From Actinomycetes bacterium (GTDB lineage Bacteria; Actinomycetota; Aquicultoria; Aquicultorales; Aquicultoraceae), in assembly GCA_021794835.1 (NCBI GenBank), contig JAJYQA010000011.1, forward strand, positions 1 through 44,360: a stretch of 44,360 nucleotides of DNA, given 5' to 3'. The position numbers were made by a program, and so were the translations under genes. Under the pieces are notes generated by a model, which ran no database searches, had not been told where the DNA came from, and saw only the letters and a list, made by a program, of their open reading frames with translations. How positions within the stretch are numbered: the stretch's first letter is position 1; every line of letters begins with the position of its first letter. Of the stretch, positions 1 to 44,360 are shown in pieces.

Positions 1-159
1 ATGGGGGGGGATATCTTGATACGGTGCTACCGGACATCCGGCGGTGCATTTGCCGCATAGGTAGCACTCATCAAGTTTCTGCCCTGACAGAGCCGCAATT
101 TTATTTTTCAGGTTTTTGTTGGTGGATCTGATATGCCCCGTCGTATCTAAAGTCCTCAC
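1..159 (-). CDS. HdrC-like 4Fe-4S protein, N-terminal fragment (cut by window edge)
   Basis: Seen: a minus-strand frame is open from GTG at 159 to the window edge (53 codons). It contains the iron-sulfur motif CYLCGKCTAGCPVA, that is C-x2-C-x2-C-x3-C-P, preceded by ALSGQKLDE. Known: SGQ followed by C-Y-x-C-G-K-C-T-A-G-C-P is characteristic of the first [4Fe-4S] site of HdrC, the heterodisulfide reductase subunit C, and related ferredoxin-like electron-transfer subunits. Inferred: a cytoplasmic electron carrier of an Hdr-type complex, whose partners should lie left of the window. The start is uncertain: the AAGAAG just before the GTG is too close to be an ideal ribosome site, there is no ATG, and an in-frame stop lies about 12 codons upstream. 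A promoter candidate is at 274-302. The second cluster motif is outside the window, so other members of this ferredoxin superfamily cannot be excluded. Confidence 0.75.
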   Translation of the reverse strand, partial: MRTLDTTGHIRSTNKNLKNKIAALSGQKLDECYLCGKCTAGCPVAPYQDIPPH

Positions 160-273
160 CTTCTTTAAAGTTTTACTAAGCGATACTTAGTGAAACAATG
201 CACAATCAATTTACACTAATAAAGACTTGCTTGTCCTCTTTTCATTTACACCCAATAATTCAGGTTAAGTTAT

Positions 274-302
274 AGTATAGCCACGGTTACTACGGCTGTT
301 AA
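274..302 (-). promoter_or_regulatory. Predicted sigma-70-type promoter for the HdrC-like gene
   Basis: On the minus strand TTAACA (297-302) and TATACT (274-279) are separated by exactly 17 bases; each differs from consensus by one base. Transcription would start near 267, leaving a leader of about 108 bases. That leader contains a hairpin at 172-194 (ACTAAG, five-base loop, CTTAGT), which ends about 12 bases before the GTG start. Confidence 0.55.
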
Positions 303-403
303 CACTACCCGCAAATTTTAACCAAATCTTAAATTACCGTAACTTAATTGTAACCCCAATTATACATACTTCATTGGCAGCTATCTAGAGACGCAAAGAG
401 GAC

Positions 404-428
404 AAAAAAGAGGTTATGCAACCTCTTT
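404..428 (-). terminator. Rho-independent terminator of rplU
   Basis: A perfect 9-bp stem, AAAGAGGTT with AACCTCTTT and a four-base loop, lies 26 bases after the rplU stop. On the minus strand it is followed by a run of six T. Confidence 0.88.
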
Positions 429-454
429 GTGAAAAACAACGTTGCATTTTAGCT

Positions 455-856
455 TTAAGATGTTGCCTTAGTTTCCTCTACTTTTTTGGTCTCTTTTGCA
501 GGTTTTGTCTCTGCGGTTTCTTCAGGGGTTTCTTTCTTGGCAGTTCCGGGCCTTGAGACCTTAATGTCCTCAATCTTTATTTTCGACAAATGTGAGCGAT
601 GGCCAAACTTGCGGCGGTAATTCTTTTTCGCTTTGTATTTAAAGACAATAACTTTGTCGTCCTTAAAATGCTCGACAATAGAGGCTGCTACTTTTACTCT
701 GCCCAGGTCGGCAACCGATACCTTATCGTCACGGGTCATCATGACGTCGGTGATGTCAAACTTGTCACCTGGATTGCCGGCAACCTTATCAACTACCAGC
801 TTATCGCCCTTACTTACCTTATATTGTTTTCCACCGAACCTTATGATGGCGTACAT
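455..856 (-). CDS. rplU: 50S ribosomal protein L21
   Basis: Structural protein of the large ribosomal subunit that binds 23S rRNA. The protein begins MYAIIRFGGKQYKV and contains the L21 signature around YKAKKNYRRKFGHRS. The start at 856 was chosen over an upstream in-frame codon at 874 because GGAGG sits six bases before it and because L21 proteins begin exactly here. The family core is about 103 residues. This one is 133, with a Lys/Glu/Thr-rich C-terminal tail of about 30 residues after KVSRPG. It is transcribed from its own promoter (884-912) and stopped by a strong terminator, so it forms a single-gene unit. The usual downstream partners rpmA and obg are missing from this locus. Confidence 0.96.
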   Translation of the reverse strand: MYAIIRFGGKQYKVSKGDKLVVDKVAGNPGDKFDITDVMMTRDDKVSVADLGRVKVAASIVEHFKDDKVIVFKYKAKKNYRRKFGHRSHLSKIKIEDIKVSRPGTAKKETPEETAETKPAKETKKVEETKATS

Positions 857-883
857 GGCAATCCTCCTTGACAATAAGCATTT

Positions 884-912
884 ATACTAGCACATGAGTA
901 GACAGGTGTCAA
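884..912 (-). promoter_or_regulatory. sigma-70-type promoter of rplU
   Basis: On the minus strand TTGACA (907-912) and TAGTAT (884-889) are separated by 17 bases. The transcript would start near 877, about 20 bases before the rplU ATG at 856. The -35 box is perfect. Confidence 0.8.
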
Positions 913-987
913 TCTTCTTTAACCTTCTTGTAATTGATCAGTGATAATGTCACCTCAAAATTAATCAGTAATTTCTTAATTGTAATT

Positions 988-2487
988 TCAATAGAAGTTA
1001 CTAATACTTTGCTCTATCTGAGCTTCTGTACCCTCCTCAACCATCTCAGGCTTGCTTACCGGCACAGCGTCGTCGTATACTAGATAGGCCCTCTTGCCCC
1101 ATCCAAGATCTAATACATTATTCATAAGTTTGCCTTTTTGCTCAAGAAAAGCCTTACCCCGGGGGTTTATTCTAAAGATAAACGATTCCGAGATATGTGT
1201 TGCAGCAACCTTTTTCATCTGTCTGTAATTTTGTATGCCGACCGTGGCATCTGACAAAACAACACCCAGGCCGTGGCAACATGGACATGTCTCAGCCTGG
1301 AACTCTAGCAGACCCTGGCTTACGTTTTTCCTGGTCATCTCAACAAGGCCGAGCTTTGATATCTCAATAACCCGGTTTTTTGTCCTATCGGATGCAAGCG
1401 ACTCGAGTAAAACCCGGGACACCTCTTCCCTGTTTGCAGGCTCTTGCATGTCAATAAAGTCGATGACGATTATGCCGCCGATATCTCTCAATCTTAGCTG
1501 GCGCACTATCTCTACCGCGGCCTCGAGATTGGTTTTAAAAATGGTTTGCTCAAGAGTCGTCTTGCCTACATATTTGCCGGTATTTACGTCTATTGCGGTA
1601 AGTGCCTCGGTATGGTCGATGCTGATGTACCCACCTGAGCGTAACCATACCTTACGTTTTGTCGCGTTCTCAATATCCTGGTTTATATTGTATTTGTCAA
1701 AAAGTGGTAATCTCTCGGAATAAAGCTCTACCTTTTTTACCAACTCAGGATCGGTTGATTCAAGAAACTCAACAATTGTGTGGTAGTCCGGTTCACTGTC
1801 TACAACCAGGCGTCTGAAATCGGACGAGAAAAGGTCGCGCACAATCCGAAGTGCGAGCTGTGGCTCCTGATAAATTAACTTAACGGGATTTGACTGGCGC
1901 ACCTCACGGTTTATCTTTCTCCAATAAAGAAGAAGTCTTTTAACGTCAGCCCTTAGGTCGTCAAAACTGGTCCCCTCGGCAGCCGTCCTTACGATAAGAC
2001 CCTTACCGCGCGGCTTTATTTTCTCGCAGATTTCCTTAAGTCTCTGTCTTTCCTCTTCGGGTAGCCGCCTGGACGTTCCAATAAAATCCGAATACGGCAG
2101 AAGCACCAGGTAGCGCCCCGGCAACGTTACCTGCATAGTAACGCGAGCGCCCTTCAAATCCATCGGCTCCTTGACTACCTGAATAAGAATATCTTGGCCA
2201 GGTTTGAGTAGATACTGGATTGGCGGAATAGCCTCGCTTTCGCTTGTCCTTGGAAATATAACCTCTTCGACGTAAAGAAAAGCGTTCCGCTCAATGCCGA
2301 TATCAACAAATGCTGCTTGCATACCTGGTAAAATATCTTTTACCCGCCCCAAATAGATGTTCCCGACTATTGAGGGGGCCTCCCGGCGTTCCAGGTATAT
2401 TTCAACAAGCTCACGGTCTTCGAGTACAGCCGCTCTGGTCTCGAAGCCGTCCACCGAGATCATCAATTCATGATTTGTTAAACTCAC
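988..2487 (-). CDS. rng: Ribonuclease G/E family endoribonuclease
   Basis: Endoribonuclease for rRNA maturation and mRNA turnover in the cytoplasm. An S1-type RNA-binding region runs from about residue 35 to 120 (GNIYLGRVKDILPGMQAAFV). The catalytic metal-binding aspartates are D300 (in AIDVNTGKY) and D343 (in IIVIDFIDM), matching D303 and D346 of E. coli RNase E. The Zn-link CPCCHG is at 401-406. At 499 residues it is RNase G-sized and lacks the RNase E scaffold arm. The GTG start at 2487 overlaps the end of the preceding gene by 20 bases; an ATG at 2463 is the alternative. Overlap with the radical-SAM-linked gene shows translational coupling. It lies upstream of rplU, the classic rng-rplU neighbourhood. 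Confidence 0.93.
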   Translation of the reverse strand: MSLTNHELMISVDGFETRAAVLEDRELVEIYLERREAPSIVGNIYLGRVKDILPGMQAAFVDIGIERNAFLYVEEVIFPRTSESEAIPPIQYLLKPGQDILIQVVKEPMDLKGARVTMQVTLPGRYLVLLPYSDFIGTSRRLPEEERQRLKEICEKIKPRGKGLIVRTAAEGTSFDDLRADVKRLLLYWRKINREVRQSNPVKLIYQEPQLALRIVRDLFSSDFRRLVVDSEPDYHTIVEFLESTDPELVKKVELYSERLPLFDKYNINQDIENATKRKVWLRSGGYISIDHTEALTAIDVNTGKYVGKTTLEQTIFKTNLEAAVEIVRQLRLRDIGGIIVIDFIDMQEPANREEVSRVLLESLASDRTKNRVIEISKLGLVEMTRKNVSQGLLEFQAETCPCCHGLGVVLSDATVGIQNYRQMKKVAATHISESFIFRINPRGKAFLEQKGKLMNNVLDLGWGKRAYLVYDDAVPVSKPEMVEEGTEAQIEQSISNFY

Positions 2488-3193
2488 TTCCCATCGTCAC
2501 ACCTTCATAAAAATCGTAGATATTTATTAACGGGTTGCCCCGATTAACATACTGTTCAATACGGCAAAGCTCTAGTAGCTCGATTTTACCAGCTTGACAA
2601 AACATCTCCGACAACTTATTTATTACAGCCTCAGGACGCAGGCTATTTTGATCGTTCATTGAGAGCAGCATATAAAAGTCGTAGATGCTCCCGTTTTTTC
2701 GCTTAACTTGCCAATCTAAAATAGCTTTGTTAGTTTCTACCCATTTTTCCTTATCCTTATGCCTTGTTGACAAGCGGTTTTCTTCCCTAAGGCGAGTGAT
2801 TAAAGCCGCGACATCTTCGATGTCCGAGCCAAATTTAACCTTGGCTCTATAAGCAGCACTTTGTACCGCGCTCGTTATCAAGCCTTGTTTTCCTTCGATG
2901 TATTTCGCCCTATAAATGTTTAACCCCTTTGGTAAAACCGAAACCATCTTTTCCAGCAGGTTATCTTCAGCAACAGAATCTATTACTTCAACAACCATAT
3001 ATTCGGCAAGACTGCCTGTTCCAACTGGCAGCGCCGGGCCATACGAAACCCTTGGCCTTGGATTGAAGCCCTGTCCTATTTGAATCCTAATATTAGCCCG
3101 TCTAAACGACCGCTCTAGCGCACGCATCAACTCCAAGTGCGACAGGTACCTTAACGCGCCACTTTTACCATATTGAATAAGTATTTTAGGCAT
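2468..3193 (-). CDS. Radical SAM-linked protein, TIGR03936/DUF2344 family
   Basis: The 241-residue protein contains the family features YGKSGALRYLSHLELMRALE at residues 8-27 and GFNPRPRVSYGPALPVG further on. Known: this family has no solved role and is nearly always encoded beside, or fused to, a TIGR03960 radical-SAM protein, as here (3355-5208). Its N-terminal half resembles an RNA-modification accessory domain, but function is unproven. No catalytic residues can be named. It is separated from its partner by a 160-base gap containing an inverted repeat, and its stop overlaps the rng start. A role in RNA or ribosome modification is suggested only by the rng and rplU neighbours. Confidence 0.85.
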   Translation of the reverse strand: MPKILIQYGKSGALRYLSHLELMRALERSFRRANIRIQIGQGFNPRPRVSYGPALPVGTGSLAEYMVVEVIDSVAEDNLLEKMVSVLPKGLNIYRAKYIEGKQGLITSAVQSAAYRAKVKFGSDIEDVAALITRLREENRLSTRHKDKEKWVETNKAILDWQVKRKNGSIYDFYMLLSMNDQNSLRPEAVINKLSEMFCQAGKIELLELCRIEQYVNRGNPLINIYDFYEGVTMGSEFNKS

Positions 3194-3223
3194 AAATCTC
3201 TAGTCCCTCTGTGTTCGCTAGGG

Positions 3224-3292
3224 GGGACGTTCCTTGAATAACTAAAATTGAGGAAAAATATTCCGTAAATACAGTTATTCAAGGAACGTCCC
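3224..3292. repeat. 20-bp perfect inverted repeat (REP/MITE-like)
   Basis: Arms at 3224-3243 (GGGACGTTCCTTGAATAACT) and 3273-3292 are exact reverse complements separated by 29 AT-rich bases, themselves containing a small GGAA/TTCC palindrome. There is no T run after either arm, so it is not a normal terminator. It is followed at 3291-3317 by degenerate CTGTTTC tandem words. It looks like a non-autonomous mobile repeat lying between the two radical-SAM-linked genes. Confidence 0.75.
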
Positions 3293-3354
3293 TGTTTCCT
3301 GCTGTTTCTGTTTCCTTGACCGATTCGCCGGTTTACTGGCCCACCGGTTTTTGC

Positions 3355-5208
3355 CTATCCAAATAGAATATTGTCTACATCAAGATTCGTACATACCCCG
3401 CAGGAGCTGCACACATTAAATCTGCAGTCTTCCGTAGTCTCACTGCTAAGGGCACGCTCGTACTCGTCCTGTAAAAATTCCGCTGTAACTCCGGTATCTA
3501 TATGCTGCCACGGCAATATCTCGCTAAAAGTCCGTTCTCTTGCTGCATAAAACCTGGGGTCAAGACCCATATCACTAAATGCCTGCACCCACATATCGTA
3601 TTTAAACTCACTTGTCCAGGCATCAAATTTGCAACCCAACCGCCAAGCATTATAAATTACGTCTGCAAGCCTTCGGTCACCCCTGGCGATAGTACCCTCG
3701 ATAACAGCCGATTTTGCATCATGCCACTTAAAAGTAAGATGCCTTCCCCTTATGTTCTCCCCTAAAAACTTTTGCTTCCTCTCAAACTCCTCTAGCGTGT
3801 TTTGGGCAACCCGCTGAAATGGTGTGTGTGGCTTAGGGGCAAAAGCGGATACGCTAACGGCAACCATAAGGCGATTCCTCGCTAATCTATCCAGAGACTG
3901 CCAGCCGATATCTACTATCTTTTTTGCCAGATCGGCAATCCCTTGCAGGTCTTCTTCAGTCTCCGTTGGAAGCCCAATCATAAAGTAAAGCTTTATCCTT
4001 TGCCATCCAGCCTCGAAAGCTGTTCTTACCGTGCTTAAAATATCATCTTCGGTAACGTTTTTGTTGACGACGTCGCGTAGCCGCTGTGTCCCGGCCTCGG
4101 GCGCAAAGGTGAGGCCGGTTTTCTTTACTTTTGCTATTTCCTTTACCAGCTGTACCGAGAAAGCATCAACCCGCAGTGAAGGTAGAGATACTGAGACTCC
4201 TTTCTCGGTATATTCATCTGATAAAGTTTTAAGCGTATCTTCAATGAGTGTGTAATCGGTGCTACTAAGTGAAGATAGCGATATTTCTTCATACCCGGTA
4301 TTATTAAGTATTTGGGATATCCCAGAGACGATCTGTTCCCTTGTTCTCTCCCTTACCGGGCGATATATTATACCTGCCTGGCAGAAGCGACACCCCCGCG
4401 TGCAACCGCGCATTACTTCAACAGAACACCGATCATGGACCGCATCAACAAATGGCACGATTGGTTTTGTGGGAACGGCAATTTTATTGAAGTCTTTAAT
4501 AACTCGCCTTCTCACCGTAGCCCGAGCACCCTTGTTGGGCTTTATCTCCCTTACCAGGCCATTGTCGGTATAACTAACATCGTAAAACGACGGCACATAG
4601 ATACCGGGTATCGCAGAGAGCCGCCGCAAGAGCTCTTGTTTGCCACCTCCGCCAGTCCTCTTCCAATCCTTGATAATATCCGCTAGCTCGACGATGAGCT
4701 CTTCGGCCTCACCTATAACAAAAAGGTCAAAAAATGCCGCCATCGGCTCGGGGTTTACCGCACCGGGTCCGCCAGCAATTACCAACGGATATGAGGCATC
4801 GCGATCTCTTGCAAATATGGGGATTCCGGCAAGGTCAAGCATGTTTAAGACGTTGGTGTAGATGAGTTCATGCTGAAGCGAGAAGCCAAGAACATCCAGG
4901 TCGGCAACTCGGCTGTGCGTCTCCAAGGTAAAAAGTGGTATGCCGGCCTCACGCATAGCTGCTTCCATGTCGATCCAAGGCGCGTACACGCGCTCCGCAA
5001 CGATGTCGTCCTGGTCGTTTAATATCTCATAAAGTATTTGCAGGCCCATATTTGATAGGCCCACTTCATAGGTATCCGGATATGCCAGTGAAACCCTTAC
5101 GGTATCTAAAGATAATTCCTTATGAGTTGAATTTAGCTCATGATTTATATAGCGACTCGGCTTCTCTACTTTTGGCAGTATCCTTTCTATTTGTGGCCAG
5201 AGGTCCAA
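3355..5208 (-). CDS. B12-binding-like radical SAM protein, TIGR03960 family
   Basis: Radical SAM enzyme of unknown substrate. The N-terminal third is a B12-binding-like Rossmann region (VSLAYPDTYEVGLSNMGLQI). The radical SAM cluster motif CTRGCRFC gives C269, C273 and C276. The C-terminus has a second cysteine set, C-x4-C-x2-C-x2-C, in CRFNVCSSCGVC, possibly an auxiliary cluster. Start: I chose TTG at 5208 because AGAAAGG lies eight bases upstream and it makes the protein begin LDLWPQIERILPKVEKPSRY, the usual family start. An ATG at 5274 would extend it by 22 residues further into the preceding gene. Even so the frame overlaps the DUF697 gene by about 70 bases. It pairs with the TIGR03936 gene. 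Confidence 0.9.
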   Translation of the reverse strand: MDLWPQIERILPKVEKPSRYINHELNSTHKELSLDTVRVSLAYPDTYEVGLSNMGLQILYEILNDQDDIVAERVYAPWIDMEAAMREAGIPLFTLETHSRVADLDVLGFSLQHELIYTNVLNMLDLAGIPIFARDRDASYPLVIAGGPGAVNPEPMAAFFDLFVIGEAEELIVELADIIKDWKRTGGGGKQELLRRLSAIPGIYVPSFYDVSYTDNGLVREIKPNKGARATVRRRVIKDFNKIAVPTKPIVPFVDAVHDRCSVEVMRGCTRGCRFCQAGIIYRPVRERTREQIVSGISQILNNTGYEEISLSSLSSTDYTLIEDTLKTLSDEYTEKGVSVSLPSLRVDAFSVQLVKEIAKVKKTGLTFAPEAGTQRLRDVVNKNVTEDDILSTVRTAFEAGWQRIKLYFMIGLPTETEEDLQGIADLAKKIVDIGWQSLDRLARNRLMVAVSVSAFAPKPHTPFQRVAQNTLEEFERKQKFLGENIRGRHLTFKWHDAKSAVIEGTIARGDRRLADVIYNAWRLGCKFDAWTSEFKYDMWVQAFSDMGLDPRFYAARERTFSEILPWQHIDTGVTAEFLQDEYERALSSETTEDCRFNVCSSCGVCTNLDVDNILFG

Positions 5209-6052
5209 AAACTTCACCTTTCTCAAAATATTTCTTCGCAAGCTGTCCCATAGCAATAGTACCCCCGTAGGCAATCCCGCCTTTTACCGCCCATCCGGCT
5301 ACCGGGATCACCGATAAAGTCTGCCTTGCGGCTTCTCTAAACGCAAAACCTCCACCTACAACGGCCAGGATTTCGTAGAGCCTCTTTGCCGACAGCTCCT
5401 GATTATATACCGCAGATAGCCTGAGTATCATCCTGATCTGGTTTATGGTCATAATTGGCATGTCAGCCCCGGGGATGAAAACCGCCACTCCGATGACCGC
5501 GTTTTGTCTAGCCGTCTCGGCGATCACACGGTTTGCTACCTCTTCTTTAAAGGTAGGTACGGCTGCTGCAAGTGCGACCTCCTTGTCTTTAACTTTTTGA
5601 AGAATTCGCGGCACGAGGACTGTTCGTACCGCGATATCATCCGAGATTGGCACAAATATAACGTCTTCTCCGCTAACTCGGAAAACATCCGCCAGGTTTT
5701 CAACAAGCCAGTCGTTTATCTTATGTCCAGTAACCACAACAAGCTTTTTGCGTGCGAGGGCTGCCTGTTTAACAATCTGCTCAAGGTCTTTATTTGATTT
5801 TCCCGGTGATATAACAACCAGCGCCAGGTCTGCATCCTTTAGCCTGGACGCCACCGCCTCGCCGTTGGAAAAACTGCCTACGGGCAAAATAACGTTGCTT
5901 TGCACATCTACCTGCAATTTTGCCAATATATCAGCCTCAACTAGAGGTTCAGCAATTAGCACAATATTTACCGGCTTTTTCGCTTCCCCGCGCACGGTTT
6001 TAAGAAGCTTTGTTACGCTTCTTATTCTTCTAAAGTAATCAAACGCAGACAT
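5138..6052 (-). CDS. DUF697 domain membrane-associated protein
   Basis: A 304-residue protein. Residues ~30-150 have alternating strands and helices like a degenerate GTPase-type Rossmann domain (NIVLIAEPLV, LALVVISPG, KLVVVTGHK), but I see no intact Walker A motif. Residues ~195-275 match DUF697: MTINQIRMILRLSAVYNQEL, then a glycine/alanine-rich hydrophobic region (VVGGGFAFREAAR, VAGWAVKGGIAYGGTIAMG) likely to associate with the membrane. Function unknown. DUF697 proteins are often encoded near cell-envelope genes; here it lies 123 bases after rodA. Its last ~24 codons overlap the TIGR03960 gene in another frame, which is unusual. Confidence 0.75.
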   Translation of the reverse strand: MSAFDYFRRIRSVTKLLKTVRGEAKKPVNIVLIAEPLVEADILAKLQVDVQSNVILPVGSFSNGEAVASRLKDADLALVVISPGKSNKDLEQIVKQAALARKKLVVVTGHKINDWLVENLADVFRVSGEDVIFVPISDDIAVRTVLVPRILQKVKDKEVALAAAVPTFKEEVANRVIAETARQNAVIGVAVFIPGADMPIMTINQIRMILRLSAVYNQELSAKRLYEILAVVGGGFAFREAARQTLSVIPVAGWAVKGGIAYGGTIAMGQLAKKYFEKGEVFGPLATNRKDTAKSREAESLYKS

Positions 6053-6175
6053 GTTTTACCTTTCAGTATATTACTATAGATTTTCGGAACTAAGAACAAG
6101 CAACTGTAGTGCTAAATCCTAGGCCTGGGTCTCTAAAAAAGTCTAATTTCTAGTATCCTGTCTCTAGTATCTAGA

Positions 6176-7279
6176 TTATACATAACGGCGGGCATAAATA
6201 TTAAGAAGCATTCCAACACTCATAAGGTTAGCGATTAAGGCGCTGTTTCCGTAGCTTATAAAGGGAAGCGGGATGCCAGTGATCGGCATAATTCCGATGG
6301 TCATACCCGCGTTAACAAATATCTGGAAAAGCCAAAGCGAGACTATTCCGGCTGCAAGAAGTGCGCCAAAGAGGTTTTTGCTAGAGATAGCAGTTTTCAA
6401 TCCCCTCATTACCAGCACGAAGAAAAGAATTAGCAATAGGACTGTTCCAAAAAAGCCGGTTTCTTCACCAATGACCGCAAAGATAAAATCGGTATGTCGC
6501 TCTGGTAAAAACTGTAGCCTTGTCTGGGTGCCTGAGAACAATCCCTTGCCAAAAAGCTGTCCTGAACCTACGGCTATCTTTGACTGCAACAGGTTGTAGC
6601 CTGCCCCTCTAACATTATTATCGGGATTAACAAAAACAGTTAAACGATCAAGCTGATAACTCTTTAGAACATGGAACTGGATAGCAACAAATGCAATAAT
6701 AATGCCCGCTAGAATGATAATTGCAAAATGGCGAGCCGGAAAACCCGCAACCAGCATCATTCCAAGAAGAATCGCCAAAAAGCATAGTGCGGTCCCAAGA
6801 TCAGGCTGCAACAACACCAACAACAAAGGAATACCAACTTGCATCAGCGATGATACAAGTTCCCGTATGTTATCCAATTGGCCTTTGTGATTAGTCAGGA
6901 AACTGGCAAGTGAAATAACAAGTAGAAGCTTTGCAAGCTCCGCCGGCTCAAACTGAAAGGCACCTGATTGAAACCAACTCTGTGCCCCATGATGTATTTT
7001 CCCGATAATCAGTACGGCTGCAAGCAAGATGATGTTTAGTATATATATCGTGGTCGCGTAGTTCTTCCATTTGTTGTAGTTAAATAAACTCATAAAGAGT
7101 AATGCCGCGATACCGATAAGAAAGCCTATAATCTGCTTTTTTAATAAGAGGTAAGAGTTGCCGCCATGCATCCCTGATTGCGTCGCGCTAAATACAGCGA
7201 TTACGCCGTAGGTACAAAGAAGCAGCACAGTTATTACCATTGTTAAATCTATCTTGCGATTTATGCTTGCTAAATCCAT
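6176..7279 (-). CDS. rodA: Rod-shape determining protein RodA (SEDS glycosyltransferase)
   Basis: Peptidoglycan polymerase of the SEDS family in the cell membrane, working with the class B PBP encoded just upstream. The 367-residue protein is almost entirely hydrophobic with about ten membrane segments. Typical SEDS motifs include QPDLGTALCF, FLPERHTDFIFAVIGEETG and GIPLPFISYGNSALIAN. The start ATG at 7279 lies five bases after the mrdA stop, and the AAGG ribosome site is inside the last codons of mrdA, so translation is coupled. Named RodA rather than FtsW because of its place between mrdA and the mre genes. After its stop come two copies of TCTAGTATC within a short gap. Confidence 0.95.
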   Translation of the reverse strand: MDLASINRKIDLTMVITVLLLCTYGVIAVFSATQSGMHGGNSYLLLKKQIIGFLIGIAALLFMSLFNYNKWKNYATTIYILNIILLAAVLIIGKIHHGAQSWFQSGAFQFEPAELAKLLLVISLASFLTNHKGQLDNIRELVSSLMQVGIPLLLVLLQPDLGTALCFLAILLGMMLVAGFPARHFAIIILAGIIIAFVAIQFHVLKSYQLDRLTVFVNPDNNVRGAGYNLLQSKIAVGSGQLFGKGLFSGTQTRLQFLPERHTDFIFAVIGEETGFFGTVLLLILFFVLVMRGLKTAISSKNLFGALLAAGIVSLWLFQIFVNAGMTIGIMPITGIPLPFISYGNSALIANLMSVGMLLNIYARRYV

Positions 7280-7284
7280 ATTAT

Positions 7285-9177
7285 TTACCTTGATAGATCA
7301 TTAACGTATCTAGCTCCTTTATCCTGGTAACCTAGAGCCGTTGCAAAAATCTTTCTAGCTACCGGAGCTGCAGTTGAGCCGCCGTGTCCTCCCTGCTCAA
7401 TTACAACGGCAGCTACATACTTTGGATTGTCCGCAGGTGCATAACCAACATAACATGCGTAATCCTGTTTACCTTGTACCTGCGATGTTCCTGTCTTACC
7501 GGCGGTTTTTACCGGGAAGCCCGCAAAGGCACCGGCCGCAGTACCCTTAGTCGTAACAAGTTCCAACGATGACTGCGCAAATGCAACTATGTTCTTAGAT
7601 ATCGGTAGCGTGCGCTTGTCTTCCGGCTTTAACTTAAACTCGGTTTTTATCTTGCCATTCCATGATATTATTGCTTTTCCTACATGGGGTCGGTAAAACG
7701 TCCCCCCATTTGCTATTGTGGCGTAAAACGATGCCATTTGGAGCGGAGTTGCCAAGAGATCGCCCTGACCGATTGCCATGCTTACCGTGTCTCCGGGATA
7801 CCATTTTTGAAACTCTGGGTGGCCCTTGTTAAAATCTTTCTTCCATTTCTTATCTGGGACACGGCCCTTTGCCTCCATTGGCAGGTCAACCCCCGTAAGC
7901 GACCCAAAACCAAAGATTCTGGCCCAATGTTGTAGCCCCTCTTGTGTCCGTTTATAAAATCTCAGACCGAGCTCGTAAAATACGGTATCGCACGAATCTG
8001 CGACTGCCATAGCAAGACTAATCCGTCCAAAACCGGCACGGTTCCAGTCGTACCTAATCCATTTTTTACCGAGCCCATCCCAACTTCCCGTACTATTAAA
8101 TATCTCACCGGTCGACGTTAGGCCATCGGCTAGCGCCCCCATTAGGGTTACCGGTTTAAAAGTCGACCCCGGAGGATATGCCATTAAGGCGCGGTTATTT
8201 AGCGGAAAGTGATTACTTGGGTTTACCAGATTATCCCAATCGTTTTTCGATATGCCGCCGACAAAAAGCGCGGGGTTGTATGTCGGGTAACTTGCCATAG
8301 CAATTATCTCGCCGTTTCTTGGGTCAAGTACAACAGCCGCCGCGCCATCGGCAGGTTCTCCGCTATTATGCGCCTGCTGGATGGCCTCACCCAGTGCCTG
8401 CTCGGTTGTTTTCTGGACATTAAGGTCGATGGTTAGCATGATATTTGAGCCAGGTATAGGGTCCTGTCTTTTAACAACCCGGACCGGCCTACCTAATGCA
8501 TCTACCTCAAGCTGCTGGCTTCCCTTCTCACCTCTTAGCACCCTCTCGTAACGGCGCTCGACGCCAGTTTTGCCAATGATGTCGCCCATCGCATAGTCGC
8601 CCGTATTTTTTAGCTTAGACAACTCCTCTTTTGATATCTCACCTAGATAACCGAATATATGGGCGCCCAACGTACCATACGGATAGGTTCGAACCGGCTC
8701 GGTTACGATGTCAACTCCGGGCAGCTCCATCTTATGCTCCTCGATATAGGCAAGAGTTGCCTGATTAAGATCTCTCTTTATAATTCTTGGTCTAAGCGGA
8801 TCGATTTTTTTGTCAGACAACTTATTCTTGATCTCATCGGTCGGCATCCCCAGTATTTTAGAGAGCTTGCTTAGCGTCTCGGGGTATTTTTCTGCAAACT
8901 GCGGGGGTACCGAGACACATATGCTGGGACGGTTGCCTACAAGTACCTGGCCATTTCTATCGTAAATGAGGCCCCTGGGAGCATCTATCGGAATAGTCCT
9001 GATGTAGTTTTCCTCTGCAAGTCCCGTATACATCTGGCCGTCCATTACCTGCAGAAACCAAAGCCTGCTTACCAGAACGGTAAATATTCCAAAGACGATA
9101 AATGTAATAATCATTAGCCTGGATTTAATATCTTCAGGTTTAGTATTTCGATCAAGTGTTATATCAGTTAACTTCAT
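7285..9177 (-). CDS. mrdA: Penicillin-binding protein 2 (elongation transpeptidase)
   Basis: Class B PBP that crosslinks lateral-wall peptidoglycan with RodA. One membrane anchor spans residues ~21-43. The dimerisation/pedestal region runs from about 60 to 240 and includes APRGLIYDRNG. The transpeptidase domain has the catalytic S338-T-F-K341, the second motif S395-C-D397 and KTGTSQ near the C-terminus. Its length of 630 residues matches PBP2. It is the third gene of the mreBCD-mrdA-rodA order, with 33 bases separating it from mreD and five from rodA. All key residues are present. There are no signs of transfer or damage. Confidence 0.95.
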   Translation of the reverse strand: MKLTDITLDRNTKPEDIKSRLMIITFIVFGIFTVLVSRLWFLQVMDGQMYTGLAEENYIRTIPIDAPRGLIYDRNGQVLVGNRPSICVSVPPQFAEKYPETLSKLSKILGMPTDEIKNKLSDKKIDPLRPRIIKRDLNQATLAYIEEHKMELPGVDIVTEPVRTYPYGTLGAHIFGYLGEISKEELSKLKNTGDYAMGDIIGKTGVERRYERVLRGEKGSQQLEVDALGRPVRVVKRQDPIPGSNIMLTIDLNVQKTTEQALGEAIQQAHNSGEPADGAAAVVLDPRNGEIIAMASYPTYNPALFVGGISKNDWDNLVNPSNHFPLNNRALMAYPPGSTFKPVTLMGALADGLTSTGEIFNSTGSWDGLGKKWIRYDWNRAGFGRISLAMAVADSCDTVFYELGLRFYKRTQEGLQHWARIFGFGSLTGVDLPMEAKGRVPDKKWKKDFNKGHPEFQKWYPGDTVSMAIGQGDLLATPLQMASFYATIANGGTFYRPHVGKAIISWNGKIKTEFKLKPEDKRTLPISKNIVAFAQSSLELVTTKGTAAGAFAGFPVKTAGKTGTSQVQGKQDYACYVGYAPADNPKYVAAVVIEQGGHGGSTAAPVARKIFATALGYQDKGARYVNDLSR

Positions 9178-9210
9178 AAAAATCTGGCTCCTGATCCCGA
9201 GTCCGGAATC

Positions 9211-9732
9211 CTAATCATATTTCCTTGCAATCCTGGTAACCGGCGTGCCTTGTTTAAATACCATAAACCGGCGAACGGCTCCATAAACGAAAGGCGTTAG
9301 GATTGCATTATAAATAGCCGACGGCAATATAATTTTTGATACCAACATTTCAACAGGCGTAATTTCTCCAAATAAAAACAAAAATGCAACGTAGATAAAT
9401 TCGTTGATCCAGGTTGCAACAAATATCGCAAACATAGGAATAAGAAGATTTTCAACAAAAATAGTTCTTTGGACCAGACCAGCAAAGAAGCCGACTATAG
9501 ACTTGCTCGCCATGCCGAGCCCAACGTAAGAACCGGCAAGTAAATCGCCAAGAAGCCCACCGAAAAACCCAATCAGCATGCCGTTCCGCGAACCATAAGT
9601 GAAACCATAAAGCGCGGTGACAATTAAGACAACGTCGGGCTTAGCCCCCGAGATAGCCATGTGCGGAACAATCGTGGCCTGGAATACAAACGCAACTAAA
9701 ATCACCAGGCATGATTGGATTAAAGGCCACAT
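9211..9732 (-). CDS. mreD: Rod-shape determining protein MreD
   Basis: Small integral membrane protein of the elongasome. The 173 residues form about five hydrophobic segments, with the typical glycine-rich stretch NGMLIGFFGGLLGDLLAGSY. Its start codon overlaps the mreC stop (TAATG), so the two are translationally coupled. Its identity rests on length, hydrophobic profile and position between mreC and mrdA; sequence conservation in this family is weak. It probably bridges MreC with PBP2/RodA in the membrane. Confidence 0.88.
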   Translation of the reverse strand: MWPLIQSCLVILVAFVFQATIVPHMAISGAKPDVVLIVTALYGFTYGSRNGMLIGFFGGLLGDLLAGSYVGLGMASKSIVGFFAGLVQRTIFVENLLIPMFAIFVATWINEFIYVAFLFLFGEITPVEMLVSKIILPSAIYNAILTPFVYGAVRRFMVFKQGTPVTRIARKYD

Positions 9733-10580
9733 TAGCTACCCCCCTTAAAAGAGAAATTGGGCTCGTACTTGACAACTAAAACCTCGTCAAGGTTTGTAAA
9801 ATCAACCGCGGGGTCAACTTCAACATCCTTGTAAAGCCCATAGCTTGACAGTGATACGTTAGCAACCTTCCCGACATAGATGCCCTTTGGAAAGAGTTCT
9901 CCCAGCCCGGAAGTAACAACTATGTCACCTTTTTGGATGGTTGAATCTTTTGATATATATTTTAGCAAAAGCTGTTGTTCTCTTAACTGACCCTTAATTA
10001 CACCGACCTCACCGGTCCTTTGAACCTGAACCGAAACCCCGCTTTGCACATCGTTTAAAAGAATTACCTTAGCAGCCCGCTGGGAAACATCGACCACTTG
10101 GCCAACAAGCCCGCCGCCTGCAATAACCGGCATATTTCGCTTGATCCCATCATCAAGCCCTTTATCAATTATTACTGACGACCACCAGTTGCTCGAAGGC
10201 ATTCCAGTAACGCGAGCTGGTATGGTATCGTACCCAGCCTGGTCTTTAAAACCAATGAGCGATTGAAGGCGGGAGTTTTCATTTTTTAAACCCTGGAGGG
10301 ATAATACTTTACTCTGCAGTTTAGCAACTTCTTGTCTAAGTCGCCTGTTTTCCCGTTTTAGATTCCCGAAGTGCACAAGATAGTCCCAGCCGTCTTTGAC
10401 CGGTGTAAGAGCACTGGTAGCTGAAGCCTGAATCGGAGATATCGCCGTCATCATAAAGCGCTCGGCTCTATGAATTGGGCCATTCTCACCCTCGCGGAAA
10501 TGGATAGTGAGGATAAGCATGCTTATGACAATTAGTGCAAATAAAATTAGGTAATTGCGTCTGCTAAAGAACTCAGGCAT
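9732..10580 (-). CDS. mreC: Cell-shape protein MreC
   Basis: Bitopic membrane protein that organises the elongation machinery and activates PBP2. One N-terminal membrane segment lies at residues ~11-27. A coiled-coil spans roughly 75-115 (LKRENRRLRQEVAKLQSK). The two beta-barrel domains follow, with family motifs such as ARVTGMPSSNWWSSVIIDKG and VVTSGLGELFPKGIYVGKV. At 282 residues it is normal in size. It starts nine bases after mreB and overlaps mreD by one base, so it is part of one operon. Confidence 0.94.
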   Translation of the reverse strand: MPEFFSRRNYLILFALIVISMLILTIHFREGENGPIHRAERFMMTAISPIQASATSALTPVKDGWDYLVHFGNLKRENRRLRQEVAKLQSKVLSLQGLKNENSRLQSLIGFKDQAGYDTIPARVTGMPSSNWWSSVIIDKGLDDGIKRNMPVIAGGGLVGQVVDVSQRAAKVILLNDVQSGVSVQVQRTGEVGVIKGQLREQQLLLKYISKDSTIQKGDIVVTSGLGELFPKGIYVGKVANVSLSSYGLYKDVEVDPAVDFTNLDEVLVVKYEPNFSFKGGS

Positions 10581-10589
10581 AAAGCCCCT

Positions 10590-11624
10590 TTATCTTGATG
10601 AAGTGCCGATCAATACTTTCCTGAGCGTGTTTATCTCGCTAAGGGCCTTTCCACTTCCTAAAGCCACGCAACTTAAAGGGTCATCGGTTATATGAACCGG
10701 CATTCCTGTTTCTTGCTTAATTCTTTCATCCATGCCTTTTAGGAGCGCCCCGCCGCCGCTTAAAACAATGCCCCTGTCCATAATGTCGCCAGATAACTCA
10801 GGCGGGGTTTTTTCTAAAGTGCTCTTTACCGCAAGGACGATTGCCGAGAGCGGCTCCTCGACAGCCGCCCTTATTTCCTCGGATGAAAGGATAACATTTT
10901 TAGGAAGCCCTGTTAGAAGATCACGGCCTCTTACTTCAGCATCTTCTTCCTCACCTAACGGATAGGCCGAACCAATTTCAATCTTTATCTCCTCAGCGGT
11001 ACGCTCACCAATCATAATATTATACTCTTTTTTGACGTGATTTATTATCGCCTCGTCGAATTCGTCTCCGCCAATTCTAACCGACTCGCAGGTTACAATC
11101 CCCCCCAGTGAGATGACCGCAACTTCCGTTGTGCCGCCGCCGATATCAACAATCAGGTTGCCAGTCGGCTCCTGGATAGGAAGACCCGCCCCGATAGCGG
11201 CTGCCATCGGCTCCTCTATCAGGTATGCCTCACGTGCTCCGGCAGATAGTGTCGCTTCAAACACTGCCCTTCTCTCAACTTCGGTGACACCAGAAGGGAC
11301 GCAGATAACAACCCGGGGCTTTGCCGGCCACTTACGGTTATGCACCTTCTGGATAAAGTGCCTAAGCATTGCCTCGGTAACATCAAAATCGGCGATGACG
11401 CCGTCTTTCAACGGTCTTATGGCAACGATGCTCCCTGGGGTGCGCCCAATCATCTTCTTTGCGTCTATTCCAACGGCAAGTATTTTGCTAGACGTCTTGT
11501 CATAAGCTACGACCGAAGGCTCAACTAAAACAATGCCTTTACCTTTAACGTGAACGAGCGTATTGGCTGTACCAAGGTCTACAGCCATATCCCGGCTAAA
11601 CGGCATCGACAAGAAATCAAACAT
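10590..11624 (-). CDS. mreB: Actin-like rod-shape protein MreB
   Basis: Bacterial actin that forms membrane-bound filaments directing lateral wall growth. The 344 residues carry the actin-fold ATP-binding signatures: [17 protein letters not shown] (phosphate 1), [17 protein letters not shown] (phosphate 2) and [16 protein letters not shown] (adenosine). The N-terminal [12 protein letters not shown] is a short amphipathic membrane-binding end. The start is well supported by AAGGAG six bases before the ATG. It is the first mre gene and lies 15 bases after radC, an order seen in many bacteria. Confidence 0.97.
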
Positions 11625-11639
11625 CGCCTCTCCTTTTAC

Positions 11640-12335
11640 CTACATTAGATTATATTCTTTCAGACTAACAAAGCGGCCGTCTCCTAAAATAATATGGTCC
11701 AGCAAATCTATACCGATAACCTTGCCCGCGCTTGCAAGCCGCTTGGTTACAGATATATCCTCAGAGCTAGGTGTCGGGTCACCGCTAGGATGGTTATGCG
11801 CAACTACCACTGCAGCGCCGTTATGCCTAATCGCCATTTTGTAAAGTTCCCGCGGGTGTACTACAGACGAGCTCAGGCTGCCGATTGATATATCGACCAC
11901 CCGCAAAACCTGGTGTTTTATGTTTAATATCAACGCTTTAAAATATTCCCGATCCAGATACCGCATGTCGGGCATGAGAAGCCGCACAACATCTTCCGGG
12001 GAATTTATGGTAAACCGCTCGGCTGGCGAGGCCGTGCCGGCCCGCCTTCCAAGCTCAAGCGCCGCCAATATCTGAGTAGCTTTTACTTTTCCTATTCCAC
12101 CAATACTGCAAAGCTCCTCGATGGTACGTTTGCTGAGAGAGCCAAGCGTCTGAAAATGAGATAATAACTTCTCGCTTAATTGAACTGTTGTTTTATTTTT
12201 AGTCCCAGTACCCAATACTATAGCCAGTAATTCCGCGTTTGACAAACTGCCTGCACCATATTGCATCAACCTCTCTCTTGGTCTCAATTCCGGCGGCAGT
12301 TGTTTAATAGTCAGATGTATGTCTCTCTCTGTCAA
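11640..12335 (-). CDS. radC: RadC family JAB/MPN metalloprotease-like protein
   Basis: RadC-family protein with an N-terminal helix-hairpin-helix region (ELCSIGGIGKVKATQILAAL) and a C-terminal JAMM/MPN domain with the metal-binding motif AHNHPSGDPTPSSED. The name comes from an old DNA-repair assignment that was later withdrawn; the true role is unclear. I chose TTG at 12335 as the start because AGGAGGGG lies just upstream and the protein then begins TERDIHLTIKQLPPELRPRE, close to the normal family start at 231 residues. An ATG at 12392 would add 19 residues with no good ribosome site. It begins the mre operon. Confidence 0.92.
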   Translation of the reverse strand: MTERDIHLTIKQLPPELRPRERLMQYGAGSLSNAELLAIVLGTGTKNKTTVQLSEKLLSHFQTLGSLSKRTIEELCSIGGIGKVKATQILAALELGRRAGTASPAERFTINSPEDVVRLLMPDMRYLDREYFKALILNIKHQVLRVVDISIGSLSSSVVHPRELYKMAIRHNGAAVVVAHNHPSGDPTPSSEDISVTKRLASAGKVIGIDLLDHIILGDGRFVSLKEYNLM

Positions 12336-12363
12336 TACCCCTCCTAAGTTAGATACAACTAAA

Positions 12364-12392
12364 TATGTAAATGTGCGCTTAGCAAGGTCCAA
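12364..12392 (-). promoter_or_regulatory. Possible promoter of the radC-mre operon
   Basis: On the minus strand TTGGAC (12387-12392) and TACATA (12364-12369) are 17 bases apart. Transcription would start near 12357, consistent with the TTG start at 12335 but not with the ATG at 12392. The match is moderate. Confidence 0.42.
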
Positions 12393-12610
12393 ATATATTC
12401 TATAGGATACGTTTGGTTATGTCACCCCAAAATAGGGTCCGGGGCTAGGGAATATATCTAACCATGGAGGCGGCTTGGTTAAGATAATAAAGCGGCTATC
12501 TGAAAAATAGTGCATGCCGGAATGGGATTAATGACTATTACCAACGGGTATATTTAAGAATCCAAAGCAACATTGGATTGCTGGAGGAGTAGTTTGGAGG
12601 TATTTAAGAG

Positions 12611-14011
12611 TTGGGTGAAGTGAGCTACGAGATAGCCATTATTGGAGGTGGTCCCGGCGGGTACTCGGCAGCCCTTAGGGCGGCAGAACTTGGTCTCAAA
12701 ACAGTGGTGATTGAGAAAGACAAGATCGGCGGCATCTGCCTACACCACGGGTGTATTCCAACCACAAGCCTTTTACAATGCGCAAAGGTACTTGAGACGG
12801 TCAATCGTTCTGATAAGTTCGGTATTAAAGTCGAGGGTATCTCTTACGACTGGCAGGCAATTCAAAAGGCTAAATCAGTCTCAGTTAACCGTCTGTTCAT
12901 GGGACTTAACACCCTATTTAAACAACGCAAGGTCGAGGTTATAAAAGGAACTGCGGCCTTTGATGAGCCAGGGTCGGTAAGAGTTGAGAATAATACTGGA
13001 TCACATACATTACTTACCGACAACATCATAATTGCAACTGGTTCCTCGCCAAGGGCAATTCCTGAGTTCCAAGGAAACCCAAATATGGCGATGGATACTA
13101 ACCAGGTTCTTGAGATAAACAAGGTTCCAAAATCGATTACGATTGTTGGTGGCGGCGCGTACGGTGTTGAGTTTGCCACTCTTTTTAAAACATTTGGCTC
13201 AGAGGTGTCGATCATCGAGAGGGCAGCACACCTTTTGCCCCGTGACGACCACGAGGTGGCAAAGTATCTCGAGAGATCTTTCGCTAAACGCGGGATAAGC
13301 ATATACACGAATACGAAAATCCAGGCGGCCGTGCAGACTAACGCCGGGGCGCAAATCGAAATCGAGAACCAATCAACCGGCGAGGTAAAAACAATAACCT
13401 CTGATAAGGTGCTGGTCACCGCAGGAAGAATTGCAAACCTTGATAACATTGATATCGAGACGCTGGGTTTGCGTACAAAATACGGCTTTATTGATACTGA
13501 TTCCGACATGAGGACAAATATCAAAGGTGTTTTCGCTGCCGGAGATGTCACCTTTAACCCCCAGTACGCCAACTTCGCCTTCTCGGAAGGTATCCATGCA
13601 GTTGAGATAATCGCTGGCATGGATCCCCCAACGCTCAATCTAAAACAGATACCTATATATACATTTGGTTCTCCAGAGCTGGCAAAGGTTGGATACACCG
13701 AAGATGAGGCTAAGCAGGCAGGTTTTGAGATTGAGACCGTGGGTCTCCCTTTACAGGCAGTACCCAGATCAGCGATCGACAAAGAAAGTATTGGATTTGC
13801 GAAAATAGTGTCCATAAAAGGGGGTCCGATCATCGGCGTTCATTTAATAGGCCCTGATGTAGTTAACTTGATCTCAGAAGCAATGCTTATCACAAACTGG
13901 GAGGCAACAGCGGAAGACGTGGCTCAGTTTCTCCATCCACACCCTTCATTTGCCGAATCGATTGGCGAGACGGTGTTGAAGCTGGCGGGAAAACCATTGC
14001 ATTCATTATAA
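12611..14011 (+). CDS. lpdA: Dihydrolipoamide dehydrogenase (E3)
   Basis: Flavoprotein that re-oxidises the dihydrolipoyl groups of the 2-oxoacid dehydrogenase complex and reduces NAD+. The FAD-binding GGGPGG is at residues 12-17. The redox disulfide is C43 and C48 (CLHHGC). The NAD-binding Rossmann motif is VGGGAYGVEF. The C-terminal catalytic His/Glu motif is HPHPSFAESIGE. Odd point: the residue after CIP-T, normally a conserved lysine near the flavin (CIPSK), is threonine 52 (CIPTTSLL). The TTG start has GGAGG ten bases upstream; GTG at 12620 is a less likely alternative. First gene of the PDH operon, 20 bases before pdhA. Confidence 0.95.
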   Translation: MGEVSYEIAIIGGGPGGYSAALRAAELGLKTVVIEKDKIGGICLHHGCIPTTSLLQCAKVLETVNRSDKFGIKVEGISYDWQAIQKAKSVSVNRLFMGLNTLFKQRKVEVIKGTAAFDEPGSVRVENNTGSHTLLTDNIIIATGSSPRAIPEFQGNPNMAMDTNQVLEINKVPKSITIVGGGAYGVEFATLFKTFGSEVSIIERAAHLLPRDDHEVAKYLERSFAKRGISIYTNTKIQAAVQTNAGAQIEIENQSTGEVKTITSDKVLVTAGRIANLDNIDIETLGLRTKYGFIDTDSDMRTNIKGVFAAGDVTFNPQYANFAFSEGIHAVEIIAGMDPPTLNLKQIPIYTFGSPELAKVGYTEDEAKQAGFEIETVGLPLQAVPRSAIDKESIGFAKIVSIKGGPIIGVHLIGPDVVNLISEAMLITNWEATAEDVAQFLHPHPSFAESIGETVLKLAGKPLHSL

Positions 14012-14031
14012 AAAGATCAGGAGGTAAGACT

Positions 14032-15009
14032 ATGCAGGTTAAGCCATTAGAGCTTGGTGCTAAGGAGCTAATGGATATCTACTATCTCATGCGGCTCGGG
14101 CGTGCGATTGAGGATCGCCTCAACCTCCTCTATAAAGGCGGAAGGCTCCCCGGGGCAATCTATCTTGGTACCGGCCAGGAAGCGATAGAAATTGGGGCTT
14201 CTTATGCCCTTGAGCCGGGTGATGTGCTTGCGCCCACCCACCGCGATATGATGTCGCAGCTTCCCAGAGGGATCACGCCAAGAGAGGTTTTTCTACAGCA
14301 CTATGCCAGGGCAGACAGTCTCACGCATGGCAAAGGCGAAGATAACTACCAGGGCGACTTAAAACGCGGTACTTTTGCAACAGTAAGTATGCTTCCCGAT
14401 TTTTACCCGGTGGCGGCAGGCGCCGCACTTGCCTTTAAGCTTCGCCGTGAAAAACAAGTTGCTATGGCCTATTGCGGCGAGGGTGCGACATCGGTCGGCG
14501 ATTGGCATGAGGCAATAAATGCCGCCTCGGTGCTTAACCTCCCCGTCGTTTTTGTTGTAATCAACAACGGATACGCCTATTCTACCCCCGTCTACAAGGA
14601 GATGAAAGTCGCAAACGTAGCGGATAGGGCCTGCGCTTATTCTATCCCCGGCGTCATTGTTGACGGAAATGATGTTATTGAGTGCTACCAGGGGGCCAAG
14701 AAGGCTGTTGAGAGAGCCCGCGAGGGCGGCGGTCCTACGCTAATTGAAGCAAAGACCATGCGTATGCGGGGCCACGCCGGACATGACCCGGCCACTTACG
14801 TGGCAAAAGATATAATCGATCTTTGGACAAAGCGCGACCCGATCGTACGCTTTGAAAACTACCTGACTGAGCGAGGTCTACTCGACGAAGATAAAAAGAA
14901 AGAGGTTATCGACCATGTAAATGCAACCGTCGAGGATGCGGTCAATTATGCAGAACAAAGCCCCTATCCAGAGGGAAAGGAGGCAACAGAAGATGTCTAC
15001 GCAGCCTAG
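14032..15009 (+). CDS. pdhA: 2-oxoacid dehydrogenase E1 component, alpha subunit
   Basis: Thiamine-diphosphate-dependent subunit that decarboxylates pyruvate or a branched-chain 2-oxoacid with the beta subunit. The TPP-binding motif runs from CGEGATSVGDWHEA to VVFVVINNGYAYSTP (G-E-G followed by N-N). The substrate and phosphoryl loops include RMRGHAGHDPATY. Its 325 residues are typical. The ATG is preceded by AGGAGG. It is 20 bases after lpdA and overlaps pdhB by 17 bases. Sequence alone does not cleanly separate pyruvate from branched-chain substrates, so the pdh name is provisional; the accompanying lipoate genes and single set of subunits fit a general complex. Confidence 0.92.
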   Translation: MQVKPLELGAKELMDIYYLMRLGRAIEDRLNLLYKGGRLPGAIYLGTGQEAIEIGASYALEPGDVLAPTHRDMMSQLPRGITPREVFLQHYARADSLTHGKGEDNYQGDLKRGTFATVSMLPDFYPVAAGAALAFKLRREKQVAMAYCGEGATSVGDWHEAINAASVLNLPVVFVVINNGYAYSTPVYKEMKVANVADRACAYSIPGVIVDGNDVIECYQGAKKAVERAREGGGPTLIEAKTMRMRGHAGHDPATYVAKDIIDLWTKRDPIVRFENYLTERGLLDEDKKKEVIDHVNATVEDAVNYAEQSPYPEGKEATEDVYAA

Positions 15010-16000
15010 CCAAAGTCAAGATGAACAAAAAGAGACACTTTTTATCGATGCGATATCTCAGGCTCTCTGGGAGGAGATGGAACGTGACTCAAGCATTTTT
15101 ATGATGGGAGAAGATATCGGTCCCTACGGGGGTGCGTTTAAAGTGACCAAGGGCTTTATTGAGCACTTCGGCCCGGAGAGGATAATCGATATGCCGATCG
15201 CCGAAGAAGCTTACACGGGCATGGCGGTTGGTGCTGCCTTAACAGGTATGCGCCCGGTTATCGAGTATCAGTATGCCGACTTTATATCCTGCGCCTGGGA
15301 TCAGATTGTAAACGTCGCCGCCAAGTACCATTACCGCACTCGCGAAGCCGTCCCGATGGTGATGAGAGCTCCATCCGGTGCGGGTCTAAGAGCTGGGCCG
15401 TTTCATAGCCAAAGCCCCGAGGGGTGGTTTGCTCACATGCCCGGGCTTAAAGTAGTTATGCCCGGCACTCCTTATGATGCCAAAGGCTTATTGAAAGCCG
15501 CTATAAGAGATAATAATCCGGTTATCTTTTTTGAACATAAGTACTTGTATCGACGCCTAAAGGAGCAAATACCAACTGATGACTATACCGTTCCAATCAG
15601 CAAGGCTAAGGTGCATAAAGAAGGGACAGACGCCACTATCATCACCTATGCGGCAATGCTTCAGGTTGCCCTTGAGGCGGCAAACAAAGCCCAAGAAAAA
15701 GGCATCTCCGTTGAGGTGGTAGACCTGAGAACTATCTACCCACTGGATAAAGAGACAATTTTAAACTCGGTTGCTAAGACAAGTAAGGCAATCATGCTCT
15801 ATGAGGATATAAAAACACTGGGGATTGGTGCAGAGGTCTCAGCCATTATCGCCGAGGAGGCATTTGAGAGCCTGGACGGTCCTGTTCTAAGGGTGGCCTC
15901 TCCCGATGCGCCGATACCATACAGTCCACCTCTGGAAGATTACTTTCTCCCAAAGGTGGACGATGTAATGGTGGCTATTGATAAGCTGTCAGCATATTAG
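14993..16000 (+). CDS. pdhB: 2-oxoacid dehydrogenase E1 component, beta subunit
   Basis: Beta subunit of the heterotetrameric E1. Recognisable family stretches are FMMGEDIGPYGGAFKVTKG, ERIIDMPIAEEAYTGMAVG and VVMPGTPYDAKGLLKAAIRD near the TPP/subunit interface. The protein has 335 residues. Start chosen at ATG 14993, inside the end of pdhA, because AAAGGAGG lies nine bases upstream and the N-terminus then matches family length; an upstream in-frame ATG at 14921 would add an unrelated 24 residues. After it comes a 218-base gap full of repeats before pdhC. Confidence 0.93.
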   Translation: MSTQPSQSQDEQKETLFIDAISQALWEEMERDSSIFMMGEDIGPYGGAFKVTKGFIEHFGPERIIDMPIAEEAYTGMAVGAALTGMRPVIEYQYADFISCAWDQIVNVAAKYHYRTREAVPMVMRAPSGAGLRAGPFHSQSPEGWFAHMPGLKVVMPGTPYDAKGLLKAAIRDNNPVIFFEHKYLYRRLKEQIPTDDYTVPISKAKVHKEGTDATIITYAAMLQVALEAANKAQEKGISVEVVDLRTIYPLDKETILNSVAKTSKAIMLYEDIKTLGIGAEVSAIIAEEAFESLDGPVLRVASPDAPIPYSPPLEDYFLPKVDDVMVAIDKLSAY

Positions 16001-16001
16001 A

Positions 16002-16140
16002 AGGCCAAAAGGCCAATGTTTTGTAGGTCTAGATATGTGGGTCGGCCAAAAGCCAATAAAGAATTGTCATTGCGAGAAACGAGCGCAGCGAGTGACGTGG
16101 CAATCCTATTGGCTATTGGCTACTTGGCTATTTGGCTTAC
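16002..16140. repeat. Composite palindromic repeat between pdhB and pdhC
   Basis: The centre (16065-16105) is a REP-like element with ends ATTGC and GCAAT and a GAGCGCAGCGAG core; short elements of this CATTGCGAG...GCAATC type are widespread in bacterial genomes. It is flanked on the left by GGCCAAAA, GGCCAATG, GGCCAAAA and GCCAATA words (16002-16059). On the right are four degenerate TTGGCTA words (16108-16138), which are reverse complements of the left ones. The whole could fold into one long imperfect hairpin in the operon mRNA. No T run follows it. Confidence 0.7.
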
Positions 16141-16218
16141 AAAACTAAACGTATAAGCATACGTAAATTTTAACGGATAGAGATTACTTATAGACAAAGA
16201 GATAGGAGTTGTTGACGT

Positions 16219-17676
16219 ATGACTGTTCCTGTCACAATGCCCCGGCTTGGTGAGACGGTCACCGAAGGAACTATCGTAAAATGGCTTAAAAACGAAGGCG
16301 ACTATGTTAATAAGGACGATAATCTTGTTGAGGTATCAACCGCAAAAGTAGAGACTGAACTGCCTTCCCCCGTCAGTGGAAGGATCACTAAGATAGTTGC
16401 ACAAGAGGACCAGACTGTCCCCGTAGACGCAGAGATTGCAGAAATAGATGAGACCGCAAAAGCAGCTGCACCGGAAGAAGCCGAAAAGCCAGCTGCACCA
16501 CCGGAAAAAGTGGCTGTACCACTGATAGCTCCGGCGCCAGCCCCAGCTCCAACACCGGCACCTGCCCCCGAGGTTGAGAAGGCCCCGCCCGCCCCAACAC
16601 CGGTGGCAAAACCACCAGAGAAGGCACCCCCTATCGGTTTCGTCTCACCGATTGTAAGAAAGCTTGCTCGAGAACATAATGTCGACCTGTCCAAAATTAC
16701 GGGAACCGGCGCGGGCGGACGAATTACCAGGCGGGATGTCGAGCAATATATCGCACAACAACCGGCTGTACCCGGACCCCCTAAACCGCCCATAGCACAG
16801 GCACCTCCAGTATCGCTTGCGCCTATGCCATCGGCCGAGGTACCGGAGCGCGAGTTTCCCGGCATGGCGGCGATGGAAGCCGAAAAGCCAGCTGCACCAC
16901 CGGAAAAAGCAGCCGTGCCACCGGCCAAGGCTAAACCTGGTCCACCTCCCGTGCCGCCGGCCCTACTTGGTGAGCACATAGTTGAAGTGCCCTATATGAG
17001 ATATGAAATAGCCAAGCACATGATCCAGAGCTGGCACATGGCGGCAAAGGTTACGGCAATTGTTGAAGTTGATATGACCGGCATCGCTAAACAGAGAGAC
17101 AGGTTTAAAGACGCGTTTAAGAAGCGCGAGGGATTCTCGCTCACTTATCTGCCCTTCGTTGCTAAAGCCACTATAGATGCGCTGCAAAACTTCCCGATGG
17201 TCAACTCGAGAATAATTGACGAGCACCATATTGCACTCCACGACTATGTAAACCTCGGGATTGCGGTTGCGATTGAGGATGGCTTAATTGTCCCGGTCGT
17301 TAAAGATGCCGATAGGATGAACTTGCTAGGACTTGCCCGCTCTATACACGACCTGGCTGAAAAAGCCCGGGAGGGCAAGCTCTCACCCGATGAAGTAACC
17401 GGCTCAACATTTTCAATTACAAATCCGGGCTCGTTTGGCTCGATCATCCAGACGCCGATCATAAACCAGCCCAATGTGGCCATCTTAAGTCTCGAGCTTA
17501 TTCAAAAAAGGCCGGTCGTTGTCGACGAGGCGATAGCAATACGCCATATGGTCTTTATGCCGCTCTCATACGATCACAGGCTGATTGATGGGGCCATGGC
17601 AGCGCAGTTTCTAAATCGGGTAAAACATAATCTTGAGACATGGGATTTCACGCCCGATCTTGCAAACCTTATGTAA
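16219..17676 (+). CDS. pdhC: Dihydrolipoamide acyltransferase (E2)
   Basis: Core acyltransferase of the complex; it moves the acyl group from E1 via lipoyl-lysine to CoA. The lipoyl domain (residues 1-77) has the modified lysine at K43 in VSTAKVETELPSP. A long Ala/Pro-rich linker follows. The E1/E3-binding domain lies at ~140-178 (SPIVRKLAREHNVDLSKITG), then a second Ala/Pro linker. The catalytic domain (~250-485) carries H453-x3-D457-G in YDHRLIDGA. Total 485 residues with one lipoyl domain. The two linkers share an exact 34-base duplication (16477-16510 and 16876-16909). A gap of 218 bases with repeats separates it from pdhB; lipB follows after 37 bases. Confidence 0.95.
   Translation: MTVPVTMPRLGETVTEGTIVKWLKNEGDYVNKDDNLVEVSTAKVETELPSPVSGRITKIVAQEDQTVPVDAEIAEIDETAKAAAPEEAEKPAAPPEKVAVPLIAPAPAPAPTPAPAPEVEKAPPAPTPVAKPPEKAPPIGFVSPIVRKLAREHNVDLSKITGTGAGGRITRRDVEQYIAQQPAVPGPPKPPIAQAPPVSLAPMPSAEVPEREFPGMAAMEAEKPAAPPEKAAVPPAKAKPGPPPVPPALLGEHIVEVPYMRYEIAKHMIQSWHMAAKVTAIVEVDMTGIAKQRDRFKDAFKKREGFSLTYLPFVAKATIDALQNFPMVNSRIIDEHHIALHDYVNLGIAVAIEDGLIVPVVKDADRMNLLGLARSIHDLAEKAREGKLSPDEVTGSTFSITNPGSFGSIIQTPIINQPNVAILSLELIQKRPVVVDEAIAIRHMVFMPLSYDHRLIDGAMAAQFLNRVKHNLETWDFTPDLANLM
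16477..16510 (+). repeat. 34-bp direct repeat, copy 1 (E2 linker)
   Basis: Encodes EAEKPAAPPEK in the linker between lipoyl and E1/E3-binding domains. Identical base for base to 16876-16909, including third codon positions, which points to a recent intragenic duplication or conversion. Confidence 0.9.
16876..16909 (+). repeat. 34-bp direct repeat, copy 2 (E2 linker)
   Basis: Second identical copy, in the linker between the E1/E3-binding and catalytic domains. Flanking bases differ between copies, so the duplicated unit is exactly this short. Confidence 0.9.
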
Positions 17677-17713
17677 CAGTTTCAAAGAAGCACCACCGAT
17701 CGCAGAGGGAAAA

Positions 17714-18403
17714 ATGAACGAATGCTGGTTTGCAGAGCTAGGAACAATAGATTACCAGAGCGCGCTTGACTTGCAGACAAATCTAGTTGCGCTCCGGCTT
17801 GCGTCGAAAATACCGGACGTCCTGCTTTTACTTGAGCACCCGCATATATACACAACCGGAAGGCGGTTTAACCCATCTCATCTCCTGGTCAGCCACGAAG
17901 AGATGAAGGAATGGGGCGTTAGCTTTATCTCGACCGACCGAGGTGGTGATATCACCTATCATGGCCCCGGGCAGTTGGTCGGCTACCCCATAATGCAAAT
18001 CGGCAGTATAACAAATATTAAGGACTACCTGGCAAAGCTTGAAGAAGTCCTCATTAGAACTATCGGCGATTTTGGCATAGAAGCCAGCCGTATGCCGGGA
18101 TACCCAGGTGTCTGGTTTGGCTTCGAGAAGCTCGCCGCGGTGGGACTGCGGGTTTCTCATGGGATTACCAAACATGGCTTCGCCCTCAATGTATCAACCA
18201 ATCTATCCTATTTTTGTGGAATAATCCCCTGCGGGCTTCATAATATGGGGACTACGTCAATTGCCAAAATACTTGAGCGTGACGTTCCCCTTCCGCTAGT
18301 TCAAAAAATGGTTATTAAGAATTTTTCATTGGTGTTTGGGCTAAAGATGAAACCCGTTAAAAAGGAATCCATATTAGAAATTGGGTATGAAGATGTCGGA
18401 TAA
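17714..18403 (+). CDS. lipB: Octanoyl-[ACP]:protein octanoyltransferase LipB
   Basis: First step of lipoate synthesis: transfers octanoate from acyl carrier protein to the lipoyl-domain lysine. Family motifs are TDRGGDITYHGPGQLVGYP, the lysine-containing KLAAVGLRVSHGITKHGFAL and the catalytic cysteine in FCGIIPCGLH. The 229-residue start at ATG 17714 (GAGGGA just upstream) was chosen; an in-frame codon at 17633 lies inside pdhC and would add an unrelated extension. It sits 37 bases after pdhC and overlaps lipA, so lipoylation is co-expressed with its target. Confidence 0.94.
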   Translation: MNECWFAELGTIDYQSALDLQTNLVALRLASKIPDVLLLLEHPHIYTTGRRFNPSHLLVSHEEMKEWGVSFISTDRGGDITYHGPGQLVGYPIMQIGSITNIKDYLAKLEEVLIRTIGDFGIEASRMPGYPGVWFGFEKLAAVGLRVSHGITKHGFALNVSTNLSYFCGIIPCGLHNMGTTSIAKILERDVPLPLVQKMVIKNFSLVFGLKMKPVKKESILEIGYEDVG

Positions 18404-19310
18404 CAATAAACCTCAACACGAGCCTAATAGTAATGATAATTACTGCTCAGTACATATAGAGCGCAAACCACTCCATCTGCGCGTGAGGGTTTTGCAGGGT
18501 CCGAACTACCGATTTGTTAAAAACACCCTAAGCCAGCTTAAGCTACATACCGTCTGCGAGGAAGCCGGTTGTCCTAACATCTACGAGTGCTTTGAGTCCA
18601 AAACAGCGACCTTTCTTATACTGGGTGATGTATGTACCCGTAACTGCCGATTCTGTCTTGTCGGCGGCGGCAGGCCGAATCCCCCAGACCTAAATGAGCC
18701 TTTAAATGTTGCTCGTGCGATAGGTTCACTTGGACTTAAATACGCCGTTATCACTTCAGTAACAAGGGATGATTTGCCGGATGGAGGCGCGTCCTTTTTT
18801 GCCGAGACAATAAAACACGTGAGGCAGTCTAATCCCGAGTGCGGGATTGAAGTGCTGGTCCCTGATTTTAAGGGCGATTGGCAATCCCTAAAGCTGGTCA
18901 TCGATGCTAAACCCGATGTTTTAAACCACAACATCGAGACGATCCCCCGCCTTTATCCAAAAGTCAGGCCGGCAGCAAACTATACGCGCTCTCTAGAACT
19001 ACTTAGAACGGCCAAAGAAATGGGATTTTCGGGTCCGACAAAATCCGGTATTATGGTAGGCTTGGGTGAAGAGAAAAATGAATTGGTCGAAGTAATGGCC
19101 GACCTCAGGCGGCATGGCTGCGGCATAATAACCATAGGCCAGTATTTGGCCCCTTCAAAAGAGCACTTCCCTATTGCAAGATACTATGCTCCTGAAGAAT
19201 TTGAGGAGCTTAAGCACATTGGCCTTAGCATGGGTTTTTCGCATGTTGAGGCCGCTCCCCTTGTAAGAAGTTCCTATCACGCAAAAGAGCAGACCGGCAG
19301 AACTAGATGA
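18387..19310 (+). CDS. lipA: Lipoyl synthase LipA
   Basis: Radical SAM enzyme that inserts two sulfurs into the protein-bound octanoyl chain. The auxiliary cluster motif is CEEAGCPNIYEC (C-x4-C-x5-C). The radical SAM motif is CTRNCRFC. The C-terminal RSSYHA supplies the serine ligand of the auxiliary cluster. All ligands are present. Start uncertain: ATG 18387 and ATG 18393, both overlapping the lipB stop, are possible and neither has a strong ribosome site; the first ~30 residues (Asn-rich) are not conserved. About 307 residues. It completes a full de novo lipoylation pair with LipB. Confidence 0.94.
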   Translation: MKMSDNNKPQHEPNSNDNYCSVHIERKPLHLRVRVLQGPNYRFVKNTLSQLKLHTVCEEAGCPNIYECFESKTATFLILGDVCTRNCRFCLVGGGRPNPPDLNEPLNVARAIGSLGLKYAVITSVTRDDLPDGGASFFAETIKHVRQSNPECGIEVLVPDFKGDWQSLKLVIDAKPDVLNHNIETIPRLYPKVRPAANYTRSLELLRTAKEMGFSGPTKSGIMVGLGEEKNELVEVMADLRRHGCGIITIGQYLAPSKEHFPIARYYAPEEFEELKHIGLSMGFSHVEAAPLVRSSYHAKEQTGRTR

Positions 19311-19392
19311 AACTGTTTGCCATGGTTTATATCACGGGTAAAAAAAGCATAGTCAGTAAAGCCAGTTTCTAAAGCGAAAGGAGGTTTGCGGA

Positions 19393-19614
19393 ATGGCTTA
19401 TCCATCTATAGTAGCGGCACTTCAGGGTGTAGAATTTCCCGTTAGCAAAAGGTCGCTTACAAACCAGATTGGCGACCGTGAGATCGAAGTGCTTGAGGGA
19501 AAAATGATGACCATGCGTGAGATATTAAGAGCCTGTGAGCACGATAGATACGAATCCGAAAAAGACGTTATTGCGTGCCCAGGCATTGTGGGTAAGGTTC
19601 GTCATGCCGCTTAA
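19393..19614 (+). CDS. Small DUF2795-like protein
   Basis: A 73-residue protein with a clear ribosome site (AAAGGAGG nine bases before the ATG). ALQGVEFPVSKRSLTNQI resembles the start of DUF2795, whose members read LxGVDFPASKxxL, and DRYESEKDVIACPG resembles its end (DRxYxSxxEV). Function unknown; such proteins are common in actinobacteria and low-complexity clones of them occur in stress loci. It lies 82 bases after lipA and is followed by a terminator, so it may be the last gene of the PDH-lipoate operon or a separate unit; I see no convincing promoter in the gap. Confidence 0.7.
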   Translation: MAYPSIVAALQGVEFPVSKRSLTNQIGDREIEVLEGKMMTMREILRACEHDRYESEKDVIACPGIVGKVRHAA

Positions 19615-19641
19615 CGGCCGATAAAGAGACTTTAATCCCGC

Positions 19642-19675
19642 TGCGGGCCCGCCCCAAGCGAGCCCGCATTTTATT
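19642..19675 (+). terminator. Rho-independent terminator of the pdh-lip operon
   Basis: Stem TGCGGGC (19642-19648) with GCCCGCA (19662-19668), then TTTTATT. It lies 27 bases after the DUF2795-like gene. The reverse direction lacks a T run, so it works only for plus-strand transcripts. Confidence 0.82.
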
Positions 19676-19823
19676 ACTTCGGCAATAAGATATACCCTGC
19701 CCCTAAACCACCTACCAAAGCAGTATCGGTAAGGTGACCACCACTGCTGATTACAGCTAGCCCGGTTCTAGCCCTTGGTTTGTCCGACGTTTTCCAGGCC
19801 AGGTCGGCTCCGATGAAGTTCAT
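19674..19823 (-). pseudogene. Truncated DUF429-like remnant
   Basis: A 49-codon minus-strand frame begins at ATG 19823, one base after the stop of the nuclease gene, and ends at TAA 19674. It reads MNFIGADLAWKTSDK then RTGLAVISSGGHLTDTALVG, which resembles the N-terminus of DUF429 proteins (predicted RNase H-fold nucleases that begin like FIGIDLAW...GLAVLD). DUF429 proteins are usually above 200 residues, so this is a 5' fragment whose remainder is gone, replaced by the terminator of the convergent operon. It may also be expressed as a micro-protein through coupling to the nuclease gene. Confidence 0.6.
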
Positions 19824-19824
19824 C

Positions 19825-21096
19825 CTAATCCTTAATTTCTTCCTCAAGAAGAAGGTCTTTTTCGGTAAGTTTTGAGAGTGTAACCAAGGGTTTTATTTCT
19901 TTTACGGCAAATTCTTTAACCTGGGAGACAAGACCGGGATCCCAACTGCCCGACTCTACAACCTTAGCAAGCTTCTTTAAATCAAAGGATGAAACATCTG
20001 AGAGGCAGCCAGCAAGCTCGATAAGCTCTTCAAGCAACTTTCTCTCTTTAGTTCCAGAGACGGGATATTTATCAACTTCTTCAATCTTAACCTTTGCTTT
20101 TTTGGCTGAGCCGCGCACGACATCAATGCCTTCGCTCTCGGCAAACTTTATAAGCGCGTCTTTTATCTTTGCGATTTCCTCCTCAATCTCGGCCTTAAAC
20201 GTCTTTTTCTTCTCCTCCAACTTGGTTAGTTTATCAACCAGAACAACCCCGGGCTCATTTAGGTACTCATTCACAGGAAGCTGCCCGACAGCAAAGAAGT
20301 GTTTTTGCCTTGGGCAAAGATCGGGGTAATCACACCATTCGCAAAGCGCAGATTCATTTGGCTCAAATTCTTCGGTTGCCTCTATCATCTTTATAAGTTC
20401 GATCATATCTGTCTTCAAGCTCTCAAGCTGATCCGAGGTACGCCTTGAACGGAACTCCTTGTCAAAAACCAGGTAGTGCCAGACCAGCTCAACATCCTTA
20501 ACATCGGTAAACACCTGCCCTAGAGCTATCTGATAAAGTGCAAGCTGGCGATCTTTGTCAAAATGCGGCTGTTCAGGACAACTGCCCGAGCATTTATAAT
20601 CATGGATCTCGTAGGTACCATCCAGCCGCTGGTCAAGCCTGTCGATGTATCCTACCATCCGATAGAGCTCCTCGGGGTCAAGTGAGAACTTGACTCCCCT
20701 CTCAATCCCAAGGGTAGATGCCTGGTTAAAGGGATAATACCGCTCATAAAAGTCGCTGATGCACTTGCGACCCATCTCAAAGTAGTTATCTGCTGTATAA
20801 TCCTTCTTTCTTATGATAATGTTATCGTGCCATTCCCTGCGCCACCGTGCTTCAAAATCACCGTGCAACTCCTGAAGGGTATTTAGCTTTTGATGCTTAA
20901 GGTCGGCATAGAGCTTTTCCAGTACCGCATGGACGCGGCTTCCCATAAAGGCCTCAACGCTATCAAACGGGCGCTTGATCCTGTCTATATAGGTGAACTT
21001 GTACTTAAGTGGGCAACTCCTGAATGTCTCTAGCCTGGAATAAGAATAAACGGTCATACTGGTAACATTCGATGAAGATAAGAAAAAACCTTCCAT
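19825..21096 (-). CDS. PD-(D/E)XK nuclease of the RecB/AddB/Cas4 type with Fe-S cysteines
   Basis: Predicted DNA exonuclease. The N-terminal YSRLETFRSCPLKYKFTY carries the first cluster cysteine. Catalytic elements are the histidine in GSRVHAVLEKLY, an aspartate in VGYIDRLD, the D-x-K in EIHDYKCSG and the RQLALYQIAL helix. The remaining three cysteines are in CEWCDYPDLCP (C-x2-C-x5-C), as in AddB and Cas4. After about residue 275 comes an extra ~145-residue Lys/Glu-rich extension that begins as a coiled coil (KLEEKKKTFKAEIEEEIAKI). No helicase or cas genes are nearby. The start at 21096 is uncertain; ATG 21057 (MTVYSYSRLE) is also plausible. A DUF429 remnant follows. Confidence 0.85.
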   Translation of the reverse strand: MEGFFLSSSNVTSMTVYSYSRLETFRSCPLKYKFTYIDRIKRPFDSVEAFMGSRVHAVLEKLYADLKHQKLNTLQELHGDFEARWRREWHDNIIIRKKDYTADNYFEMGRKCISDFYERYYPFNQASTLGIERGVKFSLDPEELYRMVGYIDRLDQRLDGTYEIHDYKCSGSCPEQPHFDKDRQLALYQIALGQVFTDVKDVELVWHYLVFDKEFRSRRTSDQLESLKTDMIELIKMIEATEEFEPNESALCEWCDYPDLCPRQKHFFAVGQLPVNEYLNEPGVVLVDKLTKLEEKKKTFKAEIEEEIAKIKDALIKFAESEGIDVVRGSAKKAKVKIEEVDKYPVSGTKERKLLEELIELAGCLSDVSSFDLKKLAKVVESGSWDPGLVSQVKEFAVKEIKPLVTLSKLTEKDLLLEEEIKD

Positions 21097-21248
21097 TTAT
21101 TAATCAAGCCTTACGGTAAAGAAGTTGAGGGCCGCTGTAAAATAGACAAGTGATGAACAAATTAAGTAAGTATAAATAGCGGTATAGCTAAATAAATATT
21201 AATAACGATTGGGAGCTATCAGCAACAAGCTAATACGGGTATAAAAAC

Positions 21249-22199
21249 TTGGTGATTTTATTGGATAAAGCAAAAAACAATACTGTAGTATCCGCCGATA
21301 ACCTAACCAAGCAATACAATAGCCTAACGGCGGTAAACAATATAAGCTTTCAAATCAAGCGCGGTGAGAGATTTGGCTTTCTCGGGCCAAACGGGGCTGG
21401 CAAGACGACTACGATAAAGATGCTTTACGGGATGTCTCCCCTAACCGCCGGCACTTTAGAGGTGATTGGGCTTGATGTACTCACGCAGGTTCGCGAGATT
21501 AAAAAGCGTATTGGAGTCGTGCCGCAGGAAACAAACCTAGATACCGAACTCTCCGTCATTGATAATCTCCTAGTCTATGCTAACTACTTCGGCATCCCCA
21601 GAAATATCGCCCGCAAGAGGGCCGAAGAGCTACTCGACTTTATCCATCTTGAAAAAAGAGCTGACACCATGGTCGACGCACTCTCGGGGGGCATGAAGCG
21701 AAGGCTTCTTTTGGCAAGGGCACTTATCAACAATCCCGAGCTTTTAATACTTGATGAACCAACCACCGGACTTGACCCGCAGGCAAGGCATCTCATCTGG
21801 GACAGGCTTATAAGCCTAAGAGAGCAAGGAGTTACTGTCGTTATTACTACACACTACATGGATGAAGCAAGCACGCTTTGCGACCTGCTTGTGATTATGG
21901 ACGAAGGTAAAATTATAGCCGAGGGATCACCTGCTGAACTTATCGCGCGGTATATCAGCCAGGAGGCCCTTGAGATCAGGGTCATCCCCGATCAAATTCA
22001 AAAGGCAATTGATATACTATCACCTAAAAGTGAAAGCTACGAAGCTCAAGACGAGACGCTTCTCTTTTTTGCTCCATCGGCGGATAAGCTTCTCAAAATT
22101 GCCGAAGAGGCTAAACTTAAAATTGAGTATATGCTAGTAAGAAGGGCGACTCTGGAGGATGTTTTCTTGAAGCTTACCGGGAGAAGGCTTAGGGATTGA
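21249..22199 (+). CDS. ABC-2 type exporter, ATP-binding protein
   Basis: ATPase of a DrrA/NodI-type exporter on the inner face of the membrane. Walker A is GPNGAGKTTT at residues 46-55, the signature LSGGMKRRL follows, Walker B is LLILDEPTTGLDP and the switch histidine is in TTHYMDEA. The C-terminal ~90 residues are the usual regulatory domain of this subfamily. It has 316 residues. The start is unclear: TTG 21249, GTG 21252 and TTG 21261 lie together, the last with GGTGA upstream. It overlaps the permease gene by four bases. Substrate unknown; the DrrA/NodI class exports drugs or glycolipid-like molecules. Confidence 0.92.
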   Translation: MVILLDKAKNNTVVSADNLTKQYNSLTAVNNISFQIKRGERFGFLGPNGAGKTTTIKMLYGMSPLTAGTLEVIGLDVLTQVREIKKRIGVVPQETNLDTELSVIDNLLVYANYFGIPRNIARKRAEELLDFIHLEKRADTMVDALSGGMKRRLLLARALINNPELLILDEPTTGLDPQARHLIWDRLISLREQGVTVVITTHYMDEASTLCDLLVIMDEGKIIAEGSPAELIARYISQEALEIRVIPDQIQKAIDILSPKSESYEAQDETLLFFAPSADKLLKIAEEAKLKIEYMLVRRATLEDVFLKLTGRRLRD

Positions 22200-22984
22200 A
22201 TATACTTATAGAAGCCGCCCGCACAATATCCCCCATCGGGGTTTATAGGATGTGGCAGCGAAACTGGACGATATTTCGAAAGATATTTTGGCTGGCAACC
22301 GCCCCAACTTTTTTCGAGCCATTCATATATTTGCTAAGTCTCGGCATTGGGCTTGGGCTTTTCGTACGAAAGATCGAAGGCATGTCCTATATCCAGTTTC
22401 TAGCACCCGGGCTGTTGGCCTCAACGGTAATGTTTGGTTCATCCTTTGAGACAACTTATGATAGCTTTGTCAGGATGAAATACGAGAGGACTTATGACGC
22501 AGTTCTTGCAACACCGCTTAGTATTGAGGATGTAATAGGAGGCGAGGTGCTGTGGGGCGCAACACGTGGCTATCTAAACGCACTTGTATTCTTAATTGTT
22601 GTCGCGATCTTTGGTTTGGTAAAATCGCCCGCCATCGTTCTACTTATACCGCTTCTTTTTATTTTCTCGCTTCTCTTTGCTATCATCGGCATGACTTTTA
22701 CGGCGCTTGTCTCAAACATCTCGCTTTTTAACTACTACTTCACGCTTTTCATCACACCGCTGTTTCTTTTCTCTGGGATATTTTTCCCAATTGAGGCGCT
22801 TCCGCCCTGGGCACACACCCTAGCCTGGTTTACGCCATTATATCACATTGTAATTGTCTGCCGAAACCTCGTCCTAGGACGATTAAACGAGAGTGTACTG
22901 GTAAGCACGGTCTGGGTAATCGTAGTGTCGGTAGTTATTTTCTTGGTACCAATAGCACTCATGAAGAGAAGGCTGATAAAATAG
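22196..22984 (+). CDS. ABC-2 type exporter, permease
   Basis: Membrane partner of the upstream ATPase. A 262-residue protein with six hydrophobic segments and the ABC-2 hallmark FTLFITPLFLFSGIFFPIEAL. It starts at a TTG that overlaps the ATPase stop (TTGA), a typical coupled arrangement. NodJ-like in length and motifs (GLFVRKIEGMSYIQFLAPGL). Substrate cannot be inferred. It is immediately followed by a strong hairpin. Confidence 0.9.
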   Translation: MNILIEAARTISPIGVYRMWQRNWTIFRKIFWLATAPTFFEPFIYLLSLGIGLGLFVRKIEGMSYIQFLAPGLLASTVMFGSSFETTYDSFVRMKYERTYDAVLATPLSIEDVIGGEVLWGATRGYLNALVFLIVVAIFGLVKSPAIVLLIPLLFIFSLLFAIIGMTFTALVSNISLFNYYFTLFITPLFLFSGIFFPIEALPPWAHTLAWFTPLYHIVIVCRNLVLGRLNESVLVSTVWVIVVSVVIFLVPIALMKRRLIK

Positions 22985-23010
22985 TTACCACCCTTGATAA
23001 GGGTGGTAAC
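22984..23010. terminator. Perfect 12-bp hairpin between converging genes
   Basis: GTTACCACCCTT and AAGGGTGGTAAC pair perfectly around a three-base loop, starting at the last base of the permease stop. On the minus strand it is followed by TATTTTAT, on the plus strand by CTATAGG. It probably stops the minus-strand DUF981 gene and hinders readthrough from the ABC operon. Confidence 0.65.
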
Positions 23011-23056
23011 CTATAGGCCAACCACTACTCAACCACTACTATAACTTATGCGGTAA

Positions 23057-23632
23057 TTACTTTTTTAACGTTGCCGGAACCCATCTAGCAAAGGAAACAA
23101 AGTGGGTCCAGTACGCGTCATAGCCGACAAATGCCCATATCAATGCAGCAACTATTGCAATTATCACAAATATTATCCTGAATGGCCTGGCTTTCAGCCA
23201 GTAGAGAGCCGGCGCGAGAAATACGCCGGTTAAACCAGTAAGAATAAAGCCTATGCCAGCTACTAATGGTTCTGTCGTTAAGCTCTTATTTATAATTCTC
23301 GCTCCAACTTCAATTGCAACAAAACCGGCAAATAGTGCATAAATCGAAACTGAAAATAAACTCCAATTAAGTGCAAGGGATAATGATGCCGCAAGAAATA
23401 GAACCCCAAATAGAAGTTCTGTATCGCCAAAAGCGATATTGTACGGACCAGGCAGTGGCCAAGTCAACACCATATGCAACCCTGTTGCAAACCCTATGAT
23501 ACCGGTTATTGCGAAACCAGGAGACCATCGCTTCTGGTCGGAGTCGTCGATGCCACGGTAGATATAGTATGCCAATAGGAACAGCCCGGCCACTAAGTTT
23601 ATTAACATAACTGCTAAATAATCGATAAACAT
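23057..23632 (-). CDS. DUF981 family membrane protein
   Basis: A 191-residue integral membrane protein with six predicted hydrophobic segments. It contains HMVLTWPLPGPYNIAFGD, the characteristic DUF981 stretch, and LNWSLFSVSIYALFAGFVAI. Function unknown. The ATG has a strong GGAAGGAGGG about ten bases upstream. Single-gene unit; the hairpin at 22984-23010 lies downstream. Its neighbours give no functional hint. Confidence 0.8.
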   Translation of the reverse strand: MFIDYLAVMLINLVAGLFLLAYYIYRGIDDSDQKRWSPGFAITGIIGFATGLHMVLTWPLPGPYNIAFGDTELLFGVLFLAASLSLALNWSLFSVSIYALFAGFVAIEVGARIINKSLTTEPLVAGIGFILTGLTGVFLAPALYWLKARPFRIIFVIIAIVAALIWAFVGYDAYWTHFVSFARWVPATLKK

Positions 23633-23774
23633 AGTCTTATCGCCCTCCTTCCTAGACTAATATACCCACGAAAGTTATTTTTGCTTGCCGATATCCCTTC
23701 TATTATTATCGGAAATATCGTAATCGTTTTCTTTGCGTAATTCCTCCGGAAATATTCCCCGATTCCACCAACAG

Positions 23775-23802
23775 AAAAACCCTCCTTACCAGGAGGGTTT
23801 TT
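23775..23802 (-). terminator. Rho-independent terminator of the flavin-binding split-barrel gene
   Basis: Stem AAAAACCCTCCT (23775-23786) with AGGAGGGTTTTT (23791-23802) around a four-base loop. T runs occur on both sides. On the minus strand it lies 25 bases after the stop at 23828; it could also work in the plus direction. Confidence 0.85.
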
Positions 23803-23827
23803 TAATGCTCTTATAGGCTAGTCAATT

Positions 23828-24226
23828 TTAAGCAACCGGTTTTCCTGCACCGGGGCCTGGCTTAAGGCTATGAATCTCATCGATATGGATTTTTATTACG
23901 GCGATTGGGGCGGGGCGACCATGCTGTTTTGACGCCTCTGCTGCAGCATCGTAGGTTGGACCTTCCTTTTCGATCGTGGCATTTCCAATAAAACGAAAAC
24001 CATCAGGGATATCGCGATTAACAACGGCAACTGTTACGCGAGGGTCAGCCTGGATATTGCGCCAAGTGGCGCCGCCGGTGCCCTCATTAAAAACCAGGGT
24101 GCTATCATCGAAAACTCTTGTTGTCCGCTTGGGGGCTACGTTTGCCCTGCCATCCGGGTTTACTGTCCCGATAAAGCACTGCTGCGTCGCAATCATATCC
24201 TTCATTTCCTCTGTTAACACGGCCAT
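23828..24226 (-). CDS. Pyridoxamine 5'-phosphate oxidase-like flavin split-barrel protein
   Basis: A 132-residue single-domain protein of the FMN-binding split-barrel superfamily. Typical features are CFIGTVNPDGRANVAPK at the N-terminus (strand-turn of the barrel), STLVFNEGTGGATWRNIQAD and DPRVTVAVVNRD. Known: these small relatives of PdxH often bind FMN or a similar cofactor and reduce diverse substrates. It is too short to be PdxH itself. ATG with GGAGGA nine bases upstream. It has its own terminator. Substrate unknown. Confidence 0.82.
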   Translation of the reverse strand: MAVLTEEMKDMIATQQCFIGTVNPDGRANVAPKRTTRVFDDSTLVFNEGTGGATWRNIQADPRVTVAVVNRDIPDGFRFIGNATIEKEGPTYDAAAEASKQHGRPAPIAVIKIHIDEIHSLKPGPGAGKPVA

Positions 24227-24269
24227 ATAAATTCCTCCTCAACGCTAGATTTTATAAAACAACCCACTA

Positions 24270-24315
24270 TTAGCACTCAGCTTTTTATTTCTTCGCCTTT
24301 TAAGCTGAGAGCTAA
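24270..24315. repeat. Imperfect hairpin abutting the acs stop codon
   Basis: Arms 24270-24283 (TTAGCACTCAGCTT) and 24302-24315 (AAGCTGAGAGCTAA) pair with one mismatch. It begins right after the acs stop on the minus strand and may end the acs transcript, though a clean T run is missing. The CTCAGCTT word also occurs in the hairpin at 32899-32960. Confidence 0.6.
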
Positions 24316-26292
24316 TTACAATCTATCTTTAATCAGCGCATCAACTACTGTTGGCTCTGCCAGTGTTGAGGTATCACCAAGCTCATTGATCTGCCCGCGG
24401 GCGATCTTTCTTAGTATCCTGCGCATAATTTTACCACTTCTCGTCTTCGGAAGAGCTGGTGTAAACTGCATCTTGTCAGGAGTCGCAATCGGGCCGATGA
24501 TTGTCCTTACATGTCCGGTAAGCTCTTTTTGGAGTTCCAGCGAAGGTTTAAAGCCATCTTTTAGCGTCACATAGACGTAGATTCCCTCGCCTTTTATCTC
24601 ATGCGGAAAGCCGACAACTGCGGCCTCTGCAACAGCTTGGTGGCTGACAAGGGCCGACTCAATCTCGGCCGTTCCCAGCCTATGGCCAGAGACATTGATA
24701 ACGTCGTCAATACGACCCATTAGCCAGTAGTCGCCGTCCTCATCCATCCTCGCACCGTCTCCAGTAAAGTACAGCCCGGAAAACCGCTCAAGATAGACCT
24801 CTTTCATACGCTTGTTCTCAGGATCGCCGTAAGTTCCTCTAAGCATTCCCGGCCAGGGTTTCTCAATTACAAGATAGCCGCCCTCATTGACGCCCGCCAG
24901 TGATCCGTCCTGTCTTAGGACTTTCGGGGCAATGCCAAAGAACGGCCGTGTTGCAGAGCCCGGCTTTAACGTCATCGCGCCAGGAAGCGGCGTTATTAGA
25001 AAGCCCCCTGTTTCTGTCTGCCAGTAAGTATCAACTATGGGCAGCTTTCCTTTGCCTACGTTCTTAAAATACCACATCCAGGCCTCAGGATTAATCGGTT
25101 CGCCGACGGTACCAAGAACCTTTAACGACGAGAGATTGTATTTCTGTACCCAACTCTCGCCTTCTTTCATAAGCGACCTGATAACTGTGGGGGCCGTGTA
25201 AAGAATATTTACCTGGTGCTTATCGCAAATATCCCAGAATCTACCTGGGTTCGGATAAGACGGAATACCCTCAAACATTAAACTGGTGGCACCTGCGGCA
25301 AGCGGACCGTAAACAACATAGCTATGCCCGGTGACCCAGCCGATATCCGCCGTGCAAAAATGGGTCTGCTCCTCCTTGTAATCAAAAGCCCACTTAAATG
25401 TAAGAAGTGTGTAGAGCAGGTAGCCAGCAGTAGTATGGAGTACTCCCTTTGGCTTGCCGGTTGAGCCAGAGGTGTAGAGAATAAAAAGTGGGTCCTCGGC
25501 ATCTATCTGTTCCGGCTCCACGTAGTTACAAACACCCTCAGCATCCATCTCCTCATGCCACCAGGTATCGCGACCTTCCTTCATTTTAACGTAGCCGCCG
25601 TCTCTCATAACCACGATCACGCCCTCAACCGAGGGGCATTCTTCAAGCGCGACATCGCTGTTTGCTTTTAAAGGAACAAGCTTTCCGCCGCGCACGCCGT
25701 TATCTGCCGTAACAAGAATCTTGGCCCCGCAATCCTGGATACGGTCGCGCAAGGCCTGGGGGCTGAAACCTCCGAATACCACACTATGGATCGCACCTAT
25801 CCTGGCACACGCCAACATCGCAATTGCAAGCTCCGGGATCATTGGCAGGTAGATAGATACCCTATCACCTCTCTTAACACCCTTTTTCTTCAATACACTA
25901 GCAAACCTATTAACCTCACAAAAGAGCTGCTGGTAGGTATAGGTTTTGTAGCTCCCGTCATCGGCTTCCCAGATTAAGGCTGCCTTGTTTCTTCTCCAGG
26001 TTTTGATATGTCTGTCGAGGCAGTTGTATGAGACATTTAGCTTGCCTCCGTCAAACCATTTGATCTGCGGTTTATAAAAATCGTAATCCAGAACTTTATC
26101 CCATTTCTGGAACCAATCAATCTCTTTTTCCGCCATCTCGCCCCAGAACTCTTCTGGATTTTCGATTGATTTCTTGTAGAGTTTCTCATATTCCTCCATG
26201 CTTTTTATATGTGCGTTTGCGCTAAACTCCGGCGATGGAGGAAAAGTTCTAAGCTCTTCTAATAAAACATCCATGCCTTTTTCTTCAGCCAT
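24316..26292 (-). CDS. acs: Acetyl-CoA synthetase (AMP-forming)
   Basis: Activates acetate to acetyl-CoA via acetyl-AMP. Motifs: the phosphate-binding loop [24 protein letters not shown], the hinge [20 protein letters not shown] and the C-terminal TRSGKIMRR whose lysine (about K621) is the residue acetylated for regulation in this family. Also the CoA-site [13 protein letters not shown]. At 658 residues it is full length. It is a single-gene unit with a 108-base leader from the predicted promoter at 26407 and a hairpin immediately after the stop. It could feed the same acetyl-CoA pool as the dehydrogenase complex. Confidence 0.96.
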
Positions 26293-26406
26293 AATCTTCC
26301 CCTTTTTACCTACTTCTTTATTTTGCCAGTAAAGGATCAGGCTGACAAACCTTCAGCTACGTTTCCACGGAATTGGCTTTCCTGGTCTGCCACCTGTGTC
26401 TAAACA

Positions 26407-26415
26407 AGTATAGCA
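26407..26415 (-). promoter_or_regulatory. Extended -10 promoter candidate for acs
   Basis: On the minus strand TGCTATACT (26407-26415) matches an extended -10 element. No good -35 box is seen. Transcription would start near 26400, about 108 bases before the acs ATG. Confidence 0.4.
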
Positions 26416-26476
26416 AATTAAGACTTTGCCTGCACTGGATATGATAAACCAAATACTTATCCCCAGGGGTTGGATC

Positions 26477-26512
26477 AAAAAAGCCCCGCTCCTTTCGAAG
26501 CGGGGCTTTTTT
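26477..26512. terminator. Isolated bidirectional rho-independent terminator
   Basis: AAAAAAGCCCCGCT (26477-26490) and AGCGGGGCTTTTTT (26499-26512) form a 14-bp stem with an eight-base loop and T runs in both directions. No annotated gene ends here on either strand; it lies 185 bases upstream of acs. Confidence 0.85.
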
Positions 26513-26752
26513 GTCAGTCAAGACGTCTGCCACGACCTAGAAACCCTCGCCAAAGCTTCTAATTATCCGTCTTGGCTAACATTAATAATATCGGCAGCAA
26601 CTCCAATAGTTTTAGCCTTTTCTTAAAATCTTTGCGTAAAATTTTAGTAGGCGTTTTAATTCTTTGTTCTTGGAAACTTTCGATAATTCTTCCCAGGTTC
26701 GGGTAAATAAAAACAAATTTTTATAGAGATACAGCTATACCAGGAGGATCAT

Positions 26753-27040
26753 ATGCCTTTACCACCTGTTTTGGCTTGTACAGTATTTGATTGCGTCTAT
26801 AACAAGGGCAGGTCCTGCCGCGCATCAGCAATCCACGTCGGCCAAGAGCACCCAACCTGCGATACTTACGAGAAAGGCATTGGGGGAAGTGAAATTGAGA
26901 GCCCACAAGCTACCGTAGGCGGCTGTGATGTGCTACTTTGTCGTTATAACGATAATCTAAGCTGCGGCGCGCCGGGGATTACCGTGAACCTCCATGAAAA
27001 CCACGCCGACTGCGAAACATTTGTGCCACGGCAGATATAG
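26753..27040 (+). CDS. Protein with two DUF1540 domains
   Basis: A 95-residue cysteine-rich protein. Two consecutive copies of the DUF1540 pattern: C9, C14, C22, C36 (CTVFDCVYN...SCRASAI) and C58, C63, C71, C87 (CDVLLCRYN...SCGAPGI). Four cysteines per copy suggest a small metal-binding fold. Function unknown in this family, which is common in spore-forming and actinobacterial genomes. The ATG has AGGAGG seven bases upstream. It converges with the small gene at 27047-27259, with a gap of only six bases and no terminator. Confidence 0.85.
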   Translation: MPLPPVLACTVFDCVYNKGRSCRASAIHVGQEHPTCDTYEKGIGGSEIESPQATVGGCDVLLCRYNDNLSCGAPGITVNLHENHADCETFVPRQI

Positions 27041-27046
27041 TTTAGT

Positions 27047-27259
27047 TTAAAGAGACGGTAGATATGATTTTAGGCTTTCGAGTACCTTAATCAGGACGGG
27101 GTTGGAAAAAGTATACTCCAGCGTGTCACTCTTGCCATCTTCGGCATAGACTTCTCTTTTTAAGACAACCGAGGCCTTCCCAAACTCTATATTGATACTT
27201 GTAAAGTCATACTCGGTAAGAGCCTGCCTGAACATCAAAGCAAAGGTCTGCTCCTCCAT
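27047..27259 (-). CDS. Small conserved-looking protein at the end of the nuo operon
   Basis: A 70-residue protein I do not recognise. It has a strong AGGAGGGG ribosome site six bases before the ATG and starts 22 bases after the nuoN stop, so it is probably the last gene of the nuo operon. Composition is soluble and mixed: an N-terminal helix (EEQTFALMFRQAL), then beta-like segments (SINIEFGKASVVLKREVY, TLEYTFSNPVLIKVLESL). No cysteines or membrane segment. Its position suggests, but does not show, a link to complex I. Confidence 0.65.
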   Translation of the reverse strand: MEEQTFALMFRQALTEYDFTSINIEFGKASVVLKREVYAEDGKSDTLEYTFSNPVLIKVLESLKSYLPSL

Positions 27260-27281
27260 TCTTACCCCTCCTGATTCTGGT

Positions 27282-28691
27282 CTATAGTTTAATTATAGAC
27301 AGAAAAGCAGTTGGGTAAACACCGAAGAAGATCACAGCGGCCATGATAAGCACTATTGAGAGATAAAGAGGCTTTGAAATCGTCACCGTCCCATCAGACT
27401 CGGGGCTTACCAGGTACATCTGCCGGATAATCGTAACGTAGTAGCCGAACGATATCGCGCTGTTTAGGACACCGATAATAGCCAGCCATATCAGGTTTGA
27501 CGATACCGCAGCTTTAAATAGAAAGAATTTGCCCATAAAGCCTGCAAATGGCGGCAGCCCGACCAACGAAAACAGAAAGACCGCCATCGCAATGGCAAGC
27601 ACCGGCGCCCGCTTATGTAAACCCGCAAAGTCCGTTATGTTCTCCCCTATTCCCCGTTCTGTAGTTGCAAGCACTACAAGAAACGCGCCAAGTGCGGCTA
27701 GTGAGTATACGAAAAAGTAGAATATCATCGATGAGTAGCCAATTCTATTGGCTACGGCAAGACCGACCAGCAGATATCCGGTGTGTGCAACAGCTGAGTA
27801 ACCAAGAAGTCTTCTAACATGAGTCTGCGCCAGCGCTACTAGGTTTCCAGTAAACATACTTAATACCGCAAGGATTGCAAAAAAGGTAGCCCAGGCCGGT
27901 GCCGCCGAGGCAAGAGCCACCGGGAATAGATGAATTAGAGCGGCAAAACCACCAGCTTTAGGGCCAGCGGAGAGATACGATGCAACCGGCACCGGAGATC
28001 CCTCATAAACATCCGGCGCCCAGAAGTGAAACGGCACGGCAGCAACTTTAAAACCCAAGCCAACCATAATCATAAGTATTGCGACTAAAAGCATTGGTTC
28101 TAGGCTATGCCCATGCAGGCTGTTTGTAATTGCCGCAAAGTTGGTTGATCCAGTCGCGCCAAACAAAAGCGTCATGCCGTATAGCAGAATTACCGAGGCA
28201 ACAATCCCCAACAGGAAGTATTTCAAAGCTACCTCGGCCGAGCGTGCATCTCTTTTACTTGCCACAAGCACGTACGCCGGCAACACCGTAAGCTCAAGTG
28301 CTATGAAGAGCATGATTAGGTCTGTCGCTGAGGCCATAAGCATCGTGCCAAGCACCGAAAAAAGCATGAGGCTGAAGAACTCACCCTCGCCCAGCGTTAC
28401 CTTTACTTTAAGCGTGCCCAAAACTACCAGCGCAGTTGTTATAAGAAGTATCAGCTTTAAGACGTTGGCGGTGAGGTCCACCGAGAACATTCCATTAAAC
28501 TCGGTTATATTTATCCCCCACAGCCTGATAACGCTAACTATAGCAATTATAATCCCGACCAGTGCTACGGCACCGAGAGAACGCCTTGCGTCAGAATTTA
28601 AAAACAGCTCGCCTAAAAGGACGATTATCGCAAATCCCAATATAATAAGTTCCGGCATTATAGCCATCCAGTTAACCTGTGACCAGTCCAT
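27282..28691 (-). CDS. nuoN: NADH-quinone oxidoreductase subunit N
   Basis: Antiporter-like proton-pumping subunit in the membrane arm of complex I. It has 469 residues and about 14 membrane segments. Conserved features: the glutamate in LFIALELTVLPAYVLVAS, the lysine in ALKYFLLG, GLGFKVAAVPFHFWAPDVYE and LLGYSAVAHTGYLLVGL. It starts one base after the nuoM stop, with an AGAGG ribosome site inside nuoM. Last large gene of the operon. Confidence 0.95.
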   Translation of the reverse strand: MDWSQVNWMAIMPELIILGFAIIVLLGELFLNSDARRSLGAVALVGIIIAIVSVIRLWGINITEFNGMFSVDLTANVLKLILLITTALVVLGTLKVKVTLGEGEFFSLMLFSVLGTMLMASATDLIMLFIALELTVLPAYVLVASKRDARSAEVALKYFLLGIVASVILLYGMTLLFGATGSTNFAAITNSLHGHSLEPMLLVAILMIMVGLGFKVAAVPFHFWAPDVYEGSPVPVASYLSAGPKAGGFAALIHLFPVALASAAPAWATFFAILAVLSMFTGNLVALAQTHVRRLLGYSAVAHTGYLLVGLAVANRIGYSSMIFYFFVYSLAALGAFLVVLATTERGIGENITDFAGLHKRAPVLAIAMAVFLFSLVGLPPFAGFMGKFFLFKAAVSSNLIWLAIIGVLNSAISFGYYVTIIRQMYLVSPESDGTVTISKPLYLSIVLIMAAVIFFGVYPTAFLSIIKL

Positions 28692-28692
28692 T

Positions 28693-30159
28693 TTAGCTAC
28701 CTCTTACGATTTGTAATACCGTATTTACCGCAGGATTAATATAATGCAAGATTGGCTGCGGGTAAACACCAATAGCAACTATTAATATTATCAGCGGGAG
28801 CGCGCTTATCAACTCTCTGCCGCTTGCATCCTTAAAATCCCCCATCCAAGATTGCGGCATGCCAAATATTGCGTTCTGGTTTGCTCTTATCAGGTAGAAC
28901 GAGGTGAGTGCAAGGGTTAGCACGGCAAATATTGTGAAAATCTTGAAGACGCTGTATGACCCAAGCAGGATCAGCAGCTCGCCAACGAACCCGCTTAAGC
29001 CGGGGAGCCCCAAGGATGCGAGCGCCGCAAAGACAAACATTCCGCCAAGGATCGGTATCTTTATAGAGAGGCCACCCAGTTTCTTAATATCACGAGTGTG
29101 CGTCCTCTCGTAGATATATCCAACCATCAAAAAGAGCATACCGGTAATGAGCCCGTGGGCCACCATTTGAAGGACCGCGCCGTTTAGCGCGACCGGCGTA
29201 AGCGCGGCAATGCCAAGCATCACATAGCCCATGTGGCTAACACTGGAATATGCTACCATTTTCTTTAGGTCTTGCTGGGCCAGCGCCGTATATGCGCCGT
29301 AGACGATACTTATAACCGCCAGGACCGCGATAAACGGTGCAAATTTTACAAACTCGGCGGGAAGTATTTGAACGACTATTCTTATAAACGCATAGGTCCC
29401 CATCTTAAGAAGAATTCCGGCAAGAAGCACGCTGCCTGCCGCTGGGGCTTGAACGTGTGCGTCGGGAAGCCACGTGTGGAACGGCCACATCGGCACCTTA
29501 ACCGCAAAGCCTAAGAAGAACGTTATAAAGATAAACAAACCATACTGCGAGTGATATCCCGCCTGCATAAGTTTTACCATGTCAAACGTGCCCAGGCCGG
29601 ATGTAAAGTAAAGCGTGATAATACCGACAAGCATCAAAACACTTCCGGCCAACGTATATAAGAAGAACTTAACCGCCGCGTAGTTGCGGTTCTCCCCGCC
29701 CCATATGCCGATGATAAAGTACATCGGAATAAGGACAAGCTCCCAGAATATATAGAAGAGCACAAAATCAAGAGCTACAAAGGTTCCGAGCATACCAACT
29801 GCAAGAAGAAGCATCAGGCTATAGTGTTCTCTTACCCTATCTTTAATCGACCAGGACGCCAAAACCGCGACCACCGTCAGAAGCAGCGTGAGTTCAAAAA
29901 GCGGCAGGCTTATACCGTCAAGCCCGACATGGTATGAAATACCGGCCTTTGGTATCCAGGATGCCTTCTCAACAAATTGCATGCCTGCCTGACCCAACTT
30001 GTACCCCGTTAAAACTACGATACCTAAGCCGAGGTCGATAAGCGTTACCAACAAAGCAAACGTGCGAATTAGATTTGCCCTGCTGCGCGGTACAAACTGC
30101 AAGAGCAGGGCTCCGAGCACTGGTAAGAATATTATTATTGTTATAATCGGGTAACTCAT
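28693..30159 (-). CDS. nuoM: NADH-quinone oxidoreductase subunit M
   Basis: Proton-pumping antiporter-like subunit. 488 residues, about 14 membrane segments. The key glutamate is in FYIFWELVLIPMYFIIG and the key lysine in FAVKVPMWPFHTWLPDAH; DLKKMVAYSSVSHMGY is the third conserved channel region. Twelve bases after nuoL and one base before nuoN, so tightly coupled. Nothing unusual in the sequence. Confidence 0.96.
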   Translation of the reverse strand: MSYPIITIIIFLPVLGALLLQFVPRSRANLIRTFALLVTLIDLGLGIVVLTGYKLGQAGMQFVEKASWIPKAGISYHVGLDGISLPLFELTLLLTVVAVLASWSIKDRVREHYSLMLLLAVGMLGTFVALDFVLFYIFWELVLIPMYFIIGIWGGENRNYAAVKFFLYTLAGSVLMLVGIITLYFTSGLGTFDMVKLMQAGYHSQYGLFIFITFFLGFAVKVPMWPFHTWLPDAHVQAPAAGSVLLAGILLKMGTYAFIRIVVQILPAEFVKFAPFIAVLAVISIVYGAYTALAQQDLKKMVAYSSVSHMGYVMLGIAALTPVALNGAVLQMVAHGLITGMLFLMVGYIYERTHTRDIKKLGGLSIKIPILGGMFVFAALASLGLPGLSGFVGELLILLGSYSVFKIFTIFAVLTLALTSFYLIRANQNAIFGMPQSWMGDFKDASGRELISALPLIILIVAIGVYPQPILHYINPAVNTVLQIVRGS

Positions 30160-30171
30160 CTCTTCACACCT

Positions 30172-32013
30172 TTAATGTATGCCTAAAAATCTAAACGACC
30201 ATATTATTAAAATTATCAGTCCAACCAGCATAAACAATGCGTAGTTCTGTACGTAGCCGGTCTGCAGGCGTTTCATTCCACTGCCAAAGGCAGCGGTGGC
30301 TTTAGCTACTCCGTTTACAATTCCATCAACGACGATCTGATCAAATTTAAGAACAAACCTTGCCAGCACATGCGTCGGCGTGATTAGCACATATTGATAA
30401 AGCTCGTCCATATAGTATTTGTTCGCCACCAGCTTGTAAACCGGATTGTTCTTGCCGATGATGTTTTCTGGCAGAAGTTGCGTCCCATACTTTAGCCAGG
30501 CAGCGGTGATGCCAATCAAAGCCACGGCTACTGAAAGACCCATTACCAAGGGATTTATAGCCTCCGCCTCGTGCCCAGGGGCAATGAATCCCTGGAAAGC
30601 ATTATGCATAAACGGCGACCCTAGCAGACCCGCAGTTAGGGCAAAAAATCCTAAAATAAGAAGCGGGATACTCATAACCGCCGGCGACTCATGGGCGTGG
30701 CCATGGTGGTCCGCCCTGGGCTGGCCGAAGAAGACCACAAAGATCAACCGGAATGTGTAAAATGCAGTAAGCAGTGCGGTCAGAATACCAATCCAAAAGA
30801 TCACCGTGTGTCCGCTCGTATAAGCACCGAGGAGGATTTCATCCTTGCTCCAAAATCCTGCAAACGGCGGCACTCCGGCAAGCGCAAGTCCCCCTATAAT
30901 AAACGTTATGGAGGTTATCTTCATCTTCTTCCACAGGCCGCCCATCTCAAATATCTCCTGGCTGTGAACCGCATGGATTACACTACCTGCGCCAAGGAAG
31001 AGAAGTGCCTTGAAAAACGCGTGGGTAAAGAGATGAAATGCACCTGCGGCGAATGCGCCGACGCCTAAGCCCATCATCATATAGCCAAGCTGGCTTATGG
31101 TAGAGTACGCCAAAACCTTCTTTATATCTGTTGCGGTAAGCGCAATGGTTGCGGCCATAAATGCTGTAATCGTTCCAATTACCGCAACAAACTCGAGTGA
31201 GGCTGGACCCTTTTCAAATAATGGGTATGACCTTGCAACCAGGTAAACACCGGCGGCAACCATAGTAGCTGCGTGGATTAACGCGCTAACCGGGGTTGGG
31301 CCTTCCATGGCATCGGGCAACCACACGTGAAGCGGGAATTGCGCCGATTTTCCAACTGCTCCGAAGAACATCAAAATTGATATGGTTGCGGCAAGGGCCG
31401 GTGCGAAGTGCATTGCAAACAACTTGCCCATATCAAGTGTGCCAGCGTGTACGTAAAGGAGAATGAGGGCAATAGCAAAACCAAGATCGCCAACTCGTGT
31501 AACCATAAAGGCTTTCTTTGCCGCCTGGCTTGCGCTTCTCTTTTCAAACCAGAACCCGATCAAGAGATACGAGAAAACGCCGACGCCTTCCCAGGCCATA
31601 TACATTTGCACATAGTTCGGGGCAAACACCAGAAGAAGCATTGATGCCGTAAACATAGAGAGACATGCGTAGAACCAACCGTAGCGTTTATCACCGTGCA
31701 TATAGCCCATTGAGAAGATCTGCACCAGCGCACTGACTAGAGTCACCACGACCAGCATCATGGCCGATAGTGGATCCAGGAGAAATCCAAAAGTTATATG
31801 GAAGCTGCCGATGGAAGCCCAGGTAAAGAGAACTTTAGTACTTAACCCGCCAAGTACATCGATCAAAGCTTTAATGGATAGACCTAAGCTGATCAGTACA
31901 GCGGCTATTGAGACGTAAGCTGATTTACCGCCCCATCTCTTACCAAAGATCACAAGTGTTATAAAGCTTAAAATCGGCACTAATACTATTAACGGAAGAT
32001 AATAAGCTAACAT
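30172..32013 (-). CDS. nuoL: NADH-quinone oxidoreductase subunit L
   Basis: Distal antiporter-like subunit with the long lateral helix that ties the membrane arm together. 613 residues. Conserved stretches: YMAWEGVGVFSYLLIGFWF with the functional glutamate, GAVGKSAQFPLHVWLPDAME with the lysine, and SALIHAATMVAAGVYLVAR. The C-terminal ~100 residues include the amphipathic lateral helix and a final membrane anchor (LFMLVGLIILIIWSF). It begins 19 bases after nuoK. Confidence 0.96.
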   Translation of the reverse strand: MLAYYLPLIVLVPILSFITLVIFGKRWGGKSAYVSIAAVLISLGLSIKALIDVLGGLSTKVLFTWASIGSFHITFGFLLDPLSAMMLVVVTLVSALVQIFSMGYMHGDKRYGWFYACLSMFTASMLLLVFAPNYVQMYMAWEGVGVFSYLLIGFWFEKRSASQAAKKAFMVTRVGDLGFAIALILLYVHAGTLDMGKLFAMHFAPALAATISILMFFGAVGKSAQFPLHVWLPDAMEGPTPVSALIHAATMVAAGVYLVARSYPLFEKGPASLEFVAVIGTITAFMAATIALTATDIKKVLAYSTISQLGYMMMGLGVGAFAAGAFHLFTHAFFKALLFLGAGSVIHAVHSQEIFEMGGLWKKMKITSITFIIGGLALAGVPPFAGFWSKDEILLGAYTSGHTVIFWIGILTALLTAFYTFRLIFVVFFGQPRADHHGHAHESPAVMSIPLLILGFFALTAGLLGSPFMHNAFQGFIAPGHEAEAINPLVMGLSVAVALIGITAAWLKYGTQLLPENIIGKNNPVYKLVANKYYMDELYQYVLITPTHVLARFVLKFDQIVVDGIVNGVAKATAAFGSGMKRLQTGYVQNYALFMLVGLIILIIWSFRFLGIH

Positions 32014-32032
32014 TTCACATCTCCACTACCAC

Positions 32033-32344
32033 TTACCACTTAAATATATTGATTCTATCTATATCCACCGACTGAACATTACGGTAGATCGTAAGCACTA
32101 TAGCCAAACCTACAGCCACCTCAGAGGCCGCAATCGCCATAACAAACAGGGCGAACATCTGCCCCGAGATGACACTTGGCGTTACATACCTCGAGAATGC
32201 CACCAAGTTAATGTTGGCCGCATTCAACATAATCTCAACCGAGAACAATATGGTCACTGCATTTTGCCTGAGCAAAACACCGATCAAGCCAATCCCAAAC
32301 AATATCGCGCTTACTATTAAATACCATGAAAGAGGTATTACCAT
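32033..32344 (-). CDS. nuoK: NADH-quinone oxidoreductase subunit K
   Basis: Small membrane subunit at the centre of the proton path. 103 residues with three membrane helices. The conserved glutamate of helix 2 is in LFSVEIMLNAANIN, and a second conserved acidic position is in AIAASEVAVGLAI. Its start overlaps the nuoJ stop by one base (TAATG-type junction). Confidence 0.96.
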   Translation of the reverse strand: MVIPLSWYLIVSAILFGIGLIGVLLRQNAVTILFSVEIMLNAANINLVAFSRYVTPSVISGQMFALFVMAIAASEVAVGLAIVLTIYRNVQSVDIDRINIFKW

Positions 32345-32850
32345 TACTGCTTAACCTCCTGACGGGCAATAACTATAGCTCCTATCAATGCTGCAAGAAG
32401 TAGTACCGACATTACTTCAAAAGGCAAGATGTAATTCGTCATAAACAGCTTACCTACCAAAGATGTTGTATCCTTCGGAACTGCGGCGTTCGATACGCTA
32501 AGATTAACCTTAGTAAACACTGAAACAAGAAGTGCTACAAAACCGGCAACTGCAAGAATTGTAAACACTTTTTGCTTTATCGCCGATACCATGCGCACAT
32601 TAGTCATCTGCGAGGTCATCATAATACCGAAAAGTAGTACCACGATAACCCCGCCGACATAGACAAATACCTGCATTATGCCAACAAGATCGGCATCCAG
32701 CAAGAAATAAAAGCCGGCTACAACCAACATCAATAAGCCTAAAAACATGGCTGCGTGAAACAGGTTTCTCCTGGTTATAATCGCCAGCGCGCTAATTATA
32801 GCTACTGCAGATAATCCGAAAAATATTATGTATGTGATTATATCGTTCAT
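32344..32850 (-). CDS. nuoJ: NADH-quinone oxidoreductase subunit J
   Basis: Membrane subunit of complex I with five predicted helices in 168 residues. The conserved FYFLLDADLVGIMQVFVYVG and GGVIVVLLFGIMMTSQ identify it, including the pi-bulge helix that links quinone chemistry to proton pumping. It overlaps nuoK by one base. The 120 bases before it, after the nuoI-like gene, hold a long hairpin, so expression of nuoJKLMN might differ from that of the upstream genes. Confidence 0.93.
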   Translation of the reverse strand: MNDIITYIIFFGLSAVAIISALAIITRRNLFHAAMFLGLLMLVVAGFYFLLDADLVGIMQVFVYVGGVIVVLLFGIMMTSQMTNVRMVSAIKQKVFTILAVAGFVALLVSVFTKVNLSVSNAAVPKDTTSLVGKLFMTNYILPFEVMSVLLLAALIGAIVIARQEVKQ

Positions 32851-32898
32851 TTCATTGCTCCTCTATTCTACATACGCAGAACTGAAAAGTTTACTTCT

Positions 32899-32960
32899 AG
32901 CTTTCAGCCATCAGCTTTCAGCTTATTTATAAAAATGCTGATGGCTGAATGCTGAGAGCT
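32899..32960. repeat. Long imperfect hairpin repeat between the nuoI-like gene and nuoJ
   Basis: Left arm 32899-32923 carries AGCTTTCAGCCATCAGC; right arm 32937-32960 carries GCTGATGGCTGAATGCTGAGAGCT. An 11-bp core (CAGCCATCAGC with GCTGATGGCTG) pairs perfectly. Inside each arm the word CAGC recurs about every 5-10 bases. No T run follows on the minus strand (GTAAACTTTTCAG comes next), so it looks more like a dispersed repeat or RNA-stability element than a terminator. Confidence 0.7.
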
Positions 32961-32970
32961 GATCGCTCTT

Positions 32971-34890
32971 TCATTGGCGCAAGACTTTTTCTTTATCGTA
33001 GAACAGCCTGTCCTTTACATATTCGGCGTTCTCGTAATCTTTGCTCATCTCAAGCGCACCTGTTGGGCATGTTTCCGCACATAAACCACAGAATAAGCAC
33101 TTGGTTAGATTAAGATCGTACTTGAGAACCTTGCGATTGGTCTCTAGTGGGCCGGTTCTCTCAACATCGATGCAGCTCGTTGGGCAAGCCCGTGCGCACA
33201 TCGTACACCCGCTGCAGTTTCCGTTATTGCAAACAAGACAGCGGTTTGCCTCACGAATCGCTTCTTCCTCGGTAAAGCCGAGCTCAACCTCGGCAAAACC
33301 CTTAGTTCTCTCTTCAAGGGGCAGCATCTTCATATGAACCCTGCGCCTCTCCGGCTCTACCCCATCCAGATAGGTCTGACCGTAGCTATACGGTCTTGCG
33401 AGAACCTGCGCGGTTCTTCCCTCTTTTAAGTCGACCCCTCGCAAAAACCTGTCAAGCGACTCCGCCGCCTCGTGCCCGCTTGCAATTGCCTGGATTGCGG
33501 CACCCGCGCCCGTTACAACCTCGCCCGCCGTAAAGACCTTCGGGTTAGATGTTTGAAGCGTCAGTTTATCGTATACAATCACGCCTTTTGCATTTAGCTC
33601 GAGATTTACACCTTCAAGGAAGCTCAAATCGGTTTTCTGTCCGATGGCGGTAACGACTGTATCAACATCGAGGACAAACTCGCTACCGGCAATCGGCTCA
33701 GGACGACGACGCCCTGATGCATCCGGCTCGCCAAGCCCCATGCGGACGCACTCAAGACCGGCGACTTTGCCGTTCTCGACGATAACTCTCGTCGGGTTGG
33801 TCAAAAGCTCGAAGATAACGCCTTCTTCTTCGGCCTCATGTATCTCTTCGAAGCGGGCCGGCATCTCGGCTCTACCACGGCGATATATCAGATAGACCTG
33901 CTCGGCACCAAGCCTAAGCGAAGTCCTTGCACCGTCCATGGCAACGTTTCCACCACCAACAACTGCAACTTTTTTGCCTAGCTCGGGATGATTATCGAAA
34001 TTCATCTCTTTAAGTAGATCTAAGCAACCCCAGACGCCTTCGGCGTCTTCTCCCTCGATACCGAGGTTGTACCCTGCCGGAAGGCCGGTTGCAAGAAGCA
34101 CTGCATCGTAGGAGTCAATTAGATCGTTTAGTTTGATGTCCTTTCCAACCTCAACGTTGGTTTTTAGTTCAACACCGAGGGCGCATACCGCATCGACATC
34201 CCATTTCAATACGTTCTTGGGAAGCCTGTATTTTGGAATACCGGTAAGAAGCGTGCCGCCGCCCTGCGGGTTCTTATCGTAGATGGTTACCGGATAGCCC
34301 TCTTTCGCCAGAACCTGGGCCGCCGTTAGACCTGCCGGCCCCCCACCGATAATGGCAACTTTTTTGTCTTTAGTCTTAGGAACGGCCTGCGGATGAGGCT
34401 TATCCATGTTGGAATCGGCTGCAAAACGCTTAAGATCACGGATGGATATCGGCTCGTCAAACTTGTTGCGCCGGCAGCCGGTCTCACACGGCCTCGTGCA
34501 AACACGCCCGATTGAGGCCGGAAGAGTGCACCGCTCACGGATTAAATCCAGCGAGTCCTTAAAACGGCCTTCTGCAATAAGCTCGACATAGCCCCGGGCA
34601 TCAACGTGGGCCGGACAAGAGAAAACGCACGGCGGAAGTTCTTCGGATTCTTGCTTCTGCTTTATCGTTGCGTTGAACTCACCCAGCACGTTTGGGAACT
34701 TCTCCGTCTCGGTCGCCTCACCCATAACACCTTTTAGCATTGGGGCACCGCGGAAGCGATCGGCAAGCTCGGGCTTCTCGAATGGATAGAACTCCGTTAC
34801 CCGAGGCGCCCTAAGCTTTTTCGCCGTAATGCTATGACCTATAAATATGCTTTTCCACGCATCGATAAAATCTGAAAACCGTCCAGACAT
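32971..34890 (-). CDS. Chimeric NuoI with an inserted GltD/NfnB-type FAD-NAD(P)H oxidoreductase
   Basis: Occupies the nuoI position of complex I; 639 residues, against about 140-180 for normal NuoI. Residues ~5-51 match the NuoI N-terminus (HSITAKKL, then VTEFYPFEKPELADRFRG). At ~85-160 is a GltD-type iron-sulfur region: C88, C92, C121, C131, C135, C139. The FAD site is IIGGGPAGLTAA (180-191), the NAD(P)H site VVGGGNVAMDGART (310-323) followed by YRRGRAEMPA, whose arginines favour NADPH; AGEVVTGAGAAIQAIASG (455-472) closes the flavin domain. Residues ~551-639 return to NuoI: C559, C562, C565, C569 and C598, C601, C604, C608 bind two [4Fe-4S] clusters, and KDRLFYDKEKVL is the family end. Inferred: it oxidises NAD(P)H and passes electrons to the NuoI clusters. 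AAGG lies nine bases before the ATG. Confidence 0.9.
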   Translation of the reverse strand: MSGRFSDFIDAWKSIFIGHSITAKKLRAPRVTEFYPFEKPELADRFRGAPMLKGVMGEATETEKFPNVLGEFNATIKQKQESEELPPCVFSCPAHVDARGYVELIAEGRFKDSLDLIRERCTLPASIGRVCTRPCETGCRRNKFDEPISIRDLKRFAADSNMDKPHPQAVPKTKDKKVAIIGGGPAGLTAAQVLAKEGYPVTIYDKNPQGGGTLLTGIPKYRLPKNVLKWDVDAVCALGVELKTNVEVGKDIKLNDLIDSYDAVLLATGLPAGYNLGIEGEDAEGVWGCLDLLKEMNFDNHPELGKKVAVVGGGNVAMDGARTSLRLGAEQVYLIYRRGRAEMPARFEEIHEAEEEGVIFELLTNPTRVIVENGKVAGLECVRMGLGEPDASGRRRPEPIAGSEFVLDVDTVVTAIGQKTDLSFLEGVNLELNAKGVIVYDKLTLQTSNPKVFTAGEVVTGAGAAIQAIASGHEAAESLDRFLRGVDLKEGRTAQVLARPYSYGQTYLDGVEPERRRVHMKMLPLEERTKGFAEVELGFTEEEAIREANRCLVCNNGNCSGCTMCARACPTSCIDVERTGPLETNRKVLKYDLNLTKCLFCGLCAETCPTGALEMSKDYENAEYVKDRLFYDKEKVLRQ

Positions 34891-34906
34891 CTAATCAACC
34901 TTCTCG

Positions 34907-35914
34907 TTATAACACCATTATTAATCCGGTTATCAATACATTTAGAAGGGCTAAGGGCAATAACACTTTCCAACCCAAATCCATTACCTGATCTATACGG
35001 AACCGTGGGAGAGTCCAGCGTATCCACATGGCCAGGTATATAATTGCAAACATCTTGATAAGGAACCAGACGGGTGCCAAAAATTCGGGACCCGGCCCGT
35101 GCCAGCCGCCAAGGAATAGCACCACAGCTAAAGCCGATCCCGCAATCAGGGCGATGTATTCGCCGAACAGGAAAAACAGGAAGCGCGTACCGCTATATTC
35201 GGTATGATATCCGTTTACCAACTCCGATTCGGTCTCAGGAAGATCAAACGGCACTCTGTTAGTCTCAGCAAGTGTTGAAACTAGAAACACAACAAATCCG
35301 ATTGGCTGCAAGAAAATATACCAGGCATGCTGTGTACCCACAATCGCCGTCAGTTTCGCCGATCCCGCGATCATAACCACACCGAGAATCGACAGCGCCC
35401 TCGGGACTTCATAGCTAACCATCTGCGCAGCAGAGCGAAGACTGCCCAGTATCGCGTATTTATTGTACGATCCAAAGCCGGCCATTATAACACCTGCTAC
35501 GCCAATGGCTGGCACTGCCAAAACATATAGCAAGCCCACGTTTAAATCCTGAACAACAAGGTGTGGGCCGATAGGCATAACCATAAGCCCAATAAACGCA
35601 GGCAAAAACACAAGCACGGGAGCAAGACGGAATATCCAGCGATCTGCATTCCTGGGAAAAATATCCTCTTTAGATAACAGTTTCACTGAGTCGGCAATAA
35701 GCTGTAGAACTCCGTGCCAGCCAACGTGCATTGGCCCCCAACGAAGTTGCATATCGGCAGCTACTTTACGCTCCATGTAAACCAGAATCAGTACTCCCAA
35801 ACCGCATAAGGCAAAAACTACTAGCGACATAATAAGGGCTATTGAAGTATTGAGCACCCAAATAGGCATTCCATTATGAGATGCAAACTGAAGTAACGAG
35901 CTACTTGATAGCAT
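34907..35914 (-). CDS. nuoH: NADH-quinone oxidoreductase subunit H
   Basis: Membrane subunit that forms much of the quinone chamber. 335 residues, eight predicted helices. Conserved: YMERKVAADMQLRWGP with the following HVGWHGVLQLIADSVKLL, and VPFDLPETESELVNGYHTEY, whose acidic loop couples quinone reduction to pumping. It shares one base with nuoD and ends 16 bases before the chimeric nuoI-like gene. Normally nuoE, F and G stand between nuoD and nuoH; here the two genes touch. Confidence 0.96.
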   Translation of the reverse strand: MLSSSSLLQFASHNGMPIWVLNTSIALIMSLVVFALCGLGVLILVYMERKVAADMQLRWGPMHVGWHGVLQLIADSVKLLSKEDIFPRNADRWIFRLAPVLVFLPAFIGLMVMPIGPHLVVQDLNVGLLYVLAVPAIGVAGVIMAGFGSYNKYAILGSLRSAAQMVSYEVPRALSILGVVMIAGSAKLTAIVGTQHAWYIFLQPIGFVVFLVSTLAETNRVPFDLPETESELVNGYHTEYSGTRFLFFLFGEYIALIAGSALAVVLFLGGWHGPGPEFLAPVWFLIKMFAIIYLAMWIRWTLPRFRIDQVMDLGWKVLLPLALLNVLITGLIMVL

Positions 35915-37107
35915 TAGCGATCCACCTCTCCAAATACCGGATCGAGGGTTCCAAGTGTTAGAACAACATCACCGAGATATGCGCCTTCTGCTATTGCCGG
36001 GAACGCCTGCAGGTTTGCAAAGCTAGGACCTTGTATTTTTACCCTATAAGGCTTGATCGAGCCATCACTCACAATATAGTATCCGAGATCACCACGGCTT
36101 GATTCAACATGGGCGAATGCCTCTCCTGCCGGCGGCCTTATATCTTTTGCAACGCCATCAGCTATAATAGGACCGTCAGGAAGTTGCTCGATCGCCTGCT
36201 TTAATATCTTTAAACTCTGCTTGATTTCATCTGATCTTATGCAAACGCGATCATAATTATCGCCGTTATCTTTAATTACAACATCGAAATCCATTCTTGG
36301 ATAAACCGAGTATGGATCCGACCTTCTTATATCATACGGAATACCGGTCGACCTTAACGGTGGGCCGGTAATTCCCCAATCCAACGCCCTCTCTGCTGAA
36401 AACGGCGCGACACCTTTCATTCTTTTCTTGAATATATAGCCTCCGAGCAATAACTTATCGTATTCAAGTATTGTTTTCTCAAGCCTGTTTATAAAGGCCA
36501 GTGCATCCTCAAGCCAACCATCCGGAAGATCTGCGCTCACGCCACCGATTCTTACATAGTTATATGTCAACCGTGCACCGCATAGTCTCTCAAAAAGCCA
36601 TAATATTCTTTCGCGTTCATCGAAGAAATAAAAGAATGGGGAAAGAGCGCCAGCCTCTGTTGCAGTCGTTGCTAAAAATAGCAAGTGCGATGCAATACGT
36701 TGAAACTCGGCAAAGATAACCCTGAGATATTCTGCCCTTTCCGGGACTTTTATATCGGCTAGTTTTTCAACCGTCATGGCATAGGCCCAGCCATTATGCA
36801 TCGAAGACACGTAATCCATCCGGTCGGTAAAAGGCATGAATTGGGAATAGGTTCTCTTTTCCGCTATTTTCTCGAAGCATCTATGCAGGTAACCTATATA
36901 CGGCACAATCTTCGTTACAACTTCTCCGTCTAAGTTAAAGATTGCACGAAGGACGCCGTGCGCACTAGGGTGCTGCGGTCCAAAATTAAGTACTAGTTCC
37001 TCGGTTTTAAGGGTGGGCTCACTCTCTCGAGTCTCATCAAACGCGAGTTCTTTTTCCAGCTCGGCTAGATTAGCCTTTGAAACTTTGGTTTCTTCTATTT
37101 TACTCAC
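35914..37107 (-). CDS. nuoD: NADH-quinone oxidoreductase subunit D
   Basis: 49-kDa subunit forming the quinone pocket with NuoB. The N-terminal quinone-site loop is LNFGPQHPSAHGVLR with its histidines; other family stretches are GYLHRCFEKIAEKRTYSQ, RVGGVSADLPDGW-like IGGVSADLPDGW, and the C-terminus GTLDPVFGEVDR. Start: GTG at 37107, overlapping the end of nuoC by eight bases, gives 397 residues. Another frame extension to 37188 would overlap nuoC by 89 bases and add an unrelated hydrophobic stretch, so I rejected it; GTG 37113 is also possible. The chain is not fused to NuoC. Confidence 0.95.
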   Translation of the reverse strand: MSKIEETKVSKANLAELEKELAFDETRESEPTLKTEELVLNFGPQHPSAHGVLRAIFNLDGEVVTKIVPYIGYLHRCFEKIAEKRTYSQFMPFTDRMDYVSSMHNGWAYAMTVEKLADIKVPERAEYLRVIFAEFQRIASHLLFLATTATEAGALSPFFYFFDERERILWLFERLCGARLTYNYVRIGGVSADLPDGWLEDALAFINRLEKTILEYDKLLLGGYIFKKRMKGVAPFSAERALDWGITGPPLRSTGIPYDIRRSDPYSVYPRMDFDVVIKDNGDNYDRVCIRSDEIKQSLKILKQAIEQLPDGPIIADGVAKDIRPPAGEAFAHVESSRGDLGYYIVSDGSIKPYRVKIQGPSFANLQAFPAIAEGAYLGDVVLTLGTLDPVFGEVDR

Positions 37108-37597
37108 TGTCACCAGGCCTATCTGTACGATAATCTTCAAAAACAACCATACGATCGTCTTTATAATCCTTGCGAAGCGGGTATCCAACCCAATCTTCTG
37201 GCATAAACATTCTGCGCGGATCGGGATGGCCCTTAAATTCTACTCCCAGCAAATCATAAGTTTCTCTCTCGTGCCAATTTGCGGAAGACCAAATTGGAGT
37301 TAACGAATCTATAACAGGGTCGCTCTTCGGCACTTCTGTCTTAATAATTACAGCGACTTGGTTCTTTTGTTTGCTTGAGTAAACCCTATAGGTCAACTTT
37401 ATACTATCGGGCATGTCAACGCCCGCAACGAATGTAAGCAAATCAAAGCCCGCCTCTTTAAGCCCTACAGCAGCTTTTAGAATATCCTCCCTGGCCACTG
37501 TAAGCGTGTAGCCGAGCCCTTTTTCCTCGACTATCTTTAATTCGTTTGGATCTTTTTCCCCTTGGCCGTTTTTGCCAACAATGTTCTCGTTACTCAT
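37100..37597 (-). CDS. nuoC: NADH-quinone oxidoreductase subunit C
   Basis: 30-kDa subunit of the peripheral arm. 165 residues with the signature HERETYDLLGVEFKGHPDPR followed by FMPEDWVGYPLRKDYK. The ATG has AGAGGT a few bases upstream. It lies 15 bases after nuoB and overlaps nuoD by a few bases. The N-terminal ~20 residues are polar and not conserved. Confidence 0.94.
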   Translation of the reverse strand: MSNENIVGKNGQGEKDPNELKIVEEKGLGYTLTVAREDILKAAVGLKEAGFDLLTFVAGVDMPDSIKLTYRVYSSKQKNQVAVIIKTEVPKSDPVIDSLTPIWSSANWHERETYDLLGVEFKGHPDPRRMFMPEDWVGYPLRKDYKDDRMVVFEDYRTDRPGDSE

Positions 37598-37612
37598 TGA
37601 CCTCTAATAATC

Positions 37613-38113
37613 CTATTTACTCTTTAATAACTCTATTTGTCCTCTAGCCATTATTTTTTCTTTTAGTTTTTCAATACCATGCATAACTGCCTCTGGACGT
37701 GGCGGACAGCCCGGTACATATACATCGACCGGAATAACCTTGTCGACGCCTTTTACTACGTTGTAGCTGTCATAATAAAACGGACCGCCGTTAATCGCAC
37801 AGCTACCCAGAGCTATAACATACTTTGGATCTGGCATCTGTTCATAAAGTTGCTTAATCATGGGAGCCATTTTATGAGTTACAGTTCCAGCAACTAGCAT
37901 TAGATCCGATTGTCTCGGGGTATTACGGAGTAATATTCCAAACCGATCAGCGTCAAAACGGGCTGAGTTTACCATCATAATGGTATCGATCGCGCAGCAT
38001 GCCAAACCAAAACCCATCCACCACAAGGAATTCTTGCGTCCCCAATTTATGAGGTCGCCCGCTTTGGTTAGCATTATTCCGTTATCAAGCATTTGCTCTT
38101 TAACTATACCCAC
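37613..38113 (-). CDS. nuoB: NADH-quinone oxidoreductase subunit B
   Basis: Carries the terminal [4Fe-4S] cluster N2, the direct electron donor to quinone. 166 residues. Ligands are C39 and C40 ([12 protein letters not shown]), C105 ([10 protein letters not shown]) and C136 ([12 protein letters not shown]). In this organism N2 would receive electrons from the NuoI-like chimera. It overlaps nuoA by ten bases. Length and ligands are canonical. Confidence 0.97.
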
Positions 38114-38463
38114 TTTAATACTCCTTTACGCCAGGCGTAGAAGAGGCCCAGCACAAGAATTGCGATAAAAATAAGCATTTCAACGAATGCAAATAGACCG
38201 AGGCTCTTAAACACAACCGCCCACGGAAAAATAAATAGCATTTCAACATCGAAGATAACTAACAGTAGCCCAAAAATGTAGTAATGAATCTTAAACTGGA
38301 TTCTTGGATCACCGGTTATGTTAGGTACACCGCACTCGTAAGTATCAAGTTTTGCTTGCGTAGGTTGTCTAGTTTGAAGCAGTTTCGAGGCTCCAAGCAT
38401 AGCAGCAACAACAATGATTCCAACTATTAAGAAAACCGTAAAATAAATTATTGCACTTACCAT
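38104..38463 (-). CDS. nuoA: NADH-quinone oxidoreductase subunit A
   Basis: Small membrane subunit next to the quinone chamber. 119 residues with three helices; the family signature is [25 protein letters not shown]-like, seen here as [19 protein letters not shown], with the loop cysteine C45 region (YECG) and the acidic [13 protein letters not shown]. First gene of the operon. AAGGA lies ten bases before the ATG. A leader of about 197 bases separates it from ndk and contains a 14-base palindrome (38493-38506) and a TATAAT at 38643-38648 on the minus strand, without a clear -35 box. Confidence 0.95.
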
Positions 38464-38492
38464 TTATTCTCGTCCTTTTTTGGCCGTCCCGC

Positions 38493-38506
38493 AGCACGAA
38501 CGTGCT
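38493..38506. promoter_or_regulatory. Palindrome in the nuo leader, possible operator
   Basis: AGCACGAACGTGCT is a perfect inverted repeat (six-base arms, two-base centre) about 30 bases before the nuoA ATG. It may be a transcription-factor site or a small hairpin in the nuo leader. No known consensus matched by eye. Confidence 0.4.
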
Positions 38507-38660
38507 CCCTGAGCATGCTTAAGTACGCATACAGTAGGCAATTATCTTCTTATATCGGTTTTAAGTTGCTTTGGATTAAGTAATAAAGTGCTCCCGATAG
38601 CCCTTTTTGGGTGTCCACAACTTTTTGTCAAAACCTAAACTAATTATATACAAAAAATCC

Positions 38661-39080
38661 CTATAGTTCGACAAGTTCGACCTCGCCGAAGAATATTGGG
38701 ATTTCTCTATTCGCCGACTCAGTTGAGTCGGCGCCGTGAACTATATTTTCGGAGATCTCTTCTGCGAAATCTCCCCTGATTGTTCCGGGCGCGGCTTCTT
38801 TGGGGTTTGTCGCCCCCATGATCTCCCGGACGCGGTTGACGGCATTATCTCCTTCGACCACCATTGGAACAACAGGACCGGAGATTATAAAATCTACCAG
38901 CTCCCCATAAAAAGGCTTTCCTTTGTGGATAGAGTAAAGCTCTTCCGCCTTTTCCCTGGAAAGCCTCATCAATTTTAATCCTATTATCTTTAATCCGGCG
39001 TTCTCGTAACGCCTCACGACTTCACCGATAAGTGATTTTCTTACACCATCCGGTTTTATCATCGTGAAAGTTCTTTCCAA
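38661..39080 (-). CDS. ndk: Nucleoside diphosphate kinase
   Basis: Transfers the gamma-phosphate from NTPs to NDPs through a phosphohistidine. The catalytic histidine is in [16 protein letters not shown]. Other family parts: [12 protein letters not shown] at the N-terminus and [16 protein letters not shown] chose TTG at 39080 (GGAGAG seven bases upstream), giving 139 residues, the usual length; an in-frame ATG at 39128 would add 16 residues across a perfect palindrome. A possible terminator (AAATCCC 38698-38704 pairing with GGGATTT 38655-38661, then T residues) overlaps the end of the gene; its long loop makes it weak. Confidence 0.94.
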
Positions 39081-39105
39081 ATCTGCACTCTCCGGTGTGA
39101 AGATT

Positions 39106-39128
39106 GTGAATATTGTTACAATATTCAC
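39106..39128. promoter_or_regulatory. 23-bp perfect palindrome upstream of ndk
   Basis: GTGAATATTGT and ACAATATTCAC flank one central base (39117). It ends 26 bases before the ndk TTG start on the minus strand. Dyad symmetry, AT-rich centre and position fit a dimeric repressor operator or a leader hairpin. Confidence 0.55.
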
Positions 39129-39224
39129 TCCAGTAGTAATTTAGCAGGTGTGGATAATATTTTCAAGCGATAGTTTGGTTTTTATCAAACTTTTTATAAA
39201 AAGTAGTGAAAACACTTAGGCCTC

Positions 39225-39665
39225 TTAAAGGATTTGCTGGCAGTAGGGACAGATTGCCCAGCTATTATTAAGAGGTCGGTTGCAAGATGGACAGGATTTT
39301 TTAAGTTTTTTTCTGCAATAGGGACATATGAGAAAATCTTTCTCGATTGGTTTGTGGCAAGCCGGGCACACGACATCGCCCGTGCTTAAAAGTGCCTCTT
39401 TTGCCCTAATCTCAAGCTCCCGCTCACGCGTATCCTCTAAATACTCGGGTGGGCGAACAATAAGATATATTAGCCAGCCAGCAAGCGGAAATAGAAGGGT
39501 TACTATAGTCCAGTAAAACGCCATAGCTCCCCTTCTTTTAGCATCTGAGTAAGTCCATTTAGCTAGGCTTAAATACAGGACAAAGGTAAATAGATAGAAT
39601 AAGTTAATCATTAACTTGAAAGCCGGTGAGCTAAAGAAATCTACGATTGAAGTAAAGAAATCCAA
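39225..39665 (-). CDS. Membrane protein with double zinc ribbon
   Basis: A 146-residue protein. Two hydrophobic segments at about 15-35 and 48-68 (FYLFTFVLYLSLAKWTY, FYWTIVTLLFPLAGWLIYLI) precede a charged helix and then two zinc ribbons built from CPACHKP...CPYCRKK and CPSCNRP...CPYCQQI. This layout, a PLD-nuclease-N-type membrane pair followed by a double zinc ribbon, occurs in unstudied proteins of actinobacteria and Bacillota. Function unknown. It lies 36 bases after folC on the same strand. Confidence 0.75.
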   Translation of the reverse strand: MDFFTSIVDFFSSPAFKLMINLFYLFTFVLYLSLAKWTYSDAKRRGAMAFYWTIVTLLFPLAGWLIYLIVRPPEYLEDTRERELEIRAKEALLSTGDVVCPACHKPIEKDFLICPYCRKKLKKSCPSCNRPLNNSWAICPYCQQIL

Positions 39666-39701
39666 CTTATACCCCTGCTTTGTTATTTGCTAGTTACTAT
39701 T

Positions 39702-41027
39702 TTACTTAATTCTAGAAAGATAACCAATAGTATTATTAGGTATTAATTTAAGGCAATGTTCCCGGGCTTCTGCTGCTGTATACAAAGAACCCGTAATACA
39801 GATTAGGTTATTTTCGGATGCTTTCGCAATAGTCATAGCGATAGCTTTTTTTAAGTCTGGTTCAACAATATATCTTTTTCCTGTACGCATCGCAACATCG
39901 GTTAGCTGGTTAACACTTGCCGACCTATAGCTTTTATTTTGCGAAAGTACCATGAGCGAGGTATTTTTAGACAGGATGTTGATCATCTGCTTGATATCCT
40001 TATCGCTTGATACTGCAAGGATTACAATTAAGTTTTGGTAATCAAATACCTGTGGTAGTCCATCAACCAGCATACTTATGCCCTCAGGGTTATGCGCTCC
40101 ATCAAGGACTATCGGGGGCTCTTTCGAGATAAGCTCGAAGCGGCCTGGACACTTAAGGCTAAGAGCGGCGTTTTTGATCAACTCTAGGTCAAGTGCATGG
40201 TTCATGAAGGCCTCAATTATTGCAACTGCTAAGGTAAAATTAGAAACCTGGTAGATGCCGAATATGGGAAGTCTTATATCCTCATAGCGGGCAAAAATTC
40301 CTTGTATGGATAGCGCTGAGCCCTCGTTCTTGATTATGGATATATTCTCTGGGCTAAAATCCTGACCAAATAATCTCATCGACGTATTTACTAACTCACA
40401 GCGCTCTTTAATTTTTTCTAGTGCCTTATCGGGAACCTTGCCCACAATCGCAGTTGAGTCGCTTTTGATTATGTGGGCCTTATCCCAGGCAATCTCCTCT
40501 ACGGTGTTTCCCAATCTGTCGGTGTGATCAAGCGATATGCCGGTTATAGCCGCAACTTTTGGCTGGACCATGCTGGTCGCATCCCACCTGCCGCCAAGTC
40601 CAACTTCAAAGACGGCTACATCCACCTTCTCTTTGGCAAAGTAGTAAAACGCCATCGCGGTTAGTATTTCAAATTCCGTGAGTTCGCCTAAATCAGCCTT
40701 TACTTTATCAATTGCCGGTTTTATATCCTCCAGAGTTGCGGCAAAGTCTTCTTCTGAAACGATCTCGCCATCAATTGTCATGCGCTCCCTATAGGAGTGG
40801 AGGTGGGGCGAGGTGTAGCAGCCGGTCTTAAGACCATATGCATACAGTAGGTCTCTTGTCATCCAGGTTGTTGAAGTTTTCCCGTTGGTTCCGGTTATCT
40901 GTATAGTTGGATATTTTAGCTGTGGGTTGCCAAGCTTACTGCAGATAGCCCCAATCTTTTGCAGGCCCGGATTTATTCCGAATTTTAGGGCTTCGGTTAT
41001 GTAAGATATGGCTTCATCGAAGGTCAT
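39702..41027 (-). CDS. folC: Folylpolyglutamate synthase / dihydrofolate synthase
   Basis: ATP-dependent Mur-ligase-type enzyme adding glutamate to (dihydro)folate or dihydropteroate. 441 residues. P-loop ITGTNGKTSTTWMTRDLL; YTSPHLHSYRERM; the Mg/substrate region VGLGGRWDATSMV and TGISLDHTDRLGNTVEEIA; and the C-terminal domain start RFELISKEPPIVLDGAHNPE. It lies 46 bases after valS on the same strand, a frequent valS-folC pairing. Whether it has both activities cannot be told from sequence. Confidence 0.94.
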   Translation of the reverse strand: MTFDEAISYITEALKFGINPGLQKIGAICSKLGNPQLKYPTIQITGTNGKTSTTWMTRDLLYAYGLKTGCYTSPHLHSYRERMTIDGEIVSEEDFAATLEDIKPAIDKVKADLGELTEFEILTAMAFYYFAKEKVDVAVFEVGLGGRWDATSMVQPKVAAITGISLDHTDRLGNTVEEIAWDKAHIIKSDSTAIVGKVPDKALEKIKERCELVNTSMRLFGQDFSPENISIIKNEGSALSIQGIFARYEDIRLPIFGIYQVSNFTLAVAIIEAFMNHALDLELIKNAALSLKCPGRFELISKEPPIVLDGAHNPEGISMLVDGLPQVFDYQNLIVILAVSSDKDIKQMINILSKNTSLMVLSQNKSYRSASVNQLTDVAMRTGKRYIVEPDLKKAIAMTIAKASENNLICITGSLYTAAEAREHCLKLIPNNTIGYLSRIK

Positions 41028-41073
41028 GCTATCTTATTACTCTTCTTTCCTTTTAGGATCTGTTGATAACTAA

Positions 41074-43713
41074 TTATAGGCTATCCAATTGTCGTCTCAG
41101 CTTAGATATCCTCTCATCAAACTCGGCGAGTTTAGTCTGTTCCTTCTCAACAACTGCGGGGGCGGCTTTTTCTAGGAACTGGGGGTTGGTAAGCTTGCGT
41201 CTTGATTTTTCGGCATCGACCTCAGTTTTTTTAAGCTCCTTAGAGAGACGCTTCTTCTCCTCCCCGATATCAACGAGGCCTGCAAGGGGCACGAATATCT
41301 CGACGCCCTGTTCAACATCAATAGCCGAGTGCTCTGGCTTTACGATATGCACACCGACAGCCAGTTCATCCGCCCACGCAAGCTCTTTGATATATGAACC
41401 ATCCCTTTCTAGTACCGCTCTTTTTGACTCATCAGGAGTGCTTAATATCACCTTAACTGGCTTGGTAAGCGCAATTCCAAGAACCGACTTAATTGACCTA
41501 ATTGAAGAAGTCACACTTTGGATAAGACCCATATCAGACTCCGCAGCGGCGTTAATAAACGATGCTTCAACCCTTGGCCAGGGCGCAATCATGACGCTCT
41601 CACCTGTGTTGGGTAGCTTCTGATAAATTTCCTCGGTAATAAACGGCATAAACGGATGAAGCAACCGCAACGTGTGATTTAGAATATCAACCAAGAGATT
41701 TTGTGCTATGAATCGCTCACGCTTATCCTTTTCTTGATAAAGCCTGGTTTTTGAAAGTTCAATGTACCAATCGGCAAAGTCGCTCCAGAAGAAATCGTAG
41801 ATCAAGCGGCTTGCTTCAGCGAAGTTATAGGCGGCAATCGCCTCGTCCACCTGAGAGATTGTGTGATTTAGCCTGGATAAAATCCACTGGTCGGCAAGAG
41901 TAAGATCAAACTCCCCGAGATCAATTTTTTTGTAGCCTTCAAGATTCATAAGGATAAAGCGCGATGCGTTCCAGAGCTTGTTGGCAAAATTGCGGTAGCC
42001 CTCAATCCTCTCGCGGGACAGGAAAATATCCCTTCCCGGGGTCGCCATGGAGGACAGCGTAAAGCGAAGGGCATCCGTGCCAAACTCCTCGATAACATCA
42101 AGCGGGTCTATTACATTGCCCCTGGATTTACTCATCTTGCGGCCAAACTCGTCTCGAACGAGCGCGTGGATGTAGACGTTGTCGAACGGTATCTCGCCCA
42201 TGAAGTGCATCCCCATCATGATCATCCTAGCCACCCAGAAGAAGATGATGTCGTGGCTGGTAACCAGAAGGCTTGTCGGGTAGAAGTAGTCAAGCTCCGG
42301 GGTTCTCTCCGGCCAGCCAAGGGTTGCAAACGGCCACAGCGCCGAGCTAAACCAGGTATCTAAAACATCACTGTCCTGCTCAAGATTGGTGCTGTCGCAT
42401 TTGGTACATCTGGTCGGCGCCTCTTCGGCGACTATTATCTCGTCGCAATCCTTGCAGTACCAGGCCGGGATTTGATGCCCCCACCAGATCTGCCTGGAAA
42501 TACACCAGTCTCTGATGTTATACATCCAGTCGAAGTAGGTCTTCGTCCACTGCTCCGGGATAAAAGATATCTTACCATCCTCAACCACCTTTATCGCGGG
42601 TTCGGCCAAAGGCTTCATGCGCATAAACCACTGCGTGGAAAGGTAAGGCTCAGTCGTTGTACTGCAGCGGTAGCAGTGCCCCACCGAATGTGTCATCGGC
42701 TCGATTTTTACCATAAGCCCCTGCACTTCCAAGTCTTTTATAATCGCCTCGCGTGCCTCATAACGATCCATGCCAACGTAAGGCCCGGCATTTTCATTCA
42801 TCTTGGCCTCGGGAGTCATAACGCTAATTCTCTCAAGATTGTGCCGCTCGCCTATCTCAAAGTCATGTGGGTCGTGGGCCGGTGTAACTTTTAGCGCACC
42901 GGTCCCAAACTCGGGATTAACGTAGCTATCTGCGATAACTGGAATCTCACGGTTCATAATCGGCACGATAACAGTCTGACCAACATAGTCCTTATAGCGG
43001 GCGTCCTCAGGGTGGACGGCAACTGCGGTATCTCCAAGGATCGTCTCAGGTCTCGTGGTTGCAACAACGATATAGTCCTTTGAATCTTTGACCATATACT
43101 TTACGTAGTAGAGGTTGCCTTCCTCTTCGCTGTATTCGACCTCGATGTCGGCCAGTGCGGTAAAGCAACGCGGGCACCAGTTAACTATGTAGCTGCCCTT
43201 ATATATCAAACCCTCGTTATAGAGCTGGACGAAATCCCTGCGCACCGCCTTGGAGTAGCCCTCATCCATCGTGAACCGCTCACGCGACCAGTCGCACGAT
43301 GCGCCGAGACGCTTAAGCTGATTTATAATGCGGTTTCCGTACTGCTCCTTCCACTCCCAGGTTCGCCTTATAAACTCTTTGCGACCGACGTCCTGGCGAG
43401 TCAAGCCCTCTTGTGCAAGCTGCCTCTCAACAACATTTTGCGTTGCAATGCCGGCGTGGTCCGTCCCGGGAAGCCAGAGCGTGTCGTCTCCCTGCATCCT
43501 GTGCTTGCGTATAACGATGTCTTGCAGCGTATCGTTTAAGGCATGTCCCATATGAAGCGAGCCGGTAACATTAGGTGGCGGAATTACAATGGTAAATGGT
43601 TTTTTGCCGGGCTCAATCTTCGCGTGGAAATAGCCCTTTTCTTCCCAGTATTTATACCATTTGGCTTCGGCTTCGCGGGGATTATAAACTTTCGGTAGGA
43701 TCTCTTGGATCAT
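41074..43713 (-). CDS. valS: Valine--tRNA ligase
   Basis: Class I aminoacyl-tRNA synthetase. 879 residues. The HIGH motif appears as PPNVTGSLHMGHAL, KMSKS as GRKMSKSRGN. The editing (CP1) domain includes VATTRPETILGDTAVAVHP and GTGALKVTPAHDPHDFEIG. Zinc-type cysteine pairs occur in WCPRC, CYRC and WYCKDC...CTKC. The C-terminal coiled coil (EEKKRLSKELKKTEVDAEKS) contacts tRNA. AGGGGAG is just before the ATG. Predicted promoter at 43818-43847 gives a ~95-base leader without T-box elements. Confidence 0.97.
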   Translation of the reverse strand: MIQEILPKVYNPREAEAKWYKYWEEKGYFHAKIEPGKKPFTIVIPPPNVTGSLHMGHALNDTLQDIVIRKHRMQGDDTLWLPGTDHAGIATQNVVERQLAQEGLTRQDVGRKEFIRRTWEWKEQYGNRIINQLKRLGASCDWSRERFTMDEGYSKAVRRDFVQLYNEGLIYKGSYIVNWCPRCFTALADIEVEYSEEEGNLYYVKYMVKDSKDYIVVATTRPETILGDTAVAVHPEDARYKDYVGQTVIVPIMNREIPVIADSYVNPEFGTGALKVTPAHDPHDFEIGERHNLERISVMTPEAKMNENAGPYVGMDRYEAREAIIKDLEVQGLMVKIEPMTHSVGHCYRCSTTTEPYLSTQWFMRMKPLAEPAIKVVEDGKISFIPEQWTKTYFDWMYNIRDWCISRQIWWGHQIPAWYCKDCDEIIVAEEAPTRCTKCDSTNLEQDSDVLDTWFSSALWPFATLGWPERTPELDYFYPTSLLVTSHDIIFFWVARMIMMGMHFMGEIPFDNVYIHALVRDEFGRKMSKSRGNVIDPLDVIEEFGTDALRFTLSSMATPGRDIFLSRERIEGYRNFANKLWNASRFILMNLEGYKKIDLGEFDLTLADQWILSRLNHTISQVDEAIAAYNFAEASRLIYDFFWSDFADWYIELSKTRLYQEKDKRERFIAQNLLVDILNHTLRLLHPFMPFITEEIYQKLPNTGESVMIAPWPRVEASFINAAAESDMGLIQSVTSSIRSIKSVLGIALTKPVKVILSTPDESKRAVLERDGSYIKELAWADELAVGVHIVKPEHSAIDVEQGVEIFVPLAGLVDIGEEKKRLSKELKKTEVDAEKSRRKLTNPQFLEKAAPAVVEKEQTKLAEFDERISKLRRQLDSL

Positions 43714-43817
43714 ATATCTCCCCTTCTTATAATATGTAAAAATAAATCAGCGAAATTGTTATCGATAGCAAAGATGGCATTCTTGCGGTTCTTTGCCTTA
43801 AAATTTACTAAAAATAT

Positions 43818-43847
43818 ATAATACCACAGGCTATGGTGCTGTGTAAG
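43818..43847 (-). promoter_or_regulatory. Predicted promoter of valS-folC
   Basis: On the minus strand CTTACA (43842-43847), an 18-base spacer and TATTAT (43818-43823) preceded by TGG, which makes an extended -10. Transcript start near 43811, about 97 bases before the valS ATG. Confidence 0.5.
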
Positions 43848-44048
43848 CAGCCTAGACTGTCTTCCGTGCATATTAGTCAATCTGGTCGAGTTATGCTAGT
43901 AGCTAAAGTATGCAGTAAAATCAGTAGTTTTTAAAACCCAAGTTCTACTACCCCGTAGATTACCTGATACCTGCTGGAAGTATTACTAAATAACTTATTA
44001 CAATTGCAGACGTTGGCAAAAAATTATTAACAACATAGTATGTTTTTA

Positions 44049-44077
44049 TTGACATCGTTATGCCCCCTGTTTATACT
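44049..44077 (+). promoter_or_regulatory. Near-consensus sigma-70-type promoter for the secreted protein
   Basis: TTGACA (44049-44054), exactly 17 bases, TATACT (44072-44077). The -35 box is perfect and the -10 differs from TATAAT by one base. Transcription would start near 44084, 170 bases before the GTG at 44254. Confidence 0.78.
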
Positions 44078-44253
44078 GCAAATTGAACGTCAGCAAACCA
44101 ACCAATCCCAGAACATCCACAAGATTACAAAAACACGGCTTACCAAATTTTTTATCAAACCTATTTTGATAGATAGGAGATGAGAAATTACTTAGCTGAC
44201 AGGAATAGTAATCGTTTAACTGATAGAATAAACACAAAGGGAAGTGCAAAATA

Positions 44254-44360
44254 GTGAGCAAGAAATTTAAGCTAGCTTTAGCAACGTTGCTTATTGCCGC
44301 CTTGTTGATTTCTCAATCAGCTGTTGCCTTTGCCTATACTACTTTTAATAACCATGTCTT
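44254..44360 (+). CDS. Secreted protein, N-terminal fragment (cut by window edge)
   Basis: GTG start with AAAGGGAAG about nine bases upstream; 35 codons are visible before the window ends. The start reads MSKKFKLALATLLIAALLIS, then QSAVAFA-YTT: a positively charged N-terminus, a hydrophobic core and an A-F-A signal-peptidase site, so a classical Sec signal peptide. Cleavage is expected after residue ~27. The mature part is not visible, so no family can be named. It has its own strong promoter and a long leader. Confidence 0.75.
   Translation, partial: MSKKFKLALATLLIAALLISQSAVAFAYTTFNNHV

Follow-up and report, generated by a model that had tools for sequence, protein, structure and literature searches.

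In this work, we describe a complex I operon from an Actinomycetes bacterium in which the NuoI subunit is split by a complete dehydrogenase module. The operon lies in a stretch of 44,360 nucleotides, referred to below as the window. We consider it likely that its product is a proton-pumping quinone reductase of 11 subunits that belongs to the complex I family, and that NuoI in this complex carries a built-in, non-bifurcating NADPH dehydrogenase in replacement of NuoEFG; activity, direction and assembly are inferred. In the proposed mechanism, NADPH would reduce the FAD of the inserted GltD/StnC-like module (FAD content being inferred as well), and single electrons would pass from FAD through a proximal and a distal cluster to N6a, N6b, N2 in NuoB and finally quinone, whose reduction would drive pumping by NuoH and NuoJ-N. 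The inserted module would take the place of NuoEFG without bifurcation. In most relatives, the donor for the same design would probably be NADH.

Structure of the Fused NuoI

The fused nuoI::gltD gene (32971..34890, minus strand; ATG at 34890, stop at 32971) is a single open frame of 639 amino acids in the nuoI slot. An earlier note on this DNA had read it as a protein that starts and ends as NuoI, which Pfam and NCBIfam matches, operon order and relatives in other genomes confirm. The NuoI N-terminal part (residues 1–62; 34705..34890, minus strand) comprises a long amphipathic helix (residues 2–27) and the YP and RFRG motifs, with R47 and G48 present in 50 of 50 fused proteins. The inserted module, of about 495 residues, follows (residues 63–557; 33220..34704, minus strand). 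Its edges, which are approximate, were set from the plain NuoI proteins (159–168 amino acids) of three genomes of the same family, G004, G007 and G010; MAFFT put the N-side edge wrongly, and that boundary was therefore read by eye. The insertion into NuoI proposed in the earlier note stands, but its placement exactly after RFRG has to be refined, as NuoI homology continues beyond this motif to GE(T/A)xxxE before it breaks.

Within the module, Pfam and conservation delimit a Fer4_20 domain (residues 86–163; 34402..34635, minus strand) with C88, C92, C131, C135, C139 and K154, followed by FAD- and NAD(P)-binding Rossmann domains (residues 176–485; 33436..34365, minus strand) that are supported by Pfam (Pyr_redox_2, 176–472), AlphaFold and fold matches. 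Such Rossmann folds behind a Fer4_20 front domain are what is expected of GltD/NfnB. The NuoI ferredoxin domain, with clusters N6a and N6b, occupies residues 558–639 (32974..33219, minus strand) and is recognized by NCBIfam and by eight conserved cysteines; two CxxCxxCxxxCP motifs (Pfam 4Fe-4S, 558–614) and the NuoI C-terminus, in the nuoI slot, qualify it as NuoI. NCBIfam assigned residues 71–617 to PRK12771 (GltD-like) and 556–635 to NuoI TIGR01971 (positions 41–120 of 121). The TIGR01971 score (87.5 bits) does not reach the whole-protein cut-off of 113.05 bits because the insert separates the NuoI N-terminal part.

AlphaFold, run with 70 rows, predicted one ordered protein including the ferredoxin part (pLDDT 88.5, pTM 0.84); with 14 rows the ferredoxin part remained unresolved. 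The best fold matches of the prediction were 9bov and 9n5u (NfnABC) and 8oh5 (StnC). The description of the insert as a GltD/NfnB-type dehydrogenase is upheld in general terms, its nearest relatives being StnC and NfnA of the Stn and NfnABC transhydrogenases rather than plain GltD or NfnB.

The nuo Operon

All 11 subunits NuoA-D and NuoH-N are encoded in one locus, on the minus strand, in the order nuoA-B-C-D-H-[fusion]-J-K-L-M-N. Family profiles identified nuoA (38104..38463), nuoB (37613..38113), nuoC (37100..37597), nuoD (35914..37188), nuoH (34907..35914), nuoJ (32344..32850), nuoL (30172..32013), nuoM (28693..30159) and nuoN (27282..28691), while nuoK (32033..32344) was assigned from its position in the operon, its size and its orthology with nuoK of sister operons. 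The N2 ligands of NuoB (C39, C40, C105 and C136) are intact in the window and do not vary among 17 operons. As expected of an 11-subunit complex I, the C-terminal [NiFe] cysteine pair is missing from NuoD. No nuoE, nuoF or nuoG was found in the nuo operon of the window, which does not qualify as a 14-subunit complex.

Elsewhere in the window, genes of a pyruvate dehydrogenase complex (E3, E1 beta and E2 by Pfam; 12611–17676, plus strand) are unusual neighbors for an apparently anaerobic-type complex I. On the strand opposite to the operon, a small cysteine-rich DUF1540 protein (26753–27040, plus strand) is encoded between an acetyl-CoA synthetase-like gene and nuoN.

Cluster Ligands and Electron Donor

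Across 50 fused sequences, C88, C92, C131, C135, C139, C551 (49 of 50), C554 and the eight NuoI cysteines are conserved, and position 154 is K in 12 and H in 38. Six Fe-S-type cysteines had been noted in the front part of the insert; five of them are the first five just listed (C88 to C139), but the sixth, C121, is not conserved. We mapped ligand roles from NfnB, whose proximal cluster is held by C51, C90, C96 and E117 and distal cluster by C39, C42, C47 and C100 (PMC7596348), and from StnC, whose proximal (FAD-side) cluster has three cysteines and K170 as ligands. On this basis, the proximal cluster of the fusion is inferred to be bound by C92, C131, C135 and K/H154, with K154 aligning with StnC K170, and the distal cluster by C88, C139, C551 and C554.

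The last two cysteines belong to a conserved RCLxC pair just ahead of the NuoI motif that was overlooked in the earlier note (RCLVC in the window protein, residues 550–554; 33229..33243, minus strand; C554 in 50 of 50). The N-terminal CxxC that serves the distal cluster in GltD/NfnB is absent from the fusion, and mapping the distal-cluster CxxC onto solved N-termini with a short query returned ferredoxin matches only. Given a distal site with C88 and C139 and without that CxxC, RCLxC is the obvious replacement and is predicted to complete the distal cluster beside N6a. Since C554 lies five residues from C559, the first N6 cysteine, the distal cluster and N6a should be within tunneling range, an inference from spacing alone. 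Fifteen conserved cysteines and one K/H make 16 ligands, exactly enough for four [4Fe-4S] clusters, and the assignment uses up every conserved cysteine. The cysteine count and the intact N2 ligands support the earlier proposal of a built-in input module feeding N6a/N6b; assembly with NuoB, NuoC and NuoD, like activity and the direction of flow, is inferred.

As to the donor, the earlier note had left NADPH and NADH side by side. The window protein has YRR at residues 336–338 (33877..33885, minus strand), a motif that binds the NADP phosphate in NfnB and DsrL-2 (PMC7596348), and by this precedent NADPH is favored over NADH. YRR occurs in 11 of the 50 fused proteins; the remaining 39 have an acidic third residue, mostly as xLE, and there the donor is probably NADH. 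The specificities of the window module for NADPH and of most relatives for NADH are thus inferred from motif analysis.

Other Electron Inputs and the Direction of Flow

According to the earlier note, a second normal nuoI together with nuoEFG in the host would speak against a built-in input. No second NuoI was found in the host genome, and its only NuoE/F/G relatives are of the soluble Stn/formate-dehydrogenase type. On host contig C2, a NuoF relative is flanked by a NuoE-like protein and a StnC/FdhA-like protein of 1125 amino acids, an arrangement that identifies a soluble Stn/FDH-type enzyme. A separate NuoI or NuoEFG in the host was rejected. In none of 23 genomes did NuoG score above the family cut-off. 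No NuoG match of any strength was found in G018, the closed genome G155 or the f55 genomes, and G018 had a NuoF match only at a weak level (E = 7e-9).

Several further GltD fusions were observed in the host on L039 (G000:C2), L040 (G000:C31) and L042 (G000:C34). They include StnC-like proteins with NuoG/FdhA parts, some of their frames with an in-frame TGA that possibly encodes selenocysteine, and one with HdrA/VhuD-like C-terminal parts.

A complex I with plain NuoI is kept beside the fused version in G155, G185, G204, G075, G264 and G013. G185 has two nuo loci, and the published description of the cultured Parvivirga hydrogeniphila Es71-Z0120 also gives two nuo loci, with NuoI missing from the list for one of them, and no NuoEFG. 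The presence of both forms in one lineage fits a division of labor by donor. In G013, the two complex I loci are L024 7092–10357, with plain NuoI and a NuoG-like gene beside nuoH, and L023 7493–9403, with fused NuoI.

The same complex could conceivably run mainly backward, with reduced ferredoxin (or quinol plus the proton-motive force) feeding N6 and the FAD site making NADPH, or NADH in relatives, as a gradient-coupled NADP reductase. Ferredoxin has been proposed as donor for other 11-subunit complexes (PMC11238625), GltD-family modules such as DsrL are reversible (PMC7596348), and the host is rich in genes for Stn-type transhydrogenases and HdrA-like proteins. Against this, the separate plain-NuoI complex I of G155, G185, G204, G075 and G264 is what one would expect from isoforms with separate donors. 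We regard the reverse direction as rather unlikely, although sequence cannot set direction, and entry of electrons from ferredoxin at N6 cannot be ruled out.

There is even less room for a branched or bifurcating enzyme in which NADPH, ferredoxin and quinone would exchange electrons within one complex. The homologue NfnB does bifurcate, and NuoI is, by inference, a plausible ferredoxin docking site. The Glu found at the proximal cluster of bifurcating NfnB, however, occurs in none of the 50 fused proteins; Lys or His in its place groups the module with StnC, which was shown to pass NADPH electrons without bifurcating. Moreover, the operon has no genes for a second high-potential branch.

Distribution and Evolution of the Fusion

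A search for other NuoI-GltD-NuoI proteins, proposed in the earlier note as a check and restricted to this phylum (Actinomycetota), was positive in about 80 genomes from roughly 24 families. A scan of genomes with peptide patterns turned up a single near relative. In the host's family, 7 of 11 genomes have a full-length fusion, and in an eighth, G005, the gene is interrupted by contig ends. Fusions extend beyond the family to its order and class and to further classes of the phylum; 59 of 298 genomes sampled from the class of G155 have one, as do 5 of 299 from that of G075. All operons examined carry the fusion inside the nuo cluster, mostly with nuoH and nuoJ as its neighbors; G013, G037, G075 and G264 have a rearranged cluster in which it comes after nuoD.

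Two irregularities were observed among the loci. The fused gene of G023 (L026, 4695–6544) is split into two frames (155 and 451–472 amino acids), by a frameshift or an assembly error. Some operons (L019, L020 and L021, group C below) have extra antiporter-like subunits after NuoM/NuoN and seemingly lack canonical NuoL.

For phylogenetic comparison, fusions were divided into group A (that of the window), group B (the xLE type) and group C (families f6, f11 and f15). In trees of the FAD part, A joins B and C falls elsewhere; tests rejected A with C and did not reject A with B (p = 0.054). Trees built from the nucleotide domain placed A with YRR types, even when the motif columns were left out, and rejected its grouping with B (p = 1.8e-5). 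Vertical descent of the whole insert from one origin common to all fusions was rejected (AU p = 1.7e-5, FAD-part tree). The simplest reading of the two sets of trees is that at least two insertions may have occurred at one place and that the nucleotide domain was swapped in the window's lineage, with the caveat of long branches and quick trees.

In the host's family, three plain-NuoI genomes are nested among fused ones on the operon tree. Their complex is of the same 11-subunit kind, so the family does not strictly depend on the module. Simple deletion of the insert is unsupported for these sisters, whose nuoI genes (G004, G007 and G010) form their own clade (support 100/99); grouping of the G010 NuoI with its congeners was rejected (p = 1e-6). 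Compared with congeners, the G010 operon is 92–100% identical in nuoK-N, 84–86% in nuoJ and only 41–79% from nuoA to nuoI; the breakpoints lie upstream of nuoA and where nuoJ begins. At L029 (G010), 3702–9475, the segment from nuoA to nuoI looks block-replaced from a distant plain-NuoI relative, and nuoJ-N and the upstream flank have about 91% DNA identity to congeners. From these identities, the Q-module block seems to have been exchanged together with its NuoI type in G010, which is a 77%-complete draft.

The plain NuoI in the same operon slot of sister species could be taken to mean that the inserted domain is redox-dead, or merely structural or regulatory. We find this very improbable, as the nucleotide-binding glycines, all cluster ligands and the NAD(P) motif are kept across deep divergence and the module was inserted more than once. 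An assembly chimera or accidental in-frame fusion, which the draft state of the source genome (44 contigs) might suggest and which the earlier note had named for testing, is excluded by dozens of independent assemblies, by the presence of the fusion in about 80 genomes, one of them (G155) a closed single contig, and by conserved junctions and invariant ligands.

Relation to Known Systems and Significance

The fusion resembles several known enzymes in part. StnC of StnABC (Sporomusa ovata, 8oh5) and NfnA of NfnABC (9bov, 9n5u), the closest matches in sequence and fold, likewise have a GltD module joined to a complex I-type Fe-S part and a K ligand at the proximal cluster. In them, however, the module is joined to NuoG/FdhF-like parts in a soluble bifurcating transhydrogenase, whereas in the window it sits inside NuoI of a membrane proton pump; the NuoG/FdhF-like C-terminal part of StnC is not found in the fusion, whose C-terminus is that of NuoI. 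NfnB/GltD and DsrL share with the module the FAD and NAD(P) Rossmann folds and the cluster-binding front domain, and DsrL also has a C-terminal two-cluster ferredoxin domain (PMC7596348). Unlike the fusion, these proteins are soluble, and in NfnB the distal cluster is served by an N-terminal CxxC and the proximal cluster by Glu.

The 11-subunit complexes of Desulfitobacterium, Dehalococcoides and Anaerosomatales have, like the window operon, nuoABCDHIJKLMN without NuoEFG, but no built-in donor module has been described for them, the donor being unknown or proposed to be ferredoxin. The 14-subunit complex I shares with the window complex the Q and P modules and the N6a-N6b-N2 wire and differs in its input: FMN in NuoF via NuoG there, and a GltD fold with FAD at the N6a position in the window complex. 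We found no published description of a NuoI-GltD fusion in the open-access literature, and a covalent GltD-type NAD(P)H module in NuoI is new within the limits of this phylum and of the literature searched.

What donates electrons directly to NuoEFG-less complex I has been stated to be unresolved, no donor protein shared by such complexes having been identified to date (PMC11238625). The fusion suggests an answer to what feeds them, and a donor module joined covalently to the complex makes the question testable. More tentatively, the input side of complex I may be an exchangeable socket at the start of the NuoI ferredoxin domain, into which different dehydrogenases were plugged more than once, with a nucleotide domain that can be swapped from NADH-type to NADPH-type and a Q-module block traded between species as plain or dehydrogenase-bearing NuoI; some complexes might even be three-way hubs of NAD(P)H, ferredoxin and quinone. 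NADPH- and NADH-type versions can be compared, and sister species without the module offer natural controls. If the proposed mechanism is true, the fusion would represent a second route by which the oxidation of nicotinamides is linked to complex I, using FAD in a GltD fold and entering at N6a.
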